DNA of 64,000 bases from Sanderia malayensis (lineage: Eukaryota > Cnidaria > Scyphozoa > Semaeostomeae > Pelagiidae): the NCBI GenBank assembly GCA_013076295.1, contig RQOL01000824.1:2914001-2978000 (forward strand). Reading direction: 5' to 3'. Made by a program: the position numbers and the translations under genes. The first letter of the stretch is position 1; each line of letters starts with the position of its first letter. Positions 1-64,000 of the stretch are shown here, piece by piece. Under the pieces are notes generated by a model, which made no database searches, was not told where the DNA came from, and saw only the letters and a program-made list of their open reading frames with translations.

Positions 1-476
1 CACGATCATTCATGCCGCCTCTTCCTTCTCAATCTCCTAGTAATTTGAAATCCTTTATTTATCATATTTTTGGAATGCAAGCCGTTTAATCACCACGTAT
101 CCGGATCAATATCGAGAACGATCTATGTTTGGCTGTTTCTCCGCTGATCACGGCCCGCCCATTTTCGATAGATTTATTGCAAGCAAGCCCCTCTTTTCCT
201 CTCTGCCATTACTTAGCTAGCTCTGATTGAGTAGCATAGATTTGATAAAAACAACAAGATTTTCGGCAGACTTTCCTGGCTCTAAGCCACGGCATAGCAT
301 TGAACTCGGTGTCAAGGTGGTATCTTTCCTTGCCACAGGCTTGCCACTTTCGAGCGAGGCTTCGCAATTAAATTTATAACTGATTCATGTGTAGTTTTAT
401 CTTGTCCCAACCCCTATCCTCGCACTGGAAGGCAATTCTGGCGGATTGAAAGGGCTACCCTGCTTACATAGTTATA

Positions 477-535
477 ACTGAATGAATGATAGGAAATGAA
501 TGAATGAACGAACGAATGAATGAATGGATGGGTGA
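477..535. repeat. GAAT microsatellite
   Basis: Imperfect tandem repeats of GAAT, with GAAC and GGAT variants. Simple-sequence DNA inside the presumed intron. Confidence 0.7.
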
Positions 536-910
536 ATAAATTGAAGTAAATGAATTCCATTAACCATCACGTTCGACCAAACATCTAAATTGTTTTAGTA
601 AACGTTCCAATCAATTCAGTTTCCGGGTGAACCTCGTTCTCAGACCTCATAGATATGAAAGCAGAAGTCATTATGGGATGGTGCAAGAACATTTTCAGTC
701 ACTACTCCTTGAATGTCTTTCGGAAGAAAGTAAAATTTTGCTCTAAGCAAAAACAAAATAACTACCCAATTTTGCTCCAAAAAGGATAAAATAATTACCC
801 AATTTCGGCTTGCACGCACGCCAGTTTTGTGTGCGTGATCGAAAGTGCCTTTCCTAATTTAGCTCATTTCCATGGAAATTTTGCAGCTCCATTGAATTAT
901 CAATTCCCTT

Positions 911-1050
911 CCCGCATGTAAGAATCAGTGGATTGAAAACCTTCAGGTTGATATCTCTGCTCAAAACAATAGAAGAAACAATAGCCTATTGTCTTTGAAC
1001 AATTGGTTGGAAAGAAAATTTACAGGTTTTTATATGCGGGTTTTTACTGT
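911..1050. mobile_element. MITE, TACAGTA-AACCCGCAT family, decayed copy
   Basis: Begins with CCCGCATGTAAGAATCAGTG and ends with ATATGCGGGTTTTTACTGT, the inverted termini seen at 32212-32364 and 49822-49972. The core CAATAG..CAATAGCCTATTG is shared with those copies. The outermost left terminus is missing. Non-autonomous; no transposase is present. Confidence 0.6.
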
Positions 1051-1189
1051 GCTGAATCATATGATAATGCTAAAGTATTTACATAGAGCAATCGTGAAAG
1101 ACCGATTGTAAAACAGTACACATTGTGGATTTTTTTTGGCTCTTCATTTCATTCGCATTGGTTAATTTTCTGATTTTATTTTCCTGCAG

Positions 1190-4100
1190 GTCAAACGATT
1201 ACGATCCCTTCATTTAATAACAATTCCTTTATGGCCTATCCCGGTGTCAAATCTTCCTGGGAACAGTTCAGTGCCTATGTAAAATTCAGACCTGCATCCT
1301 CTGATGGAATCCTGCTGTTCAATGGTGGCGTGGACGTGGGCGAGACGAGTCAAGATTTTATACTGATACAGTTACGCAATGGCTACGCTCAATTTCAGTT
1401 TGACAGCGGTACCGGGCCTGCCGTGATTCAATCGGCCAAAAAAATCAACCTGAACACGTGGAATACGGTTGAAGTTGAGCGATTCCGAAAACACGGATCC
1501 ATCACGCTAAATGCTAACATTGCTCAAAAGGGCGTCTCGCCTGGCTCTTCAATTGCTCTTAACCTCGGTTCCAAGTTGTACATAGGAGGCATTGGCTCTG
1601 ACGTGTCTGCGAAGAAGTTGCCCGGCAACCAAGCCGGGTTTAATGGCTGCATTGAAGAGGTTGTTGTAAACGAAAAGACCATTGCTCTGGTAAAAGGGTT
1701 CACCCAATATCAAGACGTTACGAATTGCCATCGCAGGCTGTCGCCTTGTCAACCATTGACATGTCAGAACAACGCAACTTGCAAAGTGAGATAATTTGTG
1801 CCTATGCAGTGCACACTAAAATAATTCCTAACAATACCTAGTGCTCAACACATGCTCGCATTGGATAATTATCAGAGTTGTATTAAATCATTGAACCCCT
1901 TTCCTAGGTGTTGAGTGCTGTTACGTATTCATGCAAATGCCTTCCCAGGTATCAGGGAAAGCATTGCGAGCAGTTCACCAGTCGCTGCGGAGCCGTGGAT
2001 GATTGTCTCAATGGAGGAGCCTGTGTCGCAGATATCCGAAATCGCCTGTCTTGTCAGTGTCGACTGGGCTTCACTGGACCAGCTTGCGAACAGGGTAAGA
2101 TGTTTACTGTATTGCTAAAACTTTATGGGGGCAGTATTTATCGGAGAGAGGTGTTTTAAGGAATTGCCTAGCTCTTGAAATATGACTTTTAGGGGGGCGA
2201 AATATGACTTTTAGGCGGCGTTTATTAAAGAGAAGCGATTTGAAGAAGGGTACTGTTCTAATGAGATCTCGCTTAATGAACTAGCCTGGTAAAGCGAGCT
2301 CGTGTAAGCAAATACCAAGTATGACATTTCGCTTGTTGTCTGTGCACAAAAAAGGTCCAACCGTATCAATTATTTATCTTGCGTCTTTTCGTTATTCGTA
2401 TCCATTAGTACCCGTATCCTGATGCTCTAAGCTTCTTTTTAGAAGGCATTCAGTATATAATGGTAGGAGTAAAAGTTTCAGCCATGCAGAGGCTGCCATT
2501 TTGCAACATTTGCTAACAAATGACTTATGAAATGAACTGCTTTCCCACAATTTGCTCACTTCAGGTCTCATCATATCAAGATTCCACTGTCAATGTGATA
2601 TTTGGCCAGGCCGCACCCCAGCTTATGCATAGCTTATGTTTTGCTTATGAGCCGAGTTCTTTATTTGTTAAAGCAGGAAACTGCTAAACCAGGATGCTCA
2701 TGCGCTGATCAGACGCTTTGGAATTCATTAGGAAGGAAATCCCGTTGTCAAGTTTGTCAAGCGTTGGGTCGTGCTAATTCTGTATGAGCCGAATAACTTG
2801 ACAATTGTGGTCGCTGAAACGCAAAATAATCAATAGAGTAAATATCACACTACTGGCCGCTTTTACAAGCAGCTGCACTTCCTTTTTTTTTTTATTAGAA
2901 ACTGGTTTATCAGAAACTAGAGCTAGGATAAAAATCTAGGAAACTTTAATACCAGGCTCCAGGATAATTCACGCTGTAAAATTCCCCTTCTTATTAAGTT
3001 CATTTGTTTTAGTTTGTGCGTGACATTTATTCAAATATCAAGAATTCTGTTAAATTATTTCTAGAAAAAGTTGTAACATTTGATTTTATTCTGAATAAGC
3101 TTTAAAACGCCCAAATTTTCATGCCGAATTAATTAATTTTAGTGCCAAGTGCTAATTCAAGTTGTTTGCAAAACAACATACATGAATATTTTTAAAGAAA
3201 GGCAAAGACTTCGCTATGTTAGGATTTGAATGAACGAGCGATGGGACCTCTGTCATGAAGCACGTCCAATTTTCAAGTTATCCACATTGTTTGCTATACT
3301 AGGAAGCTTTCCACATTCACATGCTTGGCTCGAATGTAATTCTTGCAAACCTCAGTCGTCATGCAGCCGAGGTTACTATTTATGCCCTACTCTCTCTTCG
3401 ATCCTTCAGCTATTCAAATCCGAAACGAGGCTCTGTTTAAAGGCGATGGTTACTTGCAGTATCCTCGAAGCATTCTCAGGTATGAAGTCGAGGCTTGCCA
3501 ATCGTATCACGCAGCACAACTTTTGTGATATTTGTTGTAAATTCGATGATGATAATGACGATAGTAAAACAAGATTTTTCGTGCTTGTGAATATTATCTG
3601 GGTTATTTTGCAGGAAGATTGAGCTTTCACTTCTGAAGTTTGACATAAAGTCGAGAGCTAGGGACGGGCTTGTATTTTGGTTTGGAGAGGTAGGTAATTT
3701 TAACCCATTTTTACTAATTCTACTTGAGTTTACTACTTTTAACAATCAGCGCCGAGAGGGTCGTAGCCCGGGCAACTACTCCACCACCCGAGCAACCTGA
3801 CCACTGTAGCATAGCCCTTGGTTCTTGGTCGGTGGTCCTAGTCATGTGTGTTATGTATTGAGTGTTAAAAAAAAAAACCATCTACGGGATTCTTCAAGCA
3901 GGGATTATTTTACTGTGGTCTTCGTGGCTCGAACCCACGACCTTCAGCCTCTCACGCTGACGCCCTACCATTGTGCTATCCAGTCACACTTATATATAGG
4001 TGGTAAGTTCTAGTCTATAGAAGTTGGGAACACGTGACGTGTCACTCCTGTGCAGGTGACCCGACCTGCGCAAGAGGGCTGACCTGCGCAGTACTATATA

Positions 4101-5558
4101 TCAAAATACTGCGCTGGAGCATACACTACCAAAAGTATTTATGCTCCTGCGCATCTTTAGGTACTTCAACTCCTCCGCGGATTCTCTCTTATCATCCATG
4201 TACTTTCTTTTACGTGGCAGACCAGGCCATGGAATAAAGTCGCGTCGTACTTTATTCCTTCTCAACAGGATCTTATTCCAGGAATTACACATTACATTTT
4301 ATAAATTGCAGGCTGAAGATACATCTATTGACGAGAGCCCGGATTTTCTAGCTATTGGATTGAAGAATGGTTTTCTCGAAGTCAGGTGAAGTGACAATAT
4401 TTATGACTTTTTTTGTTTCTTTGTCTAAAACATGCAGCATTACAACACAAGCATACGGCTGCATTCAGGGAGCTCCGAAGGCGCTTTTGGTGTTTCCTTG
4501 CTGCATCATTGCGATATGCAAACCCAGAGAAAGTAAAACTGTGCTTAACTTGTTATTGCAATGTTTTTCATCATAGCTATGAGCTGGGCAGCGGCTTAGC
4601 AGTTGTATTGACAACGAAGCAGATTAATGATGGCGAATGGCATACTGTGAAAATAAGCAGGTGGGTATATGATAAATGGTGCTATTCATAAACTGTTACT
4701 TATAGAAATAATACCCAATTTGTTGCATCTTCTCCACTGAATGTATATGCTAGGAACTATGTATGCTGCCTATGGCAAAGGCTCTGATGACAGGGTGACA
4801 ATCCAGTGTGAAATTTATTTTAACATGCATTCAAATACATTGATTAACAATGGCGTAGATAGGAAATTTTATAGGAGGGGGGCGAGAAATTCAGATTTTC
4901 CGATAAAAATTTAAAAATTAGCTAGAACTGAACGTAAACAGAAGATACTTATTTTCCGACAAGATCAACAATTTTCTGACAAAACGGCAGTTTACCTCTG
5001 CAGGGGGGTTTTTCGCCCCCTGACCCCCCTCTATCTACGCCACTGTTGATTAAAGAGATGCATGTTTTGTAAAATTTTGCTGTTTTAGGAATGCAAGGAA
5101 TGCCACTCTTTCAATAGATGGAAAAGATCTTGGACGCACGCAGTCAAGTGGCATTAATACAAAATTGGATATAGAGGCATCAATGTATTTTGGTACACAA
5201 GTTTATTTCATCAGATCTAATCAAATAATTATATAGATTATATAATTATATAGATTATATTGAGAAAGCAAATGCTCGATATAGCAGGCAAGATAGCAAA
5301 TGTCAACTCTAAACCAAGTTATGTTGTTGCATAATTGATTGCTATGAATGTTGATTATTTCTATTAAAAATATTTATCAATAATAATTTATTTCTGTCAG
5401 GTGGAGGTAAAGATGTGCCACTGATGACCAGGCAAAAGTACCAGGAGTCTTTCATTGGATGCCTTGGTAATATCTACATTGAAGATTTGAAGATAAGTCT
5501 ACAGCAAATGGCAGAAGAAGGCAGAAGTGTTCATCCGTGCACAGAGAAAAGCACCTGA
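1190..5558 (+). CDS. LamG-EGF-EGF-LamG extracellular protein, 3' part
   Basis: Extracellular or matrix protein of the agrin/perlecan/pikachurin type; the 5' part lies outside the window. Exons: 1190-1785, 1908-2094, 3410-3479, 3614-3689, 4312-4385, 4577-4660, 5089-5192, 5401-5558, with phases that join without a break. The first exon encodes one laminin-G domain (FSAYVKFRPASSDGILLFNG, then NGYAQFQFDSGTG, ending GFNGCIEEV) plus the start of an EGF domain. The second exon finishes that EGF and adds another (CLNGGACVADIRNRLSCQC). The last six exons make a second LamG domain (RDGLVFWF, LKNGFLEV, INDGEWHTVKISR, SFIGCLGNIYI) that ends the protein. One LamG is encoded in a single exon and the other is split over six, which is unusual for a tandem pair. 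The paralogue within the LamG-EGF class cannot be decided without the N-terminus. The stop lies 35 bp from the NAA38 stop on the other strand. Confidence 0.85.
3890..4000 (-). mobile_element. tRNA-derived SINE or tRNA pseudogene
   Basis: On the minus strand the sequence has a matching RNA polymerase III A box (TAGCACAATGG) and B box (GGTTCGAGCC). The T arm is perfect (CGTGGGTTCGAGCCACG), and an anticodon-like arm has stem TCAGC/GCTGA around loop GTGAGAG. The 5' and 3' acceptor strands do not pair, so this is not an intact tRNA. It lies in the LamG gene intron. A search for other genomic copies would separate SINE from solitary pseudogene. Confidence 0.55.
4846..5047. mobile_element. MITE with TGGCGTAGATAG termini
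   Basis: The left end AACAATGGCGTAGATAGG and the right end CTATCTACGCCACTGTT form inverted termini with one mismatch. G/C-run tracts lie just inside both ends. About 200 bp, no ORF, inside the intron before the sixth visible LamG-gene exon (5089-5192). Confidence 0.7.
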
Positions 5559-5593
5559 CAATTGCGAACCGTCAATTTTTTCTTTCTATATTT

Positions 5594-6226
5594 TTATGAA
5601 TTGGTTGATGCAAAGTTAACTTTGCCTAAAGTATGTGCTGCTGATTTGAATTCGGGTAAGTTTATGTCCATTTCTATTGATATGATGTGTCGTCCAGGGA
5701 CCATGGCTAATCCAAGGGTCCTCGGTTGCTCCCCATTCTCAAGACCTTCAAGAGAAAAGAATAACTGTTGTTAGATGGTGCAGTGCAGGCTAGGTGAGTC
5801 TAAGTGTCGGTGGAGCAAAATTACAGTTGCTTTTGACAATTAAACTTACCATTCTTCTCAACATATTCTAAACATTGTCCAAGTATGACATTTTGCTCCT
5901 TATCTGTGCACAGAAACGATCCAACTAATGTTCGCCCATCTGATATTACTATTTTGAAGGTCTTGTTTAATAAACTTTCAAGATAAAGCCTATCTTTTGA
6001 CTTTGCGACTTTGACATCCTGAAATGAATGAAAGTTACTGTTTTAATCTTCCTTCTCTTCTAATTCAAGTAAACTTGTAATGTGTATAACATGATATGAC
6101 TTTCGCCTTGAGGGACGTAAATATTAGCAAAGTACGACAAAGAAGTAAAAATATAGTTACTGGTGAAGAATTGTTCTTCAATTCCGTAATTTCTGTGGAA
6201 GCAGAGCTCGAGTTGTCGCAAGCCAT
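5594..6226 (-). CDS. NAA38: N-alpha-acetyltransferase 38, NatC auxiliary subunit (LSMD1)
   Basis: LSM-fold auxiliary subunit of the NatC complex, which acetylates N-terminal methionines of nascent proteins in the cytosol. Exons on the minus strand: 6226-6161, 6018-5850, 5745-5594; 128 aa, close to the human protein. The Sm-fold core is plain: LLNKTFKIVISDGRTLVGSF, then LCTDKEQNVILG, then LGLAMVPGRHIISIEMD. The start is the ATG at 6226; upstream in-frame codons have no ATG. The acidic, Ser-rich first exon matches the family's variable N-terminus. It is divergent from SSU72 and convergent with the LamG gene, so 3' UTRs on the two strands probably overlap. Confidence 0.93.
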
Positions 6227-6534
6227 TTGTTGTTTTGACAGTTTCAAAAAGTATTAGGCCTTTTTCTATTCGATGTTGATTAATATCAACAGTGAAAAAC
6301 AGTTCCCGAGTGGTTTTACGTCATCACTATTTTCGAGTGCTTTTGCGTTGCTTTGCTGTTGTGTTGTTGCAAGTGCAAGTGAAGGAAGGAAGACAATTTT
6401 CGTTGCATAAAGTTCGGGAAAAAATCTTCAAGCATCGAGCAAAGCGCATCATCATTTTTTGTTACTAGGATCCTATCTTCTTTTTGAAGAATTTTTGTTT
6501 CATTATCAAGTTTTATCTGGACAATTGGTCAAAG
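6227..6534. promoter_or_regulatory. Shared promoter region of NAA38 and SSU72
   Basis: The two start codons face away from each other across 308 bp, so both 5' UTRs and promoters must lie here or in unseen upstream exons. No TATA box is convincing. Divergent pairing of two housekeeping genes suggests a bidirectional promoter; this is inferred from layout only. Confidence 0.6.
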
Positions 6535-9500
6535 ATGACACACCATAATAGGGATTTGAAAATTGCAGTTGTCTGTTCAAGCAATCAAAATCGTAGCATG
6601 GAAGCTCATGGTGTTTTGAGGTTAAAATTTGAAATAAATCGAAGCATCAGAGATTTGAATTTAGTTTTATCGAGTTTTATTATTATTATTTTATTATTTT
6701 TTCAGTATTTATAAAGTCTTCTTGTTTTATTCTAATAGAAAAAAAGGTTTTAATGTTCAGTCCTTCGGTAGTGGCAGCCATGTTAAGTTGCCTGGTTCTG
6801 CTCCCGACAAACCAAATGTTTATGCCTTTGGAGAAAAAACTTACGATGAAATGTATAAAGAATTGCTCAAAAAAGATCCTTATTTGTATCCTTATTCACA
6901 AGAGAAGCTTAACACATCTGGAAAAAAGTCTCGGTCTACAAACGGTTTCATGTCAATTCTTTTTCCAGCCTTAGCTGAGCTGAGCGTTTCGTCAGCTTGG
7001 CCAACTTAGGCCACCCTTCTTAATCGCACAGTTGTTTTTCTTCCTGGCAGGAAAAAGTTGGCGAGAAGTGAATATTTATCCAGCTTTTGGAAGAACAAAG
7101 TTTTGTGTGTATTTATGTTTGTTTTGTTTTCTAATAATAATATCAGGATTGTCTGCTTCCCTCTCGAAATGAATTAATTGGCAGCAAACGGAAAGACAAC
7201 AAAAATGCGAAGGAAAATTGAGGCTCTTCCTTGACAGACAAATGTAGCCAATTGTTTATGTCCATGGCGCAACAAAGAGAAGCAACTTGTAATGACAAAC
7301 AAGCTGGTTAGTGCTGTAAGTTTTTGGACTAGATCAGATTTATTTTGCAATAAAATAACAGGAAGTATTTACTTGAATGTTGGAGTTAAAATATCCATTA
7401 AATTTTTTTGCTTCGAGCTTTAAAATATGCAGAAATATTGGGTGCTAAATGTTTAAAAAGCTGTTTTTGAGAAGCCTAGTAGGTGTAGGTATAACTTTGC
7501 TTGTAGCTATTTAATATATTAATTGAGATCAGTAGAGAAGTGCATTTTATCCTTTAATAGGTAAAAACAAAATAATTTCAATGTAGGATGTCAAGGAAAT
7601 TGGAGAACTTGCGCGATGAAAATTTTGGATCCATATTTGAATGACGTGTTGTCAAAGAATGCAAATTTTTAATTCTGCGTTTCTCGCGGGATGAGACGCA
7701 GACTACCCGCATTCAACATGGGTATCAAAAGACCAGCTTTCAATGCAGGTGGAATCCGTAGCCATGTGCAACAGGGCGTTCAGCTTTTGGATGAGCAAAA
7801 TGCAATGCAAATGGTTAGACTTTGGTTTTCAAGCATTATTGGTTGCTTCTTTGGACAAATTGAAAGAACTTGGAAAGTTCTTAATAAGATACTTGCTATA
7901 ATTACAACAATTCGGATTCCATGGTTAAATTCCATATTCTGCTCCAATGATGTGCTTGGTGCTGATGATGACATTGAATGTTTGGTCATGCGTCATCCCG
8001 AGAACCATTGACCTATTAATTGAGAATCTTTCCTATAGAAGAATTATTCGGACAAATTGTTACTTCCATAAAGAAGAATTCTATACTATAGTTACTGCAG
8101 ATACTGTGCCATCTCTGCCGATTTAGGGTAGCAAGCTAGCTGTTTAGAGCGTCATGGTATGGTATACGGGGCAGCGGTGCCCTAGCATGTTTGCTCCAAG
8201 CAATTTTACGACTGTTTATTCTTCTTTGAAGAATTTCAGAATGCGCCTTCGTGGTGGTTTTCATCTTGTGGCTACGCATTTTTGGTTTCCGAATCGTCCA
8301 ACCGTGTAACTCGTCAATATAACATCGTTGTTTCGATTCACGTTGTTTCGAGACTGGAAAGAAGAATTTTCGAATTTTGCAAAAACAATATTTGTCTATC
8401 CTATTGTTTTGAGTAGTAATGACATTTTTTGGTGCTTCGAGTTTATTGATTCTAAAATTTAGGTTTCGCTGTACCAAGCAGTGTATTGCCTTATATGGCA
8501 AAGAGATATTTTTGAGGTGTATTTTATTGCCAATGCTTTACTCCCGGCTCAAACGATTTCATTGACAATTTCGTGCATTTGATTGAATGGTTACAGGGGG
8601 CAAAATTATGCTTTGCGGTCTGTGATTTTTGCGCCGATTGAATGTGTCGTTTCGTTGCTAGTCTAGCACGAGGTTAATGGTGTTCGATTTGTAATAACTA
8701 GATTTGAGTTCGAGTCAAGTCTCGAGTTCGGTCTATATTTGCTGAGGTGTTCCCAAAAATCAGCAAAGGAGTCCCTAGTGTACAGTGCAACATGCCAAAT
8801 TTTTATCCAAGCATTTTGTTACTAATAATTCTTGACGAGACCATAAAGGAATTGGAATGACAAAAAATGATAATTAATGAATTTCGACAATTTACTACAA
8901 TTTGTTTACAATTTCGACAATTTACTACTTTTGTTTTGACGCAGCGAAAAATTAATTATTTTTCGCTGTTAATACCACATCCTTGTCTGTTCTGCCGTTG
9001 TGTTCTCGTTCAATAAAATTCTAAAATGTTTTTTAATGAACGTTTCATCTCGAGGATTATTGTGTACGTTTTGCTTCTGTTGTCCCTCTCTGGGATACTT
9101 TGTTCCATGTTTTGTTCCACGTCCTGTTCCATATTTTTTAATTCTGTCTTTCCATCAACGTGCCATTTGACCATAATGCTTGCAGCTTTGACCAAATGAT
9201 TCTGCGAAAGTAGTACATTTGAACCTCGTTAAGTCGTCTACCGCTCAAGTCGAACTCCCCCGATCTCGATCATTTTTGTATTTCCCTTGGTTTTATATGC
9301 TTTATATGTGAACCTTGATAAGTGGAAACCGCGATAAGTCGAACAATTTTTTCTTGCCCTTGGGAGCTCGACTTGTCGAGGTTCAACTGTATTTCTTTGC
9401 ATGCCCTGTTTTTGTGACTATTTTGCTTCTACAATTGCAATTAATCTGCTAATGCATCCATACACCTAAATGCACGTGTTACTCTCTCTGATATCACGTG

Positions 9501-10401
9501 CACACTTGCATTGTTTCACCTTATTCCTTAACTCCAGCCAATCAGATATACGCAAAATGGAATTCTGCACATGTTAGACAGAAACCGTCGAATAAAGAAG
9601 AGACCCGAAAAGTTTCAAACTTGTACAGATGAATTTGACATTGTCATAACTTGCGAAGAACGTGTTTATGACCAAGTAATTGAAGGTTGGTGTTTTCTTG
9701 TCCTTTCTCTCAGTGTTGATTGTTCCTTAAATGTTTCCAGATTTTCCAGGATTGCTTATATGCCCGAGGCTCACACCACTTGGTCACCATGGGTCTGTTG
9801 ACTCTTCCAGTGCGTCCACGCATCTCTGCACTTCACCTGCCTATGGATCAAAGTTCCTCTTGTGGAACATCCATATAGCTTGCATCGTTTCTGCACATTG
9901 AGACCTCCATTTAAGCAGTTAATTATCTTTTTCTTACAGAGATGAGCAAGAGAGAGCCATCGAATTACACCCCAGTTCATATTATCAACATTGACATAGC
10001 TGATAATCACGAAGAGGCGACACTCGGAGCTTTGCTTATATTAGAACTTTGCGACATTGTAAGTCCATCTCCTTACGTCACATCGATTTGTCTGTCGGCA
10101 AGTGCCTCGTGACGTCAGATGATTACGTCGTCAGTGACCAATCACCTAACATCATTTTAACATGCATTAAAGTACCTTTAAAGAAAGCTCTCTAAATTAT
10201 GTTAACAGATCGATAAGTGGAGCCTTAAAGATCTTTATTTTCTTGACTTGCGCTTTAATTTAAATTTGAATATATACTTTAATTTTGCTTTTATTTCAGC
10301 TTGATGAACTTGACGACATGGAACATAACATTGACGAAATTCTGCAAGCATACGAGCAGAAAATCGATCGCCACATATTTCATACCGTTGCGTTCTATTG
10401 A
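6535..10401 (+). CDS. SSU72: RNA polymerase II CTD phosphatase SSU72
   Basis: Dephosphorylates Ser5/Ser7 of the RNA polymerase II C-terminal repeat and works with the cleavage/polyadenylation machinery in the nucleus. Exons: 6535-6620, 6739-6885, 9546-9685, 9940-10058, 10300-10401; 197 aa, against 194 in human. The catalytic CX5R loop [13 protein letters not shown] sits near residues 11-23. Conserved blocks [38 protein letters not shown] and [12 protein letters not shown] follow, and the protein ends HTVAFY. The second donor was chosen as TTT|GTATCC and the third acceptor as CAATCAG|A because only that join restores the family's LYTQNG block. Intron 2 is 2.66 kb and holds a MITE at 9214-9391. 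Confidence 0.95.
9214..9391. mobile_element. MITE with TTGAACCTCGATAAGTCG-like termini
   Basis: The left end TACATTTGAACCTCGTTAAG and the right end CTTGTCGAGGTTCAACTGTA are inverted repeats. An internal degenerate copy, TGTGAACCTTGATAAG, is also present. About 178 bp, no ORF, in SSU72 intron 2. Its TA-ended, CTCGA-rich termini resemble those of mariner-derived non-autonomous elements. Confidence 0.65.
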
Positions 10402-12703
10402 ATATAATGATCATAATTAGATATTTATTATCAAATGACTATTTGTACATAGATTTAATTGTTAGTAATGGGCTTACACATTTGTTTTGTAGTTGTAATC
10501 GTCAATTTAATGCTGGATTATTTGTGTATTTACAAGTTCAATAGTGGACAAAAGTCCTTGGGACACTCTCCCTGCAAACTTCGTTTTCATACACTCCCTC
10601 GTTTGCAGGGAGAGTGTCCCAAGGTACCATGCAAACCCCCCGGCTCCTAAACAGGGTTGTTCTCTCATATCCCTGTGATCACAGTACAAAAAAAGTTTCC
10701 TCGATATCGTTCTTTTTCTAGAGACAACATTGTTTTGGGAGGAGGGGGGGTGAAGGATACGTACAAAAAGTGTCCCAGGATTTTTCACTATTGAATATGC
10801 TGTTGTTGATTTTGGTTCCACTGCAAGGTGACGGGAATTGATAATTTTCAAAGCAAAAAGACACTAAATGTCACGATGTCAATACACGCCCTTCTTTGTT
10901 GTGGAGGGGTGGGAGGGAGTGCGCGAGGAATGCTCCTTCCCTTGGAGCCAGCAGTGTACTATAATGCATCGTACATGATTTTGCCCCGAAATTTGTTTCG
11001 TTCCAATTAATCTGACGTCAATCTTTCTCACCAAAATTATGAACATGTCAATGTCACTGAATTACTACCAATCACGTGTACAAGCCACGTGATACTATAA
11101 CTGTACGTTGTGTTGCGGACAATGAATGAACTCATAATTATTAATTCGTACAAAAGTTTGAGTTAATTAAAAATGTGTTTCCTATTCGATATGTTTGTGT
11201 TATTGGTTTTTGTATCATCATACAAGTATAATAACCAGTTATATACTCAATTTGATATCAACTTGTGTGTGCTTATTATTGTTTAACTTCTTTTTCCACA
11301 TCCTTTTCTATTTCCGTCACAGCTTGCTCGCTCGTATCTTTTCTTGTGAATATTTTCAATAATATTGCGCTTAAAGGATATTTATTACAATTTTTTGAGA
11401 TTTAAAAACACTTTCTTAGGACAACTTATTGTCTTGACAAAAATCAATTAAAATTTCGTTTGACATGATTGGGTGAAAAATATGCAAATGAGGCAAACAA
11501 CAGCATGCACGACAGCCTTTCTGGGGAGGTTGATGGACGCCATTTTGATGAAGATTTTAAGAAATTGAAGGATTTTATTGAGAGTTGGATGGTAAAGCAA
11601 GACTAAAGTGTTGAAAAATTGAGAGAAAGCTTTGTTTGGATAACAGGTGAGATTATCCTCAGACAGTTTAATCAGATGACTGAAGTTTCACGGCTTCTTT
11701 CTTTGCGCACTTAATTCAAGGAACTTTAAACAACATGGTGGAAAACAAGATGGCCCAATATGGCAGCTTAAAAACCTTCATAAAAATATCCCTTTTTGTG
11801 GATTTTTAGTTGTACAGTGCAGACCAAATGCTAGCCTGATACTTTTATATGTAACTGTTTGTTATAACGAATGGTATCCAGTCTTTTTTCGAATTTTTCG
11901 TCGTTTTTAACTCGGTTTGCGTCCATTTGCATTTTGTTGTTCTTCATGATGGCGGTGCGGAAAACCGGTTGCCATCTTTATTTCAACCAATTCTCAAAGA
12001 TAAATATCTCAAAACGCCTCCTCTAGAGTACAATAACACCGCTCTAACATTATCTTTACGTAAAAACGATTATAACCGAACGATTTATTACTTTAAGTTT
12101 CTTTATGATTTGTTTCGGGTACAGCAAAAACATTGTTTGAATGAAAATACCATTTTAACGCTTCCATTATTTGCCAAGTTACAGAACAGATAGGAGTCCG
12201 GCCTTTTTTAATTTTTGTTATAATTTTTCCTTGAAATGAAAGCAGTTTAATTAAATGTAGCTTTATTTTGCTATTGAAACTTACAAATCTATGCTTAATG
12301 TTTAATGATAATTAATGTAGACAAAAATAAAATATAAGAATAAATGCCATCATTGAATAACTGGAGACGTATTAGGGGCATATTTATTTTTTCAAAGAGC
12401 AGAGTGTTTTTCAGGAATGAGGTCTTGTAAAGGAATTTGAGCCACATAGATCTAATGAGAATTTAAGTGAACCATGATAAATCATGACAATAATAAACAC
12501 TTAAGTCCTTACTTATGTTTCCTAACTTAAAAGTTTTCTCAGATTTGTAGTTACATTTACATCTTTTCTATTGCTCTTGCTAGTTAATCTATTGTTTTCA
12601 GTCTTTGCTCACAGCTACACTTAGTAGAAATACTGCAAGTTTTGCAACCAGCTTTCTGTTAAGCTAATGAACTTTGGGTCCCGTTGCAGGATAAATTGCT
12701 GAG
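10402..12703. other. Intergenic region upstream of the zinc-finger gene
   Basis: No protein-coding exon is supported. It contains the hairpin at 10556-10624. A possible non-coding first exon of the zinc-finger gene ends at the donor TAACAG|GTGAGA (11646/11647). A matching acceptor, CCGTTGCAG, lies at about 12681-12689, just before the start codon; this pairing is a guess. The rest is AT-rich sequence with nothing I recognise. Confidence 0.45.
10556..10624. repeat. Perfect 24-bp inverted repeat (hairpin)
   Basis: The arms 10556-10579 (begins CCTTGGGACACTCTCC) and 10601-10624 are exact reverse complements, separated by a 21-nt loop. A transcript would fold into a 24-bp perfect stem. It could be a tiny palindromic MITE or a small-RNA precursor; no flanking target-site duplication is obvious. 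Confidence 0.85.
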
Positions 12704-15700
12704 ATGCCTCGTTTGAAAAATGGAAGACAAAAGAAGAAGCCAAGAGGAAAACAGAAGCTCGTTGTTGCCATGGTGTCAAAGAAATCGCTACGTAGTTCTT
12801 CTAGACAGAATGAAAACAAAGAATTCGAACAGAAAAGCCAGGGCGAAAATGAGTCCATGATGCATTTGAGGCCAAAGAGAAGCAAGACACAGAAACAATT
12901 GGCGGAAGAGGACTTTCAGAAAGATAATAAACAGAAGAGTAAGCAACAAGCAAAGAAGCAGCAAACCAAGAAAGGAAAAAAGAAAACAAAGGTTGTTAAA
13001 ACGACACCAAAAACAAAAGGAAGAAAGCGGAAAGCCAAAGTGGCCAGGTCTGAGCCAGCCAAGAAATCCAGATTAGAAGAAGTCGAAGAAATGCTGACTG
13101 AATTTGATGGGATTGAGAGTTATGAAGAATTAAAAGAATGTGAGGATATAAGTACTCTCGCTGCGGCTACGAATCAGAGGCATCGGATGTCAGCTAAAGG
13201 GGCCATGCAAGGTCAAAAGCGAGTAAGAATGGAAAGAAATGTTCATGATCATACTGGACAAGTTGTTATTGAGAGTGTCTCTGAATCCATCCCAAAGCAA
13301 GATTCAGAGGATGATGAAGATGTCCCAGAGGAAGATGATGATGACATTGATGATAGCTTGTTTTTTGGAATTCCAACGGAGAAGTCACCAGATTTTGGCA
13401 ATTGCACGCATTGTAAGAAGAAATTTCGCAGAGAGGAGTTGCCTGATCATATTCACAATTGTCCAGAGCGATACGTGCAATGCAGAGAATGCAACAAGGT
13501 GTTGTCAAATTTGCAGACATTGGAAAGACATCATAAAAGGTAAGCGACACTCTTAAATATGAGTCATTCTGAAAATTGTCTGTATTCTCCCTTGTCATCT
13601 ATAGTATTGCTTTATGGATGCTCTGAAGGCAGCTTTTTCCAAGACTATGGGTCTACAGTTTAGTAGCTATGGGACTTTGATCAAGGCTGTGTTCCCTGTG
13701 AAGAGATTATGGGCATTTTCAACCACTTTATGCATGTGTCAAGGTATCGAGAATGAGGATAGTTGAACCTGTGTTTCACCAAATCTTAAACAATTTGATG
13801 AAATTTGCTTTGGGAATTCTAGTAGCCTATGTGACATTGAAATCGGAGAATCTTAAGGCAAGAGTTAGCATAATAAGAATAGAAATTTATCATGGCATGA
13901 ACAGGAGTGTTTATGAGGGCGACGTTTTGAGAAGTACTTCTCTCATCATTGCATCACATGCCAGTATAGAAGACTGTGTATATATCTATTCTTTGACTGT
14001 GTATATACCTATTCTTTGACTGCGTATATATCTATTCTTTGACTGTGTATATACCTATTCTTTGACTGCGTATATACCTATTCTTTGACGTGTATATACC
14101 TATTCCTTGACTCTGCATATACCTATTCGTTGACTGTGTATATATCTATTCTTTGACTGTATATATACCTATTCGTTGACTGTGTATATACCTATTTTTC
14201 GTCCCAATAATGAGAGAAGTATCTTTTGAAACTTCGCACTCATAACCACCCCTGTCCATGACGTTATAAACTCCTATTCTTATTACGACAATCAATGAAC
14301 ACACAAACACAACCATATTCACGAGAGATGAAAATGTTTTTGATTAGATTCCATTTGAAACTTCGGGAGGTGCCTTGTACGCTTTGCGAGAAGATGTTCA
14401 TTGATGAAGCTGCTGCAAGGAAACATTTAAAGACCGTACATTTCAAAGTAAAGAACTTCCACTGCCCGCACTGCGACAAATCGTTCTCTCAACGCAACAA
14501 GTTAACATACCACGTGCGGACACATTCCGGCGAGAAGCCGTTCGCGTGCACCGACTGCGGTCGCTCCTTCTCTTTACTCTGGAACCTGAAAACCCACCTG
14601 CGCACGCACACCGGAGAAAAGCCGTACGCGTGTGACGTATGCGGCCGCAAGTTCACGCAAAAGCAAAACATGACGTCACATATGACCACTCACAAGAAGC
14701 CAAAACTCGCGCGCAGTAGCAGTGGTAGTGCTGCGGGGAATTTCCCTACGTTTACAGCCACGGATAACCTAAACTATTTTTCAATGTCGGAGCTGAGACA
14801 ATCGGCAAAGGCTTCAATGGTGAGTGTTGTTTCAGTTTATGCCACTTTAGGCCACGATTTTTTTATTTATTTTGTTATTTTGTTTTGTCGTCTTTCAATG
14901 CAGGTCTTTATTTACAAACGAATCTTTATGTCTCTAGAAGATAGCCGAATTAGATTGTTGTCTAATTCAGCTATATTCTAGAGATTTATCTAAATTAAAT
15001 GTTTATATAAAATGATAACATCTATGTGTAAATATGTATGCCTGAAGTTTAGCTTTTAGTATGAAATACAATGTTAATATTTTTCTTTTTAATTATTCTT
15101 GTAGATGCACGGCAATCAAAGTACGTTGAAGTTCTCGCAAAGCAAAGGCGTTGGACAAGGCGCCCAGTACATTATAAACCAGCTGGGAGGCATGACAACA
15201 ACTTCAAGCAATGAAAATGCAACCAGCGTTCTGGCGATATCGCAAAACAACGATTTGGAAAACGGTCTCGGTCTTCTCTCCTCCGTAGCTCGCAAAGGAG
15301 AAGACAATGCGCAGGATACGATGAGCAGTAACGTTGAAGTTGAGTGCATCGTTGACCAAGCTCATTTATCAAACCAAGTAGCACATGGCTCTGCCGTCGA
15401 TCAAGTCGTGGAGGTCCTCGTTCAACCGCAAGGTGGCAACGGAGATGCGACAATTACGATTTCGACGACAGCTGACGGAGGAGCCTCTGCGCGGGAGATT
15501 GAATCGATTGCAGTGAAAACCGAAACGGATCCTACTGCAGATGCTTATCAGCAGAATAAAGACACATCGAACGTTGCAACGGCGAGCGTTTCAACATTAC
15601 AGCAACAGCAACAAGCGATCGGCGCGCAGAATGTTATACCGATCGGCAATGCAAATTTATCAGGACTGGCTAACATTCTGCAGAATCCCGAGGTTCTCGC

Positions 15701-17642
15701 GGCGATTAACGCGGCTGCAGCTTCGAATAAGTTCATTGTTATCGGACCGGTTGGCATGCTATCCGGGCAGAACGCCGGAACGACTAATACTGTATCCATT
15801 GCCACAGCATTCCCGAATGAAATCAATGCCCAAGTGTCAATGGATGGTAACGAGGCCACGGCAGGTACTCTTGCACCAACTGACTTGCTATCGAATAGAC
15901 AGACGCAGGTATCAACACACCCTGCCACTGAGCAAGGGCCACTGATGCAGATTAACGCTGTTGATCACATCGACCCGAGCCTAGCCACTCCTGCTTCCTG
16001 TGACGTTGAGATGATACCCGCGGATACATCTCAGGATGCTGCCATTCATTTCGCAGAAGTGTCCAACACGGAGTCGGTGACGAGCAACGAGGTTCAAAGC
16101 TCCGTGCCAAATATTGTGAATTTCGTCATCCAAGGCTCCCAATCCGTGACAGCATCTTCCAGCTTTGTTCCTGATCCGAATGGTTCGTCTACCGTACACT
16201 CGTATGCGATGCCAAACGACCAGACTGGTAACGTCAGGGAAGGGGATGAAGAAGTTGTATCGAGCCAGGACGGTCTTGTTGTTTGCGAAGATGGCGTTGA
16301 CGCCACGTCAAGTGGAGCTGTGTGTAATGATAACAACAGGCAAGAAGTGAGCAGCTCTGCCGAGAATGACGAGATGAGCAATCCGTCGACTGGAAGTGAG
16401 CTGAACCAAGCAGATAGCTCTAGGGACAAAGAAACCGGCGTGCAAAGCTCGAACGCTGCAGATCAGGGCTCGAACACGGACGGTGCCATTTTCAACGTCA
16501 ATATTGCATCGTCGTATATGAACGATGACAAACTCGTCAGCCAATCGACTGATAATGCCAGCATCAACGCGAATTCCCTAGATCCCTTCTCAGCTGCCCA
16601 GCAGTCGAGCAGCATCAGCCAAGTGGCAGTACCGGCACAATCGCAAGACCCCGGGTTGTCATCCGCGGATCAGAATTTCTCAGACAAGGTCACACAGTCG
16701 TACATCGTCTCACTGGGGGATCAGTTTGTCAGTTCTAGTACAAGGATGTCGCTTGCGAACAGCAGTTTCATCACATCCGGTGGCCTGTCTGCAACTGGTC
16801 AGTCAATGGTGATGGTCACTGCTGACGGACAGAGCTATATAACGACGTTGAATATACCCGACGGCTTTCATCAGCCGACTGGCAGCAACCAACAGATCAT
16901 CCTTGCCGATTCTATGGCCGCAGCCAATAACTTCAGCATACCTGTCATGCCGGATGGGTCTATATCTCTGGATTCGTTAGCACAACTTCAGTCGGTGGAG
17001 ACGAGTACGAATGCTTTGTTCACGACGCACTTCCAGAGTTCAGACAACGAAGTTGGTGCGCAGCAGCAGGCTAGCGGAGTCGCACCTGGCGACAACGTCA
17101 CATCCGGCATGGACGAATCTGCAGTGACCGATTCGACGCCAAGTATCGTCGCTAATTCGAGTACTTCCGACCAACCGAACAGCTCGTTCCAACAGTTTGA
17201 AGCCGATCTGGAAAATTCCGTGTCCGGCTCCAATCAGAGCCAACAGCAAGTTGGTAATTCCCTGGACGATCACGTGGACTCTAATACCGCGGATACTGAT
17301 CAGGGATTCCCTGTGCAAGCGAGCAGTGCTCCCGATGCGTACGTGGCTGCCAATTCAAGTGCAACTGACTTTAATGCATACCAACAGGCATTGATCGATG
17401 CGACGGATCTCGTCACTGGGTCGTCCTCTTCTAACTATGACGGTGTTGTGTCGGGAACTGAAAACATCGTATCTGAAGATTCCCTTGGAAGTGACCCGCT
17501 CGAGAGCCAGAGAACCGGTGTGACGTCATCGAATTTAATTGAAAACAATGCAGAGGCAATGAACATATCGAGTGATGCATCACACGCAGTTTTGGATGCA
17601 GATCAAGGGGATTCCTACGTTTCTACGTCTTTGCAAGTTTAA
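12704..17642 (+). CDS. C2H2 zinc-finger protein with long Ser/Thr/Gln-rich tail
   Basis: Probable nuclear DNA-binding regulator, not assigned to a named family. Exons: 12704-13539, 14348-14819, 15105-17642; 1281 aa. Residues 1-130 are Lys-rich with nuclear-localisation-like runs (KKTKVVKTTPKTKGRKRKAK). An acidic stretch (DSEDDEDVPEEDDDDIDD) follows around residues 200-217. The fingers start with a C2HC type (CTHCKKKF..HIHNC), then CRECNKV, CTLCEKMF, CPHCDKSF, CTDCGRSF and CDVCGRKF. The last three are joined by classical HSGEKPF/HTGEKPY linkers, so at least these should bind DNA as an array. The 845-aa last exon is Ser/Thr/Gln/Asn/Asp-rich and poor in Lys, as in a transactivation domain. Intron 1 splits finger 2 and carries a MITE. 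The ATG lies 14 bp after an acceptor-like CAG, so the 5' UTR is probably spliced. Confidence 0.85.
13871..14285. mobile_element. MITE with long inverted ends and an internal minisatellite
   Basis: The left arm (TAATAAGAATAGAAATTTAT at 13871) and the right arm ending at 14285 are imperfect inverted repeats about 80 bp long. Between them, about 13975-14195, lies a tandem array of a roughly 22-bp unit, TGACTGTGTATATACCTATT. Related copies lie at 28910-29090 (left arm and array only) and 27064-27125 (left arm only). In intron 1 of the zinc-finger gene, ending about 60 bp before the acceptor. Confidence 0.75.
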
Positions 17643-18465
17643 TGAAGAGCTAGGCAGGCAATCCACTGTATACACGTTTGCTAAGCTTTGTTGTCATCAC
17701 CCCAGTATGCCAACTGCATTGTCAAACCGGTTTTCTGAATCCTAGAAGGGTGAACTTGGACAATAAGGAGACAGTACGAATGAAAACAGGGAAGCAGAAG
17801 ACTTGAACTTAGCAAGAGATATCTCTCAGTGATTTTGAGAATTTTGTTGCTTTGTCACAAAGGTTCGTCTAGCATTGTTGTTGATCAATTGATGAAAGTT
17901 TGTACATAAAGACATTGAAAGCATTCTTGTGAGTTGTGACAACTAATTAAAACATCTGTTAGGCAGGTTTAATTAGCAAAAACACATTTCTCAGTTTCAA
18001 AAATCATTATTGTGAAAAGAAAGCAATATATTTACAACTTATTGCACGTTTTAAGCACCTGCAATAGAAATTGCTTTATCAACCCTTAACTCTAACATCT
18101 CAGACATATCATTAGTCTGCTATTTTCCTCTATGCTATTGCCAAAACCTGTGTTCTTTGGTTTTATATAATTGCATTTTGTCTGTGCTTGTTTTATGTGT
18201 ATATTTTAAGTATTTTGTTAGTATATTCCCATGCTGATTTCAAGTTATTTTATGCCAATTAGTTACTAATATTTTCAGAGTTTATGAATGTTCTGGAAAT
18301 GATACAATTGTTGAGAAATAGTCTGTGTTGTTTGCTGTTATCCTCTTGCTTGCATCATATATAGTGAATTCTGCAGATATTACTTGTATCATTTTGCAGA
18401 AGAAACAGATTGGAATCGCAGTGTGAAATTCATTGGAGCCTCCGCAACAGAAGAACCCAATATAC
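17643..18465. other. Convergent 3' flanks
   Basis: Lies between the stop of the zinc-finger gene (+) and the stop of TBC1D7 (-). AT-rich; presumably the two 3' UTRs. No further gene is seen. Confidence 0.6.
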
Positions 18466-19371
18466 TCAATGGGAGAAAAGTTCAATACTCAGTGTACTTC
18501 TGTGTTTATCCCACAGTTGCAGTGCTTTATCAACAACCAAATCCTGCCTGTCTCTTTCATTCGGCAAAGCCCACAGGACGTGTACAGACGACTCGGCACT
18601 AATGCATTCCAACAGACTTAATCGACTGCTTAATAAAATAGCCACACACATGAACACAAGTATATTACACGACCCTGCTATGAGCTTATCCCAGATTCTT
18701 TTCAAAGTTGATGACGGGAAAGTCTCCGCAAAACAGCTCTCAAACCATTTATTATACGGCATCACCTTGAATACTTGGATTTCACACATGTGTTCGTACA
18801 GAGCCTTGTCCTCCACTTGCAAATAATGCGTTACAAACTTCGGTAATTTGCTGTACAATTCTACGTATTTATCCTGTAGCTCGAAGAAACGTTTCGTCAC
18901 CCAGTATGCGTCGATGTCATCGTCCATTATGTCACAGCACACGGTTGCAATAGCTTTGAATATTTGTATCTTTTTCTCGTCTCTTTGTAACGTCTTGCGC
19001 CGCGGCATGCTTATCATTCCCTTTTCAAGTAAATACATCCATAATATCCTCTCCTCCATTTTCTGTTTCTCTGCCTTCTGAGGAATCATTCTCATAACAA
19101 TTAATGCATGTTCTAGATCATGATACTGGTCGTTTCTCGCTTTCTGGGCCATTTGGTGAGAGGTTTGAAAATTAGGAAGAACATCCAGTAGAACCTTCCA
19201 AACAAAAGGCCTATACAGCGAAGGAAGCGTGAATTTGAGCGCGAAAGCTGACAGCTTCTCCATATCCAACTTTTCGTCTTTTAACAAGTGCTCAAGTGCC
19301 TTGACTTGATCCACATTTCGCAATCCTAGCTGATCATAGTAAAGTAAACGAAAGTTTCTTTCGTCTGCCAT
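18466..19371 (-). CDS. TBC1D7: TBC1 domain family member 7, TSC complex subunit
   Basis: Third subunit of the TSC1-TSC2 complex, which turns off Rheb and hence mTORC1. 301 aa in a single exon, against 293 aa in human. Recognised along its length: ERNFRLLYYDQLGLRNVDQV at the N-terminus, LPSLYRPFVWKVLLDVLP, DAYWVTKRF, LPKFVTHYLQVEDKALYEH, YNKWFESCFA, and LKRIWDKLIAGSCNILVF. The C-terminus is VDKALQLWDKHRSTL. I see no canonical IxxDxxR arginine-finger motif of active RabGAPs, which agrees with a scaffold role. The start is the ATG at 19371; the frame stays open upstream without a better ATG. Lack of introns is odd next to intron-rich neighbours and may mean an old retrocopy. Confidence 0.92.
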   Translation of the reverse strand: MADERNFRLLYYDQLGLRNVDQVKALEHLLKDEKLDMEKLSAFALKFTLPSLYRPFVWKVLLDVLPNFQTSHQMAQKARNDQYHDLEHALIVMRMIPQKAEKQKMEERILWMYLLEKGMISMPRRKTLQRDEKKIQIFKAIATVCCDIMDDDIDAYWVTKRFFELQDKYVELYSKLPKFVTHYLQVEDKALYEHMCEIQVFKVMPYNKWFESCFAETFPSSTLKRIWDKLIAGSCNILVFMCVAILLSSRLSLLECISAESSVHVLWALPNERDRQDLVVDKALQLWDKHRSTLSIELFSH

Positions 19372-19567
19372 TTTGGAAATAAAATCATTAACGTTGCTGT
19401 TGGATGTTGTTGCTGTTGTCAATTTCCGAGAAGCGACACAGGGAAACAATAAATGTAACCAGAAAATTAAATTTTGAAAAAATATATCACAAATTATCGA
19501 TTTCAAAAATCAACTGAAGTAAAAAAGACACAGTTTTATCACATATTAATCATTTTTCGTTCTTCGC

Positions 19568-19573
19568 TTTATT
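19568..19573 (-). terminator. Poly(A) signal AATAAA of the GTPase gene
   Basis: AATAAA on the minus strand, 18 bases past the stop of the Rab-like GTPase gene and about 200 bp before the TBC1D7 start. This suggests separate transcripts rather than one bicistronic message. Confidence 0.6.
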
Positions 19574-19590
19574 TGTTGAAAATTCTATCT

Positions 19591-20895
19591 TCAATAATCG
19601 GGTTCGACAATTTTTCCAGCCTCGTGACAAATGGCTTGGCAAACAACTTGTGTGAGAGATTCCATAATTCCTTCCCCCGTCTTTGCAGAAACTTCGTAGA
19701 TAGCGACCCCCTGTAAGGCTGGAATACCAACCAGATCTTCCGCCGTGACCATGCGGTCTTCTAGGTCAATTTTATTCAAAAATACGGCCACGAACGGGTC
19801 CTTAACCTTCGACCGAATATTCATCACCCACCACATGACACCAGAAATCGAAGAACCGTTCATGACGTCACAGACGACAATCAGAACCACGTGGTCGCGG
19901 AGATAAGCCAAAGATGTGGCCCAAAACCTTTCATGCCCGGCCGTGTCCCAAATTTGCATTCCAACATCCAAGCCAACCAGTTTCCCAAACATGTTCTTTC
20001 CGGACAGCTGCAAAGTCTTCAATCCGTAATCGATGCCCAAAGTTGGCAGTGGCATGGAAATGTATTTGTCGAAAAGTATGCGCGAGAATATGCTTGTTTT
20101 GCCCGCGCAAGAACTCCCTGCAAGAAAAACTTTCGTCCTGAGGAAGGTGCGAGACACATTGGAACCCCCATCCACTTCCCCATCTGGGGGGAGGCCAACA
20201 AATGAGATACCATTTACGTATTTGTAAAACGAAGAATCACCAAAACTCGAGTTAGTTTGATGATTTTCTTCGTCTTCGACTGAAATAGAAGGGCGTGCAG
20301 CAAGCCTTTTCAATCTTGCTTCTTCCGCTGCATTAGTTGCTAGCATGGCTGTCTCCATCAAGGTTTTATTATCGAGACTTTCCGTGTATTGTCTCAAGAA
20401 AAATGATGGCTGCTTTCCACCAGGTGACTGGCTGCTGTTTTTGTTTTGTTCCTGGTCTTTGTGTTTCGTTTGTTTTCCGGCTTTGTTTTGGTTATTTCTA
20501 CTGCCCGCAGTGGAGTTGAATTTCCGTATCCTTCCCGTCAGATCTCGGATGCAGAAAGTCAAAACAATAGCCGCGAAAATCTCAAATATTATCAACATCG
20601 CAAGGCCTATTTTCTTTGAGTTCATAGAGAATTCCGTCAAAATTGTCCTGCTCTGGATCCAGCAAACTAAAAGAGCCACAGCCATGGATAATACGGCTAA
20701 AATCGCTGTGATTTCTAGCACAATAATAGCCATTAGTTCACATCCATTACTTCCTTCTTCCATCACATCAAGTGATTTGCGCCTGAGTTTCCTGCCAAAC
20801 ATGTTTTCATCTTCAAAATTGTCATCTCTTGTGCCATTAACTGATTCTGAAAGTCGTTCGTAGTCTGCATCAGCAGATGGCCTGACCTTATCCAT
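19591..20895 (-). CDS. Rab-like small GTPase with two N-terminal membrane helices
   Basis: 434 aa in a single exon. Residues 1-50 are hydrophilic and acidic. Two hydrophobic helices follow at about 54-80 (ELMAIIVLEITAILAVLSMA) and 96-117 (IGLAMLIIFEIFAAIVLTFC). A basic/Gln-rich linker (120-170) and a low-complexity segment lead to a Rab-type G domain from about 253. G1 is GSSCAGKTS (260-268), switch I TLGIDYGLKTL (285-295), G3 WDTAGHERF (316-324), G4 NKID (374-377) and G5 SAK (403-405). The Gln that activates water in Rab DTAGQE is His here. The C-terminus EPDY has no prenylation cysteines, so the N-terminal helices probably replace lipid anchoring, with the G domain in the cytosol. I know no named family with this layout. 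SRPRB has an N-terminal helix, but its G domain is of the Arf/SRP type. Confidence 0.85.
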   Translation of the reverse strand: MDKVRPSADADYERLSESVNGTRDDNFEDENMFGRKLRRKSLDVMEEGSNGCELMAIIVLEITAILAVLSMAVALLVCWIQSRTILTEFSMNSKKIGLAMLIIFEIFAAIVLTFCIRDLTGRIRKFNSTAGSRNNQNKAGKQTKHKDQEQNKNSSQSPGGKQPSFFLRQYTESLDNKTLMETAMLATNAAEEARLKRLAARPSISVEDEENHQTNSSFGDSSFYKYVNGISFVGLPPDGEVDGGSNVSRTFLRTKVFLAGSSCAGKTSIFSRILFDKYISMPLPTLGIDYGLKTLQLSGKNMFGKLVGLDVGMQIWDTAGHERFWATSLAYLRDHVVLIVVCDVMNGSSISGVMWWVMNIRSKVKDPFVAVFLNKIDLEDRMVTAEDLVGIPALQGVAIYEVSAKTGEGIMESLTQVVCQAICHEAGKIVEPDY

Positions 20896-22101
20896 TTTAT
20901 TTAGCTCGGTTTAGCGTGAAGCACTCCTCAAAAAATAATATACAAAAGCGGGCTGGAAAATTAATACCTACCCTGATGTAATAAAGTTTGAGGTTGAGGT
21001 TGAGGCAAATGAACAAAGTACAAAATGCAAAGCTGTGAAATGTGACCTTTGTAAAAATTGGGGGAATGGAATGGGGATCCCAAAATTATGCGAGTCTTGT
21101 CGAATTATAGAGTAGTTGTTTCTTTCTTGCTTTGATAAAGTTACTCATCTGTGTATTCAATAAAGAAGAGATTTGCCTGTATTCAACGAGCCATGCCTTG
21201 ACTCGTTTTTCGAGTCAAGGCATGGCTCGCTTCGCTGCTAAAAAGGACAACATGAGGATATCACTAGTCATAATAACTTGGTAGCACATTGCATTGCATT
21301 AAAACTATGGGAAAATATTTAAGAGCTTGATGAAAAATTCTTGCGTCATTACAACTTTCCTTCATTCAATTAAAAAACTTATTTTTGAGTGGCCAAAAAT
21401 TAAAAACTTTTGCGCCCTTGCGCAAGGAACATTCAAAGCAAAAGTTATTCCAGATGTTTCCAGAGAGGATCATGATCATGATGACGGTTGACCCCCGTGA
21501 CATGGTTGCAATCAACAAATCAATGCAAATTCAAAAACAGAGAAGCATGTTTCTTGTGTGGCTTTCCTCTTTATCTTTCATCCCAGCACAGCAAACAATC
21601 TGGTCCTGCTGCCTGTGGTGCTGACTGCTTCTCAGAGGTAAGGTTATGAATTTTGTATATCTGTGTAGTTGCAAGTAAATATAATTAGTCAATCGTTACT
21701 TTTACTTAAATCTAATTTTGCGCTTTATTTTGGCATGCCTTTACCGTAGCTTTTTCATTATACGGCAAGCATATTTATTACTTCCTGTCAGTCCGTTATT
21801 TAGGCCACTCGCCGTAATAAAATAAACATTTCGGCACACAAAAACTTAGTTGTTAAAGAATCGAAGTTTTGGGGTTGGTAGGGTGTTAAGAAATAGCTAG
21901 TTTCCGAAAGTTTGTATCTGGAAAAGTTTATCTGTTGTGAAAAGCTGCTCAAACGTGTTGCATTTACGCATCGCTGTAAACACGTGTTGTAGAAAATATT
22001 TTTTTTGCGACCGACCACAATCACGTTTCACCGTATTTTCTTCCAGAAATAAAGTTGATATTGAAGCAAATCGGACTTACAAATTGTTAAAGTTGTTCAA
22101 A
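20896..22101. other. Divergent intergenic region
   Basis: Separates the GTPase gene (-) from ABCB6 (+) and must hold both promoters. It contains the hairpin at 21187-21229. The open frame leading into ABCB6 from 21937 has no upstream ATG that fits the family. No other gene is supported. Confidence 0.5.
21187..21229. repeat. Perfect 19-bp hairpin with T5 loop
   Basis: The arms 21187-21205 and 21211-21229 (CGAGTCAAGGCATGGCTCG) are exact reverse complements around TTTTT. Near-cruciform DNA in the divergent promoter region between the GTPase gene and ABCB6. Confidence 0.85.
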
Positions 22102-25100
22102 ATGCTGCCTTTTTGCCCCGTCAATGATACTCTCGTGAATATTTGGAAAAACAGTGGATTTTCAAGATGCTTCATTGAAACACTTTCCCCCAGCATCTTG
22201 CTTTTGCTTATAGCCATCATCTCCATACTTCAACTCAGGCGCTATTTGAAGTGCAAGAAAGCTAAACGATACAGATGCTTACAAGTTCAAAATGGCAAAG
22301 GCGATGCTGTTGAGTTTGAGAACATTTCTCCGCATTGCAAAAAGTCGTACTTCAAGGGTTTTGCATTCACAGAGCTGCCACGACCATTCCTGTACGTCTG
22401 TCAGTGGCTACTGCATGGTATTCTCCTGTTGCTACCCATGGTCGACCTGCTTACCCGGCTGATTATCTGTCCCAGTTGTCTGCACGGAAGTGTGCTCTAC
22501 CAGGACATTATCTTAATCGTGATCTGGGGTATGGCCTTGCAGAACCTCCAGCGAGAGCGGAAGATATTCTACAGAGCTCACATTAAACACCATTCCTTTC
22601 TCTTCATCGTATTCTGGACATTGTCTCTACTTGTTGACATCTTTGCCCTTGTCTCGTGGAACAACAAGCTGTGGTGGTTCGTTGATCATGGAACAAGCTT
22701 GAAACTCATGGAACTTTTCATGTTCAGCATTAGGTTTGCATCAAATGTGCTGCTCTTTCCACTTGGATTTTACGCACCTGGATTGTACAAAGAGAGAAGG
22801 GTTCCAGTAGAAGGTGAAGAACAACAAGGAAAGGAATCACAAAAGGCATGAGAAATTTTCAACTGAAGTATTGACATATAATTTGAATTCTTGGAAGTAT
22901 CCTAAAGATAAAACTAATAATTTCCCACTTTAATTTATTTAAAATAGTTTTTCTGGTTTTTCCTTGCTCTCTTTAAGGTTTGGTTTGCTTTATTTCTACT
23001 ATTTTATGCAGTCAACCAATAACGATCAATATTCTCTTTCATTTTATAGAAATCTCCCTTCGCCGATTTTTGGGAAAAGAGCAAACGGCTATGGCCATTC
23101 CTTTGGCCCAAAGACAGGTATTCTACAATAATTACCCTCTTTAATCCCTTCTTTCATGAAACTCTTGCTCTCTAACTAACTAGCCTATTTGATTTGTCTT
23201 TACAAGGTGGCTTCAAGCAAGGGTATTGATTTGCCTCTTGCTATTGGCTGCTGGCAGAGGTATTAATGTTCTCGTCCCATTGCAATACAAAAAGATTGGT
23301 AAGTTTATGCTAAATTATCATATATGTTTTGAACTATGCCACTTCTGATCTGTCTATATACCTGACTCGGCACAATTCGTGCAGACATGAGTGATGCCAT
23401 TTGGCGTCCATTTTAAAGAGGGGCAAATAGCTATTGTAAATCAATGAGTGTAAGTTAAATACTCGCTTTGGAGGAAAATAATAGTAAACAAGGTTGACAT
23501 AAGCATACTGTTGCGGAGCATATAATATGCGGATACTAGTAAAATTTCGATAATGAATAAAAACGTTTCACATATCGGTATTTTGTTTATTTTTTGCCGA
23601 ACGATGGAGCGAGCCCAAATTAATCGAATGACCAAAGCAGTTGTTGTATTAAAAATCTAGGATTTACTGGATGTAATATGTAAGCTAAAGGTAGGTGACA
23701 TGGTTTTGATATCCCAAAAGCTTACTGAAATATCAGCTAATACAACAATACTCCAATTGGAAAGGAAATGTTGCACCCCGTTGGGCGTGGCATGGGTGTG
23801 GTTAAGGTGTGTCGGCTCTGAATTAAAGGTGTGGCTGCCAAAAATCCCTGGACGATTGCTGATAAGGATGCCTGCTGAAAGTTTGTATTTGCTCGCAGTA
23901 GCGCGAGAATTTTAGGATGGAGCTCGAACGCAAAAGTAGGCCCTCTCACAGGGGTAAAAGATAGATCGCGCGTAGCGCGGAAATTTCTTTAGCTTGCTCA
24001 TGCCAGAGTTCAAATTTTAACTGATGATAAAGGACTTAATCAGCAAATATTGAATAACTGAACACCAAACTTCTTATTAAAAACCAAACATGCACACTTA
24101 AAGTGCACACTTGCACAATTTTGCTTGTGCACACCCGAGATCTCCTCGAAGAATCAATTCAAAGAATTGTAGCAGTCTGATATTCCGTTCATTAGATATT
24201 TAAAGTCACGTAGGCTGAAGATAATTGATTTCCCTCGTTATGGGGTCCTTTAGCCAGCAAAACCGTGTCGTGTTACATAAGTTGATATTTCAGATTTTGG
24301 TAAAGTTCTGTAATAATTCAGTAAAATCCCGTGTCACATCAGCTAATATTTTAGTAAGCTTCTGGGATGTCAAAACCATGACACTTACCTCTAATTAGAG
24401 CCTACATATTATCCATTACATAACAGAATGTTAACTTTTACAACGTTTTTTGTAATGCAGTTAACTTAGGCCTTGTCCATCGTTCAGCAATAAATAGACA
24501 AAATACTGCTATATGATACGTTTTTTGCCATTCTAGCAATTTAAATAGTATCATCATATTGTATGCTCTGTAAAAATATGTATATATCGAACTATAACCA
24601 TCATATCCACCATTATTTTCCCCAAAACAAGCATTGAATTGTAGTGTTACTCTATTGACTGGCTGACGAGCCATTAGGCACAACATACGTCATAGATGCT
24701 CCTGCGCAGTACCAATAAATTCCGCACTGCGCATGCTGACCACCTTTCTCCTCCGCATAACCTAACCCTAAGCCTAACCCTAACCCTAAGGCCAATGCCT
24801 CAGCCATTAGGCACAGCAATACGTCATATATGCTCCTGTGCACTACCAACAGAGACGCCACTGCGCATGCTGACCACCTTTCTCCTCCGCATAACCTAAC
24901 CCTAAGCCTAACCCTAACCCTAAGGCCAATGCCTCAGCCATTAGGCACAGCAATACGTCATATATGCTCCTGCGCAGTACCAATAAATACGGCACTGCGC
25001 ATGCTGACCACTTTTCTCCTCCGCATAACCTAACCCTAAGCCTAACCCTAACCTTAAGGCCAATGCCTCAGCCATTAGGCACAGCAATATGTCATATATG

Positions 25101-28100
25101 CTCCTGCGCACTACCAACAAAGACGCCACTGCGCATGCTGACCACCTTTTTCTTCCGCATAACCTAGCCCTAACCCCTAACCCTAAGGCCAATGCCTCAG
25201 CCATTAGGCACAGCAATACGTCATATATGCTCCTGCGCACTACCAACAAAGACGCCACTGCGCATGCTGACCACCTTTCTCCTCCGCATAACCTAACCCT
25301 AAGCCTACCCCTAACCCTAAGGCCAATACCTCAGCCATTAGGCACAGCAATACGTCATATATGCTCCTGCGCAGTACCAATAAATACGGCACTGCGCATG
25401 CTGACCACCTTTCTTCTCCGCATAACCTAACTCTGAGCCTACCCCTAACCCTAAGGCCAATGCCTCAGCCATTAGGCACAGCAATACGTCATATATGCTC
25501 CTGCGCAGTACCCATAAATACGGCACTGCGCATGCTGACCACCTTTCTTCTCCGCATAACCTAACCCTAAGCCTAACCCTAACCCTAAGGCCAATGCATC
25601 GGCCATTAGGCACAGCAATACGTCATATATGCTCCTGCGCAGCACCAATAAATAGGCAACTGCGCATGCTGACCACCTTTCTCCTCCGCATAATCTAACC
25701 CTAAGCCTAACCCTAACCCTAAGGCCAATTCATCGGCCATTAGGCACAGCATTACGTCATGGATGCTCATGCGCAGTACCAATAAATAGGCAACTGCGCA
25801 TGCTGACCACCTTTCTCCTCCGCATAACCTAACTCTAAGCCTTACCCTAACCCTAAGGCCCATGCATCAGCCATTAGGCACAGCATTACGTCATATATGC
25901 TCCTGCGCAATTCCAATACATACGCTACCGCGCATAACGACCACCTTTCTCCTCCGCATAACCTAACCCTAAGCCTAACCCTAAGGCCAATGCCTCAGCC
26001 ATTAGGCACAGCATTACATCATATATGCTCCTGCGCAGTACCAATAAATACGCTACTGCGCATGCTGACCACCTTTCTCCTCCGCATTATCTGACCCTAA
26101 GCCTTATCCTTACCCTAAGGCCAATGCATCAGCCACGAGGCACAGCATTACGACATATATGTTCCTGCGCAGTACCAATAAATACGCTACTGCGCATGCT
26201 GACCACCTTTCCCCTCCACATAACCTAAGCCTAACCCTAACCCTAAGGCCAATGCATCGGCCATTAGGCACAGCATTACGTCATGGATGCTCATGCGCAG
26301 TAACAATAAGTAGGCAACTGCGCATGCCAACCACCTTTCTCCTCTGCATAATTTAACCCTAAGCCTAACTCTAACTCTAAGGCCAATACCTCAGCCATTA
26401 GGCACATTTTTACGTCATAGACGCTTCTTCGCAGTCATGATCTTAATCTGAAAGTGAACTCCACCAAGTGTGATTTTTTCTTTCAGTGAACTATCTAAGC
26501 AATATCGGAGTTGAGAAAACCTATGCACCGTTTACACTAATCTCTGTATACGTTGTGCTGTCATTCCTACAAGGAGGAGGAATCGGCTCCATGGGCTTGT
26601 TGAATAACATTCGCTCGTTTGTCTGGATAAATGTTCAGCAATACACAAGCAAAGCAGTTCAGGTGCAGCTATTCAGCCATCTGCACAGCCTCTCTTTGAG
26701 ATGGCATTTGTCAAGAAAGACTGGTGAGGTTATTCGAATGGTGGACAGAGGAGCTACAAGTATTGATAGTTTGCTAAGGTAAACATTGAATCGTTGGACT
26801 GCGGTGATTTTAGTTATTAATTGCTTGTTATTATTTATTTACTGATTGATGCTTTTGTGATTAAAATGATCGAGAGGTTGTAATATACCGTATTTCCTCT
26901 AATTAGCGCCCACCCTCTTTTAACCGCCCCCTCCAATAAGCGCCCACCCTAAAATCAAAAAATGTGAACTAATTCTTACATTTTCACTTTTTTGTTCAAA
27001 TAATTTTGCAAAATATTTTTCTATTTTTGCAACATATTTAATTAGCGCCCAGGAGCTTATTAGAGGAAATTCGGTAATAAGAATAGAAATTTATCATGCC
27101 GTGAACATGATTATTCGTGAGAGTGGCGTACTTCCCTTGAGCCTGGTTTCCATATAGTCGTTCAGCGTGGCTGAGGGTCGCTCAAAGTATGTATCTGTTT
27201 GATTTTTAATCCTTTCAGCGACCCTCGGCGACCAACGACTAGATGGGAACCAGGCTTTATTATCGGACAAATGAGAAGAGCGAGGAATTGTATTGGTTTA
27301 TATCCAATTGATTAATATGATCATGTTTTTCTTTTTAGCTATATACTGTTCCAGATTTTACCCACGATTGCCGATATTGTTGTTGCTGTTGTGTTTTTTG
27401 CTACCGCATTCAATGGCTGGTTTGCTCTCATCGTCTTTGTCACTATGCTCTTGTATCTTAGTAAGTCAAATCGTCTGTGTGTTTACCCCCTGTCCGCGCT
27501 TTCTATTGCAATTTGTTTAGTATGAGTTCCGCAAACTGCTACCGGGGGGCTGCGTGCTAGATATCTCTGTTATTGTATTGTCCTTGTTTATCAACAGTAT
27601 CCGAACTTTGCATTGATTCCCTGTTCTCGAGATAGCAGATGTTAACTGTACCTCTTTAAGTTCAACTTAATTAAGTTCAGCACTGTTATCTACTATTTTT
27701 TGTCGTAACTCCATCTTTTCTCAGTCGCTACAATTACCATCACGGAATGGAGGACAAAATTCCGACGAGACATGAATGAAAAAGACAATAAAACGAAAGC
27801 GAAAGCCGTCGACTCTCTTCTGAATTTCGAAACGGTATGATCCCTTGCATGACTTTACCCCCCGAACAGATTGCATTTGGCATTGTGTAGCAATGTTGTG
27901 GGAAATCCAACAGGGGGTCGTGAGGTATTGCTTTTGTTGTTGCTGTTGCCTAAGCATATTGTTTTATCTTGCATTTCAGGTGAAGTACTACAACAACGAG
28001 GCATTTGAAGTTGACAGATACACTGAAGCTATTGAGGATTATCAGGTATTTTATTTGCCAGATATTGCATTGTTATGAATTGTCTTTTCGGCACATTATC

Positions 28101-31100
28101 CTGATGCGTGTTTGTTTTGTGCAGTGTACAGTTTTGAGCTCCACGTTTATTTGTAGAACTGCCAATGGAAAGCTCTGGCAACGTTGAACCTGCTTAACAC
28201 TGCTCAGAATGTGGTCATCACGATTGGCCTTGTCATTGGTTTGCTTTACTGTAGTCATCTTGTAATGATGGGAAGACTGGAGGTTTGTGTTTGCATACTC
28301 TATGGCTTATTGTGTACATCTGAGCCTCAATGGGTCAAATACTTTGATACGTAAATAGGATGAGAATCTCATTCCAGTTAGCGATAGTTGTTGAGTCATC
28401 GAAGTTTTAGGCATAGACTTTGCGATTGTTTGATTCTGTTATTGCTTCACTCAGCGATTACTTGATTCTGTGATTGCTCGACTCTGTTATTGCTTGACTC
28501 TGTTATTGCTCGACTCTGTGGTTGCTAGCGTCTGTTTATATTTTCTGTCGATGTTCTTTAATGACTCTGAACCATATGTATCTGCTTCGTATAGCATTGC
28601 GTGTCTCTACCTTGTTTTTACTTGCCTTTTTTACAGGTTGGTGATTTTGTTATGTTCTTAACCTACATGAGACAGCTATACATGCCGCTGAATTACTTTG
28701 GAACATACTACAGGTTCATGCAAGATTTTTCATTCACCAATGTTAATATTATTGTATAGATGACTTACACGAACGACATTGCATATTGTAATTCTTCAAA
28801 CAATCGCCAGGATTTACACAGGGCCTTGTTTGAGGGGGCGTTTAAAAAGAGGCGTCTATTCGGAGTATTATATGGTGTACTCTTGTACACAACATACGTT
28901 GAGCTAAGAATAAAAGTTTATCATGTCACGAACAGGAGTGTTTATGAGGGCGACGTTTCGAGAGATACTGCTCCTATCATTGCATCTCTTGGCAGTATAG
29001 AAGACTATGTATATACCTATTCTTTAACTGTGTATATACCTATTCTTTAACTGTGTATATGCCTATTCTTTGACTGTATATACACCCATTTTACTTTGTA
29101 GAATGATTCAAGTTGCCTTCATTGACATGGAAAACATGTTTGACTTGCTGAAGGAAGAAGTCGAGGTGCGATACTTACGCATGCGCACACTTTGATACAA
29201 TATCATGTGTTATTTTTATGCGAAAATTCCAATCCTTACTTGAGGTAATGTGTCAATTGTTGTTATTAGATAAAAGACGCAGATGATGTTTCCATGCTGC
29301 AGCTGTCAACTGGCAAAGTTCAATTCAGAAATGTATCATTCGGCTATGACCCGAGGTAGGATAGAATACTCTATCTGGATTGTCTCATCCTGTTTGCAAC
29401 GTTTAATTTGTAGCCTATTGTACTGGATTTTATGTGAAGCAATAAAGTCTTTTAGCTTCTTCTCTGATAAAGTTAAAGAACATTTTGGCTTGGCTAGGAC
29501 AGCGGGGTTTTTGTGCTTCACCGTAAAAGCTCTATTAAGCCCCCCCCCCCTCTATTAAGCCTCCTCTCTATTAAGCCCCCTCTTTATTAAAAAGTATGAA
29601 AATTATTTTGCAGTTATTTTACACAAACATTTGTGGCAGTTTATTTAAGAATTTCATAAATCCTCATCGCTACTAAGTCCCCTTTAAAACATCAAAAATC
29701 CATTTTAATTAATTAATCTGTATATAATATGAGATTTTTAGCTCTTTGTTTTCCTTTTTCACAGCCGTCTTATCTTGAAGGATGTCTCATTTAATGTTCC
29801 ATCTGGCCATACAGTTGCATTGGTAACATTTATTTTCAATAATTATTGTCATTATCTTCTCTCTTTCTTTTTTCCGTCTTAATGATGTTCTTATTATTTC
29901 TCCCTTTCTTCTCTTTTTAGTTCTTATTTTGTTTATTCCTGTTATTTGTTTCTCAGTTTTTCTTAGTTAGTTCTTCTTTTTGCTCTTCTTCTCTTACTTC
30001 TCATTTCCGTTCTTCTCCTTTTATCCTTATTAGTTCTTTCATCTCTATCTTCATCATTCCCTTCTCAACAACTCTATGATTTTCTCCTGCTCTTTCTGAT
30101 TCTTTGTCCAATTATCTTCAGGTTGGGCCGTCTGGAAGTGGAAAGAGCACGATCATTCGACTTCTCTTCAGATTCTACGATGTTTACTCCGGCAGTATTA
30201 CAATTGATAACCAGAACGTTACAAACGTAGGGTGATCTATACATGCATATATATCATCAATATATATCACTTATGTTGGCAAACCTCTTTAACGCAATGC
30301 GCACGTCCCAATTATAGTTGTTCGCGTGGGCATATGAACGTATTGCACTTTTTTGCACGAAAGTTTGATTACTGCTCTGAAAAAAGCTTTATTGCAAGAA
30401 AATGTGCAGTAATCTACGTTAAATGCTTTTTATGACTTTTCAAGTCGAATTGTGTATCTTTATGTCTCAGAATGATTTTAATGGTGTTTCCTTCTAGGTT
30501 TCACAGAGTTCATTGCGACAACACATTGGAGTTGTTCCACAAGACACTGTCCTCTTCAATGATACTGTCAGGTAACTACGAATAATAAAAGCCACGATTG
30601 CTCCTTGTTGAATAACAACCTAATATAGCACCCATGAGGAGAATATTGTTCCATTCATCCCCGCCCTATCATGTACATTATTTTATTAGTCAATTATTTA
30701 CTTCTTTACAGGTATAATATACGATATGGCAGAGTTGATGCAGAGGCTGAGGAAGTCAACCAGGCAGCCCAAGCTGCTGATATCCACGATAAGATCGTCA
30801 CTCTGAAAGATGGTAAGCAGTAAAGTAATTTATTATTTTATAGCTTGTTGATCAATGTCTTTTTACAGGGGTGATTTATCAGTGCCTTCTAAGAGAATTT
30901 TAGCCAGTGCCTTCTAAGAGAATTTTAGCCAGTGCCTTCTGAGAGAGATTGGCCAATACCTTCTCAAGGGGGGGGGCTTTTTTTCATGCCTGATAAACAA
31001 AGTAGTTTTCCTGTACCTTCTCAGAAAAATGTCGTAGTTCTTCGTATTATGAGGCCTGAGACCTCGTATTTGCTTGCTAGAGCCAAGTTCTGGCTGGAAT

Positions 31101-32723
31101 TTTACTCAAGATTAAGCTTTATAAAGGCTACAGGAAGTAAATTAATGAAATTATTAGTCTGAACTTGCTGCTATTTGCAATTCATTCACTACCCAACTTC
31201 AATGTCTGGATATTTGGCTTTTTTAAAATCCTTGCAACTGTTATAGGGGCTTTTTCGAGGACTTAGGGCAGTTAGCCGAGGCCTGTTTAGAAGGATAATG
31301 GCCCCGTTGCTCTTGGAAAAAGTGCATCTATTATATGGCTATTACTACTCACTTATTTCAGGCTACAACACGATCGTTGGTGAGAGAGGCTTGAAGCTGA
31401 GCGGAGGAGAGAAGCAACGCGTTGCAATTGCTCGCACTATCCTAAAAGCCCCGTCTATTGTTCTATTGGATGAGGTACGTAAATGTTCAAGCAATTACTC
31501 GACTCACCGAGGCTAAATTATATACGCATGCATTCGTATATTTTTTTCTCCCGAGATGTGTTAGTTGCTGATAGACTTCTGTGTATACAAATACATTTTT
31601 TACGCTCTTTGTTCCTGCTATCAATCCTTTTTCTTGTTAGCTACTGTTTCAGCTTTTATTCTTGTTACTCATCTGCCTATTCAATTTTCAGATAGTCAAA
31701 ATAAATCTTTTTTAAGTTTTTCACCTGAAATGCTTTTTGTGAGAAGCTATTTCTACTCTCTGCATACACTCGAACCTCCGAATAGCGGCCATCTTAACTT
31801 CAAGTCAAGTGGTCATTATTGGGAGGCGGTCGCTATTTGGAGGTTGAGCTATACCATGGTAAAGAAGATTAGCGGCCGCGGGCGGTCGTAATCGAAGAAT
31901 GAGTAGTAGCATGTTAACCACAATGCCATAATGGGACTTTTGTTTTGTTAATAGGCGACCTCTGCGTTGGATACAAAGACCGAACGGAACATACAAGCGT
32001 CCCTTGACGAGGTCTGCTCAAATCGTACAACAATAATCGTTGCCCACAGGTAGGGAATTAATGCCAATACCACTGAACTTTAGAGAGATGCGTATATTGT
32101 GTTCACACTATTGAATGCACCAATGCCAGAAAACTTTGTATGGATTAAAACAACTTTGTGAAGAATTGTGTAAGGTTGAACCCCAGTTTAAGCAACTGGA
32201 AGTGTGCTTAATACAGTAAACACCCGCATGTAAGAACCAGTGAATTAAGATCCTTCCAGGCTGAAAACCCTGCTCAAAACAATAGAAAAGACAATAGGCT
32301 ATTGTATTTGAACAATAGGCTGGATGCAGAATTCACAGGCTCTTATATGCGGGTGTGTACTGTATGCAAATTGTAATAAGTTTTTGCTTTTTTTTGTTGC
32401 AGACTTTCTACTATTGTACATGCCGATCAGATTTTGGTTCTTAAGGATGGTGAAATCGTAGAGAGAGGAAGGTTAGTTGTTTGAATATCACAGCTAGCAA
32501 TTTCATACGAAAACCAGTAGATTTCAACGCTTTCCTATTGCCATCAGACAATACGTGTTGGTTTGTTATGTTGTGATATCTATTGATCTCATTGTTTTGT
32601 TCCAGGCACGAGGAACTGCTCGCTTTGAACAATCTCTACGCGGAAATGTGGATGCAGCAATTGCAATCTGCTGCAGATAATTCCGATTCGAGAAGCAGTG
32701 AAGATGAGCCGAGCAGCGATTGA
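22102..32723 (+). CDS. ABCB6: ABC transporter ABCB6 (HMT-1 type)
   Basis: Half-transporter for porphyrins and related conjugates in mitochondrial, lysosomal or plasma membranes. Nineteen exons: 22102-22806, 23050-23117, 23207-23298, 26487-26778, 27339-27460, 27725-27834, 27980-28045, 28157-28282, 28637-28713, 29102-29165, 29270-29355, 29765-29822, 30122-30226, 30498-30571, 30712-30812, 31362-31474, 31955-32049, 32403-32471, 32606-32723. This gives 846 aa (human 842). The N-terminal TMD0 is in exon 1 (LALVSWNN-W block). The core TMD has [11 protein letters not shown] and [20 protein letters not shown]. The NBD has Walker [11 protein letters not shown]-loop [12 protein letters not shown], signature LSGGEKQR, Walker B IVLLDE split from ATSALDT by an intron, and the H-loop IIVAHR. 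The first donor (CCA|GTAGAA) was chosen because the next exon needs phase 0; it is the least certain border. Introns carry many MITEs and a satellite. Confidence 0.95.
23681..24398. mobile_element. Element with ~55-bp imperfect inverted termini
   Basis: The left end, around GGTGACATGGTTTTGATATC and AAAGCTTACTGAAATATCAG, is mirrored at the right end by the reverse complement of TTTTAGTAAGCTTCTGGGAT and GTCAAAACCATGACACTTAC. About 0.7 kb, no ORF. A third partial copy of the arm lies at about 24280-24315. Non-autonomous DNA element in ABCB6 intron 3. Confidence 0.6.
24663..26434. repeat. 134-bp satellite array with telomere-like motifs
   Basis: About 13 head-to-tail units with a 134-bp period (one 128 bp), plus partial units at both ends. 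Each unit has CAGCCATTAGGCACAGC, an ACGTCATATATGCTCCTGCG segment, CTGCGCATGCTGACCACC, and then several CCTAACCCTAA runs. CCCTAA/TTAGGG is the metazoan telomere repeat. Short ORFs repeat in every unit on both strands as a consequence of periodicity and are not genes. It lies in ABCB6 intron 3. Confidence 0.9.
26887..27077. mobile_element. MITE, TACCGTATTTCCTCGATTAA family
   Basis: The left terminus TACCGTATTTCCTCTAATTA and the right terminus TTATTAGAGGAAATTCGGTA form an imperfect inverted repeat, with subterminal TTAGCGCCCA repeats. ABCB6 intron 4. Relatives are at 39701-40020 and, with diverged termini, 50713-50982. Confidence 0.75.
27064..27125. mobile_element. Solo left arm of the minisatellite-bearing MITE
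   Basis: TAATAAGAATAGAAATTTAT and the following bases match the left arm at 13871, but no array or right arm follows. It abuts the right end of the neighbouring MITE. Confidence 0.5.
27140..27256. mobile_element. Palindromic MITE
   Basis: AGCCTGGTTTCCATATAGTC at the left and GACTAGATGGGAACCAGGCT at the right pair almost fully, and pairing continues inward through GGGTCGCT/AGCGACCC. About 117 bp, a foldback element in ABCB6 intron 4. Confidence 0.7.
28910..29090. mobile_element. Half copy of the minisatellite-bearing MITE
   Basis: Left arm (AAGAATAAAAGTTTATCATG onward) and a short array of the TATACCTATTCTTTAACTGT unit. The right arm is absent and the array runs almost into the acceptor of ABCB6 exon 10 at 29101. 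Confidence 0.65.
30862..31275. mobile_element. Degenerate MITE related to the 50713 copy
   Basis: The interior GAACTTGCTGCTATTTGCAA and the following ACTTCAATGTCTGGA match the element at 50713-50982. A 25-bp unit, CAGTGCCTTCTAAGAGAATT plus TTAGC, is repeated three times at its left end. ABCB6 intron 15. Confidence 0.55.
32212..32364. mobile_element. MITE, TACAGTA-AACCCGCAT family, complete copy
   Basis: Termini TACAGTAAACACCCGCATGT and TATATGCGGGTGTGTACTGTA are inverted repeats. The core has CAAAACAATAGAAAAGACAA and CAATAGGCTATTG. About 150 bp, ABCB6 intron 17. TA at both ends suggests a TA target site. Confidence 0.75.
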
Positions 32724-33083
32724 GTCGATCGAGAAATTATCCACTGGAAAAACATGTTACTTTAAAATTTAACAGGGGAGTTAATTTATGCATTTATTTC
32801 ATTACATTATTTTATGTATGCGCATGTTGTTGCTTAAGAACTGGTGGTGCCACGCATGCACCTCTTTCTGCCTTGATGAACAATGTTGTTGTGGAAAATT
32901 GCATTTGTTGATGACGTCAATACGTTTGCTGTGGCAAGATGTATAGCTATGGCATGATCTGTGGTACACATTGTGATGTTATGTCTGATTTTGTAAAGCT
33001 TGTTTGTGCAGTGATTCTTGCATGGAGTGGAAGGAATAGTTTCGCAAGTGGTGTAATTATCTTGTTTTATGTCATAATTAAAA

Positions 33084-33233
33084 TACTGATAACTCGAACC
33101 TTGAGCTTGAGCTAACCTTTTTCAGTTATAGAGGGTTAGTAGACATTATTGGTAAATTCTTCCAAGGGAATACTGATTCAAAATATCCGTGGCTCGAGTT
33201 ATCGCGGGTTCGAGATAACGGGATTTTATTGTA
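33084..33233. mobile_element. MITE with TCGAGTTATC-like termini
   Basis: The left end TACTGATAACTCGAACC and the right end GGTTCGAGATAACGGGATTT form an imperfect inverted repeat. About 150 bp, no ORF, just downstream of ABCB6. Confidence 0.55.
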
Positions 33234-36230
33234 ATTGTATGGATATATATATTTCATGTTTTTAAACTTTCTTATCTCTTTTTTTTGTTTTTAGCTGTCA
33301 GTATGAATAAACCAATCCTATTTTAATATTGTTTGATATTATCATTTTTCTTTTTGTTTCATTGTTATATTTTATTATTGTTGCTACTGTCTCATTATCT
33401 ATTATTGATATCTTTATTGAATAAGACATGAATTATATTATATTCTTTGCTTTTTCTATCTCTCTTGTATGTGGTTGAACAAATGATTTAACCAGCTGCG
33501 TCTAAAATTTGCATTTCTTCTCAGAGATTCTTATCCTCAATTCTCTTTATCAATGTTTCCTTTGAAAATTTTCATTTTTTGTTATCACAGCTGTTATTGT
33601 AGCGCTCCGTAGCGCTCCGATACTTGTTTGCAAAGCAGTATTGATTCTTCTAATGAATTTCGACTTTTTCATATTAGAATTACCCACTCTCAATATAATG
33701 CAGTCAAAACATCGCACTGCTTGCAATGCTAATCTAGAACATATGTCTTTGTGTGAAACCGCATTTGAAACTGATTGTAGTATTTTTGATTCCCACTGCA
33801 GAGTGCCTGGAGATTAAATCTTGGTAGTTCTTTGTATACACTTGCCTTAGTTCATTGAGTGTATTGGCGAACAATAGCTCTGTGCATACTGCCACGAGGT
33901 AAGTAACGTATTTTTGGTTACAGATTTTAATTTTTATGAAAAAGGGATCTTTATAAGAAAGCAGTACTAGGGTTGTCAAAATGGTTAACAAAGTGCAGTT
34001 CTCGATTTTTGAAATTTAAGTAAGTCGACAAATTTTGATACTCGACATTTCAAGGAGAGATGCCCGCGCAGGCACGAAGTACTTAATATATTATTCATCA
34101 ACCTATGATGTTGAAAATGTTATGCATTAGCATCTCACTTTTGTGAGTGCTATGCTTCCTTGGTTAATATAAAACGTTTCAGTTGTTGCTAAGAAAGCCT
34201 TGAAAAGGTTTTAGTTTTGGGGTCGGGAAATTTCTAAGAATATTTGAGTATTGTTCTGCAGAGCTTATGTCTCAGTTGATACATGATACTATGTATCTAT
34301 GTATCAGCTAATAAATGTGTCTCAGTTGAGCCCCGTCTGGATTATATTTTCATATTATAATGCGATCAGATTTTCTTGGTGGAAAGCGCTGAGATTTTCC
34401 CCAGTTTTATAAGATTTTTAATTTTTAATAATATTTCGTACTTTTAGTCTCTTTATTTTCATTTGACTTGCAAGTTAGTTATTTTACTTGTCAGTTTTAC
34501 GTCTGAACAAGTCAACCTGTCGTTATTATTATTATTATTATTAAAATAATCTGGTGTTCAGAGCCCTTTCCGATGCTTAATCCCGCACAGAACTTGAACG
34601 TTTCTTGACAATTTCGTTTCAATTGTTATTTTCTTAACAGATACTCTAATTTATTCTGAGTTTGAGGTAAAGAAAATTGAATGTGTTGCATGTTTTGATA
34701 TTTGCCAAACAAATTCAAATATTCATGGTACTGATGACATTGACTGAATTTTCTCACCTGCGCCGAACTGACGAATGAAACAGTTGTGTTCCATGTTTGG
34801 TGTAAACGCATGAAAAATTAATATCTTCAGATTCAAACTGAATGTATTAGCAACGTCAACGTCCTTTACATCACAGTTGTTTTTTCACTACGCCTACAAA
34901 CACGAACGTAAGTAAAAATACTTTCTACTAGGGAGTTTTATACTTTTTTCTTAGCCTCGATAAGACTTTGGTGCTTTGGCTCGTTTAAATCTACGTTCCG
35001 GTACGTTTTACGTTTTATTACGTTTTGATACATTCTGTGTTCTAATACGTTTTCTCTTCTCATACGTTCTCCCTTCCAATACGTTCTTCCTTTCCTTTAC
35101 GTTCTTCGTTTTTATACGTTATCCGTTCTAATAGCAATACCTACAAGAAATATATGCGGAACTGTTTATTTAGCACGGAGTTTAGCTTTGTGAGCAACCG
35201 TTGAACCACAATGCAGCAACAAGTTTCCATTTTTACCAGCTCGTGCTAAGAACTTTGCATCAATTCAGGTGTTTTTGTAAGACCAATGTTCATAAGAAAC
35301 TGAGCCTTAGCCAAAAATATACGTATTTTTATAAAAGTTTGTGTATGCGTTGAATTTCCAGCCCAGAGTTTCTTATTTTTCCATATTATTCAGCCCCTGG
35401 TTTGTCTTCTTTTGCTTTTTATTTGTATGTTCCAATTTTCTTCTGCATGGCAGTGTCCAAACATAGTAAGTTCTTGATAAATCAACCAAGACCTCTGTAT
35501 CGAATGCGCCTGTAAATTTTATTGTTTTCTGATGTCATGTTGCTATTTTTTATTTCTCAATTGTTGCTGTTATTTTATTTCTCGAGTTTTGTTAAATTTC
35601 AGCATGCTTTGTTTCTCATGTTCGCCCTAATTTTTTATGCCAAGTCTCAGCCTGCCTAAGGTTGTTCTTCTTACAAGAAAAGCGTGTCGCCAATTGTTTT
35701 CCATTGTTTTGCGCAAATTTTTTCAAGGCAAATCTGTTTGCAAGCAATAAGTCGTTGGTTATACCAGGAGCTAACTAACGGGACTCTGAATTGAGACCTT
35801 GGAAAGTTTCATGGTTGGAAAGATTTTTTCGTAATCATGCTCAACGTTTTTTATACATAGTTAAATTGCATTCTTTTCTGGCAAACCTACATTGCATGAC
35901 TATGATTCATGGGAATAGTTGTTGGCATTTACAAGACAAAATGCGACAAACCTGAGACACGAAACATTTCAATTTCAGACCCGAAATGTTTTCTTACTAA
36001 GTGAACCTCTTTTGAAGAATATGAGACCTATTTATTATATGAGCTTTCTTATTTGCGGTTACTTACTGTATTTTCTCATTGACCAGTTCAAGGGTACAGA
36101 TGTTTAGTTTGTTTGAGTCACTAGGCATCGCCTGGTTTACCTGCATCTAATTCTATCGTTATTTTGTTTCATTTTGTTTTTTTGTATTTTTAGGTTTGCT
36201 TGAATAACACATGTCAAAACTAATAAACAT

Positions 36231-36309
36231 TCAATTGTCTATAGACAATGGTCAAACATTTTCAATTGTCTATAGACCATTGTCAACCATTTTCAATTGT
36301 CTATAGACC
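36231..36309. repeat. Palindromic minisatellite
   Basis: Three copies of TTCAATTGTCTATAGAC spaced about 35 bp apart, with linkers built from CATTGTCAACCATTTT. The first copy contains the perfect 16-bp palindrome ATTGTCTATAGACAAT. Confidence 0.7.
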
Positions 36310-38239
36310 TGCTCAGCTGCAATTTCCATTTCTATATGACTGCAAGTCGCTGTTTATTTGTACCAAATTATTTTGTCTGGTCCTCTTTTTGTTGTATTGT
36401 ATCGATGGTACCTGTAAAATTCAGGCGCCTCTCCCCAGAACCATTGAAAATCTAACCGGAACGAGGTTCTTAGAAGAATTACTTTAGTTTCATTTCTTTG
36501 CCTTCAATCCTGCTTCTTTCTTCTTGCATTGCCTTCCTTTCTTTTTCTTTCTACTTGCATCGGCTTCGATCTCCCTATTTGTAGGAAATGCATCACAAAT
36601 GGTCAAATAGCGGTGATGCAAAAGCAGCACAAGTAATAGTGCCACTAGACCTTTTGTGTCAGGCAGAGTAAAACTCACCCCCCCTCCACTGATAAGGGTA
36701 ATCTATTAAAGGGGGGTGGGCGGCTTTTCTTTTTCCGCGTTTTTCCTTAGTTCAACTTACGAGACATTTAATGATGCCAAAACTAAGTCGTGTTGTCATG
36801 CATCAAAATTGTTTTATTCTACTTTTCCCGCCATCTTATTGTTCAGGGTCAGCACTGTGATTGGTTACCCAGAGTCAGTTTTCCAGAAACCTTGTTGTTG
36901 ATTGGCTAAATACATTGTGGGTTGTCAGCAGTCTGATAATAAGCACAGGTTTTTGTCATATTCGCATTTCCCAAGTCGGTGCCTTAGTTAGATCCGTATT
37001 ACGTTAGCACATTTCGGATATCATCTTATGAGGGATATGTGAAGTAATGTTTGGCTAGTGATGTCTGGTTACGATATACATCAATAATTAACTTAGGTTG
37101 ATGATTGCATTAACTCAAGTTTAATATTTCATTCCATAGCCTTACCATAATATTTTTACCCAGTACTTAATAATAGCTTCATGGTAAATTGACTGACAAG
37201 AGATTGTATTTAATATAACCAACGTAAAGGCGTTTGTCAGGGACTTACCCATCTCTATGCATGGGATTTGCCTTCAATGATTATACTCGATTTGTTATTG
37301 TCTTCTTGCGTACAGACTCCATGAAAGCATTTGTTCAATCTTGGCCATGACTGTGTTCAGATTAATTTGTTTATTTATTCTAAATGCATTTAATTCATTT
37401 GATCAGATGTGTATTGTGAAACAACACCAGTAAAGAGTCCGTGTTTAGCTAAGAAGAATTAACTAACCTAACCTGCATTGAAGAGTTACCGTTCTCGCAG
37501 TACAACATACCTGGTATATAATAGCGACACAGGTTGGTAAATGTTTTTATGTATAACGCACTGATTTTGCTTTGCTTCCAGCTTCCTATTGTTTGATATA
37601 TAATATATTTGATATATTATCTTTCAAATATATAAAATATATTGCATAGATGATATATCAAATATATTATCTATCAAAACAACGGGAAGTTTTTGTACAA
37701 TAAATGGTAATTTTCTATTTGTAGAAGAGCTTGCTGCGAATTCATTTGAACCGTGCCACGGCGCATTGCCTTGAGTATCATTAAAATGGTAAGATTAATA
37801 GATCTTTGTAAAACTCCATGGTATCTTTCGCGATACAAGGATACAACGATTTTGATTGGAATGCCTTTGAGCAACGATGCTTTTTTAGCTGCACTGTACT
37901 TTTCTAATCTTCCATTCGATAAAGACCTCTGAGCAACGACCGCTAATAACTGATCTATTAGTTTTCTCTTCGTAGCTCTACAGTATCACTTTAATACCAC
38001 TACAACGACCTGCTACTTTCAACAGTGACCATCAAGAACTGACCTACTAGACTTTTCTTTGTAGCTCTACTGTATCGCTTTAGCTCCACTTCAGCGACCT
38101 GCTACTTTCAACAGTGACCATTAAGACTCGGGCAGTAGATGGTCGGTGTTTCGGATATTTCATTTTCAACTCGGCAATCCTTCGTTGATACTAGATTCCA
38201 TTCATTACCATTGTTAGATAACAGTTTTTACTCCAGGTC

Positions 38240-41047
38240 ATGTCATTGTGGGTGCCACTTTATTTTGCTGTGTCATTTCTGTCCACGGTTGCCAATGCAA
38301 CAACGGTACAAGTTGCTGTACCAGGTGAGAAAATTTAAATCTAATTACTTCTTTCTTCTGAATTGTTTTCTTCTCACATTGCTAGTTAATGCAAATTGCT
38401 TTCAATATTGTTATTAGTGTTAAGGTTCCAACCTCTGTAAAACCAATGTGTGTATTTAGGCCCAGGTTAAGGGTCGTTTTTGTCATGCATGCACCGAACC
38501 TGATATGGCAAAGATCGGCAATAGCGAGACTCTAGCGCCACTCACGCTCTTATTGCACGCTCGCGCCAAGGATTGGGGCACTGACTGTGGCATGGTATAA
38601 CGACGAAATGTATTTCATGAGCTATTTATCGAGCTATGCCAAACGCGATGCTTAACGAACCTAGATTATACTTTGATCTTTCACTTTTACCATTTACACT
38701 TTGAAGTTTGCCTCCGTCCAATGATGTCAAATACCGTTGCGATTCCAAAGCATTTGCTATAGCTATAGCTACATTAAAAGGCTCTAGTTGTGGTGATGGT
38801 ATTGCAATTGATGTAGCCAAGTTTAACGTGGTGATAAAATGACGTTTTGTTACAGGTGATTTCGCTTACTTCGAGAGCCCGTCCGGTAACAAACGTTTAT
38901 GTATGCATAAGAGGCCAAATACGATTAAGTTTTCTTACGAATGTTGTGGAAATGACAATGTTATGAAGTACTCGCTTACCAATAAGCAGCTTTTTCACAC
39001 CCCGTCGTCTGGCAACAAGAAATGTGTCAATTATGCCGTAGACGGTCAGCCCCTGAAGGGTAAGTTGATTTAAAACCTTTATTTTTGAAGAAAAATAATT
39101 TATTTGTTTTGTACGTAGCTGTAGGCCTGTGGGACGAAGATTTGGGGGGGGCTGAAGTTTCAATTTTATAGATTATAGTGGAGTTCATCCCCTCTGCTAC
39201 GGTAGGGTTACTGGATCTTTATTTTTTGTTTTTTTCTTTTTATTATTTTTTTATTATTTTTTTTTTACTTAATCTTTATTCTTTGTTTTTTTTTTATTCT
39301 TTTTTTTACTTGAGTTTCTATTCTTTTTTATCTTTTGGCAAGGATAATAATGGCTCTATTCTCTCTGCCAGAAGAAGAGGGCGTATTTCAGTCGGCTCGT
39401 ATTTCAGTCGGCGTTTGCTTCCAATGTTCAATTGCAGCGCTTAAGACTCTTCCATTTACATGTTGTTGCATTTTGTAGTGAAAAACTCAGGGTCATGTGT
39501 TGCGTTTACTATGATGGATGGACAACTTCAACGAACTTTGTCATCCGGAGTACAACAATATTGTCTTTTTGGTAATTCCATCCATGACAGTGATGTCTAC
39601 ATGAGACCATGCTCAAATGGTTTTCAGTTCACCTTCCATTCAAACGGTAAGGCCCTTTTTCAATGAGATTCCAATACAACAAATACTCTTTCAACGATGC
39701 TACCGTATTTCCTCGATTAAACGCCCCCTCGATTAAAAGCCCCCTCGAATAAACGCCCCCTTATGCTATCAACTCTTGAAATAAACGCCCCCCACAGAAC
39801 AATTTTTTCAAGTTGGTGTAGTGTATTGTTGCTTTGCTCGATAAAGGCAAGGCACAACTAAACCATTTTCTCTTTTCTGGACCCAATGAGAGGCTGTGGT
39901 CTTGTACTTTCTAATAAACGCCCCCCCCCGAATAATGGCCCCCTCGATTAGGCACCCCCCCCCCAAAAAAATTGCCGAGATTAATAAACGACCGGGACGT
40001 TTAATCGAGGAAATACGGTATCTTTTCTTGCTGCGATGCTACATATCCTTTAGATTCAGTACTACAAATCTAACCATCACAAGACATATTCAGTATATCT
40101 CATTTCACTGCACATTTGTCATATATTTTAATGTGATTATGTGTCTACTTTAATGTCTCTTTTCAATGCTTTAAATTTGCTTGATTTATAAATTTGCGTG
40201 CATGTAATGTCTGTATTCTACCACTGAATGTATTGAAGCGCAATTATTCTTGTTTCAAGGTAAATGCCCACCAGAAAGGAGCAATTGCTTACGGGATGAT
40301 TTCTTATTATCTCTTGAATATCTGTTTTTGATTAATAGGTTGCTTGTCTATTTTATACATTTTACCTGGGAACTCTTCTTCAGGTTCGCATTGGCTTTTT
40401 TCCTGCTTCTGTTGTAATGGCTTCGCTTCTTTTTATTTTCTTGCATTGGCTTCTTTCCTGCATCTAATCTTTGTGCGCTTGCATTTTTCTTGCTTTTTTA
40501 TCTGTGTTGCTTTCTTTTTTTATTCTTTATTCTCATGGCTTCTTCCCTTTTTCTTTATATTGATTGGTTCATTCACCTTTTTCTTCATCTACAAAGGCTT
40601 CTTTTCTCGATCTTCGTTCCCACATTGGCTTCCTTCCTGATTTTCTGCCTTTGCATTGAATTCGTTTTTTGTTTATTTTTCAGTCGTGAAGCAATTCAGC
40701 ATGAAAAAACCATCTGGTTCGAAGTACCTTGGATTGAACTCAAATTCACCGTTCCTACAAATGACGACCAACAAATTCACGTTTAAACTCTACTCTAATA
40801 AACAGATATGGGTTCACGGTAAAGATTCTTGCTTGGCTCCAGAGAGATGGAAGCCCGATCAAAAAATCATGTTGAAACCATGTATGTATATCTTGCAATA
40901 TGTAGTGCTGTGATACAGTATAATCGTGTGTGTAGAGAGAATCGTCTGCAAATAGAGAATTTGGGAAAATAAAACATGCAAAAACTCTTAAACCCTTGGT
41001 CTGGACTCCAAGCCAGAGTCCTTGGAAAGTTCCAGAAACTCTCTCAT

Positions 41048-41084
<37 letters not shown>

Positions 41085-44000
41085 AGAGCTTCACACGGTG
41101 CTCTCTTGTACTGGCAGCCTATTTCCAGGCAGTGGTGCAGATTTAACGGAATAATTCGGGTGACTGTTCCATTATAATGATTGAAACAATATCAAAATGT
41201 GAAATCATGCACTTTTTCTGATGACTAGAGGAGCCGAGCTTCCCTTTCATTCCTGAGCTCTACACCACTGTCTCCGGGACAGACTGTACTATGAAGCATT
41301 CAAAGGACCAACCCATCATGTCAGGAATTTCTAGATTCTTGTTTTCTGCATATACTCAATATTGACCCTTGCTCGATCTCTTGCAAATCTATCGATTATA
41401 CATAGAGAAAAGTTGGTATATCTCTTAGTCACCATTAGTTGCTTCTCAAATTTTAATTTTTACTGAGCCATGCTAAAAACTCGTGTTATTCCCTCTGATA
41501 GGCATTTACGCATTGAAATCACTTTTACCCTTCAAAAACTACTTTCAATAGCCTCGTTCGCACTCTATAGTGAACGTCCTCGTTTGCACTCTACTTTTCA
41601 GGAGCCTCGTTCGCACTCTAGTTTATTATATATTATTATATATACATGATCTCTATGTGGGAGCCAGCTTCATGCGTTGCGTCATAATGTTGAAAAACTA
41701 AAGTTTGTTTCAAATGACCGTGTTATCGTGTGCTCCTTTGGCAAGAATTTATGCTCTCCATATCTCGGTGTCCCCATCCGTTCCAAACTTTGAGATACCA
41801 GAGATACTTTTCACGTCCCTGGCCATTTTTGACTAGAATGTTTTCATGTTTCCTTCTATTCGAATTAACTTGATTTAGTTGTGTCTTCTTTCCAGCTTGC
41901 CCTGGTGCGATGTTCAAATACCGAGCAGACAAAGGAACATATGAATTATTATATACTGGTTTGTGTATCAGAAATGAAAACCCTCCAATGTTGAGGTTGT
42001 GCGAAGACACTTCTAATCCACAATTTGTTGAAAGTAAGTACCAGGTTCATCGGCGTATCCCCCTGTTTTACTTATGACAAACCAGTGATGTTTAATGCAA
42101 TTTCTTGTTGTAACCGGGTGCTTTTGGTTCACAATGTGCTATATGCAAGTGATTAACTGTGCCAGCTTTTTTATTGCGTTCTTTCGTTGCATTCTTCTTG
42201 TTTACACATTCTTTCTGATCAGCCATTCCGTCTTTTGCAGCTGTCACAAACCTGAGCCTTGCTACTTCTATGACTGTTAACAGCGTGATTTCATCACGAC
42301 CTGTGTTGACAATTGCATCTTCGCGACCTGCGTTAACATCGACGAAAGCGATTGTACAAGGACCTGCGTTAACATCAACGAAAACGATTGAACAACAACC
42401 TGTGTTGACATCAACGAAAGCGATTGTACAAGAACCTGCGTTAACATCGACGAAAGCGATTGAACAAGAACCTGCGTTAACATCGACGAAAGCGATTGAA
42501 CAAGGACCTGTGTTAACATCGACGAAAGCGACTGTACAAGAACCTGCGTTAACATCGACGAAAGCGACTGTGCAAGAACCTGCGTTAACATCGACGAAAG
42601 CGACTGTACAAGAACCTGCGTTAACATCGACGAAAGCGACTGTACAAAAACCTGCGTTAACATCGACGAAAGCGACTGTACAAGAACCTGCGTTAACATC
42701 GACGAAAGCGATTGTACAAGAACCTGCGTTAACATCGACGAAAGCGATTGAACAAGGACCTGTATTGACATCAACGACAACGATTGCATCTTCGCGACAT
42801 CCGTCGAAACCAAAATCTCACGAAACAACGTCTTCCTCACTTCCATTGACGGTGTCATCATCGTCTCACGCAATGACGTCACAGCAACTTCATACGCCGA
42901 CGTCATCACCAATTTCATTGCTGCCCTACTTTTCGCTTGCGTCACAGGCATTGACACCACTGAACTCTAAGCAACGTGTGACGTGGGACTCTGGGTCACA
43001 GGCCATCTTGTTACACAGCACGATCAAGCCAACCCTTGTTGTTGATTCCGACAGTAATGCTGCAACAGTCACCAGATCTACTGCCATTTGGCAGCGTGGT
43101 AAGTAAATTCGTCTTGAAACTGTAAAAAATTTCAAGGAATCTTGAAGCTCGCAATGAATGCTTCAATGAATTTTGAGGCATACATTGAAAGCTTCAGAAG
43201 GTATTGTTTCAACTAACGGCTGTGTGTACACTAAGCAAAGCAGTCTAATTTTGTGTTGTTTTGATGATTGTTATCTTTTCTTTCGCTGCAGATAGTTTTG
43301 GCCCCTGGTTCCCTTGGAAGCCGTGTCCCGTTTCATGCGGAGGAGGAAGGCAAACACGCAAAAGGAGGTGTGAAGGAGACTTTTGCCTCGCTTCCATGCT
43401 TGAAGAAGAGCAAGTGTGCAACAAAGATCCCTGCCCAGGTATGCATTTTGTCACTGCGTCAATTCCGCTTTGTGAAATCACATGCTTTCCAGTTAATGAA
43501 CAAAGTTGTATTATATATCATATTAATGGAGGCCAACCATTTCTATCTTCTTAGTTAATGGTGGTTTCTCGAGTTGGGGTGCGTGGTCTTGCAATGCTAC
43601 ATGTGGAGGAGGGGTAAGAACTAGAAAGAGGCTGTGCAACAACCCTCGTCCTGATCACGGAGGCGTGGATTGCTTTGGAGTAAGAAACAACGTCGATATA
43701 TGTGCATCCGATTTCTGCCCGGGTTTGTAGATATGCAACTTTTAAGCTTAGCTCGACTCAATTCTGGTATGATATGCTTATTTTTTGTTTTATTATTCTC
43801 TTTTTTTTGCTTTATTATTCTCTCTTTTTTCTCTGTTATTATTCTCTTCTTTTTTTATTTTTTTCTCTTTTTTGTTTTATTATTCTCTTCTTTTTTTATT
43901 TTTTTTATTCTCTTTTTGCTTTATTGTTCTCTTTTTCCTTGTCTCTTCCTCGAAATGCATTAGTCACAGCTCTTAGATAGTCTACTCTAATCTGGCATAG

Positions 44001-47000
44001 TTTACTCTGCTATGATATATTCCACTTCTTTGATCTGATGTAGTTTACTGTGATCTGATTTCATCCACTCTGATGTGACGTTGTCTACTCTGATTTTATA
44101 TAGTTCATTCTGCTGTGATGTATTCACTTGATCTGATGTAGTCTACATTAGTTCGACTCTAACCTTGTGTGGTCTACTTTGTTCTGTCATAATTTTGCTT
44201 TGTTCTAATTTGACATAGTTTACGTTGCTCTGAAATATTTGACTCTGATCTGGTGTAGTCTACTCTGCTCTGATATTATCCACTCTGCTTTAATATTGCA
44301 AGTTGCAATATTTATCATAAAGTATACGATGCTAGTCTCCGATGTTTCATGAGAAGTCGGCTACCTAAAATGTACCGTTGAGAGATTCATATCTTGCATA
44401 GATATATTGATTTATTGTGCACGTCATTTCCTTGATAGTTCACGGTGGTTGGACAGAGTGGACAGCATGGTCGGCCTGTGATAAACCTTGTAATACTGGC
44501 ATGTACAGGAGATGGCGTTATTGTACAAACCCATCTCCACTTTATAATGGCAATGAATGCCAGGGGAATGCAACCGAAGGCATGCCATGCAATACCAATA
44601 TATGTCCAGGTAAGACTGCCTTGCTTTGTGTTTACTCTACGCTGTTTTGTTATCTGTTCTATGTTGCTCTATGTACTCTGTTGTTTTCTGCTTTGTGTTG
44701 CTTATTTTGTTGTCATCTGCTCTACGCTGTTCTACGCTGCTCTACTCTGTTGCGGTCTGCTGTATATTGATCTACTCTGTTGTTTCTGCTGTACGCTGCT
44801 CTAATCTGTTGTGATTTGTCTATGTTGATCTACTCTATTGCTATCTGCTCTACGCTGCTCTACTCTGTTGTTATCTGCTTTATGTTGCTAAGGTAAGACT
44901 GCTTCGCTTTGTTCCGAGTACCTTTCCTCTCTGTTGATCTTATCTGCCTGCCTCCGAGTGCCATTTTATCTCACCGTCTGAGCTTTGATTCATTTCAGAA
45001 TCGAGAGTGAATCTTTGGAATATTCGTTTTGATCTGGAGTGGCGTGGGAACTTGACAGTCAGAGCCTCCGATGCCTTCAACGTCTTTTCGAACACATTGT
45101 CTTTGAACGTGAGCTCTTTTTTTACTCTCATTCTATCGCCTTTGGGGTCTAATCCTATGTTACATTGGCTTATGATTGTTGGTCTTATGTAGTTGCATTG
45201 TGTTTTCAGATCAGACGAATGTTCGAATATTCGGCTAGTAATTCAAGTTACCTGTTTTGCTACATTCATAACCTAAAGTGAGTGTTTTAAAGTAGTTTCA
45301 AGTAATTTCAAGCAATTTAAAGTACTCAAGACGTACCTCAAATTTACCCCACCCATTATTAGCTAGTACTTTCTTTGGTCCCTGATTTTAAACTCCTGAT
45401 AACGAGCATGGAGACGGGGTGGTAGCTTGTGAATCATTAGGGAGTTGCAAATTACGAATCATAGATCAAAGGATCTATGATCTTGACCTGTGATATCAAA
45501 GTCACGATTTTCACTTTTGACTTTTGATCTCCAGCTCCTGATCCATGCTCTGCAACATTTAATCCATGACCTATAACCTCTGCTGTCAACTCTTTTTATC
45601 AACAGAAAAGGTAGTGTGGCCGCAAACTTCACGCTGTATTTCTCTGCACTGGACTCCTTTCAAATTCTTCTATTGCAAGATTCAGTTGAAACAGACAAGT
45701 ATATTGGCAAGATCAAACTATTGAAATCAGATTCGTTTTATAACGTTTCATTGGGTATGCTTTGAGATTTTTTATCTGTCTTTCTTATTTTTATCTCCAT
45801 TTACTCTAATCTGCTGCAAGTTTCTATTTTTATGTTGTTCTACTTTGCTCTGAATTGTTTTATTGGGCTCTACCTCGTCCCTGGTTTTTCCACTATTCTC
45901 TAAGGTGTTCTGTTTTCCTCTTAAGCCTCCCTTCTATGTTTGAGCTAGTTCTTGCGAGTTTGGAGGTGCTCTACCCTTTTTCTCTGCAATTACAATCCTC
46001 AAACGTGTGTGACTGATTTCTCTTACAGTACCAGCATCTGCCCCACTGAACTTCACTCTGACAGCACTGTCAACAACTTCGATCAAGGCAGAATGGGGAG
46101 AAGTTCCCAAAGATCAACAAAATGGAAATGTAACTGGATACATTTTGTTTTACCGGGAGCTCACTGCTGCGTCCTTCAAAAGTTTTGCGACTGTAAAATT
46201 GAATGCAATTGTTCTTGGATTATCTGTCTTCACAGAGTACGTGTTCAGAATTCTCTCCTACAATCGAAACGGCAATGGATTAGCCAGTGAATCAATGAGT
46301 GTGCGCACCTTTGGCTCAGGTAGGTCTTGAATTTTCTTCCTTTTTATTTATAGCTTTCTCTCTTTTCTTCATATACCCCCTTAAGAAGAATGAGTCTCAT
46401 TCCCAAAGCAGATTAGCATACTGCGCCAGCCTTGGGATTGACGTTATTTTGAAAAAACATGGACACATCCAAACAATATCAAAATTTATTTTAAATCCAT
46501 TGTACTGTATGACCTCTTTATAGAGGATACTAAACTAAAGATTGTTTTTGTCCTTATACCGTACACTGATATGACAAGGAATAGAGTGACTAATGTGTTA
46601 ATTGTAAACAAGGCTGCAGTTGAATCCTGACGTTGGAAGCTTCCCGAAATGCGAAGAACACAGCGTTTCATCCCTTGACCTTTTTGTAGTACAATTTACC
46701 TTTTTGGAGCTCCCCATATAACTATTTAAGCTCCCCATATAACTATTTAAGCTTCCCGTATAAAGAACGGATCACTTTGTCTCTTGACTTGTTTCATAGT
46801 ACAATTTATATTTTCCCTTGGTGTAAGGAGCTCTGTATTCATAACCAAACAGCCAAGGAATCCCTGCATTTTTTTATAACGAAGTTTCATTTCATTTTTA
46901 TTTATAGCTCCACGCCATCCACCGAAGTCACTGTCTGCAGTTTCCACGTCCGGTTTTGAAATCTCGGTTGATTGGGTAAGCATCGGTCAAGATGATTGGA

Positions 47001-50000
47001 ATGGCATTCCTCTGGCATCCATTGTCTGGTATGGACATGATACCAGTCGGCTACAGGCTCAAAGCAAAACTGTCCCCTTCCCGGGCAATTTCGTCCTACT
47101 CCAAGGGCTGCTTCCAGTCACCACATACGTCATTGATGTATGCCATGTTACTAAGCACGGCCAAGGACCTTGTCAAAGAACACAGTGTACAACATTAGCA
47201 AGTGGTATGTTTTTATCCTGGTGTTTGTCTTCAATTTTACACTGCGTAAATCTATAATGCCTTGTATAGTAGCCCCTAATGGACTTGCGGTCAAGAGTAT
47301 GTATTTTGCAGCTCTTTGAGTCCAAGCTTTGCGTCATCTAGAGTCTATGCCTTGCAAACTGTTAGGTCTATTTTTTCGCAGCTTTTTATGCGATGTTTTA
47401 TTTGGACTTTCGGTGGCTGGCGATTTCATTATCTACCCATTCTTTATTGTTAAACTAATTACTGAAGTGTTCAAAGGCATATCTATTGACAAAGCCTTCT
47501 TCTCACTAGAATGAATTTTATTTTACCATTCCAGTGCCTTCGAGGGCTCCGAGTAATGTTCGAGTCCACAGCAAGATCGACTACAAAAGCATTGATGTTA
47601 CGTGGACACCAATTTCAATGGATTACGTGCATGGCGATCTTAAAGGATACAAAGTTGTTTATAAGCTTGTGAAAGCTGCAGAAACTGACGTCATTGCATC
47701 TTCGGTCGTCACCAGGCTTGTTCACCCGTCTCTCGCTAGAGTCACGTTACCCAATCTGCAGCCGAATGCGAAATATGCAATTCGAGTGCTGGCTGTCAAC
47801 GAGCATGGAGACGGGGTGTCGTCAAGCAAATTTTACGGTGGTATGAAAGGCGCTAAATTCTATGCCCTTCGTTCTTGTTAAAATTAGTTGTTGACCAATT
47901 CATTTTTGTAGTTTTTGACTCTTTCAGTTCTCTAATCATTGACCAGTTCGTTCTAGAATTGCAGACTTTCTTGGTAGCGAATTTCATAGATATCTACTAA
48001 CATGCATCAGGATATGTATGATATTTCAGTGCGCTATCTTTCAGAGACCTGTTCCTGCCCACCGATAATCTACACCAACTATGCAGCAAGTGCACCCTAC
48101 ATTTACAGAGACGAGGCTGGAAATATGAAAGGTCTGTTCGCTGACATGCTCCAAAACCTAACCTCGTACGCATGCGGAGACTGCAAGAGCAGGACATCAG
48201 TCCTCGATTTCGTGTCGAATGGCAAGAATGGCTGGGCAGAAAAGAAGTCTCTGACAGAAATGAAGAAAGATATTGATGAATACGTGCATTTGAGTTTCCC
48301 AATATTTGGCAGCACTGTTTTGGACACGTATAATGGCTTTGCATTTGTGCCTGTGTTTCCACACCCCGGCGTTGTCTATTTCATCATCAAAGACCCATAC
48401 ATCAAGCAAGTACAACGTGTGGGTCTCAATCTTCTTAACACCTGGCCAATTTTCCTTATCAACATTCTCCTCATTACAATATCTGGTTTCGTCATGTGGG
48501 CTCTGGTAAGTTGGTCATGTATCATTTAATCTTTCCGACAATTCTTTTTGGCTCATCCAGCTTTGCCTTTTGGCTCATGCAACCTTTGCCTCTTAGCTCT
48601 CCCAGCCTCTGTCTTTTGGCTATTTCAGCCTTTGCCTCTTGGCTCATCCAGCTTTTTTCCTTTTGGCTCCCCGGCACAATGCCTCTTGGTTCTTCCAGCC
48701 TTTGCCTCTTGGCTCATACAGCTTTTTTCCTTTTGGCTCCCCGGCACAATGCCTCTTGGTTCTTCCAGCCTTTGCCTCTTGGCTCATTCAGCCTTTGCCT
48801 CTTGGTTCTTCCAGCCTTTGTCTCTTGGCTCGTCCATCCTCTGCCTCTTGGCTATTCCAGCTTTTTCCCTTTGGCTCCTCGGCACAATGCCTCTTGATTT
48901 CTCCAGTCTTTGCCTCGTGACTCTCTCAGTCTATTCCTTTCCTGACTCGGTGCCCCGTACCTTCTCAACTATAGCGGTTGTAAACCTCCTGGTGATGTCT
49001 TTGTTTGCAATTATTTACCAATAAATGTTTAAACTTTTCAGGGGGGTGCAGAATGTGATATAATATTGTTTTGATTTAGGAATCGAATTTCAACGATGAG
49101 TTTCCTCGCAGTTTCTTTCCTGGTGTCCTAAGTGGAATGTATTGGGCTTACATAACCATGGGAACTCACGGGTTGGTATTTTTATTTCTTTAGCTTGCTC
49201 GTGTATGTTTACATAGATATTGGAATCAATAGAATTTCCTTGTATTGCTAGTTAAACATTTAAACCAACTTCAAAATGCAGCTCGAGTTTGTTTTCGAGA
49301 ATTCCTGATTTAGCGAAGTTGCTGATTTTCTTTAACTTCCATGCTGAAATTTTATTGTGTCGTCATATTTTTGTTGTTTATTTGTTTAGTGTCATGTTGT
49401 TTACCATTATCCGCTTGTTTATTCCAGGTACGGAGATAAGACACCCACCAGCTTTGCGGGACGATCCTTTGCGATGATCTGGATGCTTGTTGGCATGGTG
49501 AATTTGGCAATTTTCACTGGTGCCTTGACGTCTGCTTTCACATCCACGCAAGTTTACGATAGCCACACGATTTACGGGGCTGAGGTACCGAGCTCTCTCT
49601 CCCACCCTTTCATTGAGCCTCCTTAATTGCCTTCAATGGTAAAATCAATGGTTACATTGCAGATTAGCTCCCCATTTTACACTATACGCTCATGTATTCT
49701 AACACTCTTTCTTTTGTATAGATTGCTGCTATTAACGATACAGTTGCGTTCAATGTTGGTGTTCAGAGAAATGCCAAAGTAAACAAAAGTAAGCACATGC
49801 AGTTTTACTAAAACTTTTTACTACGGTAAAAACCCGCATATAAGAACCTGTAAATTTCCATCCAGGCTATTGTTCCAAGACAATAGGCTATTGTTTCTTC
49901 TATTGTTTTGAATATAAATATCATCCTGAAGGCTCTTAATCCATTGGTTCTTATATGCAGGTTTTTACTGTATCATACCCTGACAACAAACCAGGCGCTG

Positions 50001-51822
50001 GAAAATTAGCGATTGATCAAGCAGCAGGCATATGATCTGAAATATTCACCAAGCAATCGAATGCTTTGATCTTCTCAACTTTATTTGAAATCCAAGTTTT
50101 GTTTTCAGAGCAAAAGTACACATCCATTGAAGAGGTGGCCGCCGCACTGAAGCGAAGAGATGTGAGAGGAGCATTGGTTGATGTTTATTCAGCGGCTACG
50201 AGAAATGATCTGTTTGAAGATCCTAACATCGTAGCAAAGAAACTTGTGAAATATCCGAGTGCATTTGGGTTCGTTTTGTCTGGTGATATGAACAACGTGG
50301 CTCCAAAATTCAGAGACTACCTCAAGCTTCATGCCAATGAGCTGCTTGAAAATATGAAAAACAAAACCGAAAACTTTGTGGTGAGATTTTTAAATTATTT
50401 TTTTCAATGATTGTTGAACAGATAAAATTCATGAAAATTAGCTGGGTAGTTTGTCCACTGTTGATCAAACAAACAAGAGGTTTTCTTGGTTGTAGAAATA
50501 ATGAGTAAACAATCATTTATTATCATTATTATTATTAGTTTAACCGACATTTTTGTACCTTCTGTGTTACTTTAGCTATTGTTATTGTATTGATATTGGA
50601 ACTGGTATGAGTATTAATATTAGTGTTAGTATTGGTATTGATAGTGAGGTATTGGTATTAATGTTAGTATTAGTATCGGTACTGGTATTGATATTGATAC
50701 TAGTAATGATATAACGTAAATCCTCGAATAAGCCCCCGGGGGCTTATTTGCAAAAACGAAATTTTAGCTGGATTATTATTCAATATTAAGCAAAATAAGA
50801 GCTATACCATGCAGCCAATCAATAGAGTTATTGGTTTAAACTTGCTGTTATTTGCAATACATTCATTAAACAACTTCAATGTCTGGAAGCTTGGGCCCAA
50901 TATCCTTGCAAATGACTATCAGGATGGGGGCTTATGGGGAGGGCTTATTCGGAAATAGGGGCTTATTCGAGGATTTACGGTACTGCTTTTGGTACTGTTA
51001 TTTGTGTTCCCATTTGTATTTGTCTAATAAATAGATAAGTAAATAAATATCAACTTGTTTTGTTTCGTTTAGGTTGGCGAGCCGTCAAAAGAACCCAAGC
51101 CTTTGTTTCATGAAGAATCTCCATTCTTCAAATATACTGTAATTGCATTCGCAATTCTTTTTGTTCTGTCTGCAATATGTGGAGTGACTTGTGACATTCG
51201 AAGACGTTACAAGGCAAAGCGCGTCACTGAGTCAGCAAGTAAGTTCACTAAAGCGCCCCCTCGACAAATCATATTTGAAATAATCTCCCTTTCAGCTAAA
51301 CGGCCTTCTTTCAATTCAAGTACCAAGTTGAAATGGTATTTTTCTACATAAGATGGTATGATATTTTGATGCAAGATTATTTGACATTGTGTGGCTAAGA
51401 ACTTTAAGCACAGGATAGCCAACCCCCTTAAGAGGGCTGGAATTAATAAGCGCCCTGGGGCGTCTGATAGAGGATTTGCTGTACTTTCTTTCATGTTTTT
51501 TCTTTGCGTTTCCACAGATGATGAAGCTTTGGACGAAATCGAAGCCGCTTGCCAGGATAGTCTGTTGAGATTTTATGAATCAACAAATTCATCACTGGGT
51601 AAGTTGTTCGACTCCCATTTACGCGCAAGAGTTGATTTTCTGCGCAGAAATACCTCAAGGCCAAGGCAGCGCCGATTTGTTAAGCTTTTCAATCGCGTTG
51701 CGTGGCAGCAAAGGGAGCGAGTTAGCCAATCACAAGTCCAGCCTGTGTGTGACGATGATAACTGCGCAGAGGTTGATCGGCCTCGCAGCGCTCTCGCTAC
51801 GGCAGCAGGAATGGCGGATTGA
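38240..51822 (+). CDS. TSP1-SEA-FN3 receptor with iGluR-like domain and K+-channel filter, copy 1
   Basis: Single-gene receptor-channel, 1625 aa, 22 exons: 38240-38324, 38856-39059, 39479-39646, 40684-40881, 41896-42033, 42241-43098, 43292-43438, 43555-43722, 44439-44609, 44999-45108, 45210-45277, 45606-45754, 46029-46319, 46908-47204, 47535-47840, 48045-48505, 49080-49171, 49428-49584, 49722-49788, 50109-50380, 51073-51238, 51518-51822. The signal peptide is LWVPLYFAVSFLSTVANA. Unfamiliar Cys modules follow (to ~264), then a Thr-rich linker (265-550), three TSP1 (550-712), SEA (713-821) and three FN3 (822-1119). The first lobe (APYIYRDEAGNMKGLFADML) leads to M1, pore THGYGDKTP, M3 with ALTSAFTS, the second lobe (ALVDVYSAATRNDLFEDP), M4 (~1490-1510) and a ~110-aa Arg-rich tail. 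Binding-protein fold and iGluR topology are read from order and motifs. Ligand and K+ selectivity are inferred. Glutamate may not be the ligand. Confidence 0.85.
39701..40020. mobile_element. MITE, TACCGTATTTCCTCGATTAA family
   Basis: Inverted termini TACCGTATTTCCTCGATTAA and TTAATCGAGGAAATACGGTA are exact over 20 bp. Subterminal AAACGCCCCC repeats lie inside both ends. 320 bp, no ORF, in intron 3 of channel copy 1. Confidence 0.85.
41046..41084. repeat. CA/TA microsatellite
   Basis: About 14 CA units followed by TA units, in intron 4 of channel copy 1. Confidence 0.85.
42325..42780 (+). repeat. Coding 36-bp minisatellite (12-aa Thr-rich repeat)
   Basis: About 12 in-frame copies of a 36-bp unit encoding TSTKATVQEPAL and variants (AIVQ, AIEQ, GP/QP/KP). 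It sits inside exon 6 of channel copy 1, where it forms a mucin-like stalk between the N-terminal modules and TSP1. Several adjacent units are identical at the DNA level, so the array is young and probably length-variable between individuals. The minus strand is also open across the array, which is a by-product of its period. Confidence 0.9.
48540..48930. repeat. Intronic minisatellite, CTCTTGGCTC-CAGCCTTTGC
   Basis: Tandem units of about 23 bp such as GCCTCTTGGCTCATCCAGCC. A larger block of about 94 bp, which includes TTTTGGCTCCCCGGCACAAT, recurs two to three times. It is intron sequence between the first-lobe exon and the pore exon of channel copy 1, although long ORFs run through it. Confidence 0.85.
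49080..49584 (+). other. Pore segment of channel copy 1 with THGYGD filter
   Basis: Exons 49080-49171 and 49428-49584. Translation gives GMYWAYITMGTH, then the first Gly of the filter split across the intron (GG|G), then YGDKTPTS and a long hydrophobic M3 (SFAMIWMLVGMVNLAIFTGA). The K+-channel consensus is T-V-G-Y-G-D; here Val is His. In iGluRs this place is a re-entrant loop with Q/N/G at the apex and no GYGD. The ALTSAFTS end of M3 sits where iGluRs have SYTANLAAF. Confidence 0.85.
49822..49972. mobile_element. MITE, TACAGTA-AACCCGCAT family, complete copy
   Basis: Termini TACGGTAAAAACCCGCATAT and ATATGCAGGTTTTTACTGTA are inverted repeats. The core has ACAATAGGCTATTGTTTCTT. Intron 19 of channel copy 1. 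Confidence 0.75.
50713..50982. mobile_element. MITE related to the TACCGTATTTCCTCGATTAA family
   Basis: The left end ACGTAAATCCTCGAATAAGC and the right end GCTTATTCGAGGATTTACGG are inverted. The interior, with AACTTGCTGTTATTTGCAAT, is shared with 30862-31275. Intron 20 of channel copy 1. Confidence 0.75.
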
Positions 51823-53213
51823 GCATGTAAATAAAAGAGGATTGTGTCACTCGTGTGCATTCAATTATCGCCCAGAGCGTTTGTTAAATTGCTTTTGCAA
51901 GGCATGGCACCATGGAAACCTGGAAATTACTGGAGAGGGTTTTTAACTTGTGTCAGGTTCATGAAAGGGGCATGTTTGTGTCAAATGTTGTTTCTTTACA
52001 AGTATGTTCAGAAGTATTTTTTCATCCTCACTTTGGGAGTTATGACATTTATTATGCTGCCATTGTTTGAGCCGAGGAGAGAGCTATTTTTTGTTCTTGC
52101 ATCAAGTTTGTAACTCTAAGATATACTTTAAAATTTTCAAAATATTTAGTAAAGAGAATATGGTTCACAAAAGTTGCTGCTGCAAAATATAATGAATACT
52201 AAAAGAACGAAAATTTATGTAAGATTCATAGTTTTCGTGTTGCATTGATTGTATATAATTTTACGAAGTATTGTATATTATATTACTTTCCCAGTTAAGT
52301 AGATACTCCAGCAAACACTATTCAAGATTAAAAACAGCATATGCAATAGCATAAAATTGGAAATAACCAGTTTATTTATTTAATTAATTAAGAGACAATA
52401 CCAAAGTAAAACCAGTACTGTATGTGCTGGATTAATTTTTATACAGGTAACACCACTCAATTTTATTCAAATATAACCAAGGTTCAAGCTAGGTTTCAAG
52501 CTTTAAGCTGGTACCACAGTTAAAATTGTAAATAGCCAAGTAATCTTTTTACTTAATTAAGAGATAAATCTCAAACAAACAAGTTCTGTTTGATTATATG
52601 CTGCAATGCGATTGCTTTTCCTACGGGTGGTAGAATTCAGTTGTAATCAAATAAATCTAGTTTCTCAAGTGGTTTTCATGAAGAACCAAAACAGTCGCTA
52701 CCCTACACCTTTGTTCTTCTCCCCCTTACGTTAGTTATTGTACATCTTTGGTTTCACATAGATCAGTTCTTCTGAAGGATAATTCATAGCAACATTGTGC
52801 CTGAGTCTGACAATGCCTTGCAGTTACCAGCATCCCTTGCCAATAGTCAGAATGCATTCATTTTGTGAACTGAGCATTCCAAGTGAATGCAGTGCTGCTC
52901 TGTTTTCATTGTTCCCTCTCCCTACGCTGTTTACTTGAATCTCACCAATGGAGATAAATGGCCTCGTTAATTATTAATTTCTCGTATCACTGAGAAGGTA
53001 AGATTTGAAAGCAATGAAATTGACGTATTGCATTAGATTGATCGAGTCTTTCTTTCTTCACATGTAGTAAGACGATTTGAAGTTTGGCTTTTTTTGTTGT
53101 TTGAGGAAGTTTGCTCGGTTTATTGTCAGAAAGCATAGCTTGATCGAAGCTGCTGGTAGATCATGTTGTCTGATTTTTTCTTGGCGTTACTTTCTAAGCA
53201 AAGCTGCGTGAAA
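51823..53213. other. Intergenic region between the two channel copies
   Basis: 1.4 kb, AT-rich. AATAAA at 51830-51835, only 7 bases past the stop of copy 1, is its likely poly(A) signal. The promoter and 5' UTR of copy 2 must lie within this stretch. No other gene is seen. Confidence 0.55.
51830..51835 (+). terminator. Poly(A) signal AATAAA of channel copy 1
   Basis: AATAAA 7 bases after the TGA stop. If used, the 3' UTR is very short. Confidence 0.45.
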
Positions 53214-56200
53214 ATGGTAAGTTGCCTGTTTTGTTTTTTTCAATTTTACTCGTAAATGTTTCCATTTTGTCTCATAATTCACTTCATATTAACACCTAAT
53301 TTGCCAAGAAAGAAAAACAAGACTAGAACATGCTTACCCTCGATGACAGAGTATAAAGGACATTGGTAACTTATTTTGATAAAATATCTAATGATGCCAA
53401 CTCTTTGGATGAAAAAAGTTAGGAAACCATTATACTAATCACCCTCAAACTTGAAAAGAAAGCTGCAAAAATAGATCAGTCAAAACATTGTACAATTAAT
53501 ATTGTGTGGGAAACTTTTCTTAACAAGCTCTTGGGGTGGTATTGAAATTATTCTTTTAGACGATTATGTGGGTTATTTCTATCCAAAAGGCAGCTCTTTA
53601 GCAGTTTGATATTTGGAAATAAATATCCTTAAAAGTTAAGCACATCTGTTTTAGCTTAAATCTGCAAAATTAACAACGTTTAAAAGCTCACTCGAAATTC
53701 GATGTTATGGTAAAAAGCAGGTATATTATTTGGCTCACTTTTGTTCACCCAGTTCATAAATTGGGAAGTTCACCCACTTCGACTTAAGCTAACCCGGTTT
53801 ACTTTAATTCAGATAATTAACGAAGTTTTCTTTTCAATAGACATCAACAAGCGGTATGCTATATTCATGCATAGTTAATATTTTGTTTATGCTATTTAAT
53901 GTCAATGGACTTTGGCTTGAGGCCAAACGTCATAAAGCAATGCCACAGTGAATAATGAATGCAGACAGTACTAGAACCAGAATACAAAATTTGTAATGTT
54001 CAAATTGCTTTCATGGCAACCAGCGAATAGCAACTGGTTTTATTCTGTTCTTAATTGACAGCGGGCGTCGCCGGACGGTTACGCGGTTTCAATAGATCAA
54101 TAACATATTATTATTCTTTGATTCCGATTTTTCCATTTACCACCCGTGCCATGGCTGCATGATGAAGTTTCCTTTTCGTAAACAAACGTCACGATGCATG
54201 GTTTTATCAAAACATTTTCACCTCTGAAGATTGCAATATGTAATCGATAAAATTATGAACACGATTCATTATTTTCAATTGAACTTAATTTTTGAAATTG
54301 TATTCTCAATTATATCATTTGTTATGTGAGCTTTGTTTCATTTTCCGATGCTTGCAATTTTTTAAGTGAAACTGCGGGCGCAAATTGTGTCATGTGAGTT
54401 ACAGCATAAAAGCATTTTATACTTCAAAATAAATTTTTTCTCATGCTTTCAACTTTGTGTGATTAGAACATCCTGGAAGAGGAGGGGGTCATTGCCATAA
54501 ATGGGGGTTGTACAGTCGACTCTAATTCGAGCACCCTGGGGAAGGGTGAAAATGTTCGAATTACAAAAAGTTCGAATTTAGAGGTTTGTTTTATAAGAAT
54601 TGGTTCATTAGTGATCCTTGAAGGGACGGTGAAGTTCGTTCGAATTAGATAGAGTTCGAAATACACGAGCTCGAACTATGCAGATTTGACTGTATCAAGT
54701 TTGGCTTTTGGTTCGAACTAACGCCTTAAAAGGAGCTGAGAATTGCTTCGGATTATTGAGAAATTTTATTCCAAATATTCGTGTTCTTTTTCAGGTTTTC
54801 TTCCCGGCCATTTTGCTGCTGGCTCAAGTCATTGTACCACAACAAGTATATGGTAAATATATAGCTACAATCGTTTTTAATTCAGCGCCTGCTCTGACAT
54901 TGAAGCTTCGATACGCGCTCTTTTCGATTTCACTCCAGTAACCTGGCAACCAGACCCTCTTAACGACTTTTCTTTTAAGAGGGTCTGGTTCCCAGTGTAG
55001 CATCATAGGGGTCTCGAGATAATAAGTCTACGTTGGTGAAGTTATTACACTTCGACGGTTAGTTTTGAATCAACCAATACAAATACTCCAATTGTTCGTA
55101 TTTCAACATTTTGACGGATAGCCAACAATCAAGTGATTTGAAAATGATATGGAAATATTCTTCAAAGTTCTAGGAACATTTTTGCGTAATTAGTTCTTCT
55201 GTGCCCTGAGGAAAAGACCACTGCAAACGTGAATATAATTGACTTGAAACAGTTAGGCTCTTATCTCGGTTGTCTCATGTTGTCTTGCACTCACTTATCC
55301 TCATATGGTTCCCCTGGATTGTGCATTTTATTCACCCTAGGCTCTGAAAATCATGACTTTTATTACGACTAAATACCATGTTTATGTAAATCAATAATTG
55401 CGCTTGCAATCGTCATCACAAATTGTTTTGCTATTTTCCCCAGGTTACCCTTACATTGAGTATGGACAGGGAGCCCAAAGAGGTAGAGTTTGTTTGCAAG
55501 GGAAGGTGGAAACTGGCTATGTCAATCTGACAACAATCGTCGCCGACTGTTGCTCAGCAATTCCAGTGAGGTTTGAAAATAATTCGCTTCACCAAGGAAC
55601 TGACTGTTTCTGGCTGGATGAGACCACCTCCATGCTTTTAAGACGTCCTGCAAACGGTATGCATAGTCAGGCAAATCTATGTATCATTGTAGATAAATGC
55701 TTTTTAAAAAAGGTATCATGTGGTGTTTATGTTATGTACAGTGTACATGAACAAGTTCCCTGTGCCTGGCTCGTATGTTAATATACTGGTTAAATAGTTC
55801 GTCATGATTGGTTTGATTATTTGTGTTCTTTTGTTCAAGAAAATTGCACTAAATTCGAATTTATTAATGGAAAGATGATGTTGCGGAATAATCCAGGAGG
55901 GGGGCAAAAATTATTTCTCGGAGATGTTGACAATGGTTTACGCCTTACCGATTCGCCACCCATCAATGAAACATGGAACTTGAATGGTAAGCCATCAATA
56001 ACCTTGGTTCCCTGTGTTTTCAGTTGCATTCCGTTACGTTGCATTCAGTTTGTCACTGCATCACCTCTGATCACGTGTTATTGTTGTTTTAAGGAGCGTG
56101 TCCTTCACCTAAATCAAATTCTACCGGTGAGTAGGATAATCTTTTTAATTGGTAATGATGATAATTAAAAGTAATAATGATGATGATATCATAAATAATT

Positions 56201-59200
56201 GGTAATGTTTGTATGACAAGTCATTTTTATAAGAAAACCCGGTTTGTCAAAGACCAGAATTAGGGTTGGACAAAAATTTGATTCACCTATTTGATTCGGC
56301 GCATGAGAACAGCGATGTTTAACTTTAGGTCCAAGAAACTTTAGTACTAGGTCGAAGAACAATTAAAAACTGTAAAATTTGTCATCTTAAAAAGGAGTCC
56401 AGAGACATTAATTTGTGCACGACATAGTCATTGTGACTATGAAGGATTTTTCTAGCTTTTCTTTGTAAAAAGTTTTAATTTGTGATTTTGATCTGCGCGG
56501 GCTATTTTTGTGACGATCTTGTTTTGTGTCCATCCAAAAATAATCAACTTCAAAACAATAAGGTAATTTTAGATCACAAAGATAAGAAACCAATAAAGAC
56601 ACTTTTTTAGTACCAAGTGCTGATCTTCAAAGTTCTTATCAACTAAAAAATAAAAACATGTACTGTACCAGATCGTCTTTACATACGCCATCTATCAATA
56701 ACTATTTTTGCTATATTGCTAACAACATGGTACTTGCCTTTGCTATTAAATTTTAAAACTAATATCATCATTGATACTACTGTAGCAGTTAATGCTGACA
56801 GTGAATAATTTTGGAATTCTGATATGAGGAAACTTAAGTGGAATCAAAAATTCTATCTGGGTAAATTAATGCTCGAAAAAGGAACAGTTCAAGGAGCTTT
56901 GTTTTATTATGTGTCCTCTTACATTAAGACTTAACTTCATTGTCAATTAAAGACGTTATAGAAGAGTTCTTACCATCTGCATTTATTTTTCTTTTCAGTT
57001 GTGGCATCCAAGGTTTATATTGGTGAAAATGGGAAATACATTCGCGTGGATTCCTCTAACAATCCGACGGCTTTAAACCAGGCTTCAAATATAGCAGAGT
57101 TTTACTCAAATGGTGAAATTTGGTTTGGATCTCTTTGCATGACCTTGGAAGGTGAATTTCCAAGGAGGTTGGGTGACTTAAAAATCAAAAAGTTCAGATT
57201 TGAATCAGGTAATTCGGCAAAAATACATCTGATAAACAAATGTATAAGTTTTATATCCCATGCAACGAACAGCTATGGTTTTCACGGTACTTCAGTTTTT
57301 ACCAGCAACCGTCAACGACCCTTGACGCCTATATGATGACCAGACCAGGCTTTAAAATGAAATCAGGAATATCGAATTTAAGTGCAGCTTTTGCAAGAGT
57401 CGTTGCTGTTACATTTTCACCATATAGTTGTCATTCTTTGTGGAATATTAAGCAAGCTTTGTTTATCTTTATTCACCCATAATGTCTAGATCTATACATT
57501 CCTATTTTTAGATTGCCGTGGAGTTAGGTTTGTCCACAGGCCTTCGACATTCACCTATGAACTTTTAAATACTGCTTATTGCATCATGCGATCGGGTAAT
57601 GCTTTTCAATTACTGGAATGCGGAGGAGGTATGACAAACATTTGGTTTCATACTTTGCTTAGTTGTATATTGCTCCATTTGTTTTTCATTCTCATATGCT
57701 GCTTCGTTCTTTATTTGTAATGCTTTTTCCTTCTTTCTTTGAACTTAGCTGCAACGCCCCACACTACCTCAACTCTTGGAACTTCCAGCACAGCTAGCAT
57801 CACAGCTTCGACCGGTATTTGTAGCTCCATTATTTATTTATTTATTAATTCTTTATATGTCGCTCTATTTTTTTTCATTCTCATATGCTGCTTCATTCTT
57901 TATTTGTAATGCTTTTTCCTTCTTTCTTTGAACTTAGCTGCAACGCCCCACACTACCTCAACTCTTGGAACTTCCAGCACAGCTAGCATCACAGCTTCGA
58001 CCGGTATTTGTAGCTCCATTATTTATTTATTTATTAATTCTTTATACGTCGCTCTATTTTTTTTCATTCTCATATGCTGCTTCATTCTTTATTTGAAATG
58101 CTTTTCCTCCTTTCTTTGAACTTAGTTGCAACGCCCCACACTACGTCAACTCTTGGAACTTCATAGTCGGGTCTTAAAGTCCCGCTAATTTCATTGAAAC
58201 GTTTTTTGTTAACTTATCTTCATTTTTCTTAGTTCCGTCGCTAACTTCCATTTATCCAACCCCGAGTACGACACCATCACCCACTGCAACACCCACGTCG
58301 AAACGTAAGTTCACTTGCATTTACTGTAAAGGAAGGAATCTGGCTACAGAAAACTTTCCGTTGGAGAAGGGCGTCCGCGTCTTAATTCGAGAGAGGTGTA
58401 TTGTATTATTGTATTATTTTGTAGCCTCGGTTGGATGCACTGGAGCTTGTTTGCGGCTTGCATCACCAGGACAACAATGCGGAGACTTTTGCAAGAGCCT
58501 GGGTAAGAGATTGTCATACCTTACTTTTGAATTTGCTTTGTTAATACAGCTGAATCTCGATATATGGATGTTTATCAATATATGAAATTTGAAGGAACAA
58601 ATATGTTGATTAGGAGGTAAATTAGGAGCTCGTTAACTTTACAGTAAATTGTGAAGCAGCTTTGGGAACCCAGTATTTAAATTGGCACACTGAGAAGTTA
58701 CCCATAAGGGTAAATTGTGAATGTTAATTCGAGATTTCACTTTGCAAATTTCGCTCAATTTTAGGCCTGTTTTGCTCGAGCTCAATTGAGACTGGAAACT
58801 CGGTTTCTGCATTCACGAGTTCTGGTGTCGTTTGCAATGACACAACATCAAGTATGCAGTGGAAAATGTCATATGACCCAGCATTTCTCCTGCGCAATTC
58901 CGCCTGCACGGGTTACATGAATGTCAATCAAACTGTTCATTGCACTGTCCAAGGCTTCGCTGACGCCAACGTCAGGAGGCTATGCAAATGTGTGACGTCG
59001 GGTGAGTTTTATTACTAGTAAAATTACTTTCTCGTTTATTGCCTGGACCTGCACCTAGCGCCTAGTGTCCCGAATCGTATTGAGTACTTCGTTATTTAGG
59101 AGGTCTCTAATTTGATTTGCCACTATAATTTTGCCCGTCCGATTTTAGCCGAAGAAGATAGTTTCAATAACTGGGTGCCATGGTCGGCTTGTATTGTCTC

Positions 59201-62200
59201 CTGTGGAGGAGGAACCCAGCTCAGAACCAGAACATGCAAAATGGATTCCTGTACAGGAGATTACTCTGAACAGATTTCGTGCAATGAGCAGCCCTGTCCA
59301 AGTATGTCAACCTCAAATATTTGTTATCGTTTCCCCCTGTTATTTCACTGGCTTTCGTTCGTTTGTTCGGAGCCTTCTCACGATTTCCTTCTGTTTAGCA
59401 AAACTCCGGTACGAGATCTAAAGACATCATTGAATTACTTTGCTTACTGGAAGTATGCTTTTACAGCGGAAGTCCAGGGGGCTGTCCGATAAAACTATTT
59501 ACATTCTATGCCACGTTGTTTACAGTTGATGGCGGCTTCTCGAGCTGGACTGTGTGGAGCAGCTGCAGTGTTACCTGCGGAGGAGGGACGAGAAGTCGAA
59601 CAAGGGACTGTAATAACCCGTCTCCATTGAACGGGGGTTTGAACTGTTTTGGATTAACGGAAGTTTCTGAAATTTGCGGCTCGTCATTTTGTCCAGGTAA
59701 GTTACAAGTTGTGCTTCCTTTAACTTTCACTTATGACTTACAATTACGGTTATTCATAGATAGGGGCCCGCGGCGTGTATCACGTTAACATGGAGGGCGG
59801 TTATTAGAGCGGCGAAGATGGAAGTTTGTTTTAAGCGTTATGATATTGTTCCACGTCATTTCCTTGATAGTTCACGGTGGTTGGACAGAGTGGACAGCAT
59901 GGTCGGCCTGTGATAAACCTTGTAATACTGGCATGTTCAGGAGATGGCGTTATTGTACAAACCCATCTCCCCTGTATAATGGCAATGAATGCCAGGGGAA
60001 TGCAACCGAAGGCATGCCATGCAATACCAATATATGTCCAGGTAGGACTGATTTGCTTTGTGTTTACTCTACGCTCTTTTGTTATCTGTTCTATGTTGCT
60101 CTATGTACTCTGTTGTTTTTGCTTTTTGTTGCTTTATTTTGTTGTTATCTGTTCTATGTTGCTCTACTCTACTCTTCTACTCTGTTGCTATCTGTCCTGT
60201 GTTGTTATATTTAGCTGTCATCTGATCTATTTTGCTAATCTCCTCCAGTGTGTTTGTGTTCATCTTTCCTCTTGTTGCTCCAGCCTTTTTACGTCACGTT
60301 TCTCTTTTTTCAAACCACGTTTCAATTGCTCTGTGCATTGCGTTGTGCTCACTTCTGCATGCCATTTGTTACTTGTTTTCCAGCTGAGAGCATTGCCGTG
60401 GCCAACCTTCGTTTGAGGGCTGATTGGGCTGCAGATATGAGCAACCATGGATCACAGAATTTCACCAACTTCTACAGCCTTCTAACAACCAGCGTCAGTA
60501 TTTCTACTATGTTTAACTTGTATCTAATTCCACACTGTCAACACGTTGAATTGATTCTGACAATCTGTATCATTTTTATTTCTAGGTTCGCAGTATTTAC
60601 GATTTCTCAAATTTAAATTCAACTTATCATTTCCTGATAGTAGAAAGTCTGAAGTAAGTTAATTCGAGAAATCGTTCACTTCAAAGTCTCGCAAATAGGA
60701 AACAATCATCTTTTTCAAAGCTATTGTACTATAAACAATGGGCTATTGTATAATCTATTGTTTTCTGTATTGTATCCATCAAATGTTTCTCATGAGATGT
60801 CTTATGTAATACAGTAGAAAACCCTCAAAGATCCCCCAAAGATAGGTAGATGCTGCGAAGTAGCATGTAAATTACCCGTGCGCAGGCTTACTCAGCAAAG
60901 TATGTGGGTGATATATCGAATTGCTACATTCTTACTGTACCTCTACTTGATTTGATTCTTAATTCTTTTTAGGCAAGGCAGTGTGATTGCGACTTTCACC
61001 CTGTTCTTTTCCTCTTTGGACTCCTTCCAAGTATTGTTGCTACAGGATTCGATAGAAAACGATAAATATCTCGGCAAACTCAAAATTACCGGCTTCAATA
61101 ATACCTACAACACGACAATAGGTTTGCTTATGTTTACACAGATCTTATTTCAATGTATCTGCTATTACAACTACATAAACCTTTGCAGTACAGTTCCCCA
61201 GGGGGGAGGGGGCACTCGTAAAAATTTGGGTAATTGGGACCCTTCTGGCTACGCCTCAATTGCAGCTAGAGTTTTTAGCTTGAACAAATGTCTTCTTGTT
61301 TTGTTTTTTAGATATGTCAGCATGTCGCAGGTTTAAGGTAATAATTTCATGCGATTTGTCATTTTTTTGCAGTACCAACATCTGCCCCACTGAACTTCAC
61401 TCTGACAGCACTGTCAACAACTTCGATCAAGGCAGAATGGGGAGAAGTTCCCAAAGATCAACAAAATGGAAATGTAACTGGATACATTTTGTTTTACCGG
61501 GAAAAAATGCTCATTTCTGCGTCATACAAAAGTTTGGCGACTGTCAAATTGGATGCAACTATTCTTGGATTATCTGTCTTCACGGAGTACGTGTTCAGAA
61601 TTTTATCCTACAATCGAAACGGCAATGGATTAGCCAGTACTGAAGAGACTATTCATACCAAAGAATCGAGTAAGTATTTGAGATACGTCATAGTAATGAT
61701 TATGAATATCTTAATCATAATTGCAATGACAATGATTACGGCGATACTAGTGGTGGTGTAGCCTTGTGGTTAGGGCGCTGGATTTCGTATCCGTGAAGTG
61801 TGACGTTCATGGGTTCGAGGGTGACGTTCATGGGTTCGAACCCATGTGCGATCGAAATCCAAAACTATAAGCCGTGACCAAACTCAGCTGTTCATCCCTC
61901 CGAAGCCTGTAGTAAATAAATACCCGGATGGGGTTAAGAAGTTTATACCAACTGGACCCACGTTGAAAACAGTTTTCTCACAATTGAACAGGCTACTCGG
62001 TATCCAGCATTCGTATTCGTGACTTATTTACTTACTCCGCAATAATAATATCATCTTTTTTGCAGCACCGAGTCAACCACCAACAGGATTGGCAGCCAAC
62101 GCCACCTCAGGTTTCTCAATCATAGTCTACTGGAAAAATATTGCGCAGCGCGCATGGAACGGCATACCGGTTGGCACAGTTGTCGAATATTCAGACAACA

Positions 62201-64000
62201 ATGGGCACTCGGGCACTGTATCAGTGGCCTTTCCAAAAAGCTACGCAGTGATTAATAACCTCGTTCCTGTGACAACATACATTATCGATGTTTGCCAAGC
62301 AACCGCTGTCGGTAAGGGTCCGTGTCAGCGCACCCAGTCAACAACATTGCCAAGTGGTAAGTTTTCATGCCTGATTCATACTGTTTTATTGTTTGCTGTC
62401 CAATTGGAGCTGGTTTCATACCTTTGTACTTGGACGCTACAGAATTGAATTACGCATTGCTTTCTTTATCTTCCTCTTCTCTGCCCTCTTCTCTCTTTGA
62501 TATTCCCCCTTTCTATTTTCCCTTTGCGTTCTTCTCTTTTCTCCTCTTCTTACCCTCTCCATTCCTCTCTTCTCTTCACCCATTTCTATTCCTCTCTTCT
62601 TTTCCTTCACTCTCTTCTGCTTTCTTTTCTCCTTACGCTCTTCCTTCCCATCTTCTCTCTACCCTTCTCTATTTTCCCTAGCTCTTCTTTCCCTTCACTG
62701 TCTTCTTTTGTCTCTTCTTCTTACGCTCTTCTTCTTACGCTCTTCTCTCCACCCATCTCTATTTTCCTTTCATTCTCTTCTCCCTTCTCTTTTCTCCCCT
62801 CCCCTCTTCTCTTTTCTCCCTCCGCTTTTCCAAATGAACTCAATTCGCACATCCCCACCATTAATATCTTCACCTCCTTCTAGCACCAACACAAGCCCCA
62901 GGCAATCTATCAGTCGACAGTTTCCATAGTCACAACATGTTAAACGTATCCTGGGATCCAATTTCTCCTCGACACACGCACGATGATTTAAAAGGCTACA
63001 AGATCATATACACGTTGCTGAGAACCGGCACTACGTCAGTTGTAGAGAATCCCATCACAATAGTCGTACACCCTTCTCTTACAAAATACACGCTTGAAAA
63101 ACTCCAACCAAGTTCACAATATTCGATTGAGGTTCTTGCGTTCAACAAGAATGGTGATGGGGTCAAATCAACCGCTGTAATCGGAGGTAAGTGTTTATAT
63201 AACGTTCTATCTATAGATTCTTACTGTCTTTACTGGCATCACAGTGCTCGATGTGCAGAAGTACAAAGCAATAATAGATAATAGTACAGTAGTACAATAG
63301 TACAGAGCAAATATGTATAACGTTTTAGTATTATTCGCTATTGATCTTTATATTGTTTATGCACAGCTCTTTGCGCCTTGCCCCTTCTCGACATTTGCTT
63401 CTTGTTGTAGCCTGCTTAGAAACATTTTGAGTCGTGTCACTGCACACGTTTTTAAAAAAAGCATAATTTATAAGAATGTTGAGGTTGAAGTTCTTTAACA
63501 CATAAGAATAATGTAATAAAGCCAGCCTCAAGCGTCGCCAAAATGTTTGGGTTATCCGAGCTCTTTCATGAAGCAAAGTAATGGTCCGTTAAGAATAACT
63601 TAAGAACAGCTTCTGGCTCAAAATCGAGAACTTTGAGCCTTAGCAAAGAAAGAATGCACGTGCAAAAAATTGTATCTTTGATATCGATAAAGCTCTCGAT
63701 AAACCGTCCATCTCGCCAACTATGCTGCAGGTTCGTAAATAACATGCACCAGGACGTGTATGATATTTCAATGCATTATTTTTCAGAGACCTGTTCCTGC
63801 CCTCCAATAATCTACACCAACTATGCAGCAAGTGCACCCTACATTTACAGAGACAAGGCTGGAAATATGAAGGGTCTCTTCGCTGACATGCTCCAAAATC
63901 TAACCTCGTACGCATGCGGAGACTGCAAGAGCAGGACATCCGTCCTCGATTTCGTGTCGAATGGCAAGAATGGCTGGGCAGAAAAGAAGTCTCTGACAGA
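53214..64000 (+). CDS. TSP1-SEA-FN3 receptor with iGluR-like domain, copy 2 (3' end outside window)
   Basis: Tandem paralogue of 38240-51822. Exons: ..53216, 54795-54852, 55444-55656, 55840-55986, 56999-57208, 57512-57628, 57749-57814, 57938-58003, 58233-58304, 58425-58502, 58765-59001, 59149-59301, 59526-59696, 59871-60041, 60384-60493, 60586-60653, 60973-61121, 61373-61669, 62066-62356, 62884-63186, 63787-64000+. The proposed ATG (53214-53216) is the last codon of its exon and joins to VFFPAILLLAQVIVPQQVYG, a signal peptide. Then come Cys modules, a Thr/Ser linker with a duplicated exon, a Cys-rich insert absent from copy 1 (58425-59001), three TSP1, SEA (GSVIATFTLFF), three FN3 and the start of the first binding lobe. 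SEA exon lengths equal those of copy 1 (110, 68, 149). The pore lies beyond the window, so its filter is unknown. The donor at 60494 (GTCAGT) is weak. Confidence 0.8.
54510..54694. mobile_element. MITE with TACAGT...ACTGTA ends and TTCGAATT repeats
   Basis: The left end TACAGTCGACTCTAATTCGA and the right end TCGAACTATGCAGATTTGAC-TGTA are imperfect inverted repeats. Several GTTCGAATT pieces lie inside. Intron 1 of channel copy 2. Confidence 0.65.
54948..54990. repeat. 16-bp perfect hairpin
   Basis: AACCAGACCCTCTTAA (54948-54963) and its exact reverse complement (54975-54990) flank an 11-nt loop. Pairing extends outward by about 4 bp with one mismatch. Foldback element in intron 2 of channel copy 2. 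Confidence 0.8.
57690..58165 (+). repeat. 189-bp tandem duplication carrying a coding exon
   Basis: A 189-bp unit is repeated 2.3 times. Each of the first two units contains the same 66-bp phase-1 exon (AATPHTTSTLGTSSTASITA) with its acceptor and donor. The third, partial unit keeps the acceptor and the first bases but runs into an in-frame TAG and has lost the donor, so it is probably a dead exon. Confidence 0.85.
61750..61870 (+). mobile_element. tRNA-derived SINE-like sequence with duplicated B box
   Basis: A-box-like TAGCCTTGTGG, then GCGCTGGATTTCGTATCC as an anticodon-arm remnant, then a perfect T arm CATGGGTTCGAACCCATG. A 21-bp piece, GTGACGTTCATGGGTTCGA plus GG/AC, is tandemly duplicated, giving two B boxes. 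Intron between FN3-1 and FN3-2 of channel copy 2. Confidence 0.55.
62460..62830. repeat. Pyrimidine tract (CTCTTC-rich)
   Basis: Long, strand-biased C/T sequence with repeated CCCTTCTCT and TTACGCTCTTC pieces, directly upstream of the FN3-3 exon of copy 2. It opens long spurious Ser/Phe/Leu frames and is not coding. Confidence 0.75.

Follow-up and report, generated by a model that had tools for sequence, protein, structure and literature searches.

Glutamate receptors with a K+-channel signature have been described as rarities, and those named as carrying it in the relevant part of a 2025 review are GluR0 and AvGluR1 (PMC12332018). AvGluR1 is a receptor of the bdelloid rotifer Adineta vaga (Janovjak, 2011, as described in PMC12332018 and PMC12226733), and the part of a 2025 phylogeny that deals with it calls it "highly atypical" and describes its activation by glutamate and other amino acids (PMC12226733). 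The terms potassium and GYG have zero occurrences in the main text of PMC6307864. Among the titles and abstract openings matched in a literature search, whose coverage included few subscription journals, there was no paper on a family of glutamate-receptor-like channels with a K+ filter. In contrast to this described rarity, about two dozen loci of this kind occur in one animal genome, that of the jellyfish Sanderia malayensis, and adhesive modules are present at some of them. The order S1-M1-P-M3-S2-M4, found in the gene described here (gene 1), is also that of the ionotropic glutamate receptors of animals (NMDA, AKDF, epsilon), whose own traits are a non-selective pore, another kind of amino-terminal domain, the ligand arginine and the SYTANLAAF motif, which gene 1 resembles in part. 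Insect ionotropic receptors (IRs) are likewise glutamate-receptor-like and have often lost the ligand arginine, which is also missing in the family of gene 1, but are not known to have the K+ filter or a TSP1/SEA/FN3 ectodomain.

The window, which is the whole stretch of 64,000 nucleotides that was analysed, contains gene 1 and the greater part of a tandem copy (gene 2). Exon-by-exon rebuilding of gene 1 gave 22 exons from the ATG at 38240 to the TGA at 51822, encoding 1625 amino acids, with 21 introns that are all GT-AG and agree in phase, and with no internal stop. The order of its parts is leader, faintly lectin-like region, mucin repeat, three TSP1, SEA-like domain, three FN3, S1-M1-P-M3-S2-M4 and tail. 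Gene 1 and its tandem copy are probably (at a probability of roughly 0.7) extracellularly gated K+ channels of glutamate-receptor topology that are tethered to the matrix or to neighbouring cells. The features of gene 1 are as follows.

38240-38324, + strand: exon 1, with the ATG and the leader MSLWVPLYFAVSFLSTVANA..., a signal peptide as judged by eye
38856-42033, + strand: exons 2-5 (38856-39059, 39479-39646, 40684-40881, 41896-42033), Cys-containing and faintly ricin-lectin-like (Ricin_B_lectin, E 0.024, under the cut-off)
42241-43098, + strand: exon 6, a Thr/Ser-rich 12-residue tandem repeat found by eye, a mucin-like stalk
43292-44609, + strand: three TSP1 domains of one exon each (43292-43438, 43555-43722, 44439-44609; Pfam TSP_1, 5.8e-22, three stretches, over the cut-off)
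44999-45754, + strand: SEA-like domain of three exons (44999-45108, 45210-45277, 45606-45754; Pfam SEA, 1.2e-4 for the piece alone, under the cut-off)
46029-47840, + strand: three FN3 domains of one exon each (46029-46319, 46908-47204, 47535-47840; Pfam fn3, 1.2e-28, three stretches, over the cut-off)
48045-48505, + strand: S1 segment and M1, from the exon model, the GluN1 alignment and hydropathy; an alternative in-frame acceptor would place the start at 48030
49080-49171, + strand: pore helix with the filter's first half (...YWAYITMGTHG); the exon ends within a Gly codon in phase 2
49428-49584, + strand: second half of the filter (YGDKTP...) and the M3 inner helix (Ion_trans_2, 3.1e-11 for the channel part)
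49722-50380, + strand: S2 segment, exons 49722-49788 and 50109-50380, from the exon model and the GluN1 alignment
51073-51238, + strand: M4 (hydropathy peak 2.48; aligned with the M4 region of GluN1), followed by the basic stretch RRRYKAKR
51518-51822, + strand: tail and stop, followed by AATAAA

The three hydropathy peaks of gene 1 are M1, M3 and M4, with the caveat that one FN3 stretch also lies barely over the threshold (1.55); the leader is below the threshold of 1.5. In Pfam searches of the long protein, Ion_trans_2 is over its cut-off (1.7e-10), while Lig_chan barely misses the cut-off of 30.8 bits, with 29.3 bits for the long protein and 30.3 for the channel alone. An earlier note on this DNA had read one continuous exon chain from an adhesion-type ectodomain to a channel; the in-frame model of 22 exons and the tandem copy bear this out, and the borders 43292, 47840, 48045 and 51822 given there are exact, each being a splice border or the stop. 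The TSP1 and FN3 domains that it named are both well over their cut-offs in the Pfam HMM search, the K+-type filter is confirmed by Ion_trans_2 and by the residues THGYGD, and the glutamate-receptor-like order including M4 agrees with the three hydropathy peaks and with a family profile that is collinear with GluN1 (see below). The N-terminal part of gene 1 and the tandem copy are additions to that finding. In the region of exon 6 an antisense frame is also open for 241 amino acids (42092-42817), which is probably a by-product of the Thr/Ser repeat.

As for the SEA domain of the same note, a SEA-like match is present in both genes, but the Pfam cut-off is not reached: E is 0.0051 in the long protein and 1.2e-4 for the piece alone in gene 1, and 1.8e-5 for the piece alone in gene 2, the pieces scoring 22.6 and 25.3 bits against a cut-off of 26.4. 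The residues GSV are kept in both genes (KKGSVAANFTLYF, KQGSVIATFTLFF), and KGSVAANFTL at 45607-45636 resembles what we take to be the self-cleavage site of SEA domains. Because this motif is kept in both genes, the outer part of the protein may stay attached by non-covalent contacts and come off under force, which is the boldest step of the mechanism proposed below. Adhesion GPCRs and MUC1-type mucins (SEA/FN3/TSP1) also have a modular, possibly self-cleaving adhesive ectodomain; they end in seven transmembrane helices or a single one, whereas gene 1 ends in a channel.

Compared with AvGluR1 as described, gene 1 is alike in combining a eukaryotic glutamate-receptor architecture with the filter signature of K+ channels. 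AvGluR1 is activated by amino acids, whereas gene 1 is without the ligand arginine; in addition, gene 1 has a mucin/TSP1/SEA-like/FN3 ectodomain and many relatives, by which it differs from the published description of AvGluR1. Bacterial genomes were scanned with one pore-helix pattern, and 18 ORFs were extracted from at least 80 loci. The top-ranked bacterial locus among the matches listed (L060; E 5e-17 among the candidates) is a GluR0-type fusion of a binding protein and a K+ pore, in which the sequence around the TTVGYGD pore strongly matches SBP_bac_3 (7.4e-25). As a control, L060 finds Slr1257, presumably GluR0 itself, and AMPA receptors in the PDB; the other 17 ORFs look like ordinary K+ channels by eye. 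In both L060 and gene 1, the halves of a binding protein, or segments in their place, flank a K+-type pore, which in gene 1 is predicted to be inverted as in the GluR0 type. On the other hand, the GluR0 type has two transmembrane helices only and lacks M4, the tail and the adhesive ectodomain, all three of which are present in gene 1, and in the Pfam search gene 1 gave no SBP_bac_3 match.

Gene 2 was modelled with 25 exons from 54795 to a stop at the window-equivalent position 67383 (locus L009), which is past the end of the window; the initiating ATG was not located in the model. Its features within the window are as follows.

54795-59001, + strand: N-terminal exons, with a hydrophobic leader, Cys-containing exons, two repeated short Thr/Ser exons, and Cys-rich exons
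59149-63186, + strand: three TSP1 (TSP_1, 2.1e-27), SEA-like domain and three FN3 (by alignment to gene 1)
63787-64000, + strand: S1 exon, cut by the end of the window; the pore and the stop lie beyond, in L009

Gene 2 shares the domain order of gene 1 and its GTHGYGD, and the lectin match is absent from it in Pfam. DNA identity is 45-76% in 11 of the 15 paired exons, and synonymous sites are near saturation. Over the 719 diverged codons pN is 0.366 against a pS of 0.809; from M1 to M3 (109 codons) the values are 0.211 and 0.808, and the tail is weakly constrained (0.524 and 0.756). Four exon pairs are closer, namely the third TSP1 (44439-44609/59871-60041, identity 0.98), the first FN3 (46029-46319/61373-61669, 0.89), S1-M1 (48045-48505/63787-64247, 0.89) and S2 (50109-50380/L009:2520-2791, 0.93), and the flanking intron sequence is also alike by eye at the third TSP1 and S1 exons. 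These patches of 89-98% identity, which include both ligand-lobe exons, are likely to reflect recent gene conversion. In the first FN3 patch no constraint is shown, because pN (0.107) and pS (0.125) are similar. Two Thr/Ser exons of gene 2 (57749-57814 and 57938-58003) are identical over their 66 bases and have similar flanks. A single exon of gene 2 (L009:1874-2097, window-equivalent 64874-65097) corresponds to the two exons 49428-49584 and 49722-49788 of gene 1, and this difference after M3 is an intron loss or gain.

Gene 1 does not stand alone: it belongs to a family of predicted channels in this genome, with FN3 or EGF exons before S1 at some other loci. A Lig_chan search gave 31 places, which include receptors without the K+ filter, and seven loci fetched around these places contain an exon that starts with YGD and resembles the channel of gene 1. 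More YGD-type exons were found with Ion_trans_2 (122 places). Among 26 loci examined, including gene 1 and gene 2, the two halves of the filter are split by a phase-2 intron in the same Gly codon (G/YGD) in 24, a pattern that rules out a chance filter motif. The filter is TTVG/YGD in 22 of these 24 resolved cases and THG/YGD in gene 1 and gene 2. The two remaining loci were unresolved by the script: at L048 the first half of the filter was not found, and at L058 TTVG and YGD are visible by eye in a different donor context. The figure of 24 is not a number of distinct functional genes, as assembly duplicates are possible and near-identical tandem copies occur at C859 and C829; a direct protein search revealed further matching places beyond the 26 loci. 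Just before S1, fn3 was found in two of three pieces scanned at C478 (the third, a short piece, gave nothing) and as six stretches in five ORFs scanned at one C859 locus. FN3-like matches precede the filters at C809, at C815 and in the remaining C859 copies; an EGF domain stands before S1 at a C405 locus, and the C829 members appear to start with a leader and S1.

Two objections concern whether the parts belong together and whether they are of glutamate-receptor descent. It is scarcely credible that one gene, for an adhesion protein, stops near 47840 and that another, for the channel, starts at 48045: the last FN3 exon is separated from S1 by an intron of only 204 bp and of phase 1, the phases agree, no leader for S1 is seen in this intron by eye, the join is the same in the tandem copy, and FN3 exons also immediately precede S1 at C478 and at one of the C859 loci. 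Because the tandem copy keeps order, filter and frame, the join is not that of a misjoined model; separate adhesion and channel genes were rejected on the splice phases, the short intron and the tandem copy, and as far as the sequence can say, ectodomain and channel are one gene. As to descent, a profile of seven family channels (A2; S2 present in five of the seven rows, M4 in four) matches GluN1 (5un1; E 1.2e-10, i-Evalue 9e-10) in collinear order, starting at the end of S1 and continuing over M1, P, M3, S2 and M4, with a mean confidence of 0.71 for the alignment, and GluN1 is its best collinear PDB match. This collinearity supports an inverted, glutamate-receptor topology. The profile also matches the glutamate receptors of the same genome (probability 90, E 1.5e-6) over part of S1 through M1-P-M3, and the pores of Kv channels and of Lmo2059, which we take to be a K+ channel. 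It is quite unlikely that gene 1 is no kin of glutamate receptors and came to their topology by convergence, through the capture of a K+ pore between two unrelated segments outside the membrane. Such a capture would agree with lobes that are unrecognisable by sequence and with the fact that the strongest PDB match of A2, to Lmo2059 (2.2e-14), covers the pore region only; against it stand the collinear GluN1 match, which includes the M3 region, S2 and M4, and the fact that Lig_chan, like Ion_trans_2, matches every one of the seven A2 members with E no greater than 1 (best values 1.8e-11 and 3.6e-15, respectively). Landmarks of S1 (PPY, the G-hydrophobic helix start and a conserved Pro) also align with L060 and the receptors of the same genome in MAFFT, which always aligns something. 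The stretch aligned with the SYTANLAAF motif of M3, IFTGALTSAFT, is partially alike, and no amino-terminal domain of ANF_receptor type appears among the Pfam matches of gene 1 and gene 2 with E of 10 or less. An ordinary glutamate receptor of this genome was rejected as an identity for gene 1: in hhalign, the profile of those receptors matches the channel and gives nothing with the lobes alone.

The two remaining alternatives concern the ligand lobes and the filter. The two-lobe binding-protein domain of the earlier note was not borne out in the form given there: its support is the collinearity with GluN1, and when the pore is removed, the lobes have no significant match in Pfam or PDB, S2 alone giving a best match at E 0.35 and the first binding protein at 0.94. 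Against the lobes of L060, hhalign gave E 0.0017 at a probability of only 15, and a structure prediction for the S1 exon, a single contiguous exon, was a meaningless model (pLDDT 43). The arginine that holds the alpha-carboxylate of the ligand is present in four of four comparators, and its column is a gap in all seven aligned S1 segments of the family, a count that depends on the alignment; C478 and C405 have an Arg near this column and outside it. Because the lobes are undetectable without the pore and this arginine is missing in 7/7, gating by amino acids, the ligands that the earlier note had in mind, is doubtful. These same observations, together with the big adhesive ectodomain and its SEA-like domain, would fit lobes that are degenerate and bind nothing; the ectodomain, in place of a small ligand, would then set the open state of a K+ channel that is constitutive or gated by force. 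This is unlikely in view of the S2 residues G, L, D, Y and A, which are invariant in the four members aligned, the Asp matching that of the WDSAV stretch of GluN1; S1 and S2 are also highly alike between the tandem genes, a likeness for which gene conversion may account. In the PDB, the pore of gene 1 (YWAYITMGTHGYGDKTP) finds K+ channels (best 1.9e-7), and a T-x-G-Y-G filter is present with a pore helix and an inner helix. Where the remaining 22 resolved filters of the family have V and T, those of gene 1 and gene 2 have H and G, respectively. Histidine is unusual at this position of a K+ filter, and since, among the resolved filters, TMGTHGYGD occurs only in these two genes, their pore might be non-selective or modulated by pH, with the TTVGYGD relatives being the true K+ channels, a tentative alternative that we place on the unlikely side. 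The selectivity of K+ channels rests chiefly on backbone carbonyls, and THGYGD is kept in both genes despite near-saturated synonymous sites (pS 0.82 and 0.88 in the filter exons); K+ selectivity of the THGYGD pore, with its histidine in the filter, is likely.

From the helices, the filter and the domain order read in gene 1, we infer the topology, gating, selectivity and tethering of an extracellularly gated K+ channel as follows. S1 and S2 would form a diverged two-lobe clamshell, and four subunits an inverted pore like that of K+ channels. Because of the leader, the extracellular ectodomain and the three transmembrane helices, M1 is predicted to run inward and S2 to lie outside, with the pore loop dipping in from the cytoplasm; the leader (judged by eye), the three helices and the basic stretch after M4 best fit extracellular S1 and S2. 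Closure of the clamshell on an extracellular ligand, probably not a classical alpha-amino acid, would open the pore, and because the opened channel would let K+ out, excitation would be damped. The mucin/TSP1/SEA/FN3 part would take the place of the usual amino-terminal domain and fasten the channel to mucus, to the matrix or to a further cell, and its fusion to the channel suggests contact or mechanical control. In a further-reaching form, which is quite unlikely, a large receptor family of ligand-gated K+ channels would have arisen in an animal lineage on the plan of glutamate receptors, and some of its members would have been given adhesion ectodomains. In gene 1 and gene 2, pulling or shearing of a mucin/TSP1 head bound to the matrix would then control, by way of a self-cleaving SEA domain, a K+ conductance that inhibits, and the protein would be an inhibitory receptor that senses contact or flow. 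Should the channels work, two questions could be put to the test: whether the K+ pore of ancestral glutamate receptors was retained in animals or recovered later, and whether fast inhibition is mediated directly by ligand-gated K+ channels acting as receptors.

Some family members are arranged in clusters. In a tandem array at G000:C829:5227262-5263353, six filter exons of the family share one strand over a span of 36 kb, and at G000:C859:760847-795566 four copies with near-identical filter exons lie ~11.5 kb apart, with FN3-like matches before each. A search for GFP-family sequences gave no match, which by the tool's own statement does not show absence. The same genome also contains single-exon Lig_chan ORFs of 271-477 amino acids (L012-L019), whose S1 carries a long insert with Cys residues and whose M3 motif varies (YSANL, for example); these are another diverged receptor group.
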